Under the pieces are notes generated by a model. That model saw nothing but the letters and a program-made list of their open reading frames with translations, did not search any database and had not been told where the DNA came from. The position numbers were made by a program, and so were the translations under genes. This document shows, one piece after another, positions 1-64,000 of a stretch of DNA of 64,000 nt. The DNA is taken from positions 6,279,629 through 6,343,628 of the forward strand of contig NC_079202.1 in NCBI RefSeq assembly GCF_026745355.1, read 5' to 3'. The stretch comes from Beta vulgaris subsp. vulgaris (taxonomy: Eukaryota > Streptophyta > Magnoliopsida > Caryophyllales > Amaranthaceae). The stretch's first letter is position 1. Each line of letters begins with the position of its first letter.

Positions 1-89
1 GTATACATGGGTCCAAAGCTAGTATGAAGTAAGTAAGACACTACGTCAACTATCATAATACCGGGAAATGGCTAGCACCGCGTCAGATA

Positions 90-599
90 TCGTATGTAGC
101 ATTTACAACGGAGGACGCCAAAGGGATTATCTTTCCTCATGATGTCTCTTTGGTAGTATCTCTACATCTTTCCAACGCAATGGTCCATCGCGTCATTATA
201 GATGTCGGCAACTCTGCTAATATCCTATTTCTGCCAAAGTTTGAGAAGCTTGGCTTAGGAACATCATGCCTGAAATTGGTCTCATATCCGGTGATTGGGT
301 TCACAGGGGCGTCTGTAATCCCTGAAGGAACCATACAGTTACCGGTTAATTTGGGTGAAGGACCTCAATCTTGAGATCTTCTGATGGAGTTCATAGTGGT
401 CGATGTACCAACAACCTATAACGCCATCATTGTGCGTCCATTGATTCATGATGAACAAGCTATAATCTCAATATACCACTTGATCATAATATACACGTCA
501 AACATTGGAAAGCCGAAAAGATTGAAAGGAAACCCGGAATCAGCTAGGGCATGCTACTTGACGGCCCTAAAATCCTCGTCTCACAAAAGACCAACATAA
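90..599 (+). pseudogene. Ty3/gypsy retrotransposon protease-region fragment
   Basis: This is a remnant of the gag-pol polyprotein of a Ty3/gypsy element, probably of the Tat/Athila group. One frame reads through a segment with FPHDVSLVVSLHLS, then VHRVIIDVGNSANILFLP, which matches the retroviral-type aspartic protease active-site region (normally D-T/S-G-S-S-A-N-I-L). A second segment, FIVVDVPTTYNAIIVRP followed by a STYHL-like motif, is typical of the protease to reverse transcriptase linker of this lineage. The two halves are in the same frame but separated by a TGA stop at 372-374, and the catalytic T/S is Val, so it is dead. No reverse transcriptase follows, so it is a truncated copy. The lineage name is from motif memory; the protease call is firm. 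Confidence 0.72.
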
Positions 600-864
600 T
601 TTCCACCGTTAAAAAGAAAGTGGAGAGCAGAGAATAAGGCTAGTAGAGATTTGTCCATGGAAAATTTCGAGGGAAGGTTGGCACGCATGCCATGACCTAG
701 CCCTGAAGGAGAAATTGAAGAAGTAATTGTAGACGCAAATAGACCATAAAGAAAGGTTAAAATAAACTAAGTATTAATTATGAAACCCTAAAAACAACAA
801 TTAAAAAGTTCAAGGTATAAACTAAGTATTAATTACATGAAATTATTACCATAGAATCCGGATT
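600..864. other. AT-rich spacer, no gene seen
   Basis: This stretch follows the gypsy fragment and leads into the tandem repeats. No open frame, RNA gene or element end was recognised. Confidence 0.5.
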
Positions 865-969
865 GTACTGTAAAAAAGATGAAGGAATCCGAATTATTAC
901 ATGAATTGTACTGTAAAAAAGGTGAAGGAATCCGAATTATTACATGAATTGTACTGTAAAAAAGATGGA
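865..969. repeat. 43-bp tandem repeat, about 2.4 copies
   Basis: A 43-bp unit starting GTACTGTAAAAAA and ending ACATGAATT is repeated at 865-907 and 908-950, with a partial third copy. The units differ at about one position (AAGATGAAGG versus AAGGTGAAGG). Confidence 0.8.
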
Positions 970-1011
970 GAACTCCGGGAGAGGGTGACGAGTCAAACAA
1001 GGGTTGCAAGC

Positions 1012-1081
1012 GAGAGATGATGATGATTAGATAAATCGAGAGAGATGATGATGATTAGATAAATCGAGAGAGATGATGATG
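1012..1081. repeat. 28-bp tandem repeat (GAGAGATGATGATGATTAGA type)
   Basis: About 2.5 near-identical 28-bp units, made largely of GATGAT and AAATCGAGAGA blocks. Confidence 0.8.
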
Positions 1082-1317
1082 CTACAAATTGAGATATATG
1101 ATTATGGGGTTTAAATCTAGAATTTTTCTGGAAATCAGGAGTGAGAAAGAGAGATGAGGGGAGAGAGAAATGGAGATGAGAGGTGAGAGAAAGAGGATGA
1201 TTTTTGGGAAAGTATGAGTGTCGATTAATTGAAAATTTGAGAGCAAAATCGTATTAAAATTGTAATTAAAGGGGGCTAAACATTTGAAGGAGGAGAAGGA
1301 GGGAGAGAAACCCTAGC

Positions 1318-1535
1318 TAACCCGCTTAATATTTGAAACCCGCGAATTCATTTCAAATTTTTCTTTAAAAAAAAGCCCATAAAGGGCTGCATTTTTTAAA
1401 AAAACGCAGCCCTTTATGACTTATAGGGCTGTGTTTTTTTAGAAAACACATCCCTTTATTACTTATAGGGTTGCGTGTTTTAAAAAACCGCAAGTAATAA
1501 AGGGATGCGTTTTCTAAAAAAATGGCAACAGTGAA
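1318..1535. mobile_element. Degraded CACTA sub-terminal region
   Basis: The sequence alternates sense and antisense copies of an AAAGGGCTGCGTTTT-type motif (AAAGGGCTGC, CGCAGCCCTTT, GGGCTGTG, ATCCCTTT). It is preceded by a segment with CCCGCTTAATATTTGAAACCCGCGAATT. The same order, a CCCGC..AATATTT..CCCGCG stretch followed by palindromic GGGCTGCGC motifs, is seen at the right end of the complete CACTA element at 5357-6703. I infer an old copy of the same family. No clean CACTA terminus was found, so its borders are approximate. Confidence 0.6.
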
Positions 1536-2050
1536 TTTGAGAGAGAATTATGAAGATGATGATGTCCAAAATTTTAAGAAAATGGCAGCAGTGAAGTTCT
1601 GAGTTTTAATCAGATTTTGGAGTAATTAAAAGAATAAATAAAACAGATTTATTAGGGGGTTATGAAGGTTACAAAATACAAAGAATCGTCAAAATAAAAA
1701 AAGAAAAAGAAAATAAAGAATAAAAAACTTCTCCTTTTACCACCACATGGTCGGATGACCCAAACCGTAACCACACCAAATAATTTCGGCCCAAATCATC
1801 AAAGATCCATACATCAAAGGTCTGTCACGCGATAAATCGATAACTTCCTAAATCGCGCCTAAACTTTGAAAATAGTAAATAATAAAAAATAATTCTAATT
1901 AACTATATTATAAATAGAAATATAAATACACATATTCGCACGCCATATCATAAAAATAATAATTCGGCTCCCAATATTTATAAAAATAAAAATTATTTAT
2001 TTAGAGAAAATAATAGTTAAAACTTTGGCGAAAAACTAGGAGCGAAATTA
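1536..2050. other. AT-rich spacer, no gene seen
   Basis: A low-complexity, A-rich stretch. No element ends or coding frames were recognised. A GTTGTTACAC string near 2054-2062 resembles an LTR edge but has no partner. Confidence 0.4.
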
Positions 2051-2054
2051 TGGG

Positions 2055-2714
2055 TTGTTACACGGAGTGTCGTTCCGGTGTCGGGTGAATCAAGTTACAA
2101 AATGCTTGGGAAAGTTGATGGGGGGTTGGGTCTTGGCGTTCTTGAGTGCACAACCAAAGGGACGACATTTCATGTTCACTTGCCACGCCTCCTTTCGAAC
2201 GGCAATAGATCACGTATAACATCATGCGACGCACGTTGCGCATCGCAAGATGGATAATGGAGGATAATTTCTTATGACTCTAGTTGACGTAGTCGCGACA
2301 CCTGTAATGCGGGTCCAAAAACTCTCAAACTTATAATCGTCGAGAGTGTGCAAATCCGTTCCCGTAGGAGAATTAGGATCCCACCCAAAACAAGTATTTA
2401 AATCTTCAAAGGACATATCGCTTGTCTCATCATCTATGTCACGTGATAATTTACTTAGAATTCACTTACAAGTGACGGATAAGTGGGAACAGATTTGTTT
2501 AGGAATGAGGTTCAACCAATTTGTGCGCACAACAAACGCACATCTTTGTTAATGCCCTATATAGTGCATGAGCGTTGATGGTAAAATTCTGTAGACTTAA
2601 AATCGCGTTTGATATGCGTCCAAAAAAGTTTTTTCTCGATGGCGCTTGTAAGGTTAATATTAAATCTCTTCCATAGTTGGGAGGAGTCTTATTGATGGGA
2701 ATTTGTGGCCGCAT
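2055..2714 (-). pseudogene. Broken minus-strand retrotransposon-like ORF
   Basis: Three overlapping minus-strand frames, read from 2714 down to 2058, look like one decayed coding region. Recognisable stretches are FLKIN-AHALYRALTKM-like sequence, FEDLNTCFGWDPNS, and RRMMLYVIYCRSKGGVASEHE followed by MSSLWLCTQE. The last part resembles the open reading frame found downstream of pol in Athila-type elements, and an Athila-like integrase tail lies upstream on the same strand at 3545-3720. That makes a degraded minus-strand Athila-like element the best reading. The match is by pattern only and there are several frameshifts. Confidence 0.35.
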
Positions 2715-3009
2715 CTTGAGCTAAGTTAGATTTACGGCATTTAGATGACCTTGACATTGTTATGAAAATCGAAATTAAATTTTTGTTTAACTACAATGTT
2801 AAGGTTGTTTAATCACGTTAAGCTAACTTCCAAATTCAATCACAAATTAACTCAACAAGTACAATGTCACACTTATAAAGCTAACAAAAACACAAATACC
2901 AATACACAATATCAGCAAATATCTAATATATATTCCAACTAATCGACAAGCAAACCACTCAAAACCTACTATTATTTCATAACTAGGAAAAAGAAGTATA
3001 TAGAAATCA
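2715..3009. other. AT-rich spacer inside the presumed gypsy remnant
   Basis: No open frame or repeat was recognised between the broken ORF and the GC-rich block. Confidence 0.4.
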
Positions 3010-3250
3010 AGAAAGACCGGGCAAGCGGTGGAAACAGCTCGGGCGGTGCAGGGTGGGTAGGCTCGGGCTTGTTTCCCGGGCGAACCACGTTTTTTTTTTC
3101 CACAAGGCAGAAGGTCCCAAATCTGGATCCCTGGGCAAGCGGGCGGGCACATAGCCCGACTGAGCGTCCTAGCCCAGGTGAGCCACTTGTTTGCTCGGGC
3201 AGGCTCTTGTACATGGGTGGGCTTCACTTTAGGCTTGAACGAGCTCTAGG
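3010..3250. repeat. GC-rich CCCGGGC-type block, copy 1
   Basis: A GC-rich island in AT-rich DNA, with repeated GGGCGG, GCTCGGGC and CATAGCCC words. A related block lies at 4655-4915. Both contain the order GGCGGTG, GGTAG, TAGGCT, GGCTTGT, CCCGGGCG. These may be related non-coding segments of a gypsy element. Confidence 0.55.
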
Positions 3251-3544
3251 CTCCTTAGCCATTTCTCTCTCCTTTTTTTGTTTCATAGATTACCTAAAAC
3301 AATTAGACAAGAATTAGTGAGAAAAAGTAAAAATTACTAAAAATAATATAAATAATATTAAAAGGAAAGGAAGTATGAAGAAGAGAAAGTAGGAAATTTG
3401 GGTTGCCTCCCAAAAACACTTGTTTTTAGGGTCTTTAGCTTGACCATGATGGAATGTGTGTTGCATGTTGTAGGAGGGGGGGGGGGAGTGAAGTCCCCAA
3501 TAATGGTAGTAGAGATTGGTCTAACAAAGGCATCACCATAGTGA
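3251..3544. other. Presumed post-pol untranslated DNA of an Athila-like element
   Basis: On the minus strand this runs downstream of the integrase tail. It contains a GGGAGGCAACCC motif (plus strand GGGTTGCCTCCC near 3400), which is often seen just after pol in Athila-type elements. That association is from general knowledge, not a search. Confidence 0.4.
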
Positions 3545-3720
3545 TTTGAGCTTTTCGGGGAAGAGCTTCAATCGTCAATGGGCTTCGGCTTGGACAAGAG
3601 ATGGTGACCGAGCCATAAGGAAATACTTCCTTCACTTCATAAGGGCCACCGCTTCTTGATTTCAGCTTTACAGGGTAGAGCTTCAATCGTGAGTTGTAGA
3701 GGAGGACTTGGTCACCACAT
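3545..3720 (-). pseudogene. Ty3/gypsy (Athila-like) integrase C-terminal fragment
   Basis: Minus-strand translation gives a run with [19 protein letters not shown] followed by [19 protein letters not shown]. This matches the end of integrase in Athila/Tat-like gypsy elements, where the usual form is R-L-x-L-F-P-G-K-L-K-S-R-W-x-G-P-F. Only this tail is preserved. The normally conserved G-K-L-K-S is V-K-L-K-S and the W is S, signs of decay. It supports a minus-strand gypsy element spanning roughly 2.0-3.7 kb. Confidence 0.65.
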
Positions 3721-4654
3721 TAAAACTATTGGAATCAAATTAGGAAAAGCAATATGAATGGGAAGTCACCATAATCATAGTTCACATCTAACAACCAAAT
3801 AGAGATAGGGGGTTGACATGCATTGGGGATATGCAAAGGCAATAAACAAAGCTAAACATCTCTAAAAGCTTTGTTAGGGAGTTTAGAGTCCTAATTATGG
3901 CAACAAAACCTATAAGTCGAGGTGTTATCACCTAGCTAGGCCAAGTTAAGAATTGAAATCAAAGCCAAGTTAATTTCAATCAACAAGTGATGTGCAACAA
4001 CTAATCAATCAATCATGAGGGTCATCCACATAAAAGTAAACCATTAAATGGGCAACAAAGGATCAAAAGGTGATGGAGCTCAGATTAACTAAGTCACCAA
4101 TCAACATCAAAAATTGAAATTGCACAAATCTTAAGCATAACCAACCCAATAAACTCTATTCATGAAAATAGGACGCAAACAATGATTGAGCTACTCCCAA
4201 TTTTATAATGAACTACTCACTATCCATTATACTACTAGACATTCTAAGCATGGAAAAACTAGCAATAAATCACCAAAACATAAATAATTTAAAGAATGAT
4301 CTAGTAAATAAACAAGAAAAAGTAAGGAGAAAATGAAAAGTTAATCTAGATTAACTATTAAGCATGAAGATTAAACAATGAAAATATGAAACTAACAAAG
4401 TAGAAATGCATAAAAACAATGAAAAAGAAAGAAAGGGTTGAGAGGATTTCTAAGGAAACAAGAAACTTCCAAGAAATGTAATTGTCACTTTTTCATTAAT
4501 TTTCAATCTCCAAATTCCCCTCTTAAGCCAAGTTTTCTCTCTCCTACACTAGTAAATAAGATTAGGGTTCTAAAAATCTTGATTCCTTTCCAACATAGAC
4601 TAGAGGAGTATCTATACCCCCCTCTAGTTACATAAGTCGTAAAACAAAAGAAAT
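3721..4654. other. Gene-free AT-rich stretch
   Basis: No coding frame, element end or RNA gene was recognised here. Base composition is similar to the flanking retrotransposon debris. Confidence 0.4.
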
Positions 4655-4915
4655 CTCGAAAAAGGCCCAATGACCAGTGGCCCTTGCGGGCTAGACAGGG
4701 TCCAGGCAGAGTGTTGGAAGGAGCCCAGGTGGGCCAGTTACATAGCCCAGGCGGTGGAGGGTAGTTAGGCTGAGGCTTGTACCCCGGGCGTGCGCCAATT
4801 TTCACAAACTAGGCAGAATGTCTGGCCACTGAAGAGCCTGGGCGAGAGGCCACATAGCCCGGGCGGTTTGTCTAGAGCTCAGGCGGTCCTTGGGCTTCCC
4901 GGACAAGCTTCTTCC
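4655..4915. repeat. GC-rich CCCGGGC-type block, copy 2
   Basis: Partner of the block at 3010-3250. It shares CATAGCCC, GGCGGTGGAGGGT-like and CCCGGGCG words in the same order but is diverged. Confidence 0.55.
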
Positions 4916-4985
4916 TCCTTGCTTCCCTTTCTTTGCTCCCCTCTAAGCTTGTAGGAGCTTAAGTTCCTACACATCAAAGATCAAA

Positions 4986-5208
4986 TCTCTATTATATAAG
5001 GCAACACATAGGGGACACCACAAAAAATAGAAAAAATAATAAAAGAAAAAAAAAGGGAGATAACTAACTGTTTCATTTGAATGAAAAAAGGGGGGATTAG
5101 GATATTTAAAGTAAACATCAGTTTTTTGAGAAAACAAAATGTAAAGACGTTTTTGTACTCGTGCTAAGAGAGAGTTAGATAGCACGCATTGCGTGCATGT
5201 AAGACTAG
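4986..5208 (+). mobile_element. Short non-autonomous Helitron
   Basis: The element begins with TCTCTATTATATAAGG after an A at 4985. It ends with the hairpin GCACGCATTGCGTGC followed by ATGTAAGACTAG and then a T at 5209. A 5' TC, a 3' hairpin plus CTAG, and insertion between A and T are the Helitron signature. Two more copies with matching ends are at 13733-14333 (minus) and 46225-46469 (plus), and the last is also alike internally. At 223 bp it has no coding capacity. Confidence 0.88.
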
Positions 5209-5356
5209 TAGAAGAGTAAAGGAAGGGGGGATGCAAATACATGTACACGTGCTAAGAGAGAGTTAGATAGCAAAAGAGGTGCAATTAAGGAAAAAGAAAA
5301 CTAAAATGCAAAATGAAATAAGTAAAATAGCGTAAAAACTACCCTAAGAGTAAGAT
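5209..5356. other. Spacer with duplicated Helitron-internal string
   Basis: It contains a second copy of the string GTGCTAAGAGAGAGTTAGAT near 5250, identical to one inside the Helitron near 5161. Confidence 0.6.
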
Positions 5357-6703
5357 CACTAGTGGAAAAATGAAGAAGGGCTGCGCTGAAAAAGGCCTGT
5401 AGGGCTGTGCTTTTTGACAGCAGCCCTTTCAATAGCAGCCCTTCACATTTTTAGTAGGCTGCGCTAGAAAAGCGCAGCCCTTCACTGTGAAGGGCTGCGC
5501 TTTTTAGGTAAAAGCACAGCCCTTCATAGCTAGAAGGGCTGCGCTTTTTAGGTAAAAGCGCAGCCCTTCATGGCTAGAAGGGCTGCGCTTTTACCTAAAA
5601 CGCGCAGCCCTTCCTACCAAAAAAAAGAAAAAAGTTTTTTTTTTGACATTTTTTTACTCATAATTTCACATTTTCTGAAATTATACAGAAGAGAAGAGAA
5701 ATGAAACGAAAATAAACCCAAAAAAAAAACAAAAAAAAGAACGAAACGAAAATGAAAAAAAGGAACAAAAACTAATATACAAAAGTTATAGATCTGAAAA
5801 TACAAATTAATCAAAAGGAATATGAAAATACAAGAACATTAATCAAAACAAAGAGAAGTATACAAGAACATTAAATCAAAACAAAGAGAAGTATACAAGA
5901 ACATTAAATCAAAACAAAGAGAAGTATACAAGAACATTAATCAAAACAAAGAGAAGTATACAAGACTACCTATAGATCTGAAAATACAAGAACTCCCTCC
6001 AAACATTAACCTAATAATGTTTAAATACATAAAACAAAACCCTAATACATAATTAAGGAAAAAGAAAATTCGGAAAAACTTAAAATGGCTATTTGGAGGC
6101 TTAAACAAACTCGGATGGCTTAAAAAGCCTAAACGTCATGGCATAGCGGTGAGATTGACTCGTTGGGCCGTTCCGCTTTCGAAAAAGTATCACAATAGGC
6201 AATCGGACTCCGTCGGCATGATTCGTGCAAATCATTTCAGGCTTTTTGTCGCGTTTGTCGCATTTTCTGGGAGTTTTTGAGAGAGAAGAGAGGATGAGAG
6301 AGGAGGAAAGGGAGGAGGGTTGTGAGAGAGGAGAGAGAAGGAGGAAAAATGGATGAGGGACGTGAGAGAGGAGAGAGAAGCAGGGATAATATATCTGAAG
6401 CCCGCTCAATATTTCAAAGCCCGCGATTTTCTTATTTCAAATTTTTTTAAGAAGGGCTGTGCTTTTCTTCAAAAGCGCAACCCTACTTATAAAAAGCGCA
6501 GCCCTTCACATAGTAGGGCTGCGCTTGTAGAAAAAGCGCAGCCCTTCTGAAGTAAGAAGGGCTGCGCTTTTTCTACAAGCGCAGCCCTTCTGTTATGTAG
6601 GGCTGCGCTTTTGTACAAAAGCGCTACCCTTCACTAGTAGGGCAACGCTTTTATCAAAAGCACAACCCTTCCTCCGCAGCCCTTCCTTTTTTTTCCCCTA
6701 GTG
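5357..6703. mobile_element. Complete non-autonomous CACTA element, TSD GAT
   Basis: The left end is CACTAGTGGAAAAATG and the right end is CCTTTTTTTTCCCCTAGTG, i.e. imperfect CACTA terminal inverted repeats. Both sides are flanked by GAT (5354-5356 and 6704-6706), the 3-bp target duplication expected for CACTA. Sub-terminal regions (about 5375-5620 and 6450-6690) are packed with alternating orientations of AAGGGCTGCGCTTTT. Such repeats are typically binding sites for the TNPA-like protein. The 1.35 kb interior has no transposase. The same motifs occur at the left end of the decayed autonomous element starting at 9667, which is a plausible source of its transposase. Confidence 0.93.
5826..5965. 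repeat. Roughly 35-bp tandem repeat, four copies
   Basis: A unit containing AGAGAAGTATACAAGAACAT and TCAAAACAA is repeated four times inside the non-autonomous CACTA element. Some copies differ by one A (ATTAATC versus ATTAAATC). Confidence 0.85.
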
Positions 6704-6706
6704 GAT

Positions 6707-7199
6707 AAATCTCACTCATCAGCAACCCAACTCTACCAGAGTATTATAGTTCCTACCGAACTCTACCCTATGTATAGCTACACTATTTACTACTTGCCAT
6801 AATTTAAATCGTTGTTAGTCATAGAGTGAAGACTCTCAGATAAATTTTGGGAATTATAATTTGAAGCCACGCTTAAAAAGCGATATGAGATGTACGAAGG
6901 AAATTTGTGGGGAATAAAATACCCGAAATAATGAAACTGAGCAATAAATTGCACAAACAGCTCTGAAACGCTTGAAAGTGGAGCAGATTTCAACGGTTAA
7001 ATCAACCAGCAGAAAAGCTTGAAGATGTGGTAAATTATGATTCATAAATTGATGATGAGTGATTATGTTTTTAACGGATTTGAAGAAGAATTGAAAGTGT
7101 TGTAAGCAAAGTAAGATTTGAGTTTAGAGCGTTTCAGAGCTGTTTTTGAAGAAAGTTTGAAAGTGAAATGAGGGGGAAGCTAACCCTATTTATAGCCGA
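6707..7199 (-). other. LTR/5'-untranslated-like DNA with minus-strand TATA box
   Basis: On the minus strand a CTATAAATAGGG box lies near 7185-7196. It is followed by a C/T-rich leader and short overlapping frames (6790-7045) that I do not recognise as a protein. This looks like the promoter and leader of a retrotransposon LTR. The inference rests on the box and leader only. Confidence 0.35.
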
Positions 7200-7960
7200 T
7201 TTAGCGGCCCGAATCAGAAGACTTTTTAACTTCCTATCCGGATCATGCCACGTGTTATTACATGCAAACCAGTTGTTAAGCAGTTACCTAGGGGCTTGCC
7301 AGAAATCGCACAAAAATCGAAGCTACGATTCATATTCAATAAGCTAGCTTTATCTTTTGTCGTTCCCACATGATTCTGAAGTTCAACTCAAGAACATACA
7401 ACACCCATGACGGCCAAGATGTGGACTAAACCAGATATAACTGTGCCAGTCATAACCGCTTGGGGGCTAGTTATATGAGGGTTGTCCAAGTTCTATACCA
7501 GTCAAGTTAGACCGCCAAAGACCGTCATGATCAAACATACAAGGTATCTTTGGATAACTCGAATCAAGGCCGACTTGATACCAGTTTTACTATCATATTG
7601 TTCCTTATGAATCACCTTGTCAATGTTAATTGCTTGGGCCATTCTACATGAGCCTTATCAAGCACCTTATCATTGTTAATTGCTTGGGCCATTCTACATG
7701 AGCCTGCGCTTGATCCAGTGTTATCTTAATAAGGCTTATGGGCCTAACGATAATAGAATTGTATTCAGCTAATAGGAGCAATGACCTACATAGCTTGGGA
7801 CACTGCCGGCTCTTATAAATACCTCATGCCTTGAGTCATAAGGTACGTTCACAATCACAAGTATACTCTATTTGAGAGTTATCGGCTTTCTCCTTACCGA
7901 CTTAGGCATCAGAGGGTGTGTTCCTCGAATCAACCCCCAAGGTTAGTTTATGTGTCATGT
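7200..7960 (+). mobile_element. Probable Ty3/gypsy LTR fragment
   Basis: A plus-strand TATAAATA box sits at 7814-7821. It is followed about 90 bp later by a stretch with CCGACTTAGGCATCAGAGGG and then AATCAACCCCCAAGG. These resemble the R-U5 end of Tat-type gypsy LTRs. No second LTR, PBS or target duplication was found, so borders are approximate. Confidence 0.42.
7613..7705. repeat. 50-bp tandem duplication
   Basis: A unit starting CACCTTGTCAATGTTAATTG and containing GGGCCATTCTACATGAGCC is present twice in tandem. The second copy is truncated and has a one-base difference (TCAATG versus TCATTG). Confidence 0.9.
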
Positions 7961-9333
7961 ATTGTAGGTCATTAAACTAGCTCACGAGATAAGGAGATAC
8001 TGTTCACTCCAACCCTACTTATTCCATACCAAAATACCCACATTTCTTCAACTATAGAGCCATCAATATCAAGTGGAGTAGGTAAAAGCGAGAGATTTCA
8101 AAGACAATCATCTGAGACCTAGTAGTGGTCCTAAAATAAGGTATTACGACCATTTCCAACACCTAAGGTCGAACCTTTGTTAAGTCATTTGGCATTTACC
8201 CACCATCCATTTGACATGTTTAAGATTGGAGCAAACATGTCAATGTCACATGTCCTTTTACAGTACTTGTGGTGTAAAACTCATGACCAAAGAGTATTAG
8301 GTTATGAGAAAACCAGTCATCCAAGTTTAATAAGAACGGTCGAGTTAGCTTGACGAGAGCAACGTAGTTCTATCCCACCTATGTCTCGGGGAAGTTGCAA
8401 AGTGTCCCAAGTGAGTAAGTGAATTCGTTTTTTTCTCTTTAGTACTACCCCAAATAAACCTCCTTGTGTGTTTGTCAATTTCGTCACAGATAGTGCGAAG
8501 TATTTTCGATGTCTGCATCTAATAAGTGGCTAAGGTAATGATAGTGGACTTGGCAAGGGTGATGCATCCTAATTATGAAAGATGTTTGGATATGCAGCTC
8601 GAAAGAGCCCTGATAGTCTAACTGAATGGATTATACTAGTCACTAAATTGATAAACCTAGTCATTAAGTGAATTAAAGAATATGATTATTAAAGGATTAA
8701 ACTAGTTAGTAAATGGATTAAATTGGTCAATAAATAGATTAAACTAGTAAATATATTAAGAAAAATGGATCATTCTCTTTATAAAAAGGGTCTCTTACAA
8801 GACCAATTGTGCAAAGAAATTAATAGGAGCAAATATCAACTCGATGAGTCAGAAAGAGAGTAGGTGCACTTAAGTCAAAAGAGGGAAAAGGTGGGATGAG
8901 TTTCATAAAAAGCGAAGAAATCTTTTTCATTACTTTTAATGATATTTAATATTCTCTATATAACTTTTGGAGTGGTAATATTGGTGTCAAAGTTTGAAAA
9001 CTTTGGTGATGTGTAGTAATTATTACATATGAATATATTTATGTATAATATTGTTAGACTCGTTTCGATATTTAGTTTATGAATATCAATTTTTCATAAT
9101 TATTAATAAACTTATTTACAGATATTAACGGTCAAAAATGTGAATTGAAGACATGAAGTATAATAATCCCTTGGTAAGATCAAGGAAAGAACTTTTTCTT
9201 CCTCCATAAAAAATTCTTCTAAAAATTCTGAACCTAATCTTTTCAAAAAAGAACATATAGTACTTTTGTGTTTAAGAGACAAAGTTCTAGCACAAGAAAG
9301 TTATAAAAAGTTGGAACGAAAGTAAAAAATATA
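7961..9333. other. Gene-free stretch
   Basis: No open frame of note. Around 8620-8760 a loose ATTAAACTAGT..AAATGGATTAA motif recurs a few times. The rest is unremarkable AT-rich DNA. Confidence 0.4.
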
Positions 9334-9620
9334 CTCCCTCCGTTTCCTAAAGATCTTTCCTCTTTCCATTTAAGTGCGTTTCCAAAAAATCTTTCCTTTT
9401 TCCCTTTTTACCCTCTCATGTCCCTATCATCTGGTCCACCATTACATTATTAATTCAATTTTACTCTCTTTCTCTCTCCTACTTTAACCCATTTTTATGT
9501 GTTTATTTATTTTAACCCCTTTCTCTCTCCTACTTTACCTACCCCATACCCCACACAAATGGATCCTCCTTGGTATCTGTGGGAACAATAACAAGGAAGA
9601 TCTTTAGAAAACGAAGGGAG
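9334..9620. mobile_element. Stowaway-type MITE
   Basis: It starts CTCCCTCCGTTTCC, ends AAAACGAAGGGAG and is flanked by TA on both sides (9332-9333, 9621-9622). This is the Stowaway (Tc1/mariner) pattern. A close relative lies at 22474-22791; both carry ATGGATCCTCCTTGGTATC internally. Confidence 0.9.
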
Positions 9621-9679
9621 TACAAAGAGAACAATTTTGTAATTAGATGATTTTTACTTTTTTATACACTAGGGAAAAA

Positions 9680-9945
9680 AAGGAAAGGCTGCGCAGGAAG
9701 GGCTGCGCTTTTGAAGAAAAGCGCAACCCTTCACTTAGTAGGGCTGCGCTTGTAGAAAAAGCACAACCCTTCTTACATTCAGAAGGGCTGCACTTTTTCT
9801 ACAAGCGCGACCCTACTAAGTGAAGGGTTGCGCTTGTAAAAAAAGCGCAGCCCTTCTGACTTAGTAGGGCTGCGATTGTAAAAAAAGCGCAGCCCTTCTG
9901 TTATGTAGGACTGCGCTTTTTGTTACAAGCACAACCCTTCGTTGA
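9680..9945. repeat. CACTA sub-terminal palindromic repeats
   Basis: About ten alternating copies of GAAGGGCTGCGCTTTT and its complement, including AAAAAGCGCAGCCCTTC. They are presumed TNPA-type binding sites of the element starting at 9667. Confidence 0.85.
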
Positions 9946-9975
9946 ATTTTTTATTTTGATTGAATTAGTGCGCGC

Positions 9976-11160
9976 ATGTATAGTATTCCAAGAGCAATTC
10001 TATTTCCCTCTTTCCCTCCCTTAAAGAATTACGAGCGAGAAAATCACCACCACGAGCGCGACCTAATTCGAGTGCACCACCACCACCACTGCTCACCACA
10101 TTGCTTCACCACCACGACAAGCACCACATTGCATGGCCTAATTCGAGTGCACCACCACTGCTGCCCACCACAATTTGAAGATAGTGGGTTTGCGCGACCT
10201 AACTCGACTGCTCCAGCACCACCTTGTGCACCAACAGTGCTCCACCACCACCTTGCGCGCCACCCACTACGTGCAGCCGCGACCTCCACCATCACCACTA
10301 CCCTTCTCTTCTCTTCTCTTCTCTTTTCCACCATTTGAGTGGTTAATTAGGTATGAATTAATTTTGTTTTTAAGTTACTTTTGTTTTTCTTTATTGAATT
10401 AAATGATTAATGTGCAATGTGGGTTTTGTCAATTGTAGGAAGAAGAGGCTAAGGAAGGCAAATAAAGTTCCAAGTATCTATTTTCTCTTCATTGTTCGTC
10501 GTTGGTGTTAAGAGGTAACTAGTTTAATTTCGTTGTCTTTTTTGTTTGATTTATTTTGTTAATGAGACAAAGTTGTCATGTGCTTCAAATTGATAAAGTT
10601 ATGATAATTTATTGATGTATATATGTATTTTTTATAATGTATATGTATATTTCTTGATATGAGATTGTATGAAAACGCAATGTAATTTAGCTATATATGA
10701 AATATACAAGTTGTTTGAATCATCATCATATGCCTAGATACCCGTTCAAGACTTACTCATTAGGAGTAAGTCTTGAATAGTTCCCGGTTTGGGACTATTT
10801 TTGGACGTTTGACCTCACTTAGGTGGTGAATGTGTGTCTTCTTTTCAATTTGAAAGAATCTTGGCTTATCGTTTCTCTACATTGTTCTCTGGTACATATG
10901 TAGATAAGCAATTATCTACATTGTGTACTTGGAGAACTGTAGGGAAATGTGCAGTTTTCCTTAGAATTGAAAAGTTGGCATATATTCACTAGTGAGATTA
11001 GACGTCCAAGGATGGGTTAGGTTGGAGTGATAAGGACCTTGCTGCATGCATACAATTGAACATGTCACTATTTAGCTTGCTTTATACGTGTGATTTGAAT
11101 ATGTGAGTGTATTGTACTTTAATAATGATTGATGCATTATAATGAATGTTGTGTTTAATT
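9976..11160 (+). other. CAC-rich leader and presumed introns of the CACTA element
   Basis: Bases 10040-10330 are dominated by CACCAC words. The resulting His/Thr-rich and Val/Trp-rich frames on the two strands are simple-sequence by-products. The rest up to TNP2 is AT-rich with intron-like splice strings such as TTGTAG at 10433. No protein is recognised. Confidence 0.45.
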
Positions 11161-11185
11161 ATTAGAGGTGGTCTTCTTGAATGAG

Positions 11186-14100
11186 ATGGATCGTACTTGG
11201 ATGTATGGTAGTCGTGAATCGATTGAGTTTGTGAATGGGTCTCGGAATTCTGTAAATGCATTAGAATATCAAACATCCTCTGGAGCAGTCGACTTTTATT
11301 GTCCTTGTTTGGATTGTAGAAATGTGAGCAAGGTTAGTAGTATACATGTGGTTAGGGAGCATGTCTTTCGCCGTGGGTTTAGGCCTCAATACCACGTATG
11401 GATTTGGCATGGTGAGCAGGGGAGGTATATAGGAAGCTCTGGAGTAAAGAATGATGTATGTGAAGAAAAGGAAGGATGATGATGAGTTAGGGGATGAGAA
11501 TTTGGATGATGAATTTGGAGATGAAGATAGGGATCGGGTAGACGAGATGATACACGAGGTTGAAGATCAGTCGTGTAGACGACCTCGTATTTTTGAGTCT
11601 ATGTCTCAGGCTGCTGAAAAGCCGTTGTATCCAGGTTGTACAAAGTACACCAAACTTTCCGCGGTGGTAACACTGTTCAACATTAAGTCGAACGCTGGTT
11701 GGACGGACTCTAGTTTCACATGGAAGTTTTAGCTGAGATGCTCCCTGATGGAAATGAACTGCCAAAGTCGTACTATTATGCGAAGAATGATGTGTCCTTT
11801 GGTTTAGAGTACGAGCGGATACATGCTTGTCCAACGATTGTGGCTTTATCGTAATGAGTATGAGCATTTACATGAGTGTCCACGTTGTGGATTGTCGAGG
11901 TACAAGCGTGAAGGAGCTGGAGGTAGTGAAGGACCACCAGCAAGGTGTTGTGGTATCTACCCATAATACCTAGATTTAAGCGCATGTTCTCAATTAAAGG
12001 AGATGCGAAGAATTTGAGGTGGCATGCAGATCGTAGGAAGAAAGACGGTCTGCTCAAGCATCCGGCTGATTCGCCTGAGTGGAAAACTATCACAGGGTGC
12101 ATAAGTCATTTGGTAATGAGGATAGGAATCTGAGGCTTGGATTATGTACGGATGGCATGAACCCTTTTGGCAATCTCAGTCGCAGCATAACATGGCCAGT
12201 AGTTTTAGTGGTTTACAACTTGCCTCCTTGGTTGTGCATGAAACGCAAGTACATGATGTTGTCGCTTCTTATATCGGGGCCCAAACAACCTGGAAATGAC
12301 ATAGATGTATACCTTCAGCCGCTTGTTGAAGATTTACAGAAGATGTGAACGAAGGAGTGTTAGTATTTGATGCTATGCTAATGAGATGTTCACTCTGCGT
12401 GCCATGCTTTTTTGTACTATGAACGATTATCCAGCTTATGGGAACTTATCTGGGTATAAGACTAAAGGAAAACAACCTTGCCCGATTTGTTTAGATGACA
12501 TGAAATCTACACACCTTAAGGGCTGCAAACATGTGTATATGCGCACACGAAGGCTCCTAGCCGCGACCATCCCTATGTTTAAGAAGAAGGCATTCGATGG
12601 GACGGTTGAAGAAGAAGTTGCTCATAGACCATTAACTGGTACTGAATTTTATAATCAGGTGAAGGGCCTTGAAACAGTCTTTGGTAAACCTGCTAGTGAG
12701 GTTGATCGACCTAAAAACAGTCCATTTTTTGGAAACTCCCATATTGGAAAGATCTAAAGGTCAGACATTGTTTGGATGTCATGCACATAGAGAAGAATGT
12801 TTGTGAAGCTATTCTCGCGACACTTATGAATATTCCGGGCAAGACAAAAGATGTTAAGGTGTCACGACTTTACTTGGAAAAACAGGGGCTTCAACCAGAG
12901 TTGTGGGCTCAGAAAAGGGATGGAAGGAAGAAGAAAATAGCGGAGGAAAGGGTTGATGATGAAACTTAGAAAAGCAAAAAGAAGGTGGGGGATTCGGAGA
13001 AGAATTATTTGCCACCAGCTTGCTACACGATGTCGCGTGCAGAGAAACTGATTTTTTGCCAGTCATTGTATGGCATTAAGGTCCCTACTGGCTACTCATC
13101 GAATATGAAGCGCTTTGTTACCTTAAATGGTGAGTTGAAGTTATCGAGTATGAAATCGCACAATTGTCATGTCTTGATGCAAGTATTCTTACTGATCGCA
13201 ATTCGTGGGATACTTCCAAAGCATGTGAGGCACACCATTACAGAACCGTGTTCATTTTTTCATACAATATGCAGCAAAGTCCTAGACCCGTCGACCCTTG
13301 ATTCCTTGCAGGCCAGAGTAGTTGAAATTCTATGCAAATTTGAGATGTATTTCCCCCCGCATTCCTTGACATTATGGTCCATCTCATTGTCCATCTAGTT
13401 CGAGAAATTAAGCTGTGTAGTCCAGTTTTTTTGAGGTGGTGCTATCATTTTGAAAGATGTATGAGAACTTTGAAGGATAAAGTTCGGAATCCTGCACAAC
13501 CAGAAGGTAGTATAATTCAAGGGATTGTGGGTGAAGAGATCAGTCATTTTGTGGCTGAGTATTTTGCTAGTGTTGAGCCTGTTGGACTTCCGACATCCCG
13601 ACACGAGGGAAGACTTGAGGGCAAGGGTACAATTGGTTCAAAATTGATCACACCTTCCGTAGAAAAGCGTAAACAAGCTCACTTATTTTTATTGCATCAC
13701 GTACCAGCTGTCCATCCTTATTTAAATGAACACTAGAATTTTTGGCACGCGATGCGTGCTTGAATTTTTTTCGAAACATGAACTCGATTTTCTTCGGCAT
13801 AAGAGTCAAAATTTGAACATTAGACATACAAATTATAATTGTTTTTATTAGTTGCAAAATTTGATTGGTTTAGTTTCTGTCACTTAAGTCTCTCACCATT
13901 CTTTTTGTTTTTTTTTTTTTTTTTACTTTTCAAAGTCAAATTCTATGAACTAAATAGAAATTTTATTGAATTTATTTATGATTTCTAATATTGTAATTTT
14001 TTAGTTGATTATTGAATTAAGTACAATACTTCATAAATTGGAAAGAAAGTGGACACTTTGATTTCAAGTCAATTTTTTCAGAGGTTGTAGTTTGTAAGTG

Positions 14101-15105
14101 AATTTTTAAGTTTTTATAAAGTTTTCTCATTTTAGTGATTTGCATAACGTAAATTATGCAATTTTATGATTTTAGTTGACTTCTGAGTGATTGTTATAAT
14201 TATATTTTTGGTTTTTTGTTTGAAGCCCCCTTTGATTTGTAAGTGAAATTGTACTTTAGAATGGGAAGGGGGGGCAAAATAGGCATTTCAAAAGAGGACA
14301 CCATTGCTCCCCCCTTCCCTTATATAATAGAGATATGGAGGAATTACGTGTTAGCAATCCTGGAAAAGAAGTGAGGGCATTGACGCAAATGCATAATAAG
14401 ACTTTCATTGATTGGTTTCATAAACAAGTACTGAATGATTTGGATGAAAGTGTTCCTGAAACAGTCAAGTGGTTAACATTTGGTCCTCGTGAAATTGTAC
14501 GCTCTTATGAGGGTTATGATATTAATGGGTATATGTTTTGGACTGAACGTCAAGATCTGAAGTCAAGATCGCAACAAAATAGTGGTGTTTCAATTGTTGC
14601 GTCGTCTACACAATACGCAAGCTCGAAGGATAAGTCGCTTGTACATGCTGAAAGCAACTATTATAGGCGAATACAAGAAATATGGGAGCTGGACTACTGT
14701 ACTTTTAATATTTGCCTCTTGTGTTGCAAGTGGGTTGACGATAATCGACGTTGTGTAAGAAAAGATGATCCTTGCGGATTCACTCTTGTTGACCTTAGTT
14801 GTCTAAGTGAAACTAAGGAGCCATTTGTAATTGCATCACAAGTCAAGCAAGTATTTTTTGTAACTGATCCTACTGATCATAAGTGGTCAATTGTTGTACC
14901 TGGTAAAAGGAGTATCCTCGGTATTGGTGATGTTGATAATGAGGAAGAATATGATGCATTTGAGGATCTCCCCCCTTTTACCTATCCTGAAATTAGTGTG
15001 GAAGATGATGTGAATATGTCGGAGAACTATATGCGTGTAGATCACACGGAAGGAATACATGTACTTGAGGATCCTAGGAAACGGCGGAAGGTCAATAAAT
15101 CATGA
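11186..15105 (+). pseudogene. TNP2-type CACTA transposase, broken
   Basis: This is a relic of the large En/Spm transposase that cuts element ends. Segments appear in order across shifted frames. The N-terminal transposase-associated domain starts MDRTWMYGSRESIEFVNG and includes CPCLDCRN (11186-11480). The core follows at 11640-12970, with PRFKRMF, HPADSPEW, FTLRAMLFCTMNDYPAYG and [20 protein letters not shown]. The DUF4218-like part at 13000-13720 has KSHNCHVLMQ and the NPAQPEGSI region. The C-terminal DUF4216-like part is at 14335-15105. There are at least six frameshifts or stops, including a one-base loss near 13352. A Helitron (13733-14333) splits the frame between LNEH and MEELRV and removing it restores the join exactly. 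Clearly non-functional. Confidence 0.9.
13733..14333 (-). mobile_element. Non-autonomous Helitron inside TNP2 pseudogene
   Basis: On the minus strand it starts TCTCTATTATATAAGG (14333 downward). It ends with hairpin GCACGCATCGCGTGC, then CAAAAATTCTAG (13733). The host dinucleotide A|T is at 13732 and 14334. Taking the 601 bp out rejoins the TNP2 frame as ...NEH-MEEL... without adding or losing a base. That confirms both borders and the lack of target duplication expected of Helitrons. It has no coding capacity. Confidence 0.95.
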
Positions 15106-15154
15106 GATATAAACTCAGGTTTGTGTAATTTCTCCAATTTGTAACTATTGTGTA

Positions 15155-16160
15155 GATTTTGAGGCTTATTTTTGGCCTTTTTGCTCCCAAATCGTACTTG
15201 TCGAGTCATTTAACCCCAAATTCTCTTTGAACATGCTTATATGAGGCATAACATAACTAGTGTGTAGATTCTTAGACTTGCATTTTTTGTTTGTTGCATT
15301 TCGGGAACGAAAAGGCAATTTCGGGGCTATTTTGGCCTTTTCGCTCCCAAATCATACTTATCGAGTCATTTAACCCCAAATTATTTTTGAACATCATTAT
15401 ATGAGGCAAAATATAACTAGTATGTAGATTCTTAGACTTGCATTTGTTGTTGGTTGCATTTCGGGAACGAAAAGGCCATTTCGGGCCTTTTCGCTCCCAA
15501 ATCGTACTTATCGAGTCATTTTACCCCAAATTCTCTTTGAACATCATTATATGAGGCATAATATAACTAGTGTGTAGATTCTTTGACTTTCATTTGTTGT
15601 TGGTTGCATTTCGGGAACGAAAAGGCCATTTCGGGGCTATTTTCGCCTTTTCGCTCCCAAATCGTACTTATCGAGTCATTTAACCACAAATTCTCTTTGA
15701 ACATCATTATATGAGGCATAATATAACTAACGTGTAGATTCTTAGACTTGCATTTGTTGTTGGTTGCATTTCGGGAACGAAAAGGCCATTTCGGGGCTAT
15801 TTTGGCTTTTTCGCTCCCAAATCGTACTTATCGAGTCATTTAACCCAAATTCTTTTTGAACATCATTATATGAGGCATAATATAACTAGCGTGTAGATTC
15901 TTAGACTTGCATTTGTTGTTGGTCGCATTTCGAGAACGAAAACACCATTTCGGGGCTATTTTGGCCTTTTCGCTCCCAAATCGTACTTATCGAGTCATTT
16001 AACCCCAAATTCTCTTTGAACATCATTATTTGAGGCATAATATAACTTTTGTTTATATTCTTAGGATTGCATTTGTTGATGGTTCTATATCGGGAACATA
16101 AATGTGATTTTAGGCCTATTTATGTCTTTTTGCGTCCAATTCCTATTTCTCGAGTCATTT
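15155..16160. repeat. Roughly 160-bp tandem repeat array, about six copies
   Basis: A unit of about 145-165 bp is repeated head to tail with high identity. It contains CGCTCCCAAATCGTACTTAT, CGAGTCATTTAACCCC, GAGGCATAATATAACTAG, GTGTAGATTCTTAGACTTGC and TTTCGGGAACGAAAAGGCCA. One copy lacks part of the TTTCGGGGCTATTTT segment, and the last copy is diverged. It lies between the two transposase genes of the CACTA element. Confidence 0.95.
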
Positions 16161-16269
16161 GACTTCATTTTCTTTTTGTATAACTTCATTTTCTTTTTGT
16201 GTCCAATATGATTTTAGGCTTGTATTTATGTCTTTTTGAATATGATAAAATGAGATATATGATCCTTGG

Positions 16270-16628
16270 TTGTTTTGTAACACCCCCCTCCCATGCACAC
16301 CCCCAACTGCCCCCCCTCCCACTGCCCCACCCCATCTCCTACTGTGCTACACTCCCCTCCCCCCACTGCTCCACCCCCTCTCATGCTGTGCTGCACTCCC
16401 CTCCCCCAACTACCCGCCCCACTGCACCCCTCCCCTGCTGCGCTCCCCTCCCCCTACACACCCCCCCCCCCCACTGCCCTACTGTGATGCACTCCCCTCC
16501 CCCACTGCCCCACCCCCACTGACCCTCCCCAATGGTGCCCCTCCACTGCCCCCTCCCCACTGCACAGCCCCCTCCCCTGCACCCTCCCCACTGCCCCCCT
16601 CCCCACTGCACTGCCCCGTCCTTCCCTA
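16270..16628. repeat. C-rich low-complexity tract
   Basis: About 360 bp of CCCCACTGC / CCCCTCCCC simple sequence on the plus strand. All three plus frames and the opposite strand read open as Pro- or Gly-rich nonsense, so no gene is called. Confidence 0.9.
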
Positions 16629-16676
16629 AATGTTAATTTTTTTTATTAATGTGTAAATTTGTACAATTTCAGGGAC

Positions 16677-18240
16677 ATGGCGGAGGTGCATACAAATACG
16701 AGTGCGGAACACACTACCGAGGATGAGTCTTTCGATTACCAAAAGGAGCGGGGTAAATTGGTTCGAGCTCGCCGTGAAGAAAAAGATGCACAAAGGGTTA
16801 GGAAGTCATTGGCGACGAAAAAGAGAAAAGGAAGGGGACCTACAAAGTCACTAGGGAAACCCACCCTAATGACTTTGGCGTACGATCATTTGGGGCAACC
16901 TTGTGGAAAATGGCATCAAAAGTATGCCATGCAAGTTGGGATTTGCATGCATAAGCTCTCCATTCTGCACTCATGGAAAGAGGTGCCCGAGTCTTTGAAA
17001 AAGATAATTTGGGAAGATACTATTGTATGTTTTGCGTACAACAACGTTTAGAATCTTAACACTTTAGTTAACTATATGTGTAATATTTACTAATTTGTGA
17101 AATACGTTTTTTGTAGAATCAATTCAATATTGAAAATAATGAAGCCAAGAAGAATGTGTTTCGATCCGCAGTTGCCCAGAGATTCAGAGATTTCAAGGCC
17201 AAGTAAGTGTCGGGGTGGATCACTAAGCAGAGAAAAGTCGTGGGTACAAAGAAGAAGAAAATCTACGGCGGAGAAACATACACCGGTTCCGAGGCTTCAC
17301 CAGACACATCATCTGAGGCACCCTCCAAGTTACCATATCAGATATAGAGGCATATCAGACCTGAGGAGTGGCAAGCATTTGTTGCACAAAAAACAACCCC
17401 GGAAGTTGTTGTAAGAATATTTTACTAGCTAAGATTTAATACTCTTAGATCCAGTATTATTGTATAACATCACACCTAACCTTTGTTTGTAATTGTGTGT
17501 TTCAGGCAACTCGTGAGAAAAGTAGCACGAGTGCAAAATCTAGGAAGTACTATAACCATCTGGGTGCTCAGTCGTACGGTCAGGCGAGAGATATGTGGAT
17601 GTATAGCCATTACCCCATGATTGGGTCGACAACGGCAACGGGCACTAGCTCTACGACGACAGTTGCACAGCCTCGGCAACCAGATAGAGTGCTCGATTGG
17701 TGGTGTTCGATGCATGGGGTTGATGCAAAGGGACAAAGAGTCTTGCCTGATCCCGGAACACAATAGATAGCTAATGCCATTGTAAGTACATATTATAAGT
17801 TTTTTATAAGGTATATATAATATAACTTGTGCCTTCACGAGCATTTCTCTCTTATCCTTATGTAGATTGGCTTGAAGGAAAAGGAGGCAACTGATGAGTT
17901 CACTCCTAAAGGACAAATTGATGCCTTACACGAGACTTTAGGACGGGACCAATATGGACGTGTGAGGGGAGTAGGAGGTGTCCGCCTCGAGGTGAGAAAG
18001 GTGTATGGTGATCAATACACTACTACGTCAAAATCCAGTGCCTCTAGTGTGCATTCGGCAGCTTCAATATATGTGGACGCTATGAAAGCTGCAATTTGAG
18101 AAGAGATCAGAGAGGATATGACTCATAATTTCAACGCCATTTTGGCACAAATGGGCTTACCGACTTTTGGTGCTTTCAAGCAGGGCAGTGTTATTGAAAA
18201 TATTCTCTTTTTAAAGTTCCAATTCATTAGAAGTGGGACA
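16677..18240 (+). pseudogene. TNPA-like (Ptta/En/Spm) protein, broken
   Basis: This is the second gene of the CACTA element, related to the DNA-binding partner of TNP2. Exon 1 starts MAEVHTNTSAEHT (ATG 16677) after a TTTCAG acceptor and includes KRKGRGPTKS and a segment ending SWKEVPESLKKIIWEDT. Further exons lie at about 17118-17414 (NIENNEAKKNVFRSA, HIRPEEWQAF), 17507-17781 (REKSSTSAKSRKYYNHLG) and 17866-18240. GT-AG junctions fit (GTATGT 17023, GTAAGA 17411, GTAAGT 17782). In-frame stops occur at QI-TAG-RHIRPEEW, at Q-TAG-IANAI and at AAI-TGA-EEIRED. Two of these look like single transitions of Trp or Arg codons. It is no longer functional. Confidence 0.82.
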
Positions 18241-18243
18241 AGT

Positions 18244-18758
18244 TGATAAATTTTATATGACTGAAAATGGGTCTGGCACCCCAGTACGGAGGAGGAGAGT
18301 TCGGTCCACATACAAGCTCAAATGAGGTTCCATACTAAAACCAATTGGCAATAGTAGGAGTAGCTCCTCTAGCTTATATTGTGATACTTTCTCTCCTCTT
18401 TCTCCAATGTGGGAGAACTCACATTTGCACAACATCATGGGGTTCAACACTCCCCTTCACATGTGAGTGTCCTTAGAATTAACGCATACTAGTAAGGCAA
18501 TCCTCATTGGGGATGATCATCCAATAGAGGGACTTATCCAGTTGCATGACAAATGCCGAATATAAAAGGCGTAACAACCTTGGGCTCTGATACCATGATA
18601 AATTTGATACGTCTGAAAATGGGCATGAAGGAGCAGAGTTTTGTCCACATACAAGCCCAAAGGAGGTTCCATACTAAAACCAATTGATTGTGGTACTTTC
18701 TCTCATATTTCTCCAATGTGGGACAACTCACATGTGCACAACATCATGAGGTTCAACA
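18244..18758 (-). mobile_element. TRIM retrotransposon (LTRs, PBS and PPT only)
   Basis: Two direct repeats, 18244-18449 and 18596-18758, both start TGATAAATTT and end GGTTCAACA on the plus strand. On the minus strand the right-hand copy is followed at once by TGGTATCAGAGCCCAA (18595 down to 18580). This is the initiator-tRNA-Met primer binding site. The left-hand LTR is preceded by the purine tract GTGAAGGGGAG (18460 down to 18450). The internal region is only 146 bp, so this is a terminal-repeat retrotransposon in miniature. The right copy lacks about 40 bp relative to the left. No clean 5-bp target duplication was found. Confidence 0.9.
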
Positions 18759-19250
18759 CATTGGTAATTGCTCATGAAATGTAACTTTCTCTATTTTGAG
18801 AAAATTCAAGAACATCAGGTGATAGTCTAATGATATTGACATTACCTTCGATCTCAAAGGATAAAGATCATGGAATTGAGTGTCATCCATTACAAGAGAA
18901 ATCTCCAAATCTCTCCTACTTACAAGAAACCCTTATTACCTTAAACAGAAAAAAAGTTTGTGGTTAGCATAACTTCCTACAATTCTTGCATACCAAACAA
19001 ACTCAACTTATATTACTTTCTAGAAAGTTGACGTTCTTATACATTTTTATATCAACCAAACAACACCTTACTTTCTTACCATATAAATAGAGGAGACATT
19101 TTAAATTGCATTAATTCAATTGGTTATAGTCTTTTAGAACAAAACAAATTTACTATTATGTTTCCAAATGTTCTATCTTTATAAATATTATCTCATCTCA
19201 TTCTCGATTAATTATTTCTAACCGCGCTATTTACCGTCCATGTTTACAGT
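18759..19250. other. Gene-free spacer
   Basis: AT-rich, with no recognised element end or coding frame. It may contain the lost right part of the CACTA element, but no sub-terminal repeat is present. Confidence 0.4.
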
Positions 19251-19253
19251 ATA

Positions 19254-19560
19254 TTGTCTGTAGTTATACCTTTATTTTTTCTTCTTTCTCTCTCCTCTAC
19301 TTCTTCTTCCTCCATTCTCGCCACTACCCAGCCATCGATGCCACCATCACCACTACCCACAAACTCCCCTCCCCGAGCCCCAGACCCCCCACTGTTGCAA
19401 CCTACAATCCCAACCTACTCAAATCCCGCAGCCACCCACCCAGCCCGCCCCCCACCCCCAATATCTCAGCAACAGCCCCAAGCCCCTCTCCCTTCGCATT
19501 CCCCCGGCAATCCCCCCCCCCCCCGCACTCTTTCCGGCAGCTCCAAACCCCACACGCAAC
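19254..19560. repeat. C-rich low-complexity tract
   Basis: A C-, CT- and CA-rich stretch gives a Pro/Ser-rich open frame with no domain. It is treated as simple sequence. Confidence 0.6.
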
Positions 19561-21440
19561 ACCCACCTTTCTTCTTCTTCTTTTTCCTTCCTCCTCGTTT
19601 GTTACGAAAATTTTTTTTAAAAAAATTACTCCTCTTCGTGGAACCAAATTTTTTTCAGTTCCACCAATTTTTTTTTCTATTCCACCATTATGGAACCGAA
19701 AAAAAAATGATCGGTGCAATAAAAACTTGGGTATTTCTAAGAAGATTTTGAAATTTTTTATTTTTGTAATAAAAAAATACGTATAAAATACGGGTGGTAA
19801 ATAGCAAGACCCAATAATCCTGAGGCAAGGACTAGAACTTGAGTCAAGAAGGTCAACATGTTTCTTATATAATGCAATACAAAACCAATAGTCAAAATTT
19901 CTAAGAAGTGAAGAATAATAGAGTTGTTTATTGGCCTTAATTTAGGAAGTGTCACTTTAATTAAAGTAAGTTCTACTCGCTCCCTCTATTTGTTTTTTAT
20001 TTTCTCACTTCATTTGGAGAGAGTCAGGGAGAAAGTACAAAAGTATGAGAAAGAAACTGAAAAGGTAGATGCAGAAACTGAGAAGATGTAGAGAGAAATT
20101 GAAAAATGAGAGAGAGAAACCAAAAAGTGGGTTAAAATATTAAAAAGTAGATGACATGAGTGGAAAATAGGAGAAAATAAACGGGACATGTTACCAAATA
20201 TAGAAAATTCAACAGCTTCTTGATTAAAAAGAAAAATGTGTAGATTAAAAAAAACAGAGGAAGTACTTTTCCGCAAAATTAGAGTATTTTTATTCTTTAA
20301 ATTATTGTATCCTATATATTTTTTCCTTAACTTTATTAATATTATGTCCATATAATTTATTGAAATTAGAATTGTAAACTTTCTATTATCTAGAATGCTC
20401 TTTTGTGCTAGTATATTATTTAGTAGATGTTGGCGCATTTAGACCATCGTCTAGTTTAAACCCCTTCTAATGCTGTCCAAAAATTCAGATTATGGTGTGT
20501 AAGAAAGACCTTTTGATAATCTTGTAACTTCCTTGTAACCTGTCCCATAATAACCTTCTTGATTTCCTTTTCAATGCCCATTATAACCTATTAGTAATCG
20601 CATTATTATTTTAGCCTTGTAATTGTTGAAGCTATGATGTATAGGACGCAAAACATGTGAGTGTTGCACATTGATAAAAGAACATAGGTGATTTCATTTA
20701 TATGGCAAAGAGGTTACTCTCTTTACTATTATATTATTTTAAGGTGGAACCTCCTTACTCTGGTGAAATAGGCTCTCTCTCCATTTGAAGGCTCATATTT
20801 AACATGGCATTAGAGTTAGACCTACATTTTGGACCGTTAATTTACTCTGGGCCAACTGAAAAAAGGACCTTACATGTGAGGAGGACTGTTGAAGCTACAT
20901 GTGTGTGTCCCACATTGATAAAAGAAGATAAATAAGTTCACTTTATAAATCCAGTCTAAAGCTTTTTGTACTCTAGAAATAGAGCCCAAATCCAATCTAA
21001 ATTTTTTTTGAGTCCAGTCTAGTCCAATTCAAAACTTTTTTACCGAGTCTAGGTGCAGACCATTCTAGTTTAATTATTATTTTATTTTTTTCGATTTAGT
21101 TTCATAATTTTTTCTCATGATGCAATCATTGAAATTCGAAAAATTGGATTCAATAAATCCATTGCAAAAAATAAGTTTCACACATATTAAAGTATTATAA
21201 AATACAAATTGATAAAAAAGGCGGCCTAAGGATTATATTAACATTGACCTTTTTAGTTCTCACTTTGGAATTTTAGAGGGTAAGTGAATTTTTTTTTTTT
21301 CAATTTTTCACCAGGTGTCCATGTGGTATTTCAAAATTCATGAGGTATCCATGTTGTTTCAAAATGCACTAGGTAACCATACTTTTGGAGTAAAATGCAC
21401 GAAATGCCTTTAATGGCTAATGGTGTTAAGTTTTAGTTAG
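19561..21440. other. Gene-free AT-rich stretch
   Basis: No coding frame, RNA gene or clean element ends were recognised. Around 20640-20930 a promoter-like string (TGTGTGTCCCACATTGATAAA) occurs twice in variant form, possibly old LTR debris. Confidence 0.4.
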
Positions 21441-21600
21441 TCATTAACCTTAACTAAACTCTCTAACCTTAATTAAACCCTCTAACCCTAACCATAAAAC
21501 CTTAAGCCTAACCCCAAACCCCAAACCCCTAACCCCCTAACACCTCACCCCATCATAAGCCCTAACCCTTACCTTAACCACCCAACCACCAAGCCCCCTC
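21440..21600. repeat. Degenerate telomere-like CCTAAC tract
   Basis: Many CCCTAAC, CCTAACC and AACCCTAA words in irregular spacing resemble a decayed array of the plant telomere unit CCCTAAA. It is too irregular to be a telomere, and other A/C-rich origins are possible. Confidence 0.45.
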
Positions 21601-22285
21601 CCCCACCCTCACACAACAAACCCCCTCCCTTCCCACACAGCCCACCCCCCTTCATGCTTTTCATTCCGATTGAAATTCTTGCATTTGTTCTCAACTCAAT
21701 TCTCAGCCAAAGCTTGAAGAGGAGGATACCAAGAATGGGGGAGCTCCGAAACCCGAGGAATTTCCAAGCAGTGAGTTTGAGTTTAAAGAATTCGGCGCTT
21801 GAAGGGATTTTGTCGTTAAATGTCAATGGAAGAATCTCTGCCGTCGAACTCAAGAACGAACAGAGAAGATGGTTTTTTTCAAATAGAGCGGGGGTGGGGG
21901 GGTGGGGGGGTGGGGGAAGGGATGCAGGAGAAGGGGAGGGATGGGGGGTTGCTGGGGTGCGAGTGAGGAGGGGTGGGGGTTGGGGGTATGTAACATCCCG
22001 ACAATTATCTATTTTTCAAAATACCTTTTTAATCTAAAACGTAAAGAATTATCAAAGTGTTACGCTCGTGTGATAACGTATCGGCTTATTCAGAATTTTG
22101 CAGTGCAAATAGTAAGAAAGAAACTTTAGAAATAAAATATATAGTCAACACAAGCTCTCCAATCTTGAACCCATGGTGCATCATCTTTGAACCTGCAATG
22201 GACGATGAACTTAGATCTTTAGAGGCTACTCAAAAAATGTGTCATCACAGGATTAATAAGGCATAGGCATGATCAACACATACAC
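21601..22285. other. Unassigned stretch with short frames
   Basis: Short open frames on both strands (21569-21853 minus, 21654-22037 plus) match nothing I recognise. A G-rich run lies at 21885-21985. TGTAACATCCCGACAATTAT at 21990 resembles an LTR start, but no matching end was found. Confidence 0.35.
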
Positions 22286-22294
22286 ACAAAGCAC

Positions 22295-22472
22295 GTAATA
22301 AATAAATAAATAAATGAATAAATAAATGATTAAATAAATGAATAGATAAATAAATAAAATAAATAAGTAAATGAATAAGTAAATAAGTAAGTAAATAAGT
22401 AACTAAGTAAATAAATGAGTAAGTAAATAAGTATATAAATTAGTAAGTAAACAAGTAAGTAAATAAGTAAGT
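22295..22472. repeat. AAAT/AAGT tetranucleotide microsatellite
   Basis: About 180 bp of imperfect AAAT, GAAT and AAGT tetranucleotide repeats, running directly up to the TA target of the next MITE. Confidence 0.95.
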
Positions 22473-22473
22473 A

Positions 22474-22791
22474 CTCCCTCCGTTTCCTAAAGATCTTCCC
22501 TCTTTCCGTTTAATTGCGTTTTCAAAAGATCTTCTCTCTTTTACTTTAATTTTTATTTGGATTTTTTTTTTCCTTTTTACCCTCTCATGTCTCTATCATA
22601 TGGCCCACCATTACATTATTAATTCAATTTTACTCCCTTTTTCTCTTCTACTTTAACCCCTTTTTATTTGTTTATTTATTTGAACTCCTTTCTCTTTCCT
22701 ACTTTACACACCTCACACCCCACACAAATGGATCCTCCTTGGTATCCGTAGGAACAGTAACACAAGAAAGATATTTAGGAAATGGAGGGAG
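22474..22791. mobile_element. Stowaway-type MITE
   Basis: Ends are CTCCCTCCGTTTCC and GGAAATGGAGGGAG, flanked by TA at 22472-22473 and 22792-22793. Same family as 9334-9620. Confidence 0.92.
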
Positions 22792-22793
22792 TA

Positions 22794-23747
22794 ATAAAGA
22801 TTAGACTTTGGACTTTTCAAAGTCCACATAAATTCCTAGCTGTTTATGATCAGAAATTTCAGTTCCCGAATCCCCCATATGAGCCAGCTAAATTGAGGAA
22901 AAGAAGAGAGAAGATCATCCCATTCTTCACACAAAAATACACCCTTTTTGTTCTATTTTTCCACTCTAAAATATCACGCAAGAAGAAGAATGTTAGATTG
23001 ATTTGGCTTTATTACTCCCGTTGGACCAGATAACTAACATCGATCCTACATCAATTCCAATTAGTATATATAAGGATTGTAGTAGTTTAAATTTTTGAAT
23101 TTATGAGATTGTTTTATCTTTTCATGAATTTTTTTAGATTGTTTTAATTGGATTTTATGTATATTTAGTTTATTTTAACCTTGATTTAGAGTGACATTTC
23201 CGCCAGACGATATTTCCACTATCTTGATTTCTTTAATGAAATGATCTACTTTTGTTTATAAAAAAACGGAGTGTTACAAAAACTATTGTTCAGCTAAAAA
23301 AACTTAAACAATAGATAAAATTAGAGAGTTGTTTGGGAGCCTTGAAATAAAAGACATGTCGAAATTAGATTCATTGAACAAAATTTAGCTAACTAAAAAT
23401 CAGAATATAGCAATATACATTAATATGTTATCAAGCTTTCGTACCTGAACTTGTTTTTGTAAAAGTACATGCATAATTTTTCTTTTTTTTTCTAATGAAA
23501 ATACTCCATTCCAACATCTGTTCTACAAGCTAAGAACAATATCCCATAAAGAAAAAAAAGAAAAAGCTAAGACAATATGAAGCGATCGAATATGAACTTG
23601 TGCATGAGATGAGCAAAAACATGAATTAAGTATCCAAAGATTTTTAGCATAAATGCTAGTATTTCCGTTGAGGGCAAAAGCTAACAGATGTCCCGATAGC
23701 GCTAGATAAGAAATATATTGTTCTATTTAATTATTCATATATATAAA
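22794..23747. other. Gene-free stretch upstream of F3H
   Basis: The short plus-strand frame at 22782-23033 starts inside the MITE and has no recognised domain. Nothing else was identified. Confidence 0.4.
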
Positions 23748-23874
23748 ATAATATAATAATGTATAATTCCAATGCAATGCATTTAAATGCTTTGCATTTG
23801 AATTACAAGTTTTTCCTCTTTTCTTTTGAAAAACATTAAATACTTTCCATTGGAATTATACATTATTCTATTAT
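23748..23874. mobile_element. Small inverted-repeat MITE
   Basis: The left arm AATAATGTATAATTCCAATG is mirrored by CCATTGGAATTATACATTAT on the right. The 127-bp element has arms of about 28 bp. The superfamily is not determined. Confidence 0.65.
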
Positions 23875-23900
23875 GTTGTATAAACATGAGTAATTAAGTA

Positions 23901-24272
23901 CTCCCTCCGTCTCATAATATAAGTCCTGATTCTGTTTTTACGCGGGAATTAAGGTTAAATAGAATCTTGTTTTATTTGAATAAAAAATATTATTTTTATT
24001 GAGAAACACTTGCATTGTTTTTTTCTTTTTAACAAAAATAAAAACTGTCATTTAATGTTGCTGGTTTAATGTGTAGAGGAGTTCAATGGGGTAAAAGATT
24101 TCATTTTGTCATTAATAATGGTGCATTGGAAGCTGAAATTAAATGAATTTTGGGAATTAAACTATTTTCATGAGGGTATTTTGGGAATAATTATTGATTG
24201 AAAATAGAAATAAGACTTATATTTTGGGACACCTTATAAGGAAACAGGTCTTATATTATGGGACAGAGGGAG
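23901..24272. mobile_element. Stowaway-type MITE
   Basis: Ends are CTCCCTCCGTCTCATAATAT and ATTATGGGACAGAGGGAG, flanked by TA at 23899-23900 and 24273-24274. Confidence 0.92.
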
Positions 24273-24312
24273 TACAATAATATATTTTTTATCTAGTGCT
24301 CCGGGGCGTCGC

Positions 24313-24600
24313 TTTTACTCGTCATGCTCGAAAATTCTAAAAGAAAATTGCATTCAGTCTAAACCATAGACTATTCTAAGTCAAAACACTTGTATTTTTC
24401 TTTATCCAAAATAACAAGAAATGACTTGTCTTGCATTAGACTCTCACGCAAGTCGCAAGGCATTTATGAGAATTGAGAACGATATTCATTCGAATGCTTA
24501 TCGACGGAGGATATTGTCATATTGGTTTTTGACTTAGAATAGTCTATGGTTTAGACTGCATGCAATTTTCTTTTAGAATTTTCGAGCATAACGAGTAAAA
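24313..24600. mobile_element. Inverted-repeat MITE in the F3H promoter
   Basis: The left arm, TTTTACTCGTCATGCTCGAA and onward for about 75 bp, is mirrored at 24526-24600, ending TTCGAGCATAACGAGTAAAA. The loop is about 130 bp. The right edge is about 30 bp upstream of the F3H TATA box. I found no convincing target duplication, so the superfamily is open. Confidence 0.75.
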
Positions 24601-24629
24601 ATATCATGCTCTTTGTGCAGATAACTAAT

Positions 24630-24637
24630 TATATAAG
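24630..24637 (+). promoter_or_regulatory. F3H TATA box
   Basis: TATATAAG lies 96 bp upstream of the F3H start codon, a normal distance for a plant gene with a 60-70 nt leader. No second TATA lies closer. Confidence 0.6.
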
Positions 24638-24732
24638 GCCCTCAAATAATACCTTAATCTAACATACTTTGCTGTTTAGTGCTTCCTCAGTTCACTTTCA
24701 TTGCAATACTTAAGTTTTTAGAATTATAATCC

Positions 24733-25104
24733 ATGGCACCACCTACCACACTTACATCACTAGCCGAAGATGGTAAAGTTGAAAATAGGTTCATAGTGGA
24801 CGAAGATGAACGTCCTAAGGTTGCATATAACCAATTTAGCGACGAAATCCCGGTGATCTCCCTCGATGGAATTGAGGACGATTCACCAGGAGGACGAAGA
24901 GAGGTTATATGCAAGAAGATAACTCAAGCATGTGAAGTGTGGGGGATGTTTCAAGTGGTGGATCATGGAATTGATCCTAAACTTGTGCACAATATGGCTA
25001 GCTTGTCTAGGCAATTTTTTGCATTACCCGCTGAAGAGAAATTGAGGTATGATATGAAGAATGAGTTCCATAAAGGTGGTTTTCTTGTATCAAGTCATCT
25101 CAAG
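24733..25104 (+). CDS. F3H: F3H exon 1
   Basis: It encodes residues 1-124, starting [20 protein letters not shown] and ending at VSSHLK before the donor GTACCT. It contains the N-terminal DIOX_N region with [16 protein letters not shown] and [10 protein letters not shown]. The ATG is the first in frame and sits in CCATGG context. The frame runs on into the intron for 25 codons and then stops, which supports the splice site. Confidence 0.93.
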
Positions 25105-25204
25105 GTACCTCTCACTCTCTTCTTTATGTGTAGCCATGTTGTTCATGCATATGCTTTTTTTTTTTTTTTGCGGTTCAAATAATTACAATTTAACATGTTA
25201 ATGC

Positions 25205-25281
<77 letters not shown>

Positions 25282-28200
25282 GTACGTAAATGATAAAACA
25301 CCATACTTGGTGTGGTGTCATTATACTATGTTATTAAAATAAATTTATCTAACTTAAAAACTGGGTATCATGTAGTTTTCGACATGATATTCAAGTCAAA
25401 AACTTATACAAAATAGTCGAGTCAGACGCTTAAACATCGTATTCGTGTAAAACATTTTATTCAAATTTGAGTAACATAGGTGTCATTAATATTTTCACTG
25501 AAATAATCAAAAGACACAAAATAAAAGATTATATCCGTCGTAAAGGGACTTAAACACTTATTGAGTTTTAGTGTGTGTATCAAATTTTAAATTATTAAAA
25601 GGTACTCCCTCTGTTTTTTTTTATCTTTCTCACTTTCCATTTACACATCTTTCAATGCACATTTTTGAACTTAAATATCTTTCATTATATATTAGCAAAA
25701 ATTATAACGATTGAATATTAATAATGTACTAATTGAAACGAATCAAACAAGATCCCACATGACTATATTTTTTCTTATAAATTGAAAAAAATTGAGAAGA
25801 TTCTCTCTAAGTATGAATAGTGTCAAGATTCTACGTGAGAACGATAAAAAAAAAACACAGGGAGTATGTGATATAAGATACTGGATTATTTTTCTATTAA
25901 AGAAAAGAAGAGTACTTTTTAATTGATTGAACTAGCTGCCAATAAAGTGTCAGATTTTATATGTAATAATATAATATTAGTTGGACCATATTTACCAACA
26001 ACGAAATTTGTTCATAATAATATGAGACAAACATAATAGAAAATTATTAATATAATATTAGTTGGACCATATTTATCAATATCGAAATTTGTTCATAATA
26101 ATGTGAGACAAACAAAATAGAAAATTATTAAGACTTAAAAGATATATATAGGAAAGAGGGAGTATATATACAATCACACAAAATATAGAGAGAATAAAAA
26201 AAAAACAGAAACCAAAAAAATAAATATAAGATTGGAGATGCACGGATCTAACTTTAAATGATGAGGTTTTGGTTCTGGAAAAATTTAATCTCAAAAAAAA
26301 AAAAGAAAAAAAAAATCCAATGAAAGGAAGATATCTAAGAAACTTTCTAAGTTCCATGGCTAGTGGCTACCTTTTTCCACCTTTCTCCTCACTTGGATCT
26401 CTATTCTGTCCAGTCTCCACCTGCAATAATTCAGCATGATATTCACTCCATCTATCTTCTTCGAATTTGTGGCTGTACCGTCTCAGTCGTTTTCTTGACT
26501 TCGCAAGTTTTGTAGTTTGTCAATTTACATCAGCATGTTTGATCATTTTTTCTAAATACAATGTTTAATCACTTAGACTTCTCACCAACAATCTATTCAT
26601 ACCAACTTTTTCAAAATAAGATTTTGGGATCTCTTCTAAACCTAAACATTAATATAAGAAACTTTGACTGTTCCATCCGCTAAAACAAATTATAATCTAT
26701 ATTTTATATTCAATTATCTCATGTCTGTCAAACAGTTTCATTTTTGTCTTGCATGTCTCGTCTCCCATCATCTAGGACCTAGCTAAAAAGTCCACCTGAC
26801 AACTGTGATAAGGTGTAGATAACTCTATTAAAGTTCTCTCTATATTTATATTTATTTTTCCTACTTTAACTTATTTTTTCCACTCTAGAAAAGATTATAA
26901 ATGAAAAAGAACATTTAAGAATAGAGAAAATATAACTATCTTTCAACCACCCAAAAAAAATAAAATAATATTCTCTCTATTTTTTTATCTTCGCACTTTA
27001 CATTGTTTATATTTAATACTTCCTCTGTTTCTAAATAAGTGCAACATTTCTTGTTTGCACGTTTGCCAATGCATTATTTTAACCATTAATATCTTCAATT
27101 ATCAATAAGTAAAAATTATAAAAAGTTGATATTAAAAAAATTCACATCCGGACGAATCTAACAAGATCCCACATGACTATGTTTTTCCTAAAATATAAAT
27201 CACCAAAGCTAATTAAAGTTTAAAATGTGAATAGTAAACACTATGCAAATGTTGCACTTATTTTGAAACGGAGGTAGTAGTTGTTTGATATACAATAAAT
27301 TATGTAGGTAATAAAAATTCTAATGATTTTTTAAATTGGGTAATTGTTTGGTAGATTGAGAATGGGAAAAATAGAGGCAACCAAAATTCCTAAAAATTAA
27401 AATTTCTACAAAACGTGGAAATTTATTTATCTAGTGGCGACCCCGTGCTCATTCAAAATTCTCACATCAATTTGTTGAAATTAATTACACTTGATGTCAA
27501 GGTGTCAAACAAACACATTAGTAAATTTTCTAGGAATTACTGAAGAAAAATAACTTTCTAGGAAATGAAACTCCCTATGGGAATGTATACCAAACGACCA
27601 TTTAAAGATAATATTCTCAATTTTTTTCTTAATTTATAAGAAAAAAGATAGTTATGTGTAGTCTTGTTTAATTCATCTCAATTAGTACATTATTAATATT
27701 CATTTCGTTATAATTTTTACTAAAATATAATGAAAGATTTTTAAGTTCAAATACGTGTATTGAAAGATAAGCACAAAAAATATGACAATGATAAAAAAAA
27801 TAGAGGGAATACTGCTATCTCATTTTTCTGTTAAGTATAATATTCTTGAGCAACTATAAATAATAACAATAACTATTCTCAATATTTGATAATTTTGTTA
27901 GAAATCACTTACAAAATAACTAAACCTTTTTTTTAGAAACACTACTACTCTCTCTGTTTTATCTTTTTTATTTGGAATGTCACATTATTCATATTTAGAT
28001 AGAATCTTCTTAAAATATAAGAAAAAAATTAAAGTCATGTGGGGTTTTGTTTGATTCATCTCAATTAGTACTTTAATAATATTTAAATTGTTATAATTTT
28101 TCACTAATATATAAGGAAAGATATTTATGTTCAAATATGTATATTGAGAGAAGCGCACAAAAGAGTGAAACGGATAAAACAAACAGAATTGAACGATTTT

Positions 28201-31200
28201 TAATGTAAGTAAACTAGTTTTTTTTTCCCGGACGATGCCTCGGGTTAGTTAAAATAAACAAATATGTTATTATTTTTTATTTCATAATTTATTTTGCTAC
28301 TTTTCGTATTTTTTGCCCATTAAGAAATTAAAAATTCACGTAACGATGTGATAAGTAAACAATATTTGAAATTTGAGTTTGAAACCAATACCTTAAGAGG
28401 AATTGTGGTAAGAGAATATGACATCAATATTCTCTTGTAAATTAAGTAAAAAGAGTGTTAAATATGTACTCCCTTCGTATTTTTAATTGCTACATTTTCC
28501 TTAAATGGTTTTTACTTTTTAATTGCTACATTTTCCTTATTTGGGGGTACTTGGTCCACCATAAAGTAATACTTTTATATTTGTTCTTATCTTTTTCCAC
28601 CCAAAAATACAGCTTTTTCACATATTTCCATTATTTTACATTAAATGGATAAAAAACGTAAAGTCCAAAAAGATTGAACGTGACATTGCATACATTGTTG
28701 TGCATACAACAATGTGGCAATAAAAAATGGAGGGAGTATATATGAGTTAGGTTTTTTAAGTTGACTATAACTATTACAAGACTTTGTCATATTTTATTGG
28801 AAAATTTGCACAAACCACCTTAAGTTTTCACTTATTTAGAAACTCACACCTTTATGTTTTTTTTCCTAAATCTCCACCTAAACTTTACAAAACCTTTATA
28901 AACTCCCACCTCTTAACGAATTTTACCAAACTCCGTTAGTGACGGGACCCACATTAGTTATTTATTTTTTTCCCCTCCAAACTACTCACTTCCCCTTTTT
29001 TTTATAATAGAATTTCCTTTTCACCCTTTGATCATTCACTTATATCTTATCAGAAGGAGGTTTGCCCCCCTTTGTTGCTTGTGTTGGAGGGAAATTCTCT
29101 TATATAAGAAGGGGGAAGTGAGTTGTTTGGAGAGAAAAACAAAAGAAATAACTGATGTGGGTCCCACCACTAACGGAGTTTGGCAAAATTTGTTACGAGG
29201 TGGGAGTTTATAAAGGTTTTGTAAAGTTTAGGTGGAAATTAAGGAAAAAAAACATAAAGGTGGGAGCTTCTAAATAAGTGAAAACTTAAGGTGGTTTCTG
29301 TGCAAATTTTCTTATTTTATTTAAAACATTAAACAACAAAGTTGTAATGTATTGATGGTTAAACTCTTAGTTTTTATTTCAAAGGTCACGTGTTTGATAC
29401 CTTGCACTTACACATTTTTTAAAATGAGGAGTACACATGAACATAAAGCATTTGCATGAGAAATTTGAAGAGAGTGCACGTGACACATAAGCTTTCTTTC
29501 ACACGCCTTTTAATATATTTGTATAGATGTTATATGAAACTGTCTATTAATGAACAATTAAAAAAAACTTCCTTTTGCTAGATACTGGATGACCTTAGTA
29601 AAACAATTTTGTTTTAAAAGATTATTTTAATTATTAGAACTTTTTATTTTCATAAAGTAGTTTTTCATTAAACTTATGTTTTTAAGATAATTTCTAATAA
29701 AATTCCCTTAATATTTAATTTTTTTTGTGCAATTAATGTTTAGTTTGTACTAGTAAATTTTCGGTCAAAACTCAACTTGAGTTGGCTCGTCTCGAACTTG
29801 ACTCGACTTGAAACTTTCACAAGCACGATTTGAGCGAGATCCTACTCGACTTGTACTGTTAAGCTCTCGAGTAGCTCTATAACTTTTTCTTATAAATAAA
29901 TTTCTAAGATTTTATTTTGTTTTATATAAAAGTTTAAACGTTTGAAAAATAAGGTCAAGTTACCAAGCCCCATTAAAATTTAACTCATGGTACATGCCTC
30001 CATGATCATACTTCATAAATTAGTAACATGAGTTTAAAAGAAATAACAAATCGAAAAATGATTTTCGAGTAGTCGAGCCAAGCTAATCGAGTTTGAGTTG
30101 AGCTTAAGTCGAGGCGAGTTTCGAGTCGGGCTGCACAGAAAATTAACGAGCACGAGTCAAGAAAGAGTTTGACGAGCTTAACGAGCTTTCGAGTCGAGTC
30201 GAGCATGGTTTCATGTTTTCGAATCGAATCGAGCAAGGTTTTAATACGAGTCGAGAAGAGCCCCTGTTTGCTATCGACTCGCTTGATTTGAGACACTCAA
30301 TTGTTTCACCAACCATCCTCTTGTGCTTGAATTTTGCCTTCTTCACACCATAGGGTCATTGTTTTACTTCATTACCTTCACCACTAGTAGGTATGTTAGG
30401 TATTTACTCACTTCCATCAAATCTTGTCCTTTTTACTGTTAATCCCATTTTTAGGTAATTCCACTTGTTCTTGTTAAGCTTTGGGACGACCATAATGATT
30501 TTCCGTTGACTTTTTTTTTTTTTTTTTTTACTATGGCCCTCCATTTAGGAATTCTTTTCAACTGTACCTAAGCATGTTCGAGAAGAAACCTAACGTGTTT
30601 CCAATTATTCATTAAATGAGCTTCTCCAAAAACATCATAATCTTTTTTGACCAATTCTGTTTTTTGCAAGAACTTAATCATAAAATACAACCCACCTTAA
30701 AATTTAAGGAGCAAGTCTACCCCCAAGGAACTTTCACCATGTCCACATTTCTTGGAGCAATTTTGTTGAATTGGATTGTCTCCCTAACTTGAAATATTCA
30801 TGAACTTTCCCCAGAAGATACCTTTATTTTAGCTCGTTACAACCACCTTACCGGTCAAGAGAAGTGCTCATAAATGCTGAAATAAGCTAAGGTTTTTGTC
30901 TTCAATTGGATCACATACTCTCTTACCACTAACATTTATTCTAGAGTGGGTTGGATTTTCGATTGCCAGGGTGGTGGCTATAAGGGACGTAGTGGCTAAG
31001 AGAAAAGCATACTGATTATGAAAATGATTGAGTTGGTCGAACAAACTCTTCATCAGTAATTATCATCTTCTTGGTATTAACGATCTTCATCATCACCATA
31101 AACCTCATGGTTGGATATGAATTTTCTTGATATTGAGAAAATTCATAACCATAGTTAGATTGATGATATGAAAGGTTATCATATTGAGATGAATATTCAT

Positions 31201-34200
31201 GGTAAAGATTATCATGTTGAGGAGAATGAATTTGTGAATTTTCACCTCTTTGATTCATGATTATTTGAGATGGTGGCCTGGGTGATAATTTGAATGATTT
31301 TGAGAAATATTTTGGTGATGATTTTTTCTGAATATTTGGTTTTTTTTGAGAGGCTTTGCTATGATTTTTCCCATTAGGATTAATGGAATTCAAAATTATA
31401 ATGATTTTTAACAAAAAGAAATTACAAGAGCATTAAAATTAAATGAATAAAGTAGAGAAAAATAGTAGAAAGGGAGAAAATTGAGTCTGTACAAAATATT
31501 GCAAATTAGGTGTCTATCTGTAGAACTCGAAATAATAGAATTGCTGATTTTTTATGTTATTTAGAATATAACCGTTGCAATAATATTATCAATAAGCGAC
31601 GTATATATTTTATCCGTCAATTGAACGAAGCCAAGTGTCGTGATAACAGGAGTGTTGACATGTGTGTCAAGCCACCTGCTGTCCCTTTTTTAACCAGCTC
31701 AACATCAAAACACGTCGTTATGACATTGAGCTGGGCGATAAAGTTTAACTTTTTGAACCAGACCAGTGGGCAACCATAATTTCTTTTCACCATTAAGGAT
31801 AAAAAATGTAAATTTGTCTTCACAATCTTTATTTTTATTCACTATTGAGCATTCTCTAACTAAATTTCAAGCGTAAAAGTTTTCTTAAGCATACTGCATT
31901 GGTCATGTCTATGATCTATTGCCATCTTTTGTTTTCTGGAAGGTAAAAGCACTAGTGGCTATTCCGTGACTGACCCAACCTATCTCATATTTATAAGTTA
32001 ACCCATTTTAGTCTAGCTTGTAATGAAAAAGAGGAGAAACAACTTAAAAGCACAAGTACTATTGTACTAGAGTAAACTATATTATATATATATGGGCGGA
32101 CTTAACATATTTGCCTGGTCGTAACTCATATGTTTATTTTTAAAGGGAAGGAGCAATCAACTACAAGTGACATTACTCTTTGTATCCATACTAAATTATT
32201 AGGATTTCTCTAACTTATACTTTAAGGCATGTCTTAAAGACATTAAAAAAATTCCATTTTTAAAAATCCAATCAAACTATATATCTTATATTTTTTTTTT
32301 TTTTTTTTGAGGGGACTATATATCTTATATAATTCACTCTATCTTTGATATCTATCTTTATTTTATTATTCCTGAATAGAATATTGTTCTATTATATTCT
32401 TTTAAATGAACTCTTGAAATTCTTAAGTTATCCTTTGTGACACTGGTTAGAAAATTCATTATTAGTTATACAAATATAATAAAAGGCTTTTCTATCAAAG
32501 GAATAGTTAACTTCTAATTCACATGTTTCTAATCCCAATTAAAAATAGTAACTATATGTAGTTATTACTTATTAGGATACAAATATATGACCATTCAAAT
32601 TAAATTTAAGAATTAACCACTAATCTATTATAATTTTCATGCTCAATATTTCAAAGTAAAAGATAATAAAATCTTATAATTATAAAGACATAGACATGCT
32701 TTTTGATCTCTAGCACTTTCATTAAATAATAACATTCTCTTACTAATGTCACTGAAATTGTTTTCTTTAAGTTCTTTTTAAACAACATATCATGTCATAG
32801 CATCCATTTTTCAATTTGGCACTAGATATAATATTACAAAAAACTAATAAAATCAATTATGAAATTTATGAAGAATAATATATTTGATAATTGTAACTAA
32901 CTAGAGGAATCGCCTTATATCGCTGAAAAATTTATATGCATATTAGAAAATATTTTATTCAAACTACCATTTTGTTATCACATTTTTTAATAACCATATT
33001 TTAATTTTTTTTGTATATTTAGTTTAACTATTTTTTTCGTAAATTATTGGTTTTGCTACCCTTGATAGATTTAACTACCTTTCTTCTTATTATTAAGTAC
33101 ATATCTATATGAATGACATAATCACTGATGTTGGCTTATTTGTGTTTGGGGCTGATCAGAATGAAGTAGTAGCAAATTGGCGTGAAATGATGGCGTTCAT
33201 ACCATACCCAGTAAAAGACATAGACTACACAAGGTGGCCTGATCAGCCCAAAGAATGGCGGGCCGTAACTGAAGCCTATAGTGAGAAAATGATGGGTCTT
33301 GGAGCCCAACTTCTAGGGGTCTTATCTGAGGCAATGGGCCTAGAAAGGGACGCCATAAAAAAGGCTTGTAAAGAGATGGCCCAACGAATGTCAGTAAATT
33401 ACTACCCAGAATGCCCAAAGCCCGATATTACAGTTGGACTTACAAGACATTTTGATCCGAGCACAATCACTATTCTTTTACAAGATGAGGTCGGTGGACT
33501 TCAGACTACTAAGGATGATGGGAAAAATTGGATCACAGTTCAACCAATTGAAGGGGCTTTTGTTGTCAACCTTGGTAACCATGCATACGTAAGTTTTTTC
33601 GTAATTTTAGTTTTTGTTTTAGAATCTTGAAATTGGCACAATCTGAGGTCATTTGGCAAAATTCGTGCCTCAATCCTTTAGGGATTCGCTTACCCTCCGT
33701 TGAGGTTTTGACAAGATCTTTCACCTTATCAATTTTTTTAAAAAAATAGGTATACTTTCTTCTTCTCTTTCTAACACACTCTCTATCATTTTTGGTTTTA
33801 TTTTGTGGGTTGCATAGTATCTTAGCAACGGAAGATTCAAGAGCGCAGATCATCGAGCAGTGGTGAATTATAAGCGTAGCCGATTATCAATTGCGTCATT
33901 CATAAATGGAGACAAAGAGTCGATTGTGTATCCCCTTAAGATCGAAGAGGGAAAGAAGGCAGTTTTGGACGAGCCTATGACATTTGCTGAGATGTATAGG
34001 AAGCATTTTATTGACCAACACTACAAAAAAATCCATTTTTCGCAACAACGTTTTGGCAATGACATAAAAGTTGTTGCTAAAAATGCGCTTTAGCAACGAC
34101 AAAGTTGTTGCAATAGATAAGTTTTCATTTCCCTCCCCCAATTACATAAGCGCGGGGTTTGGAACATTCTAGGTCCTTTTATAACAACGATTCAAGTTGT

Positions 34201-37200
34201 AGCTAATTTTGTCTATAATTATTGCAACGACTTTGCATCGTTACTTATGTTTATACATGTCTATTGCAACGACTTTTGTTGTTACTACACGTTTCACATT
34301 TTAGTGCAACGATTTTGTTGTTGCCAAAACTTTTAAAAAAAATCTGAAAATTAAAAATTCAACATCATAAAACAAAACCCACAAATATACTCTTCCAGTT
34401 TCCCACCAACTCTCTTTCATCAAAGGGTTTTCCCCTTCAAAGCTTACATGCGACTGAGCTGCACACAATCCTCCGACGGTTGTTGTTCTGCAGAACGGTT
34501 GTCGTTCGATCGTCCGGCGTGTTGTCGTCCTCAATTCTCCGACGTCCTCTGTTGCCTTGTTGTTTCTCGTCCTCAATTCGGTCATCTTCTTCAGAACGGC
34601 TGCTGTTTGGTCGACCACCAACGACCACCGTCAACCTCCGGTAATACTTGGTTCATCATCCCTTAATTTTTTCCACTCTCTCTCTCCTGGGGTTCGTCGG
34701 ATTACTCAATTACTGAAAACATAACTTGTAACTTATGAATGTGTTAAAACTTACGAACACTTATGAATGTGTTAAAACTTACGAACACTGGTTTTATGAT
34801 TTGAGATAATTTGTGTTAAAACTTTCTGTTAAATGTGATTTGTGAATGCATCTTATGAATGTGTTTTCTTCATTCTAAATTACTTGTTTTATTACTAGCC
34901 CCCAATTTAATTTTGTTTGCAGATATGTGTATTAGTAGTATGGTCGATTGATAAAAATTATATCTTTACATCAATTTCATATCTATACATGAATTCTCTT
35001 GAATTACGATGCTCCTAGGATTTGAGTAAATGATTTAGCCTAATTTATTCAATTATAGTGATATCAATTGTTTTTGTTGATTGACTATCATGGGTTTTGC
35101 CCCATGCCCCCATCCTTGTTGTTTTAATGTGTTTTATAGGGTGTTAAATTTTAAATGAAAAACTCTCTCGTTAACTTACATTAACTTATGACCAAAATTT
35201 TAAATCAATTTTATCAAACATTGACACAAAATTCATGTGTTCTTATTCTTGGTCAGGTTGATTTTGACCAAACTAGTGAAATTCAAAAGGTTTATAGCTT
35301 TGTGGTTGTGGACAAGGTAAGTGTTATACTTTCGGAAATAACTTTGTATAGTCAAACTAATGTTCATGGTGCTAATACTTGTTTTTCTTGTTACGTGTGT
35401 ATTAAACTATCTATATAGTTTCACTTTGTGCATATCTCATTGGGATGTTGTATACATCTTTCTGAATTACTTTACTCTCTGAATTTAGGGAATGGCTTTT
35501 TGTAAGGAATGGATGAAAATAAGTGATCATTCATTGCCCGAATATAGGGAGGGTGTTGATGGTTTTTTAGACTTTGCATTTTCCAGTATTATAGACGTTC
35601 ATGATGCTGCGACCATTAGATGTCCTTGTGATAAATGTCGTAATCTGATTTTTAAAAAAAGGTGTGATGTGAGGTTTGATTTACTAAAGTGGGGAATGTA
35701 TGAGAATTATACTACCTGGGAACTACATGGGGAAATTGTCGATAATCTTGATGGTGGTCAGACAATTCTTGATATTCCTGATATAGAAGGGGCAGGACAT
35801 GATGACAGTGAAGTCAACATGTTGGAGGATGCTTTCGGGGTACCAGCCATGTATTTTGGGCTCAATGAGGAAGAAGTCAATGTGTTTAATGAACATCCTA
35901 GAGGAGAGGCAGCAAAGTTTTATGATTTGTTGAAAGCATATCAAGAGCCACTAATAGTCGAAGGCACAACAATGTCAAAATTGTCTTATATTGTGAAATT
36001 ATTACATTTAAAAGTTTTAAACAATTGGAGTGATAGTTCTTTTGATAGTTTGTTGAAGTTGCAACGCCAGGCTTGGGGAACTGTTATTCCTGATTCTTAT
36101 TATGAGGCAAAAAAATTGATTGCTGATTTGGGGCTTGAGTGTGTTAAAATTGATGCTTGTAAGAATGATTGTTTTTTGTACTGGAAAGAGAATGCAAATT
36201 TAGATAAGTGTCCTACATGTGATTTCCCTAGGTTTAAAAATGTTGATAAAGGACCTTCAAAAGGAGTTAAAGTTCCACACAAGGTGTTACGATACTTTCC
36301 ATTGAAATCTAGGTTACAAAGGTTGTACATGTCTAGAAAAACAGCTAAGGATATGTTGTGGCATAAAATTGAAAGGGTGGATAAGAAAGGGGAAATGAGT
36401 CATCCTGCTGATTCTCCTGCATGGAAATTTATTGATAAAGAGTATACTTCATTTGCTAGTGATCCTCGAAATGTAAGACTTGGACTAGCTTGTGATGGTT
36501 TTCAACCTTTTGATAATTCAACACATAGTATTTGGCCGGTTGTTCTGATTCCGTACAATTTGCCTCCTTGGTTATGCATGAAACCTCATTCTTTTCTTTT
36601 ATCTTTACTTATACCTGGTCCCACAAGTCCTGGTCGAAGCATTGATGTATATCTTCAACCTTTAATTGAAGAGCTAAAGGAGCTTTGGGAAATTGGGGTA
36701 GAAACATATGATGCTCACTCAAAGCAAAATTTTAATATGCGTGCAATGTTGTTATGGACGATCAGTGACTTTCCTGCTTATGCTGATTTGTCGGGTTGGT
36801 CAACTAAAGGTGGATATGCGTGTCCTTCTTGTCACAAGCACACTCACCGTACTTCACTAATGAGTAAAGGTGGCTATTTGCGTCATCGTCGTTGGTTACC
36901 CTCTAATCATAAATGGAGGATAGATAGAAAATCATTTGATAACACAAGGGAAAAAGATAGTGCACCGGTTCCGTTGACTGGGGATGAAATTTTGAACTAT
37001 TTTAACAATTTTGAGCCAGAAAAATTTGGAAAGGTTGCTGGAAAAAAAAGAAAGCGAGATGCCTTAAATAGCTTGTATGGTTGGAACAAGAAAAGCATTT
37101 TTTTCCAACTGCCTTATTGGAAGAAGCTACTAATACGACATAATTTAGATGTCATGCATATCGAAAAAAACGTGTCTGATAATATATTAAGTACATTAAT

Positions 37201-40200
37201 GAATATCAAAGGAAAGACTAAAGACACAATAAAGGCCCGTATTGATTTGATGAATATGGGCATTCGAGCCGACCTCCATCCTATTTTAGAGGGAGACAAA
37301 GTGCGTGTTCCTTTAGCATCTTACACTTTAAACTCAACTGCTAAGGCTGCAATTTGTGAGATGTTTGCAACTATGAAGTCTCCTGATGGATATTTGTCGA
37401 ACATTTCAAGGTGTGTAAGGGACAGTGGTAAAAAAATCTCGGGTTTGAAAAGTCATGATCATCATGTTTTTATTCAGCAGCTTCTTCCTCTTGCAACTCG
37501 TGGTTTTTTGCCCAACAATGTTTATGAGCCTTTGGTTGAGTTAAGCTCCTATTTCCGTAATCTGTGCTCCAAAAAATTAACAACAAAGCAACTTGATGAC
37601 CTTGAAGCTCAAATCCCTTACACATTGTGCAAGCTTGAGATGGTTTTTCCACCGGCATTTTTTTGATGTGATGGTACATTTAGTGGTGCATTTGGCTTCT
37701 GAGGCTAGGATTGGAGGTCCCGTTCGATATAGATGGATGTACCCAGTTGAGAGGTATGTTATTTTGTTATATATATTTTTTCTTTCTATTTATGTCTTAA
37801 TTATTCAACATTTTAAGAATCTTGTATTGACATTAGGTATCTTCGAACACTAAAAAAGTACATTCGAAATAGAGCACAACCAGAGGGTTGCATAGCAGAA
37901 GGATATCTCGCCGACGAGTGTCTAACATTTTGCTCTAGATATATGAATGACATTGACTCAAAATTCAATCGTAAAGGGAGAAATGATGATGATGATAAAG
38001 GGAATGAGGATAATTTCACAAACAAGATGGATATATTCAAACCACTTGGACGCCCTTTGGGACAAGGAGTGGCACTGCATCTTGAATTTGAAGAGTTTAA
38101 TCAAATTCATTTCTATAATCTTGTTAATTGTGATGATCTTCTTGATTTTGTTAAGTAAGTTGTCATACTACTTAATTATTTTATATGTTCATAATTTATT
38201 TTTAGGCCTAATTTTTATTAGTTTTATATTTTTTCTTATATAGTGAGCATAAGTTAGAGTTGGAGAAGAAAAGTCCTAGAAACGTAGAACGGAGACACAA
38301 AAGACAATTTGCTGATTGGGTATATGATCGCGTAAGTTCATAACTAATTCATGTACAGAAAACTGAATATAAATATTATGCGGAGAAAATATGTGACGAT
38401 ATTATGTTTTTTATTTGTCAACAGGTGACCAAATTGTATAAGGATGGGAAGATGGATGAAAATTTGTATAACTTAGTTTGTTCTCCTTCTAGAGTTGTAA
38501 GGCGTTACGCGGGATATATTGTTAATGGTTTTCGATTCCATACTATTGACCGGTGTGAGAAAAGAAAAACTCAAAACAGTGGAGTAATGGTACGAGGGGA
38601 TGATAATTCTGATAAGGAATATTATGGAATTCTGAAAGATGTTTTTGAGATGTGTTACCATGGTGGGAACTGTGTATTTGTTTTTAAATGTTCTTGGTTT
38701 GATGTCGAGCACCTGGGTAGAGGATATAAAGTGGATGATCATGGTTCCATTTCTGTGAATAAGAAGGCGTCCCTGAAAACAGATGAAGTATATGTGTTAG
38801 AATCTCAAGTGGAGCAAGTGTTTTATATACAACACCCAAAAAGTGCAGATTGGAATTTTGTTATTAAAACTCAGCCACGAGATCTTTATGATTTGCCAAG
38901 CATAGAGATCGTTGACCAACTTGAGATTGATGACATAGTTGTAGATGTGGATGCATACCAGCAAGTGGAAGTAGATGAAGCCGAATTTCATAATTTAAGC
39001 GAAACAAATGATGATTTTTTTGTAGACTCATTAGCGACTAATACCTTTATGGTAGAAAAAGAACCTACAGTTGTAAAAATGGTTAGAAAAGCAATGAAGG
39101 ATCTAGGCAAAGTCAATGATGACTTTATCAATGATGGTGACATTGAATCATATGAAGATTCAAGTGAAGAGGAAGAATTTGATGAGTCCTCATCTAATTG
39201 ATGTGTCTGTTTTGTTATATTCTAGTGTGCTTAGTTCAAGATAAAATTTTAGTCTTTTAATTCCTTAATCTTATGGTATCTTACGGTCTGATATTTTATT
39301 GTAGTTGGAATTTATTCTTGACTTTGGATTAGATAATTTTTGTCTTATATAATGATCAATATGTTATTTTTATATGATAAATTTTCTAGCCTTTTGTTTT
39401 AATGGCTGCTATTAATTTTCATATTTTGTTTCTTGTTTATTTATCTAATTGATGTTTCTTGTTTATAATTTATCTCAAATGTTGAAGCTAAGTAAAATAT
39501 GGTTGGTAGAGGTGGAGCAAAGAATGTGGGAAGTCGCAACAATGATGGAAAAGGTATGTGTCATATACTGAAATTTTACGTTCCTTTTTCTATATTTTGT
39601 TTCCTTAAAGGTCCATTATTTAAATGATGCAGCAAGTGTTGGAGGTAATCGAGAAGTTTTGGGAAAAAAAAATCCGATTCTAGTTCAGCGCAATCAGAAT
39701 TTTGTCCCGAGATTACGGACTCTTGCAAATCCACCTCAAATTGATGAAAATTGTGAGTCGACGGCTCCCAATAATAGAGTTACCTTACATGAGGTCGGCC
39801 ACCTTGATATTGATATGGAAAATCCAAATATGAGCAATGATTTGTCTGGATTTATTTCATCAAATGAAGGTATTGTTAGAAAGTATATTAATAAAATACT
39901 TTAGCAACTTTTTAGAAGACACTCTAAATCTATATGTTGTGGATTAGAAAACACTTTAGCAACTCTTTAATTTGTATGTGCATATGTAAGATGTACCTCC
40001 ACAACTTGGAAAGAGGAAAAGAACGAACAAGTTGAACACAAGGATCTCAAAGGCTTTAGAAGCAAATGTTGTCGTGCAAGATCAGCCTATCCAAAGAAGG
40101 GAAGAGTTGAATGCCCAAAATGGTCGAAATACTAACCGACAGCGTGATAACCAAGCACTAGGAGGGAACAATGGTTCAGCACACTCGACAGTTAATGACG

Positions 40201-42988
40201 ACACTCCTCAGAATGGTGAAGGTAAGTATAACAAATTATTTAATGTCACTCTTAATATGTTAATCAAGACACTTTCTCCTGCTATTTTCCCCCCCTTAAA
40301 TTCCTACTTTTCTTTTATACTATTTTAGCTACAAGTAACGTGAAACGGCGGGGACACAGGGGAAAATACAAAAGTTACGTAGTTGACATGAAATTGAAAG
40401 GGCAGAAATCTAAATTAAAAATCTACATTCCTGATGACATTGATCGTGCAATTGGTGAGAATGCTCGTCATTTGGTGAATGAATGTGGTCGTGTTGTAAG
40501 AACAAAGGCTCCTTTAAATGTAAACACTTGGAAAGAAGCATTTGCAAAGGCAGGTGATTCAATGTGGCGAGAAATTCAGGTTTTTACTATGCTGCATTGT
40601 TTTTTGTTTTAGCAACATTGTTCTTTAAATGATTTTCTTAATATTATTCTTTGATTATTTTTTTTTGTTTTTGTTAGAACAAACTTGAAATCAAGGTGGG
40701 TAGTTCTTACATGAAGATGCAAGCCTTTTCCATCGATACCATGCAACGCCTTTACAGGTTATGGAAAAGTCGATTGCACTATTATTATAAGATTTGTGGA
40801 CAAGATGATAAAGAGCGCCTTGACAATCCACCACCAGACTTACCAAAAGAACAATGGGAATATTGTGTAGCACGATTTGGGTCTGATGATTTCAAGGTTT
40901 GAATTAGCTTTTTTATTTTATTGAAAGCGTGTGCATTTATCTTATTTATGATCTTTAATTAATTGATTTTTTTTACTAATTATGTAGAGAATAAGTGAAC
41001 GAAATTCCAAAAATCGTTTGTCTAAGAACAGAACAACACAGACCACTGGTAACTTGTCATTTGCTGAAGTTGAACATATCTTGGTAAAAATGTTTTGACT
41101 TATAATAACATTTATAGTTTTAAGGATTTAGCTATGTCATGCAAAATAAAACTTGTTACCATTTATGCGCTTTTGTATTCACCAGACTCAAGAAAACAAT
41201 GGAGTGAAACCATCGGCTGATGTGATTTGGCTTATTGAGCACACGACAGAAGATGAACAGGGTAATTTAGAGTGGGCTGATGATCGTTCAAAGGAAATTC
41301 ATGTATGTTAAAATTCCAAAAAGATTATATGATATTCTTTAGTGTACTTGTGTTGTTATTATAGTTATAATTTTAATATAACATTGTATTTTTTAGGAAC
41401 AACTGAAAGATGTTGTTGCTGCACATGGTGACTCAATGACTCAAGAGGAAATACTTCTAGATGTTCTGAAACCTAGATCAGGTTATTTTCGTGGCAAGGG
41501 AACTGCTTTACCAGGGTATAGTAAAGGAAGACAACTACTTGAACATCAAAACTTGATTCATAACCAACAAAAAACTATTCAGGAGCAACAACAATTGATT
41601 AAGGAGTTGCAACAAAATCAAGAAAGAACAACAAAACAACTTGAAGAGTCTCGAGAGGCAACAACAAGACTGTTACAACAACAAAAGGAGGAGACACAAC
41701 GTGCAATGGATACCATGAAGGAAGAATTACTTCGAGAACTTGCTGCTAGAGTTACAAGCTAATATGAAGATATTTGAAAGTAAGTTAGAGAAAATTTCTT
41801 TTATGCTCTTATACAACTTATATTATGTTAATATTCGTTTATTATTAGGATATGATATTTTTCTTGCTCTTTTAATGTTTCCGCTGTTGGATTTATGTCA
41901 TTGTTTGGGAGTTTGACCATCATTTGAAGACTACGATGGCTTGTGTATTGTTCATTGCATGTGTAGAAAAAATGGCCTAAATATATACACTAAGAGATAA
42001 TGTTTATCTTGCAGGTAGTGTTGAGAAAGTAAATATATGGAGATATTATGAAAGCATATGGTATGTGAATTGCGCGCGGTGACTTTTTATGCATTGGGTA
42101 TGGTTTTTTTTGGAATGATTATGGATCAATGATCGATTGATATTCTTATATATGGTGATTAAGAGAATGTTGATCATAGAATGATTTGGGAACATTGACG
42201 GATGATATTATTGGAGCAATGATGAATGTAAATTTTTGGAAGAATGATTGATGTATAAGTTAGATGTGATGATTGTGTGAGCAATGGACATGTTTTTTGT
42301 ATTAATGTATTTTACATTATTATGAATTAAATTTTTTGGATCCCGTAAATTATTAGGGTCTCATATTATATCAAAAAGTTTTTACAGGTTCAGAGCTCAA
42401 TTACAAATAATAATTTATATTCTTGCATCTAAAACGTACATTACTTTAGAAGCGACATTGGTCGTTGCTAAAATACATTGTATCTATTTAAATTAGTTTT
42501 ATTCAAAGCTTTTGCAACAAATAAAGTCGTTGCAAAAAACAGTTTATGTTTAACAAAGACTATAGTCGCTGCAAAACCAAATCTTATCTATTTCATTAAA
42601 TTTGATTAAGTATCTTCAGCAACGAAATTTGTTGTATCAATAGATTGACTTGTTTTGCAACGACAAATGTTGTTGCCATAAATTCCATTCATATAATTAT
42701 ATCCCACTATGTATGGCAACGACATTTTTATTGCAACGACTACTGTCGTTGTCAAATACGTTTTTTTTGCAACAACAAATGTCGTTGCTCGCATTTTTAG
42801 TGACGCCTGTACCCGCAACGACCTTGCAACGACAAATGTCGTTGCAAAAGATCTTTTTCGCAACGATAAATAACTTTTAACAACGACATTTGTCGTTGCC
42901 AAAAACAGGTTTTCTTGTAGTGCAAGTTGAGCAAGCCAAGATGAGACAATTGGCTAAGGAGCAAAAACTTTTGGAAAGAGGACTTTAA
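24733..42988 (+). CDS. F3H: Flavanone 3-hydroxylase (2-ODD), last exon split by a CACTA transposon
   Basis: The family converts naringenin-type flavanones to dihydroflavonols in the cytosol using 2-oxoglutarate, O2 and Fe(II), upstream of flavonols and anthocyanins. Exons: 24733-25104, 33160-33588, 33818-34018 and, beyond the transposon, 42926-42988. All junctions are GT-AG and phase 0, and intron positions (after SSHLK, and after NLGNHAY) match F3H. The spliced, insertion-free product is 354 residues, usual for the family (about 355-370). Visible: [41 protein letters not shown], iron ligands His221 and Asp223 (RHFDP), His279 (ADHRAVV), and 2-oxoglutarate-binding Arg289-x-Ser291 (RLS). The CACTA insertion follows codon 334. 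With it the frame continues 24 codons into the element and stops at 34093, giving a 358-residue chimera with a foreign tail. Activity is unknown. A diverged F3H-like paralogue remains possible. Confidence 0.9.
25207..25278. repeat. AT dinucleotide microsatellite
   Basis: A nearly pure AT run of about 70 bp, broken once by ATAATAAT, inside F3H intron 1. Confidence 0.97.
25605..25864. mobile_element. Stowaway-type MITE in F3H intron 1
   Basis: Starts CTCCCTCTGTTTTTTTTTAT, ends AAAAACACAGGGAG, flanked by TA (25603-25604, 25865-25866). Confidence 0.85.
25967..26128. repeat. 81-bp tandem duplication
   Basis: Two adjacent copies of a unit containing ATATTAGTTGGACCATATTT and GAAATTTGTTCATAATAAT, differing at a few positions. 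Confidence 0.9.
26970..27812. mobile_element. Possible outer MITE interrupted by another MITE
   Basis: The left edge TTCTCTCTATTTTTTTATC and right edge GATAAAAAAAATAGAGGGAA are inverse copies. The right part resembles the interior of 25605-25864 (TGAAAGAT..TTCAAATACGTGTATTGAAAG). The inner Stowaway at 27019-27277 and further DNA lie between them. The borders are tentative. Confidence 0.45.
27019..27277. mobile_element. Stowaway-type MITE in F3H intron 1
   Basis: Starts CTTCCTCTGTTTCTAAATAA, ends TTATTTTGAAACGGAGGTAG, with TA on both sides (27017-27018, 27278-27279). Confidence 0.82.
27948..28190. mobile_element. Diverged Stowaway-like sequence
   Basis: It starts CTCTCTCTGTTTTATC after TA and ends near GATAAAACAAACAGA. 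Internal sequence matches 25605-25864, but the right GGGAG-TA end is lost. Confidence 0.5.
28469..28736. mobile_element. Stowaway-type MITE in F3H intron 1
   Basis: Ends CTCCCTTCGTATTTTTAATT and AATAAAAAATGGAGGGAG, flanked by TA at 28467-28468 and 28737-28738. Confidence 0.88.
28799..29313. mobile_element. Mutator-type long-TIR MITE, 9-bp TSD
   Basis: It begins GGAAAATTTGCACAAACCAC and ends with the inverse (GGTGGTTTCTGTGCAAATTT and TCT). The 9-bp flank TATTTTATT is identical on both sides (28790-28798, 29314-29322). The arms are about 200 bp long and include TAAACTCCCACCTC and its mirror GAGGTGGGAGTTTA. A 9-bp target duplication with long inverted repeats fits the Mutator superfamily. The central 130 bp has no coding capacity. 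Confidence 0.93.
29765..30300. repeat. CGAGTCGAG-rich repeat region
   Basis: Dense TCGAGTCGAG, GAGCTTAACGAGCTTTCGAG and complementary CTCGACTTG words occur, with left and right parts in roughly opposite orientation. It resembles an old inverted-repeat transposon end, but no clean termini were found. Confidence 0.5.
33160..33588 (+). CDS. F3H: F3H exon 2
   Basis: It encodes residues 125-267, from [18 protein letters not shown] to VVNLGNHAY, and ends before GTAAGT. It holds two of the three iron ligands, His221 and Asp223 in [10 protein letters not shown], and the cofactor-site region VNYYPECP. The usual F3H forms here are HTDPGTIT and NLGDHGH, so several normally conserved neighbours of the active site are changed. 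Confidence 0.93.
33818..34018 (+). CDS. F3H: F3H exon 3, part before the insertion
   Basis: It starts after TTGCATAG. It encodes residues 268-334, [17 protein letters not shown] through [14 protein letters not shown]. It contains the third iron ligand His279 and Arg289/Ser291 of the RLS motif. The exon is broken after the CAA codon at 34016-34018 by the CACTA element. Confidence 0.93.
34040..34325. repeat. CACTA left sub-terminal repeats
   Basis: Seven or more copies of GCAACGAC / GTTGTTGC-type motifs in both orientations, presumed TNPA-binding sites. Confidence 0.85.
34326..35491 (+). other. CACTA leader and 5' introns upstream of TNP2
   Basis: A GC-richer segment at 34440-34640 may be the first non-coding exon, followed by AT-rich intron-like DNA to the CTGAATTTAG acceptor at 35488. 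No extra protein is recognised. Confidence 0.45.
35492..39201 (+). CDS. TNP2-type CACTA transposase
   Basis: This is the large transposase of En/Spm elements, which recognises and cuts the CACTA ends. Start [18 protein letters not shown] directly follows an intron acceptor. Exons: 35492-37753, 37838-38154, 38244-38331 and 38425-39201, all GT-AG. Domains in order: transposase-associated N-terminus with CPCDKCRN (residues 1-90), Transposase_21-like core (about 170-560, with [46 protein letters not shown]), then DUF4218- and DUF4216-like regions. The first frame ends at TGA 37664-37666. An extra T in a seven-T run at 37658-37664 shifts the frame from PAFF into [10 protein letters not shown], so as written the protein stops at 724 residues. 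With that base ignored the frame runs to an acidic C-terminus ending at 39201. The shift may be real or a homopolymer error. Confidence 0.9.
39499..41762 (+). CDS. TNPA-like (Ptta/En/Spm) protein
   Basis: This is the second CACTA gene, the presumed DNA-binding partner for the sub-terminal repeats. The frame assembles from eight GT-AG exons without a stop: 39499-39553, 39633-39869, 39991-40221, 40329-40579, 40678-40896, 40988-41083, 41186-41302 and 41397-41762. Start [15 protein letters not shown]. The middle part ([20 protein letters not shown], then a segment with [15 protein letters not shown] and [14 protein letters not shown]) is the Transposase_24/Ptta type. The C-terminus has [20 protein letters not shown] followed by a Gln/Glu-rich coiled coil (about 41540-41750) and stop TAA. 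No disabling change was seen, so it may be functional. Confidence 0.82.
41763..42449 (+). other. CACTA 3' untranslated and internal DNA
   Basis: AT-rich, no coding frame, between the TNPA-like stop and the right sub-terminal repeats. Confidence 0.5.
42450..42905. repeat. CACTA right sub-terminal repeats
   Basis: About a dozen GCAACGAC / GTCGTTGC motifs, several paired as GCAACGACAAATGTCGTTGC palindromes. Confidence 0.9.
42926..42988 (+). CDS. F3H: F3H exon 3, tail beyond the insertion
   Basis: Immediately after the second CAA (42923-42925) the F3H frame resumes with [20 protein letters not shown] and a TAA stop. This is the expected charged C-terminal helix of F3H (family form LARLKKLAKEQ). 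It fits in frame with 33818-34018 when the transposon and one CAA are removed. In the present arrangement it is separated from the rest of the gene by 8.9 kb. Confidence 0.93.
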   Translation, partial: VEQAKMRQLAKEQKLLERGL

Positions 42989-43373
42989 AACATGCGAATG
43001 AAGGAAAATATATTAAATCTTTGAAAACATAACCTGACATTTGAATGGAGATCATGGGATGGCTTTCAGGTGAAGATTTACTGTATAATAGATAATTAAG
43101 AATTATTGAAAAAAATAGTTTTTTCAATGCATAATAATCAGTATTCTTGTATTGATCAGCGGAAGCGTTCGTGGGATTATACTGTGATTTTATATTATAA
43201 AACTTATATTGTTGATAGTGAGTGTTCACGTACGTATTGATAAATTAAAGTGTCCTTAGAATTATTATATGTTTATTTTCGAATTAAGAACTTCTATTGA
43301 TAGTAGTAAGTGTTTTATTGATAGAAAAATGTCTTGGGATATTGAGATTTACGGATTAAATACTTGTGACACC
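42989..43373 (+). other. Presumed F3H 3' untranslated region and flank
   Basis: AT-rich DNA directly after the original F3H stop, with AATATATT and AATAATC strings that could serve as polyadenylation signals. No gene was seen. Confidence 0.4.
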
Positions 43374-43670
43374 CCTATTCAAAAGTGTATTCTACATACT
43401 TAAGAAATAAAAGATCATATATTTTAGTCTAAGGCCGAAAACTGCAGGAACATCTCATCTTGTATATCATAACAGTTTGGCAGAAATAGACCCTACATAT
43501 AGCCTCAACGAGAGACATCTATGGAGCTATTTGGTTAAGCCCAAACCGCGAATCCTCAGTAAAAGACTTAGTCAGGATCCTCTCAGTTGCCATCCTAGTA
43601 CGCATATATGAACCTTCGACGAAATTCTTTCCAACTAGAAGCGGGAGAGGTGGCGACCTTGTATCTAGTC
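43374..43670 (+). mobile_element. Gypsy-type LTR left end, truncated
   Basis: TGTGACACCCCTATTCAAAA at 43371-43390 looks like the start of a chromovirus-type LTR. It is cut off by the TRIM cluster that begins near 43676. No second copy was found. Confidence 0.35.
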
Positions 43671-43675
43671 CATGT

Positions 43676-43949
43676 AACACCCCTAGGTATTCAAGAGCTC
43701 ACTATTAGATATTGTCCTCTCTGGACGCTAGCATGCAAGGATTTGCTTTGGGGAAGAACTGAAGTCCTACCCAAAAGGCCTCTATTAGGTTGAAGTGTCC
43801 ACCTCTTAATAAAGCCAACTTTGCTCTCCTCAACTTCCAATGTGGGATAACAAACATCTTAGGTGCCTTCTCACCTCCTATAAGGAGCATGCGTCCCTGT
43901 AGGCACTACAGGACATCAAAATGGGTCCTAGCTCTGATATCATTTGTAA
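43676..43949 (-). mobile_element. TRIM fragment, minus strand
   Basis: On the minus strand it reads TGTTACAAATGATATCAGAG (a decayed Met-tRNA primer site after an LTR end). An internal stretch follows, then an LTR with GTTATCCCACATTGGAAG, ending CCTAGGGGTGTTACA. The related copy at 44131-44400 lies in the opposite orientation. Confidence 0.65.
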
Positions 43950-44131
43950 CATCCATATGATCAGGAGCCCACTAGTAGATATTATCCTCTTTATATAGAG
44001 GTGTATACCTAAACCTAGTAGATGCCTTTTGGGTAAGAATTCGATTTTGTACCAAAGCAAATACTTGCGAGATAGGGTCCGAAGAAGACTATATCTACTA
44101 GTAGGCTCCTGAACACTTAGGGGTGTTACAG
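43943..44131. mobile_element. Palindromic rearranged TRIM LTR
   Basis: The left half begins TGTAACATCC..GGAGCCCACTAGTAGATAT and the right half ends ATATCTACTAGTAGGCTCC..GGGGTGTTACA. The two halves are inverted copies of the end of the same LTR. This suggests two LTRs joined head to head or a fold-back copy. Confidence 0.6.
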
Positions 44132-44400
44132 ATGGTACAAAGCCAAGGCCCATTTCGATGTCCTATAGTGTATATGGGGACGCAGGTCCTTAAAGGAGGG
44201 GATAAGGTGCCTAAGATCTTGGCTATCTCACATCGGAATTTGAGGACAATAAATCATTTATTATTAAGAGGTGGATACATCAAGCTAGTAGAAGCCTTTT
44301 GGGTAGGGCTTTTATTCTGCACCAAATCAAATCCTTGCGGGCTAGGGCCCAAAGAGGACAATATCTACTAGTTGGTTCATGCACACCTAGGGGTGTTACA
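44131..44400 (+). mobile_element. TRIM fragment, plus strand
   Basis: It starts with a primer-site-like GATGGTAC after GGGGTGTTACA. The internal segment is homologous to the minus-strand copy (GATGTCCTATAGTG.., GGACGCAGG..). Its LTR contains GGCTATCTCACATCGGAA and ends CACCTAGGGGTGTTACA. Confidence 0.65.
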
Positions 44401-44651
44401 GATGGTATCAGAACAATCCTACAACAGTGTGTTGGGGCAACCCTAAGGCCGAATATTAGGAGTCCTCAGACGCTTAGTGGGGGGAGGATTCTAGGGCTAC
44501 ATTGTCGTAAAGAGTAACCCAGATGTCGTCAAACCGAATATATGAAGTCTCCGGCGATTAGTCTTCAGGCTAGGCAACCCACATGCCGTATGCCAAATGT
44601 GTGGAGTTCTCAAGCGCAACGAGGGCGTTGTTGTTCTCAAGTTGGGGTGTA
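44401..44651 (+). mobile_element. Cassandra-like internal region with primer binding site
   Basis: TGGTATCAGAAC at 44403-44414 is a one-mismatch Met-tRNA primer site (usual TGGTATCAGAGC). It is followed by 240 bp of non-coding DNA ending in TTGGGGTGTA just before the Cassandra LTR. The LTR on its left belongs to another TRIM family, so the junction looks recombinant. Confidence 0.6.
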
Positions 44652-44930
44652 TGTAATACCCCTTATGTTACTTTAAAAGAGATTAAGTCGGCTACTCATT
44701 CCAACAAGATGCATCTCTCTTTTAGGGAGCTCATTTCCTTAGTTACTCCACAGTTAAGCGTGCTTGGCTGGGAGTAGTCCAGGGATGGGTGACCTCTTGG
44801 GACGTTTCTCGGGGAGCACATGAGTGAAGACAAAATGCGCCGGAAGTTTTATTGGTTATTGAGGGTAGTTGTAGGCTCTGGATGCGCATTGGTGATGATA
44901 GACTCAACTCCAGATTGATCGGGTGTTACA
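44652..44930 (+). mobile_element. Cassandra TRIM long terminal repeat
   Basis: The 279-bp LTR starts TGTAATACCCCTTATG and ends GATCGGGTGTTACA. It contains a 5S-rRNA-like internal promoter (44752-44802), which is the defining trait of Cassandra elements. It is preceded by TTGGGGTGTA and a Met-tRNA primer site 250 bp upstream, so it is a 3' LTR. A matching 5' LTR is absent. Confidence 0.88.
44752..44802 (+). promoter_or_regulatory. 5S-rRNA-like RNA polymerase III promoter in Cassandra LTR
   Basis: AGTTAAGCGTGCTTGG corresponds to the 5S A box, GAGTAGTCC to the intermediate element, and GGATGGGTGACCTCTTGGGA to the C box, in the correct order and spacing. The rest of a 5S gene is missing. Confidence 0.85.
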
Positions 44931-46224
44931 GTACGACACTAAAAACGATACTCTCAGAGACTATGCCTATTTGCGAGGTCGACCACCAGGCTTAACATGT
45001 TTCTCTAGAGGTGCAGACTCGACGCCATATCAAGAAGGTCACATATGGCTAGAAAAGAATTCACTGTCAACCAATCTTGGGCATTGTTTGGGTCATTGTC
45101 AAGTTATAGGCGAGCAAAAACTCAATGAAATGATAAAGAGTAAATCTAATCCCCATAGTAAGGCTCGCTACATATACCGGGATGCGTTTTGGGGGGAGCC
45201 ATTTATATGGTGTATGTATTATTAGGCTTATAAACTAGCACAAAAGGATCCTTAATTCAATAGTTGATCTCGATGTGACCCAAGTCCCGAAGCAATTCAT
45301 TCATGAATTCAGGAGTTAGGAAATAATTATGAGGTCCCTCCTTAGGAATCCATGTAGGATATGAAGCCCGACCTGATGTGCTCGACTGTCTTCGACGTTA
45401 TCCTTGCTCGTCATAACTACACCATCAACAACATAAATCTCTAAGTAATTTCTCTTCAACGGGGGATAAGCAACCAACATATCCGAAGGACTCGGGAAAA
45501 CCCCCTCATCCTCTTCTTTGAAAGAATCTAAACGGCTGGACAAAGAAACTGCCTCAAGTACGACCACGGGGTCAGGGCAAGGTACTTGTGTACTTATTTA
45601 AAGGCCCTTTACCGCATAAATCTTATTGGAAAATTTAAAAAAGAAATACGTAATATTCATAAATCATAATTAACACTTAATAAACCTCGAACTTATTTGC
45701 ACTTACTCGTAGCGGAAATATGACCTTTATATGGTCCTAGACTTGTGGGTTAAGTCCCCACAACAAAAGTCCGGATATAAAAGCAACCAAAAGGATTTTA
45801 ATAGAAAAATCTCCAACATAGTACAATAGAATACCAAAGAACAATACCAAAGAACTTTCCTTAAAACTTTGACATAATTTAAGCTCACACAAAATTTTCA
45901 ACAACACTTGTGTATCTTGATCCAATTTCAAGCTTCCAAATATCTATTTTTTTCACTAGCAATAAACTCTGGCTCAATTAGGACAGGCTCCAAGAAGAAA
46001 ATCAGTTAAACAGACTACATACTCATGTCCTTCCAAAATTTCATTTTTGGTGGTTTAAAGCTTATGTGCATAGTTTAAAACTTTTATAAACATAGTCAGG
46101 TACATAATATTCAAAAGATAAAATAAACAATGGGATTATACATTACACTTCAAAAAAAAAAAAAACAACTAGAAACTTATTCAAGACATTTAAAGGTAAT
46201 TATATAAAGTTATTGGATCATGAA
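44931..46224. other. Retrotransposon-like debris, no gene recognised
   Basis: The frames 44923-45225 (plus) and 45316-45567 (minus) are the longest and match no family I know. The surroundings look like interrupted LTR-element interior, but neither primer site nor protein motif was found. Confidence 0.35.
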
Positions 46225-46469
46225 TCTCTATTATATAAGGCACCACATGGGGGACACCAAAAAATAGAAAAAGGAAAAAAAAAAGAAAAAAAGAGGATAA
46301 CTAACTATTTCATTTGAATGAAAAAAGGGGGGAAAAGTAAGACATTTAAACTGAACATCAGTTTTTTGAGAAAATAAAATCTAAATACATTTTTCTACCC
46401 AATTAATTTTATTTTCTACTTCATTTGTTATCACACATTATCGCACGCATTGTGTGCATGTAAGACTAG
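46225..46469 (+). mobile_element. Short non-autonomous Helitron
   Basis: It starts TCTCTATTATATAAGGCACC after A (46224). It ends with hairpin GCACGCATTGTGTGC, then ATGTAAGACTAG before T (46470). Most of its 245 bp matches the copy at 4986-5208, including CAGTTTTTTGAGAAAA. Confidence 0.93.
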
Positions 46470-47117
46470 TAGAGCATAATATTATATTACGCATAATAGC
46501 TATTTATGGATTATGAACTTATTTCACTCACAAGCTTTGTTGAACAATAATCTCATGATACCCAAAGATACATACAATACTCGCCAAGCCTATTAAGTGC
46601 TTCTGATACAATATCTAGCTGTTTTTAAGAAGCTTATGCGAAATCAAGTTTCATCCATAATCTTTTGTTCAAGAGTCATACAAGAATTACTACCTTTTAA
46701 TAAGTCTCATATAAAATTTAGATCAGAGCTCAATACAAAAAAAATTCTTATATATACTCAAGTATTAAAATCATTTCCAGAAAATATAATTTCGATAGAT
46801 GTTCATGACTTCACCAAAAAAGAGAACACGAATCGAGAGAGGACTACACCAATTCATCTAGAGTTTTAAGGGACGTCTCCCCACCACATAATGTTATGCT
46901 TGCAAGACTTTCATAATATGTCCCTATACACATACAAAATGAGCTTTCACTCCACAAATAACACAGAGCATATGCTCTACGATGTTGTTCATCACTATTT
47001 CCGCAACTTCTTTCCACACACATAAAAATCAAAACATAATCATAGTATTTAATTCGCAATTTTTGAAACTCGTACTTTCTAAAACTTATATCATAGTTCT
47101 CAAAGTTCATATCATAC
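46470..47117. other. Gene-free spacer
   Basis: The frames at 46597-46869 and 46844-47110 overlap on opposite strands and show no known motif. They are probably decayed element DNA. Confidence 0.4.
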
Positions 47118-47397
47118 TGTTATAATTTGTGTTTGTGGAGGAAGATAATCAGGAGGAAGAGAAGAGGAAGCCATTAATGTGCTTAAGATTGAAGAAGACA
47201 GTAGAGAGGAAGATAGAGGAAAGGGAGAGAATAAGGAACTACATTTTATTATTTGATGAAAAAGTAAAGAAGTATTACAAGTACCTCATATTTATACTAA
47301 TTATCATATTAGTATAATCTAACAAACTAAACCAAACTAATAACAAACTAAGTCAACTCTTGTTAACTAATACTAACTAGTTATGTTATCTCCAACA
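47118..47397 (-). repeat. 3' LTR of the 47118-52578 element
   Basis: 280 bp, nearly identical to 52299-52578 apart from a few substitutions and compensating small indels in a GGAGGA/AGAGGA tract. Confidence 0.95.
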
Positions 47398-48471
47398 TCC
47401 CCCTCAAACTGGAATGGTCGTAGACATTTCAATTTGAACATTGATGCAACTGTACAATTACATGGAGTATCTTCATGAGTATCTTCATGTAGGAAGGATA
47501 GCTGGCAATAACAGGATATAAACCATAACAAAGTTGCACTTGAAAAGGAGAGCAGAAGGATGCACTATGATCAAATCTCTACATGCTGCTGTACAGAATG
47601 AATACACTAACTCCTTTGCTCAAATCACATGTTGCTGTAGTGGCGGAGGGAGTACATAATGGAGTTACACATGCTGCTGTGCAAGCAGGTCGTTCTACTA
47701 TGATCAAATACCCAAAAGCACAAAACCATAGCAAGGATGATGTACTGAACTTTGCTCAGTATAATTTCAGTTTTAGATAGTCAAATTACCACCATATACC
47801 ACCGGACAATAACATACCACAACACATATGTTTGTTCAATGTACCAAACTCATCACCATAACTTGTTCAGTCCAACAAAAGTACACTCCAGAATACCACA
47901 ATGCACACTTTTCTAAAAAACAGAAATCCAATATACGCTGCAACTTCGTGTCCTCCCAACCAACTACCAATCAAATATGTTACCATAAATCCTATTTGAG
48001 ATGTAGAATATGCCCCCCTTAAACTTGGAAGGGTTGCATAACATTCCAAGTTTGAAAAGAAAGCAAATGCACCAATACACCATCGCAAACTAAACAAAAA
48101 AAAGTGATGACAGAACCCCAAAAAAAATGGGAGGAGAGGAACATGTGTGGGAAAAGAAAGAGTAAAATGAAAGGAATGAAGAAATAGCAAGAATAAGATG
48201 CTAAAAGTGAACAATTTACAAATGAATAAACTTGATCTCAATGATCAAACAAGAGGTTAAAGTCATAAGACTATCAAAATTTGGAGTTTAAAGTCATAAG
48301 ACTATCAAATGATCTCTATGGATCTTCAACAATGACCACTATGGGTCCAAGAAAAGCCTCTAATGGGCACAAAAACAGACCACTATGGGTCACAACAAGC
48401 CTCTATGGGCAAATGACCAACTATAGGTCTCAAAATTCAAAGCCTCTATGGGCAAATTTGACCAACTATGG

Positions 48472-51027
48472 TGTAACAATCCTGAATTTCCACTTTATTT
48501 AGAAAACATATTATAGTACAAAGCATGGACAATTCAAGAGCTGTTATGCCGCAGTTATTAAACATTTAATAACAGCAAGGCGAAAGGTACTACTACTAAT
48601 ACATAAATTAATTATTAACTATTACAACTAAAAGGAAATGTAATTAATTAATACACTCCTATAACAAACCATAATTCTAAACTATTGCAGCGGAAGTCTT
48701 AACTTTAATAAATCTACATCTAGGTGAAATCAACGCTCTCACCCCAATATAAGCTAGTCACCATCAAGCCCTGCACATTGAAGACATGTAATATCAGCCA
48801 AAAGGCTGAGCAAGATTTCATACCAATAACAACTTTGAACTATCCAATGTGCAGGTGGAATACATACATAGTATTCCACAAAATCATTTCACTTGTACAA
48901 CATTCTAACTTGAATATAATAGACAATCTTCAATAATTCAAATCCACTTTACTTTCTTTCTAAACCATTTTGTAAAACTTTCAAATATAACTCCTTTGAA
49001 ATCTGTGAGTAGGAAGTAATAAAAATCCAATGAGCTAGCTAGGCTCACTAGATAAGGTAAACACCAAAGTCCCTAGTATGCATACCTCTAACTTGATAAC
49101 GTACCAAGAAGGAAGACAAATGGCAAGAGTATTGATCAACATACTCCCAACTACTAAAATATATTGTTGAGACACTGTTAACTCAACATACTTCCAAACT
49201 CGGAGAATACCGCTTACCGGCAACCCCACAATAAAACTCTATAAACCCTCGTAAGGGTGAGGAACTAACTTCCTCCTTTCAAAATCTCAACTTGGTAACA
49301 TAGAGGAACTTCCTCCTTTTAATAATCTCAAACTTGTCTCACGAGGAACTTCCTCCTTTTAACAAACTCAAACTTGTCTCATGAGGAACTTCCTCCTTTT
49401 AATAATATCTTAAATCATCTCATAAATTATTTTGATATAAACATCGTCAAAACAATTTAAATGCTCCATAAATAACATCGTAAAAACGATTCCAAACTCA
49501 ATATAAATCACAAATCAATATGAAATACTTTCTGTAATAATCTGTACAAGCTTAGTATGAAATCTTACCTTATTAGCAAACGACTATCAACCAATCTCAA
49601 TTACAAGTCAAAAGGGTTCCTCTATAAACCCGTGATCTACAATACAATAATATATATATATAGTATAAGTCATTTATCATATACCTAGAGTTGAATCAAC
49701 TCAATCCAAGACAAAACTACTTATACCATCATATAAACAATATACTTAATAAGCAATTATCAAACCACTATCATAATTCGATCACTACTACTTCTACATG
49801 TTAAAGCAATAATACCACACTAATAATTTATAGAATATTTTATCACTGTTATTAACCTCCATTACCTACCCTTACACGCATACAATACTACCCGCATACA
49901 AGACTACCAAAACAGCATGAACTTGCAGCAAGCATAACTTCTAGTATACAACTCCGAATCACGTAATTATTGTGTCTAAATTCATTAGCTTTTCGAGCTC
50001 TACAAATTTCATGAAGGAACCAAGGCCTAAAAGTTACTGTATCAATGATAAAATTCTCCCAAACAACAGCAGCGAGCAAAACACAACAACAATTGCAACC
50101 ACAACAACAATTAACACGATTACACCAACAACCTTCTCCGCTCAACAACTGTAATAATGGCTTATAATTTAAACTAGGCAATTAACAACAATCACACATA
50201 TCACAAATTTTAGAATATACTTTAGAAACAATAATTTCACAAACCCAACTCGAAAATTCATTAACTAAGTCGAATTAAACATGAAATATAAACCAATTAT
50301 ACAAATTTCCCATAGTAGGAATTCCCCCAATTCGATTTTGTCATGAACCCTAATTTAACAATATACCCAAACTTTGAACCTTTAACAAAACTGAAAATTA
50401 AACTTAGGATTAGAACTTACTTGAATAGAGAGATGAAATTACTCAAGAAAAAGACCCGAAAATCACTTTTTTTTTAATCCGATTTTCGCCCCCAAAAACG
50501 TCCAATTTGAAACCCAAATTTTCACTCTTTGAAATACCCACAAAATCAAGTATTGTTGAAGGTAGAGGAAGAAAGATTGATGTGTGATAAACGTTCAACA
50601 AAGTTTGTGAATTTAGGGTATTGAATCAAGAAATAGGAGAAGAATGAATAGGGTAGAAGATGAAGTGAATGAAAAGAAAGAAACCTTTGTTTTGTTTGTT
50701 TGTTTTGGCTGGGAATTACAATCCCGTAAAGCCTTTGTTCTTTTTTTTTTTTCTTTTTCTTTTTTCTTTTTTTGGTTTTAAACTCCTTTTTCCTTTTTTT
50801 TTTCTCTCTTTTCTATTTGTTTTCCTTTTACCATCTAAACTTAGAGGTGTATACTTATATGATAACCCCTTTTAGAAATATAAAACTTAGTTGACCACTC
50901 TTGAACTAAAGCCAAAGTGAGAAAAATTAATATTTTCATAAAAGAAATAATTTAATTTACTTTCATAAGATATTTAATATACAAATAATAAGCATATAAA
51001 TAGGTACAAAAATTGTGGGGTGTTACA
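48472..51027. mobile_element. Solo LTR, 2.56 kb, TSD TATGG
   Basis: It starts TGTAACAATCCTGAATTTCC and ends ATTGTGGGGTGTTACA, flanked by TATGG on both sides (48467-48471, 51028-51032). TG..CA ends and a perfect 5-bp duplication, with no interior, primer site or coding frame, indicate a solo LTR left by recombination. The long TGTAACA..TGTTACA type is common in chromovirus (Tekay-like) gypsy elements, but the lineage is an inference. Orientation is not decided. Confidence 0.92.
49259..49400. repeat. 40-bp tandem repeat inside the solo LTR
   Basis: Four copies of a unit starting GAGGAACTTCCTCCTTTT and containing CTCAAACTTGTCTCA. The first copy is 44 bp and more diverged. Confidence 0.92.
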
Positions 51028-52298
51028 TATGGGTCTTGAACAAAGGACCACTTTGGGTCTAAGAAAATGATCACAATGGATCATGAGAAATGCCTCACTC
51101 TATGGGCGCAAAACAAAAATCTAAGAATACTAGACGATATCACAACTTGATTTCAAGAAAAACAGTAGGAAATTTGTGGTGAGAAGCAAGTAGAAGAATT
51201 ATAGAATAGAAATGTGTTTTAGAAGAAGGAAAGAATGAATTGAATTGTTGTTAACTGCTACCACCAAACACTAATTTCGCATCAAATCAGTTAAATTTTC
51301 TAACAACACCACTGCTATTATTGAATCTCTAGCACAATAGACATTGAAACTTCAGGTCATACAACATCCAAACTACAACACAAACTCCAAGAAACTTCCA
51401 ATATTCAACGTGTAAATCAAACAGAGAATGAAATCGAAAATTATACAAAAAATTTCATCGGATCACCTAGTAGGCAAACACCATTGTTCATCAAACGTAG
51501 AACATAACCAATTTCCAAGTTTCTAACAACAATAAATGGCAATTAACAGCACTACAACACAAATTTCACATTCAAGAATGCCTCTCCAAACTCTAAATGA
51601 AATAATAAAGACTTACAATTACGATTGGCAAGATTCATACCCAGCAAGACAAACTCAGAGAATCAGAGAAATCCGAACTCAAAACAGGAACAATCACGAG
51701 CCAAGAAAATTTCTAACACCGAATTGCTTATTACCAAGAACAGAGGAACCAACCCAAGAATTTGATGAATCAACTTCAACGATGAGCAACCCGGTATGTA
51801 AACGAAATGCACGAATGTCAAACACCCAGAATTCTGGCATTCCAAGCAACAATATTTCTCTCTTACATTTTATCGAATAGCTTGCGTGCAACACCAATCA
51901 AACCCAGATTTTTTTTTCCTTCAACAACCAATAAAACCTTCAACCTAGATACCCAAAAATCGCAAACTCATGAAATTGCTAAGTATTCAAGAAACGTAGA
52001 TGAAATATACTGGAAAACACTAATCTAATCCCCACAACAATTCGCTTGAAATTTGAGAAATACTAGATTTTGGGGAAAATTCAAGAAATCATGAGCGATC
52101 AATCCAAATCATTTTAAACAAAATCTGAAGGAGTATACGTGAATTCAAATCCAAATCATTTGAATTCGAGTAAGAACTGAGGAAATTATGAACAAGAAAT
52201 TGCAAGCGGAAAATTCAAATAAATAAGATGAAAATTCCTGAAATTGAAATCAAATAAAACGAGGAATGAATGTGCTAGGAGTCGACCCGCTATTACCA

Positions 52299-52578
52299 TG
52301 TTATAATTTGTGTTATGGAGGAAGATAATCAGGAGGAGGAGGAGAAGAGGAAGCCATTAATGTGCTTAAGGTTGAAGAAGACAGTAGAGAGGAAGATAGA
52401 GGAGGGAGAGAATAAGGAACTACATTTTACTATTTGATGAAAAAGTAAAGAAGTATTACAAGTACCTCCTGTTTATACTAATTATCATATTAGTATAATC
52501 TAACAAACTAAACCAAACTAATAACAAACTAAGGCAACTCTTGTTAACTAATACTAACTAGTTAGGTTATCTCCAACA
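52299..52578 (-). repeat. 5' LTR of the 47118-52578 element
   Basis: 280 bp partner LTR. On the minus strand it is followed by the primer-site candidate at 52298 down to 52279. Confidence 0.95.
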
Positions 52579-54446
52579 CATACATACTGAAATTCATACT
52601 TTAATAATGAATTTATGTTCATTATATCTTAGGAACATACTTTTTAAAATGTAGACGAAAATGAGTTGGAAATACAATGTCGACTCCATTACACACAAAC
52701 CTCAATGAATCGGGTTGGTCAAAATCAAGATCTCGAAATACTTCCATCATTCTAAAATAATTGTAAAGAGATTTTTCGAAGTATCGGGTGTGATGTTACT
52801 GACATTAAGAGCTCAAGTAACTTTTTCACTTGGAATAATAAACAATATGGTGTAGCTAGAGTCTTCTCAAAGGTTAACAGGATGCTTGTTAATCAAGCTT
52901 GGCAGGAGATGTTTGAATCAATAGAAGTGAATTTTCAGTGCGAGGGTGAGTTTGATCACTCACCAGCATTGCTGATTGTATTTCCTAATGTGGGTGGTGG
53001 TAAGAAAAACCTTTTAGGTGTTTTACTATGTCGAAGCTAGGGAGCTGCTCAATTCTTGAACATTGTGGGTCAGGCATGGTCTACTACAATTCAAGGCTCT
53101 AAGATGTTTGAGTTTTACAAAAGTTAAAGGTGGTTAAGCTTGCATTGAAAGACTTGAAGAAATCTTGACTTTCAAATTTACAAGCAGCAGAGATCAATCA
53201 ACAACAAATGTTTGATACTTAGAAACAACTGCATTTACATTCTGGTGATAGATTGTTAGCAGAAGCAGAGCTAGAAGTAGTGCATATAAATACAAGCATG
53301 CTGACTATCTTTCTTTCTTGAGTCAAACGGCTAAAATAGATTGGCTAAGAGATGGTGATGAAAATATCAAGCTCTTTTTTCAAAGCATAATAGTCAAGAA
53401 GCTGCAAAATCAGGTACATTGTATTAATGATGAACATGGTGTGTGGCATGACACTTCTAATGCTATCTCAGAAGCATTCCTGTCTTATTACAAGAAGTTG
53501 CATGGAAGTTTTGATGCAGTGACCTCATGTTACATCACAAATTCTTCAATCAGGTCCCATAGTAAGTGATGAACATCTTGCCATTTTGAATACCCCTAAT
53601 ACTGTTGAAGAAATAAAAAAAAGCCTTATGTTCTATTCCAGGGAGCAAAGCTCTTGGACCAAATGGCTTTGGATCTTTCTTCTATAAAGATGTTTGGAGT
53701 GTTATAGGTGATGATGTAGTAGTTGTTGTGTTAGAAACCTTGCAAAGTGGGAAGTTGTTAAAGGAATTGAATAATATTTCAATTAATTACTTTAATTACT
53801 AAGACCAGATGTCCTCATAATGTCACTGATCGAATACATACCTATATCTTGTTGTAATACACTTTATACTTGTGTTACAAAGGTGCTATGTGGCAGACTT
53901 AGATAAATACTACCTGATATAATATAGAAAATTAAGAAGGTTTTGTTCCTGGGGGTTTCATTGTCCATAACATCCTGGTTATTCATGATATGGTCAAGAT
54001 GTACGAAAGGAAGAAAGTGGGTCCAGGATGCCTTATGAAGATAGATTTACAGAAACCCTATGATACTGTTAACTAGCAATTTTTAGAACAAATGCTCATC
54101 CTATTGGGATTTCATGATCACTTAAACTGGTAATGACTTATGTCTTCACTCATATGTTCTCCTTGCTGCTAAATGGAAGTATGACTAGGTATTTTAAATC
54201 GTCTAGAGGCTCAAGACAAGGGGACCCTATGTCTCCCATGTTATTTGTGGTGTGTATGGAGTATCTCTCCAAGATACTACACAAAATGAGCATATTGGAG
54301 CAATTTTACTATCATCCAAGATGTAAAGAAGTACAACTTACTCACATATGTTTTTTGCAGACGACTTAATAATGTGTTGTAAAGGTGAATTTGCCTCAGC
54401 TTAATGTTAACGTGCGTAAGTTAGCAGTGTATTCATGTGGGATGTC

Positions 54447-56781
54447 TTTTTTTTTTTTTTTTTTTTTTTTTGACATCAGATAAACATTACAAGGAAAATA
54501 TAAATGAAGAAAAACGAAAACAACAAGGACTAAAAAAAAAAAGAAAAACTAATAGCTGACTGAAGCACTGTTGAGACGATGCTTCCTACACCAATTTGCT
54601 AGTAGATGCGCATCTGAAACCTGATCTCGTGAAACTTTAATCACCTGGCACGTAGTGAATTGCTTACCCAGCTTCCTAATGTGATCGAGTGTCCATTTGA
54701 TGGAAATATCAGTTCCGACTCTCTTGCTAAGATGTTGGACCAGTAAGGCGGAGTTCGAGAGTATTCGAACATGCTGGTGATGTGCACTCTTTGCCCATTT
54801 TAGACCATTGAGACATGCCATAGCTGCAGTATGTAGTGTAGAGTTTGCATAACAAAAAATACCATGTTGAGCGTGACCAGATGCTGAATCAGAATTACAG
54901 CTCCAAGCAGCTCCACCTACTTTCGCGCCCTTGTCCCATGATCCATCTACCTGCATAATGATGGGATTGTCTTGGTGCACTTGTTGGCCAAGACTGGCAC
55001 ATTGAAAACCTGGTGGAGTGCTGGGGTCTCTTGGGTTCCTAGTTGGATCGAAGCGCGGAGCCACGAAAATGTCATGTTGGCCTTTTGTTGTTTGAAGTTG
55101 TCTGCCAATCGATCGTGAGGTAGGACGACAATTGCGGAACACTTGCTTATTTCGTAAAATCCAAATAGACCAGAGGCCACCCACGAATTTTGGTAGCCTA
55201 GAATTGGCGTTATCCTCGTTATTAAACCGTGTTGTCCAATAAGTGAGCCATTCTCTGAAAGATAATTCGGTTGTTGTATTCACCAAAAAATGCAGGTGAC
55301 ACCGTTCCCAAACCTCACAAGCAAGCGGGCACTGTCGAAACAAATGTTGGTTGTCCTCAAAATCCGCTAAACAGATTGGACATTCGGTAGACGTACCAAT
55401 ATCACGATGATACAGGTTACTATAAGTGGCTAGAGCATTATGCCACAACTTCCATAGAAGAAGCATCCATTTTGGCATGATACGCAATCCCCATAAAATA
55501 CGAAAAAACGTATTATCTGAAGAGGATGTCATGCTACAAGTATCAATTTGCTGTTGGAGTAACAGGGCATACCCCGATTTGGTAGAGTAAGAGCCTGACT
55601 TAGTATAGGGCCAAAATTCTTCATCCCCTTGATGCGTGTCATTAGGGAGCTCAATACCTTTTATTTGCCGTGCTGTAGGGCCTTCAAAAAAACGGTTAAT
55701 CGTGCGAGAATCCCAGCCTTGTTGATGTGGTAGAATGAGATGTGCGACTCTTAAACGCCGGGCTTCAGATAGCGTAGTGGCATCGCGAAAAAAAGGCTGT
55801 GATCCGTTCATCCACAATTGGTTAGAAACACTAATATTTCGCCCGTCCCCCACTTTCCATTGCAGGTGGGTGTGGAGACTTTTGTCCGCCCATAAAATGC
55901 CTTTGCGCCCCCAAGAGTCCTGCTGAGATCGCCGCATGGGAGAACAACCTGAAAATCTATCTTTGCTGTAGACTTTGGCAAGTAGTAGATGTGGGTTGTT
56001 TTTTATACGCCACGCTTTCTTCATGAGCAGAGCCTTATTAAAAACACCTACATTACGAAGGCATAGCCCTCCTCGACTTTTGTTACAATGTAGAAGATTG
56101 CGCTTCTTCTAGTGAATACCTTTCCCTCTTGCATCCTTCCAGAAAAATGAAGCTAAAATACTGTCAATTTTGTTTGCAATAGTTGTCGGAATCTTGAAGA
56201 CGGCAAGGTGGTTCATGATAGCCCCTATGAGGATGGAATTGATAACAACCATCTTTGTTGGTTGCGATAAAGTTGTATGATTCCAGCTGGTAATTCGCTG
56301 AGTTATCTTATCCAAAAGAGGGGTGAAGTGTTGAATCTTTGTAGTTTGGATATCAATCGGGATGCCTAGATAAGTACCCAGGGAAGTCTTTGATTCCATT
56401 CGCAAGATGTCTTTGTAAGCTTGCTGACACTCCCTCGGAGTATTCGGGCTGAATTTGACCCAAGATTTCTGTAAGTTCAGGACTTGACCTGATATAGCAC
56501 AGAATCTAGAGATCACTGTCTGAATCGCTCTACAAGAATCCTGTGAAGCTTTAAAGAAGAACATGGAGTCATCCGCGAAAAACAGATGTGAAATTGTTGG
56601 ACCTCGCTTCCCCACCCGAATACCAGTAAAACGTTTGATATCAGTAGCCAAGCTGGTCATGCGCGAAAGAATATCCATACAAAACAAAAAAAGGTATGGA
56701 GAAAGAGGATCTCCTTGCCGTAAACCGCATGTTGGTGTGAAAGTTTCTGTGGTTGCCGTAATGGTAATGGTAATGGTAATG
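54447..56781 (-). mobile_element. Young 5'-truncated LINE insertion, 18-bp TSD
   Basis: The 18-bp target duplication GTATTCATGTGGGATGTC is perfect at 54429-54446 and 56782-56799. A run of T at 54447-54470 is the poly(A) tail on the minus strand. The element is truncated at its 5' end within reverse transcriptase, and the 5' junction has TAATGG repeats. Length 2335 bp. It sits inside the older LINE. Confidence 0.95.
54549..56778 (-). pseudogene. LINE reverse transcriptase / zinc knuckle / RNase H, 5'-truncated
   Basis: One minus-strand frame runs almost the whole element. Reverse transcriptase comes first, with GLRQGDPLSPYLFLFCMDIL, the FADD catalytic box (LFFADDSMFFF), NLQKSW and YLGIPI. After a linker, a zf-RVT region has WNALATYSNLYHRDIG-type sequence and CPICLADFEDNQHLFRQCPL. 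A C-terminal RNase H-like domain (IIMQVDGSWDKGAKVGGAAW) ends at 54549. The only break is a TAG at 56109-56111 where the family usually has Trp (GIHW). In the RNase H the first Asp is kept (QVDGSW), but the usual Glu is Ala (TAAMAC) and the usual Asp is Asn (LSNSA). Confidence 0.9.
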
Positions 56782-57342
56782 GTATTCATGTGGGATGTCA
56801 GAAGGTGAAATAAAGAGAATTGAAGATGCATATGGCCTTATGAGAAGCAAGTTGCCCTTCAAATACTTAAGGTGCCAATTTGTTCCAAGAAGATATCAAA
56901 AGCACAATGTAATTTGATTATACCAAGAATAAGAGTTTGGAGCACTACGAATTTATCCTGCAGTGCTAGGCCTCAGCTCCGTAATGCTATACTTTTTAGC
57001 TTGCAAAATACTGGTATTTATTATACCAAGAAGTGTCCTCTTTCAAGTGATGAAGGTGTCCCCAAATTTCTCTCTGTCTAAAGAATATATTTTAATATAT
57101 AAATCCGTGAGAAACTTGAGAGTATTACCGCCACATGATAACGTTAAAGGCTAATAGATACTACTACTAACTAAACTTTATTGATACAAAAAAAAAAAAT
57201 ACAAAGCCATAAAACAAACAAAATTTGTGTCAGTAAAATACTGACTGCATGTATATGCGGAAATTTAAGTGCTTTATTTAACATTGGAAATATATCTATA
57301 AACCTTCCTTGGATACTTGTCATACTTGTATAATATAAACTA

Positions 57343-58406
57343 CTTCCTCCATATCAAATTAATTACAACAAATCCTTCGACACGGACTCCTAGGCAAAAT
57401 TTCTTACGGTGAGATTAGAAAAAGGTCAGGTTATGTAATTAAGTTTAATTGGAGAGAGGAGGTGGGGACCAAGCACCACCTAATGTTGCCACTACCAGTA
57501 CCTACTGTCGCCACTACCGCCGGGGAACCACCAGTACCACTACTTACTGCCACCACCATTGCCGAAGCACCACTAGTATCACTAGCACCACCAAAACGCC
57601 ACCACAACCACCGAAACACCAGCAACATCAAAACACCTTCCTGCTTCCCAGATCAAAACACACACCCGAAATTCGAAGCCCAAAACCACCTTCCTACTAC
57701 CCCCACCACCACCCACCGTCAAAACCCATTCCACCTCCACAACACCACCGAAACGAGAGAAACAAATCGAAGAGGAGAAATTCAGAAAGAGATCTGCAAC
57801 AATTCGGGTGGTGGTGGAGGTTTTCGGTGGATTTCGGCTAATCGTGGTTGATTTGGGCTGGTAGTCGAGGTTTTGGATGGATTTCGGCTACTGATGATAT
57901 CGAAGGTGATGATGGTGGTGGTGGGTGGAGGAGATCGAAGGTCGAAGGTGAGTATGATCCTGGTGGTGGACGCCGGCGAAATTGGTGATGTCGGCTGGTC
58001 ATGAGATCGAAGGTGGTGATGGAGGAGATCGAAGGTCGAAGGTAATGATGGTGGTGGTGATGGAGGAGATCGAAGGTCGAAGGTGATGATGATGGTGGTG
58101 GTAGTGGTGGAGGAGAGAGACGATAGAAGGATGGAGATGGAGCATGAGGAGAGATAGATGATGGTGGGTAGTAGAGTGAAGGTGGTAGTGAAGGGAGGGG
58201 GGGTTATATTTAGGTTGATTAATTGTGATTATGTGTGTAATTAATTTGATTTGGATAGTATAATATATGTTTTAGTTTTTTAATAAAGACATTTTGGTAA
58301 TTTTAGGGGTAAAAATCATACCAAAAATGAAAAGAAAGAAATTGTTGCAATTAATTTGAAACAACCATATTTGGAAATTGTTGCAATTAATTTGATACGG
58401 AGGAAG
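57343..58406. mobile_element. Large Stowaway-like element, 1.06 kb, TSD TA
   Basis: Ends are CTTCCTCCATATCAAATTAA and TTAATTTGATACGGAGGAAG, flanked by TA (57341-57342, 58407-58408). The first 30 bp and last 30 bp are inverted copies. The interior is CCACCACC- and GGTGGTGATGG-rich (57460-58200). The open frames there are simple-sequence artefacts or a decayed captured exon. No transposase was seen. Confidence 0.8.
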
Positions 58407-58408
58407 TA

Positions 58409-59125
58409 TAGTATTCTATAACTTTAATAAAAACTCCTTCTCCTTGCCTAGGTACCTTTTCTAAAGTGTGGACACCTCCCAAGTTTAGTATTATTTAATG
58501 AGTCTATTACGAGAGAACTACCTTGTCCACATAATTTATACAAAAAGTACATGGGTAACATATCATAGCTATTGTTCTTGCTAATAAATAACAAGTCGTT
58601 GCCTCTTTATAATTGTGATCATAAAAGATCATATAAACTTACCATATAGAGGCATAATATAAATAACGTATTCATAAAAATTCTTAGAAGTAGTATTAGC
58701 ATTAAAAGCAACGATTATATGACCAAGTTAATATAATAAAATCAAAACCATGTTGTTGTGATATCTCGTAACAATCTCCCTACTAATATAATATATGACT
58801 ACTATAGTATGGAAAAATTTGCATGTTGTAGATTAAAGTAGCATGACAAAACTTGAAAGTCGTATATCATAATTCGAATATGCCGCTAGCTAGATTTCAA
58901 AGAATGCACAATTTAATGAACTTTACTCTAATAACAAGATCTAACAACATACTCATATTGTTTAGTTAGCGATTAATTGAGAGTTTCCAGATTGAAAACT
59001 ACTATAAACTAATAACATGTTGGTGGTAAGTTCATAAAGTAAGTCCACGTTAAGCACGGTGATCAATTAATACTATAACAATGATAATGGATGCAGCTTA
59101 ACATGCGAGTAAGACAAACATCACC

Positions 59126-59130
<5 letters not shown>
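58409..59130. other. Gene-free AT-rich spacer
   Basis: No element ends, coding frames or RNA genes were recognised. Confidence 0.4.
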
Positions 59131-59209
<79 letters not shown>

Positions 59210-59228
59210 ATATATATATATATATATA
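59131..59228. repeat. AT microsatellite
   Basis: About 98 bp of AT repeats with several AATATATATAAT interruptions. The minus-strand Ile/Tyr frame across it is an artefact. Confidence 0.97.
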
Positions 59229-60033
59229 AATAAATATTGAGCTTGACTGTATAATATCAACCATTAATCTAAGACGTCGTAAACAAGATTATATAACACT
59301 CACGAAAACGTGATTTCAAATTCAAAATAACAACCCTAGAAACGTGATATTATGTATGCAAAATAATATTTAAAGATCTAAATATACACGCACCTTGAAA
59401 ATTAATAACTACTAGGGAGGAAGAGAAAGGGTAAAGAGAAGAGAGACTTTAAACTTAAGAAAAGAGATTTATTTCTCAAATTTGGTGTTAAGAATATGAT
59501 GGGTGGAGGCCCCTATTTATACTAGTTTGACAAGTAGAGTCGTACTAGGTCTCGGAACTAAAAGATGGATTTTTGAGAAAAGATAAATAATTTGAGTTAA
59601 GATACACTATTTCTTTCATGATCATCTAACTATAATTGAGGAATATTCCCTAAGATAAATAATCTAAATGTTTACATTAATTATTTAGCAAAAGATATTA
59701 ACTAAAAGATAAGTGAGAAGTAACGATACAACTCACTAGTTCGTGAGTTTTGTGATGCGTCAACGGTTTTGATTTTTTTTTTTTTGTAAATCCTTTTTTT
59801 AAAAATATTTTTTTTCCATTTAAAAAAATCTTTAATTTTACTATGCTAACTACTTGGATTATAATTTGTGAACTTAGATCCAATATTTAATTTGGGCTAT
59901 AATCTATTTGAAAATCGCATAATATATTATAAAAGCCTATTTAAAACCTTTATAATTAATAATAAACCTTTTTAATAAATAAAACCCTTTTAAAAATTAT
60001 AATTCTTAACTTACTAAAAATACGAAGTATTGC
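59229..60033 (-). mobile_element. Probable 3' LTR of the chromovirus gypsy element
   Basis: On the minus strand a purine tract (plus-strand C run 60038-60048) follows the pol region. The LTR would start TGCAATACTTCG at about 60033. A TATAAATAGGGG box on the minus strand lies at 59521-59510. The far end is not identified. Confidence 0.5.
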
Positions 60034-60228
60034 AGACCCCCCCCCCCACAGGAAATTTCGTCCTCGAAACTTAAAGCAAGGAAGTAAAAATAAAGCATGT
60101 AATTCACATAAACCACAAACGTTCTATGAAAATAAGTTGTTCACATAATAACTCATAAAATACGTCAAAAAATAGGGTTCTAAGTCAATGCGCGAAACTT
60201 TATCACATTATACCCCTCTTAAAAGGAG

Positions 60229-60767
60229 TTACTCCCCTGTAACTCTACTACTAACCTTTGCAAACAACTCTGGATATTTCTTTCGCATCTCAGCCTTTGC
60301 TTCCCATGTCGCTTCTTCATACTTCTTATTAGAACATAACACCTTAACAATTTTAACATCCTTATTCTGGGTACTTCTAACCTTACCGTCTAAAATCTTA
60401 ATAGGTCTTTCTTCATAAGACAAGTTCTCATAAATTTGAACTGTTTCAGGTTACAACACATGCAATTTAAATAGGATATACCGTCTCAACTGAGATATAT
60501 GGAACAGATTATGAACACGGCTTAATTCAGTGGTTAGGGATAGTCTATAGGCCACCTTTCCAACTCTATCCAATATCTCATATTGGCCTATACACTTCGT
60601 GTTGAGCATCCCTTTCTTTCCAAACCTTATCAGATTCTTCATTGATGAAACTTTCAAAAGCACGTTTTCTCCCACTTCATATTCTTCTTCCCTACGCTTC
60701 AGATGAGCGTAGCTTTTCTGATGATCTTGGGTTGCCTTAATCTTTCCTTAGATCATATTAACTTGTC
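60229..60767 (-). pseudogene. Chromovirus (Ty3/gypsy) integrase end and chromodomain
   Basis: The minus-strand frame reads the integrase C-terminus: VGENVLLKVSSMKNLIRFGK, IGQYEILDRVGKVAYRLSL, and VHNLFHISQLRRYI. A stop then interrupts HVL-TAA-PETVQIYEN. It continues in the same frame into a chromodomain-like region, EERPIKILDGKVRSTQNKDV and EEATWEAKAEMRKKYPELF, ending at 60229. This arrangement is typical of Tekay/Del chromoviruses, whose chromodomain guides insertion. The only break seen is the one stop. The upstream pol lies beyond a LINE inserted at 60768. Confidence 0.85.
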
Positions 60768-63700
60768 TTTTTTTTCCTAAGTAAGATAAAGATTAATTGC
60801 AAAAAACGAAGTTACAACCAAGCTACTTCATGACAATGCGAACCAACTAGGTTGAACCCCAAAGCCAAGAAGAGCAACACAGACTAATCCATTACAAACT
60901 TACAAACCACTTCAGATCAACTCTAGACACCTTCTGTGGCATAACTGCCACTATTCTTTGCCTAACAGTCTGCTTCAACTGCCTAACCACATGACTAACA
61001 CTAGGGACAACATGATTCCTACTTTGCCAGGTGAAATAAATAGCAGCAGCTATATTAGCATACCATACAGTGAGTCTTCCTTCTTTGTTGAATCCATTGT
61101 TGCAGACAAGCCAACTCACTAGTGACTCTTGTGATCGCCAGCCACTCTTTAACAACACCCAACAATCTCTTACTAAAATCACACTTAAAAAACAAGTGTT
61201 CATGTGTTTCTGCATCATTCTCACATATGTTGCAAGCATCTGAAGCGGCAAAACCAAAATGAGCCAGTTTTGCTTTGGTGTGAAGCTTTGCCTCGACTGC
61301 TAGCCAAGTGATGAATCTGTGTTTTATTGTGCTTATAGTCTATTCCACACCATATGATCCCAATGCACATGCTCCTGTTCCATAGATCCAATCATCTTAT
61401 GGTATACTTGTTTAGTAGAGTATGTATTCATAGCATAAAACTCTACCCTACTAAAGTGTTGTTATAATAGTTGCGTAGTTTCACAGATTTTCCTCTAATA
61501 CCAGTTGCCATTAGTCCTTGGAGTATAAGTCCACCAATCCACATTAATCAAGTACACTGCTTTTATCCACTTCACCGACAAATTTTCTTTATTTGTTGCC
61601 AAAGCCCACACATACTTGCCCATACTAGCCACATTCCATATTTGCACATTCCTAAACCCCAGGCCACCACGAGTTTTGCTACAACACAGTTTCTCCCAAG
61701 CTATATTTCCTCATTTAGCTGTATACACATTTTCAGACCAAAGGAATGCTCTACACATTCTTTCAACCCCTTGTAAAACTTGTTTTGGAAGCACATAGAC
61801 ATGTGCCCAATAAACATGTAAGCTCATGAGAACTGAATTAATCAGTTGGATCCTAGCTGTATAAGACAAGTGTCTTGAACTCCACACCTTGATTTTTGCA
61901 GCCATTTTCTCAATGAGAATCTCACATTGATCATTACAGATCCTTTTAGAACATAAAGGAACTCCTAAATATTTAAAAGGTAACTGACTCCTTTGCAAAC
62001 CTGATACATTAACAATTCTTTGTATCTCATCTTTATTCATAGCACGACATTAGATATCTTACTTACTCACATTTGCTTTTAGTCTTGATGAATCAGATAA
62101 AAGCTTGAAAGCTTGTAAAATCAAGTACACATATGAGAATTCCCCCTTATTGCATAGAATCATATCATCTGCAAAACATAGGTGAGTCAACTTGAGAGCT
62201 TGACATTTAGGATGAAAGTGAAACTGTTCCATAGTACTCATCATCCTCAGTACTCTAGACAAGTACTCCATACTGATTACAAAAAGCAAGGGAGACATAG
62301 GGTCTCCTTACCTCAATTCTCTTGTTGATCTGAAGTAGCCTTTCATAGCACCATTAATCATCAATGAGAATTTTGGTGTAGTGACACACTCCATTATCAT
62401 CTCAACAAAATGAAGGGGAAAACCTAAGTGAGTGAGCATTTCTTGTAGAAAACTACAATCAACTATGTCATAAGCTTTTTGGAGATCATGCTTAATTAAG
62501 CAACTAGGCTTAGGATATTTTCTACCATATTGCTTAACCATGTCCTGGACCACCATAATATTATGAACAATATATCTTCCATGCACAAATCCTCCCTGAT
62601 TCTCAGCAATAACATTAGGTAGAACACATCTCAATCTGCTACACATGAGCTTGGAAAAGCATTTATAGAGTACATTATAACATGAAATGGGCTTGAAATC
62701 ACTTACAGTGGTAGGACATTCTCTTGGGGATAAGAGTAATCACAGTGGAATTCAATTCTTTAAGTAACTTCTTTTGAGGAAAAAAAAAAGTCAAGAAATG
62801 ATATTGTCACATCTGTTCCAATTATCCCCCCAGTTATCTTTATAAAACTGCGGCCCAAATCCATTTGGTCGAGGAACTTTATTCCCAGGAATGAAGAATA
62901 AAGCTTGCTTCACATCTGCAGCTATATAAGGTGCATTCAAGAAGATCTTATGCTCATCCTTGATCAATGAACCACTTTGAACAATCTATTGTATTACATT
63001 CTTCCTATGAGCATGAGCGGTACCCAATAACTGTTGATAATAAGGCAAAAATGCTTTATCCACACCATCAGCTTGATATGCCATATTCCTTGAGCATCTA
63101 TGATTGCATACACTTGATTTTGCACTTTCCTAGCCTTGATGCTCTGATGAAATAAAGCTGTATTATCATCACCATTCATGACCCAGTCTAACTTGGCCTT
63201 TTGCCTAAGATACTCAATGTAAATTTGATGTTTCAATTGATAGTTCTTGGTGGCATCAAGCTCTGCATCTACATATTCAATTTGACTAGGATGGTTATGC
63301 ATTGACTCCTGAGCTTCTATCATTTCATGACGGGCTTTACTTTCATCAGCCTGTACATCAACAAAACCTATTTTATTGAGGTTTATCAAAGCAACTTTAA
63401 TAGATTTTAGCTTTTGCACTACAACATACATCTTGGTTCCTTCCACCCTCATATTTGACTACTCTCTAATGATTTCAGTATAATGAGGAGCATGCCTCCA
63501 TATAGTATAATACTTAAAAGGTTTTTCCCACTATCAATTCTAGGGTAAAATATCAACAGGGTAGGTGAATGATCAAAATCACCCTTAGGTATACAACTCA
63601 CTCCAGTTGTTGGGAATGCCGCCTGCCATGCCATATTAACTAGAACCCTATCCAGCTTTGAAAACACTCTATTATACCCCTGTTGCTTATTATTCCAGGG

Positions 63701-64000
63701 GAAGAAGCTACATGAAATTTTAAGATCATCTAAGCAACACATTGCACACCAATTATTAATTGGATTCATCTCCTGAGCCCTAACAAGTGCTCCAATCCTC
63801 TCATTATGATATCTCACACAATTGAAATCTCCAAGGATTATCCAGGGATGTCGAGTCTGAAGCTCACCTAAATCAGGCCATAAAATCCCTCTATTCATGC
63901 TTTAATTAAAAGCATATACAAAGGTACTGTAGAATCCTAACACTCCATTTCCAAGATCAATGAAATAGTGCATCAACTGACTTGTTGCTTTGATGATGTT
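60768..64000 (-). pseudogene. Minus-strand LINE (L1-type), runs off the window
   Basis: A T run at 60768-60775 marks the short poly(A) end on the minus strand, inside the gypsy pol. From the window edge downward: endonuclease (63898-63449) with HPWIILGDFNCVRYHNERIG, FFPWNNKQQGYNRVFSKLDR and the FDHSP box; a linker with KLDWVMNGDDNTALFHQSIK (63220-63140); reverse transcriptase (62646-61711) with IAENQGGFVHGRYIVHNIM, KHDLQKAYDIVDC, MSPLLFV and the FADD box; then a zf-RVT relic (about 61320-60892, HMNTCF..RDCW). Several frameshifts separate these parts. The start is outside the window. No target duplication could be checked. Confidence 0.88.

Follow-up and report, generated by a model that had tools for sequence, protein, structure and literature searches.

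The 64,000-nucleotide stretch of Beta vulgaris subsp. vulgaris DNA analyzed here (the window) contains a three-exon gene of the F3H family whose last exon is interrupted by a transposon with the ends of a CACTA element (Table 1). When the element is left out, exons 1–3 give 354 open codons with GT-AG introns, and tblastn with the proteins P0001, P0002 and P0241 recovered the same three exons. The DIOX_N and 2OG-FeII_Oxy domains are both present, as are the HxD...H and RxS residues of a dioxygenase of this family. The iron ligands of the family (H221, D223 and H279) and its 2-oxoglutarate residues (R289 and S291) are all retained and all lie upstream of the insertion. Intron 1 is long, 8,055 bp compared with 586 bp in the second and 3,865 bp in the third gene of the array described below. 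An inverted repeat of 163 bp lies within this intron (window 28809-28971 and 29138-29300, 92% complementary) and has the look of a foldback or MITE-type sequence.

Table 1. Features of the interrupted gene, of the inserted element and of the surrounding gene array (window positions, except where C1 or C6 is given)
Feature	Position	Strand	Details
F3H-like exon 1	24733..25104	+	124 codons; DIOX_N PF14226, E 3.8e-21
Intron 1	25105..33159	+	8,055 bp; GT...AG; internal repeats
F3H-like exon 2	33160..33588	+	143 codons; H221 and D223 (iron ligands); PF03171, E 1.4e-19
Intron 2	33589..33817	+	
Exon 3, first 67 codons	33818..34018	+	H279, R289, S291; ends CAA (Gln334)
Target duplication CAA, left copy	34016..34018	+	
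CACTA element	34019..42922	+	8,904 bp
Element left end	34019..34418	.	inverted repeat CACTACAA(A/G)AAAA; 8 subterminal GCAACRA motifs in 400 bp
TNP2-type transposase gene	35492..39201	+	Transpos_assoc, Transposase_21, DUF4218, DUF4216
Second element gene, open pieces	39572..41762	+	Transposase_24 (Ptta/En/Spm family) match from about 40329
Element right end	42523..42922	.	13 subterminal GCAACRA motifs in 400 bp; terminal repeat ...TTTTCTTGTAGTG
Target duplication CAA, right copy	42923..42925	+	
Exon 3 remainder	42926..42988	+	last 20 codons and TAA
Window gene	C1:6,304,361-6,322,616		first of array
Array gene 2	C1:6,383,214 on		open frame of 373 residues, exons joined
Array gene 3	C1:6,404,563 on		open frame of 371 residues, exons joined
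Array gene 4	C1:6,513,570 on		open frame of 365 residues, exons joined
Exon-1 fragment	C6:13,122,022 on		
Exon-3 fragment	C1:6,495,351 on		

The left junction, at 34018/34019, reads ...ATTGACCAA on the exon side and CACTACAAAAAAATCC on the element side; the right junction, at 42922/42923, reads ...GGTTTTCTTGTAGTG up to the end of the element and CAAGTTGAGCAAGCC beyond it. The inverted ends agree at 12 of their first 13 bases, CACTACAA stands at both of them in the CACTA...TAGTG arrangement of a terminal inverted repeat, and the flanking CAA triplets form the 3-bp target duplication expected of a CACTA insertion. The subterminal repeats typical of this superfamily are also present: GCAACRA, counted on either strand, is clustered in both orientations in the terminal 400 bp on each side (Table 1) and occurs 7 times in the middle 8,104 bp. 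Over 1,000 base-composition shuffles of each element end, the motif had mean counts of 0.06 (left) and 0.08 (right) and never appeared more than twice. Exon 3 runs ...ATT GAC CAA up to 34018, and the insertion falls between two codons. With the flanks rejoined after a single CAA, the frame resumes into the F3H-like C-terminus and stops at 42986-42988. The empty site can be seen at the protein level in the related proteins P0001 and P0014, which read ...KQVEQ... unbroken.

The insertion of an 8,904-bp CACTA element into the final exon of a gene of the F3H family is confirmed. The original prediction had described a nearly intact CACTA element in the last exon of F3H, and its junctions were exact: exon 3 ends with the CAA of 34016-34018, the element ends at 42922, and CAA and the in-frame tail follow. 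The extent it gave, 34016-42925, is the element plus both CAA copies. The element, the exon and the F3H family all stood, whereas the assignment to canonical F3H did not survive the tree and the diagnostic residues considered below. An empty site in relatives, which it had proposed to look for, is provided by P0001 and P0014. It had also allowed that the two halves of the gene might be separate paralogues; the same two unbroken proteins and a 24-base exon-2 probe, with one exact occurrence in the 569,194,541-bp assembly, speak for a single gene. Among the open-licence PMC papers listed by our searches, judged by titles and abstract openings, we found no report of this insertion.

The element carries both of the usual CACTA genes and is nearly intact. 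The exons of the transposase gene would run from about 35492 to 37753, 37837 to 38154 and 38244 to 38331 and then to the stop codon at 39199-39201. Profile matches to Transposase_21 (E 3.6e-90), Transpos_assoc (2.9e-19), DUF4216 (6.3e-16) and, in two pieces, DUF4218 identify the TNP2-type transposase of a CACTA element. A frame of 725 residues holds Transpos_assoc, Transposase_21 and the start of DUF4218, and the rest of DUF4218 and DUF4216 are in later exons. The second gene, with its exons joined by putative GT-AG introns, matches Transposase_24 (PF03004, E 1.1e-11), as would be expected of the TNPA-like partner gene. The unbroken transposase frame of an autonomous element is not found as read, the frame being broken at a run of T near 37658-37664 at which the relatives P0122, P0125 and P0133 are unbroken. 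This break could be a sequencing error. Because the frame is broken, the element is probably unable to move on its own; a working relative could mobilise it.

A second full-length copy of the element lies at C10:45,281,709-45,291,010 (9,302 bp) and is 97.9% identical to the window copy over 8,153 aligned columns, with AAA on both sides in A-rich flanks. The C10 copy has about 1.1 kb that is absent from the window copy and is without four stretches of the latter (45, 554, 80 and 54 columns). Its transposase is in shorter pieces, with a longest open stretch of 308 residues as compared with 725. The search for copies scored 40 of 784 candidates, and its counts are lower bounds. Among the matches listed, the best lay in the window and on C10 and none lay in array genes 2, 3 and 4, so that of the four array genes only the window gene is seen to carry the element. 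The remaining listed matches were at 66-88%, save one 132-bp piece at 95%. Three of them share element bases 346-1561 at 86%, a 1.2-kb stretch that leads up to the transposase gene and takes in its beginning, together with a piece of 47-53 bp near base 2262. Two of these three, on C12 and C3, are 99% alike from a CACTA onwards and look like a different CACTA-like group.

Four F3H-like genes, all in the same orientation, lie within 212 kb of C1 (C1:6,304,361-6,516,697), and the interrupted gene comes first among them. The translation of gene 3 is identical to P0002, which is BVRB_1g016270 of Beta vulgaris subsp. vulgaris. A search of the whole assembly gave 117 matches, and those outside the array had at most 47% identity, save two pieces on C6. 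As queries, the canonical F3H P0241, recorded for Beta vulgaris as BVRB_6g130650, and the Opuntia F3H P0045 had no match above 70% in the assembly, for which absence, a gap or masking are alike possible; the best matches of both were the array genes.

Among the 120 listed of 724 matches, the protein closest to the window gene is P0001, at 81%. The Bienertia protein P0014, a model without part of the first domain, stands at 65% in one comparison and 75% in another, the beet and quinoa proteins named as "like" at 70-71%, and canonical F3H at 59-65%. In a tree of 36 rows (the window gene and 35 proteins chosen from 177 listed), the seven F3H-like rows are separated from the 29 canonical ones by a branch with support of 100/100. 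The window gene, P0001 and the Bienertia protein form a subclade (100/99), separate from that of beet gene 3 and quinoa (97/82). Enlarging the tree to 38 rows with genes 2 and 4 of the array kept the F3H-like rows together on one side of a branch (100/99), with gene 4 on a long branch and unsure in its place.

Eight positions that separate F3H from the flavone synthase I (FNS I) of Apiaceae are tabulated in the accessible text of PMC9851555. The F3H residues are M106, I115, V116, I131, D195, V200, L215 and K216, and those of FNS I are T106, T115, I116, F131, E195, I200, V215 and R216. In a count over the 36 rows of the first tree, the window gene has 4 of the 8 F3H residues and 0 of the 8 FNS I residues. 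Between 3 and 6 of the 8 F3H residues are present in the remaining six F3H-like rows, with P0014 at 2 of the 5 positions it covers. All eight are found in the canonical beet F3H P0241 and in 25 of the 29 canonical rows, the remaining four having 6 or 7. Canonical F3H identity is ruled out by the tree (100/100 and, with the added genes, 100/99) and by these residues, and the gene carries none of the eight residues of an FNS I of the Apiaceae type. The subclade of the window gene also departs at 6 of 120 columns that are invariant in the other 33 rows (K219, G225, L229, D264, Q280 and P298), the other F3H-like subclade at 2 of 116 invariant columns, and control triples of canonical rows, set against other canonical rows only, at 2/189, 0/186, 0/189 and 0/189. 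The subclade changes include K219 to T or I, G225 to S, Q280 to R and D264 to N, and some of them adjoin the iron ligands.

It is conceivable, and we offer this tentatively, that a dioxygenase lineage derived from F3H has been duplicated locally in the Amaranthaceae and has a new activity, and that a CACTA element cut its beet member late in the history of that gene. The window gene is the sole beet member found of its subclade. Under this reading, beet may have lost, or may be segregating for, a chemical trait that its relatives retain. It is possible that the F3H-like clade has been recognised before. Many duplications among Caryophyllales flavonoid genes are described in the available part of PMC10952170.

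As to the origin of the insertion, we propose that a CACTA (En/Spm superfamily) transposon, moving by a cut-and-paste mechanism, landed in the final exon of an F3H-like 2-oxoglutarate dioxygenase gene of beet and in doing so duplicated the codon CAA (Gln334). The element would split the transcript and so separate the last 20 native codons from those before them. Translation into the element would add 24 foreign residues before a stop at 34091, giving a protein of 358 residues with a whole catalytic core. The product is most likely strongly reduced or lost, through poor RNA processing and the missing C-terminal segment. E336 and A344, both invariant in 36 of 36 rows, are among the 20 residues lost. 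Speaking against a loss, all five catalytic residues lie before the insertion, and only 7 of the 60 listed stretches (of 67 matches) in a PDB comparison extend past residue 334, so that many relatives are not alignable to the lost tail. An AlphaFold model of P0001 (31 rows) reached a mean pLDDT of 47 and was set aside. The element is unlikely to be spliced out as an intron. The right end offers a splice acceptor (...TTTTCTTGTAG), and in a scan of all GT donors from 33830 to 34700 only two would give the native tail in frame, each agreeing with the consensus at 4 of 9 positions; the nine donors of our gene models agree at 5-7. Because the insertion falls between codons, a standard 3-bp excision footprint would stay in frame, and a literature search for excision footprints found no paper. 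Overall, we consider it likely that the locus is explained by a CACTA insertion into an F3H-like gene, with the product strongly reduced or lost and no anthocyanin phenotype.

Strong reduction or loss is most likely the outcome rather than a working product. Read-through could make a functional 358-residue dioxygenase with a foreign tail of 24 residues instead of a knock-out, as the element frame is open for 24 codons, all five active-site residues are retained and the length of the C-terminus varies within the F3H-like clade. We regard this as unlikely; AATAAA is absent between 34019 and 35500, the invariant E336 and A344 would be lost, and large inserts often disturb RNA processing. A different question is whether, in beet, the gene had fallen silent or begun to decay before the element arrived, which would make the element a passenger in a dead gene. 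Intron 1 has expanded to 8 kb. No beet product of the window gene is present among the 120 listed of 724 matches, where the best is 81% and the only named beet match is P0002 (70%). The branch of the window gene is 0.27, against 0.11 for its sister P0001, and relative-rate comparisons with P0001 assign it more changes with 5 of 5 outgroups. The statistic exceeds 3.84 with just one of the five, however, and the 354-codon frame is open with GT-AG introns. Nor are its odd changes in excess over its clade: it departs at 3 of 120 columns that are invariant elsewhere, the six further members of the clade at 2-4 of 108-121 and five canonical rows at 0-2 of 117-119. The whole F3H-like clade departs more often than these canonical rows. 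Pairwise dN/dS values (Nei-Gojobori, insert left out) are 0.24 for the window gene and gene 2, 0.30 for the window gene and gene 3 and 0.35 for the intact genes 2 and 3; against gene 4 they are 0.10-0.16, near saturation at synonymous sites. Because dN/dS is 0.24-0.30 against two neighbours, the sequence suggests that the window gene was constrained for most of its history, and we doubt that it was dead before the insertion.

An artefact of assembly, in which unrelated paralogue pieces or contigs were joined around a transposon, is extremely improbable. Repeats can cause misjoins and a near-identical second copy of the element exists, but the 3-bp duplication and the codon continuation are exact, the 569-Mb assembly has a single occurrence of the exon-2 probe, and the copy on C10 differs in its flanks and by 2% in sequence. 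A transposase frame identical to that of the window (P0121) is recorded on another contig, which may be another version of the same assembly. The original prediction went further and likened the locus to the classical unstable colour alleles, taking the gene to be the one for dihydroflavonol formation. In soybean, flower colour is indeed altered by a CACTA element inserted in F3H, the wp allele, according to the accessible part of PMC1947982, and the failure to find a canonical F3H in the beet assembly leaves room for a role of F3H-like genes. We nevertheless judge it very unlikely that an En/Spm insertion has here struck an F3H making pigment dihydroflavonols. The gene belongs to the F3H-like clade, has 4 of 8 diagnostic residues where P0241 has 8 of 8, and is accompanied by three open family neighbours; the transposase frame is broken as read; and the host makes betalains. 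According to the available text of PMC8930957, in which the betalain pathway of beets is mentioned, betalains replaced anthocyanins in most Caryophyllales and flavonols are common; PMC10952170, as far as its text is accessible, can also be cited on this background. Since the pigments of beet are betalains and not anthocyanins, the locus is unlikely to be a flower-colour allele. The colour-allele analogy fails even if the gene had F3H activity, and an anthocyanin phenotype is not expected. Neither anthocyanins in beet nor visible sectors that segregate with this locus are known to us.

Several known systems come close to this one. The soybean wp allele holds Tgm-Express1, a CACTA element of 5.7 kb, in F3H1 (PMC1947982, available part), and there, as would be the case in beet, a CACTA element in an F3H-family gene disturbs the transcript of that gene. 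In wp, the host gene is an F3H for flower colour and the element, filled with host gene fragments, occupies its intron 2, whereas the beet element lies in the last exon of an F3H-like paralogue, carries both of its own genes and is found in a betalain plant. TgmR*, a 13-kb CACTA element in intron 2 of a MYB gene at the soybean R locus (accessible text of PMC4219821), is likewise large and has subterminal repeats, and its gene controls the flavonoid pathway. It is intronic and removable by splicing, however, whereas the beet element is exonic and has only weak in-frame donors for the acceptor at its end. Jozin and other CACTA elements of Chenopodium, another genus of the Amaranthaceae, include a quinoa element of 9,486 bp (PMC8978399, in the part available). 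They have the same order of TAD, Transposase_21, DUF and DUF4216, with Transposase_24 in the second gene (type 3); the third domain is DUF4181 in that text and DUF4218 in the beet element. Their termini differ (CACTAGT...), and the accessible portion of PMC8978399 does not mention insertion into a host gene. Coe1 of Beta vulgaris is described in the available text of PMC2426827 as a Tnp2-domain transposase between putative LTRs with hypothetical CACTATAA ends. It shares with our element a Tnp2-domain transposase in beet, but the element described here is bounded by clean CACTA termini and flanked by a target duplication. Finally, the FNS I of Apiaceae arose from F3H by tandem duplication (PMC9851555, accessible part), and in both cases the F3H family was locally duplicated and diagnostic residues changed, although the beet gene has 0 of 8 FNS I residues. 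From the family placement, we infer that the beet duplication is independent of the one in Apiaceae.

The insertion is well established and, as an exonic CACTA insertion, ordinary; the gene family that it struck is an interesting one. It provides a clean natural case, with an almost complete element at an exonic codon boundary and a full-length sister copy in the same genome, and it sits in an F3H-like array with altered diagnostic residues in a lineage that abandoned anthocyanins. Should beet have both lines that carry the insertion and lines that lack it, these would reveal the role of the gene.

The window contains other repeats and transposon-like sequences. An older CACTA relic at window 11592-15102 has transposase pieces in several frames and a DUF4216 frame, and a tandem array of units of about 160 bp follows at 15170-16160. 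Units of 40-44 bp with AGGGCTGCG and its complement are clustered at window 1383-1492, 5468-5613, 6487-6671 and 9699-9918, and are possibly the subterminal repeats of another CACTA family. LINE-like reverse transcriptase pieces with RVT_1, zf-RVT and RVT_3 lie on the minus strand at window 54549-56837 and 62308-63901, where a match to Exo_endo_phos stayed below its cut-off. Direct repeats at window 47128-47397 and 52311-52578, consisting of 101 bp (85%) and 176 bp (97%) and placed 5.18 kb apart, may be an LTR-like pair or a duplicated target.
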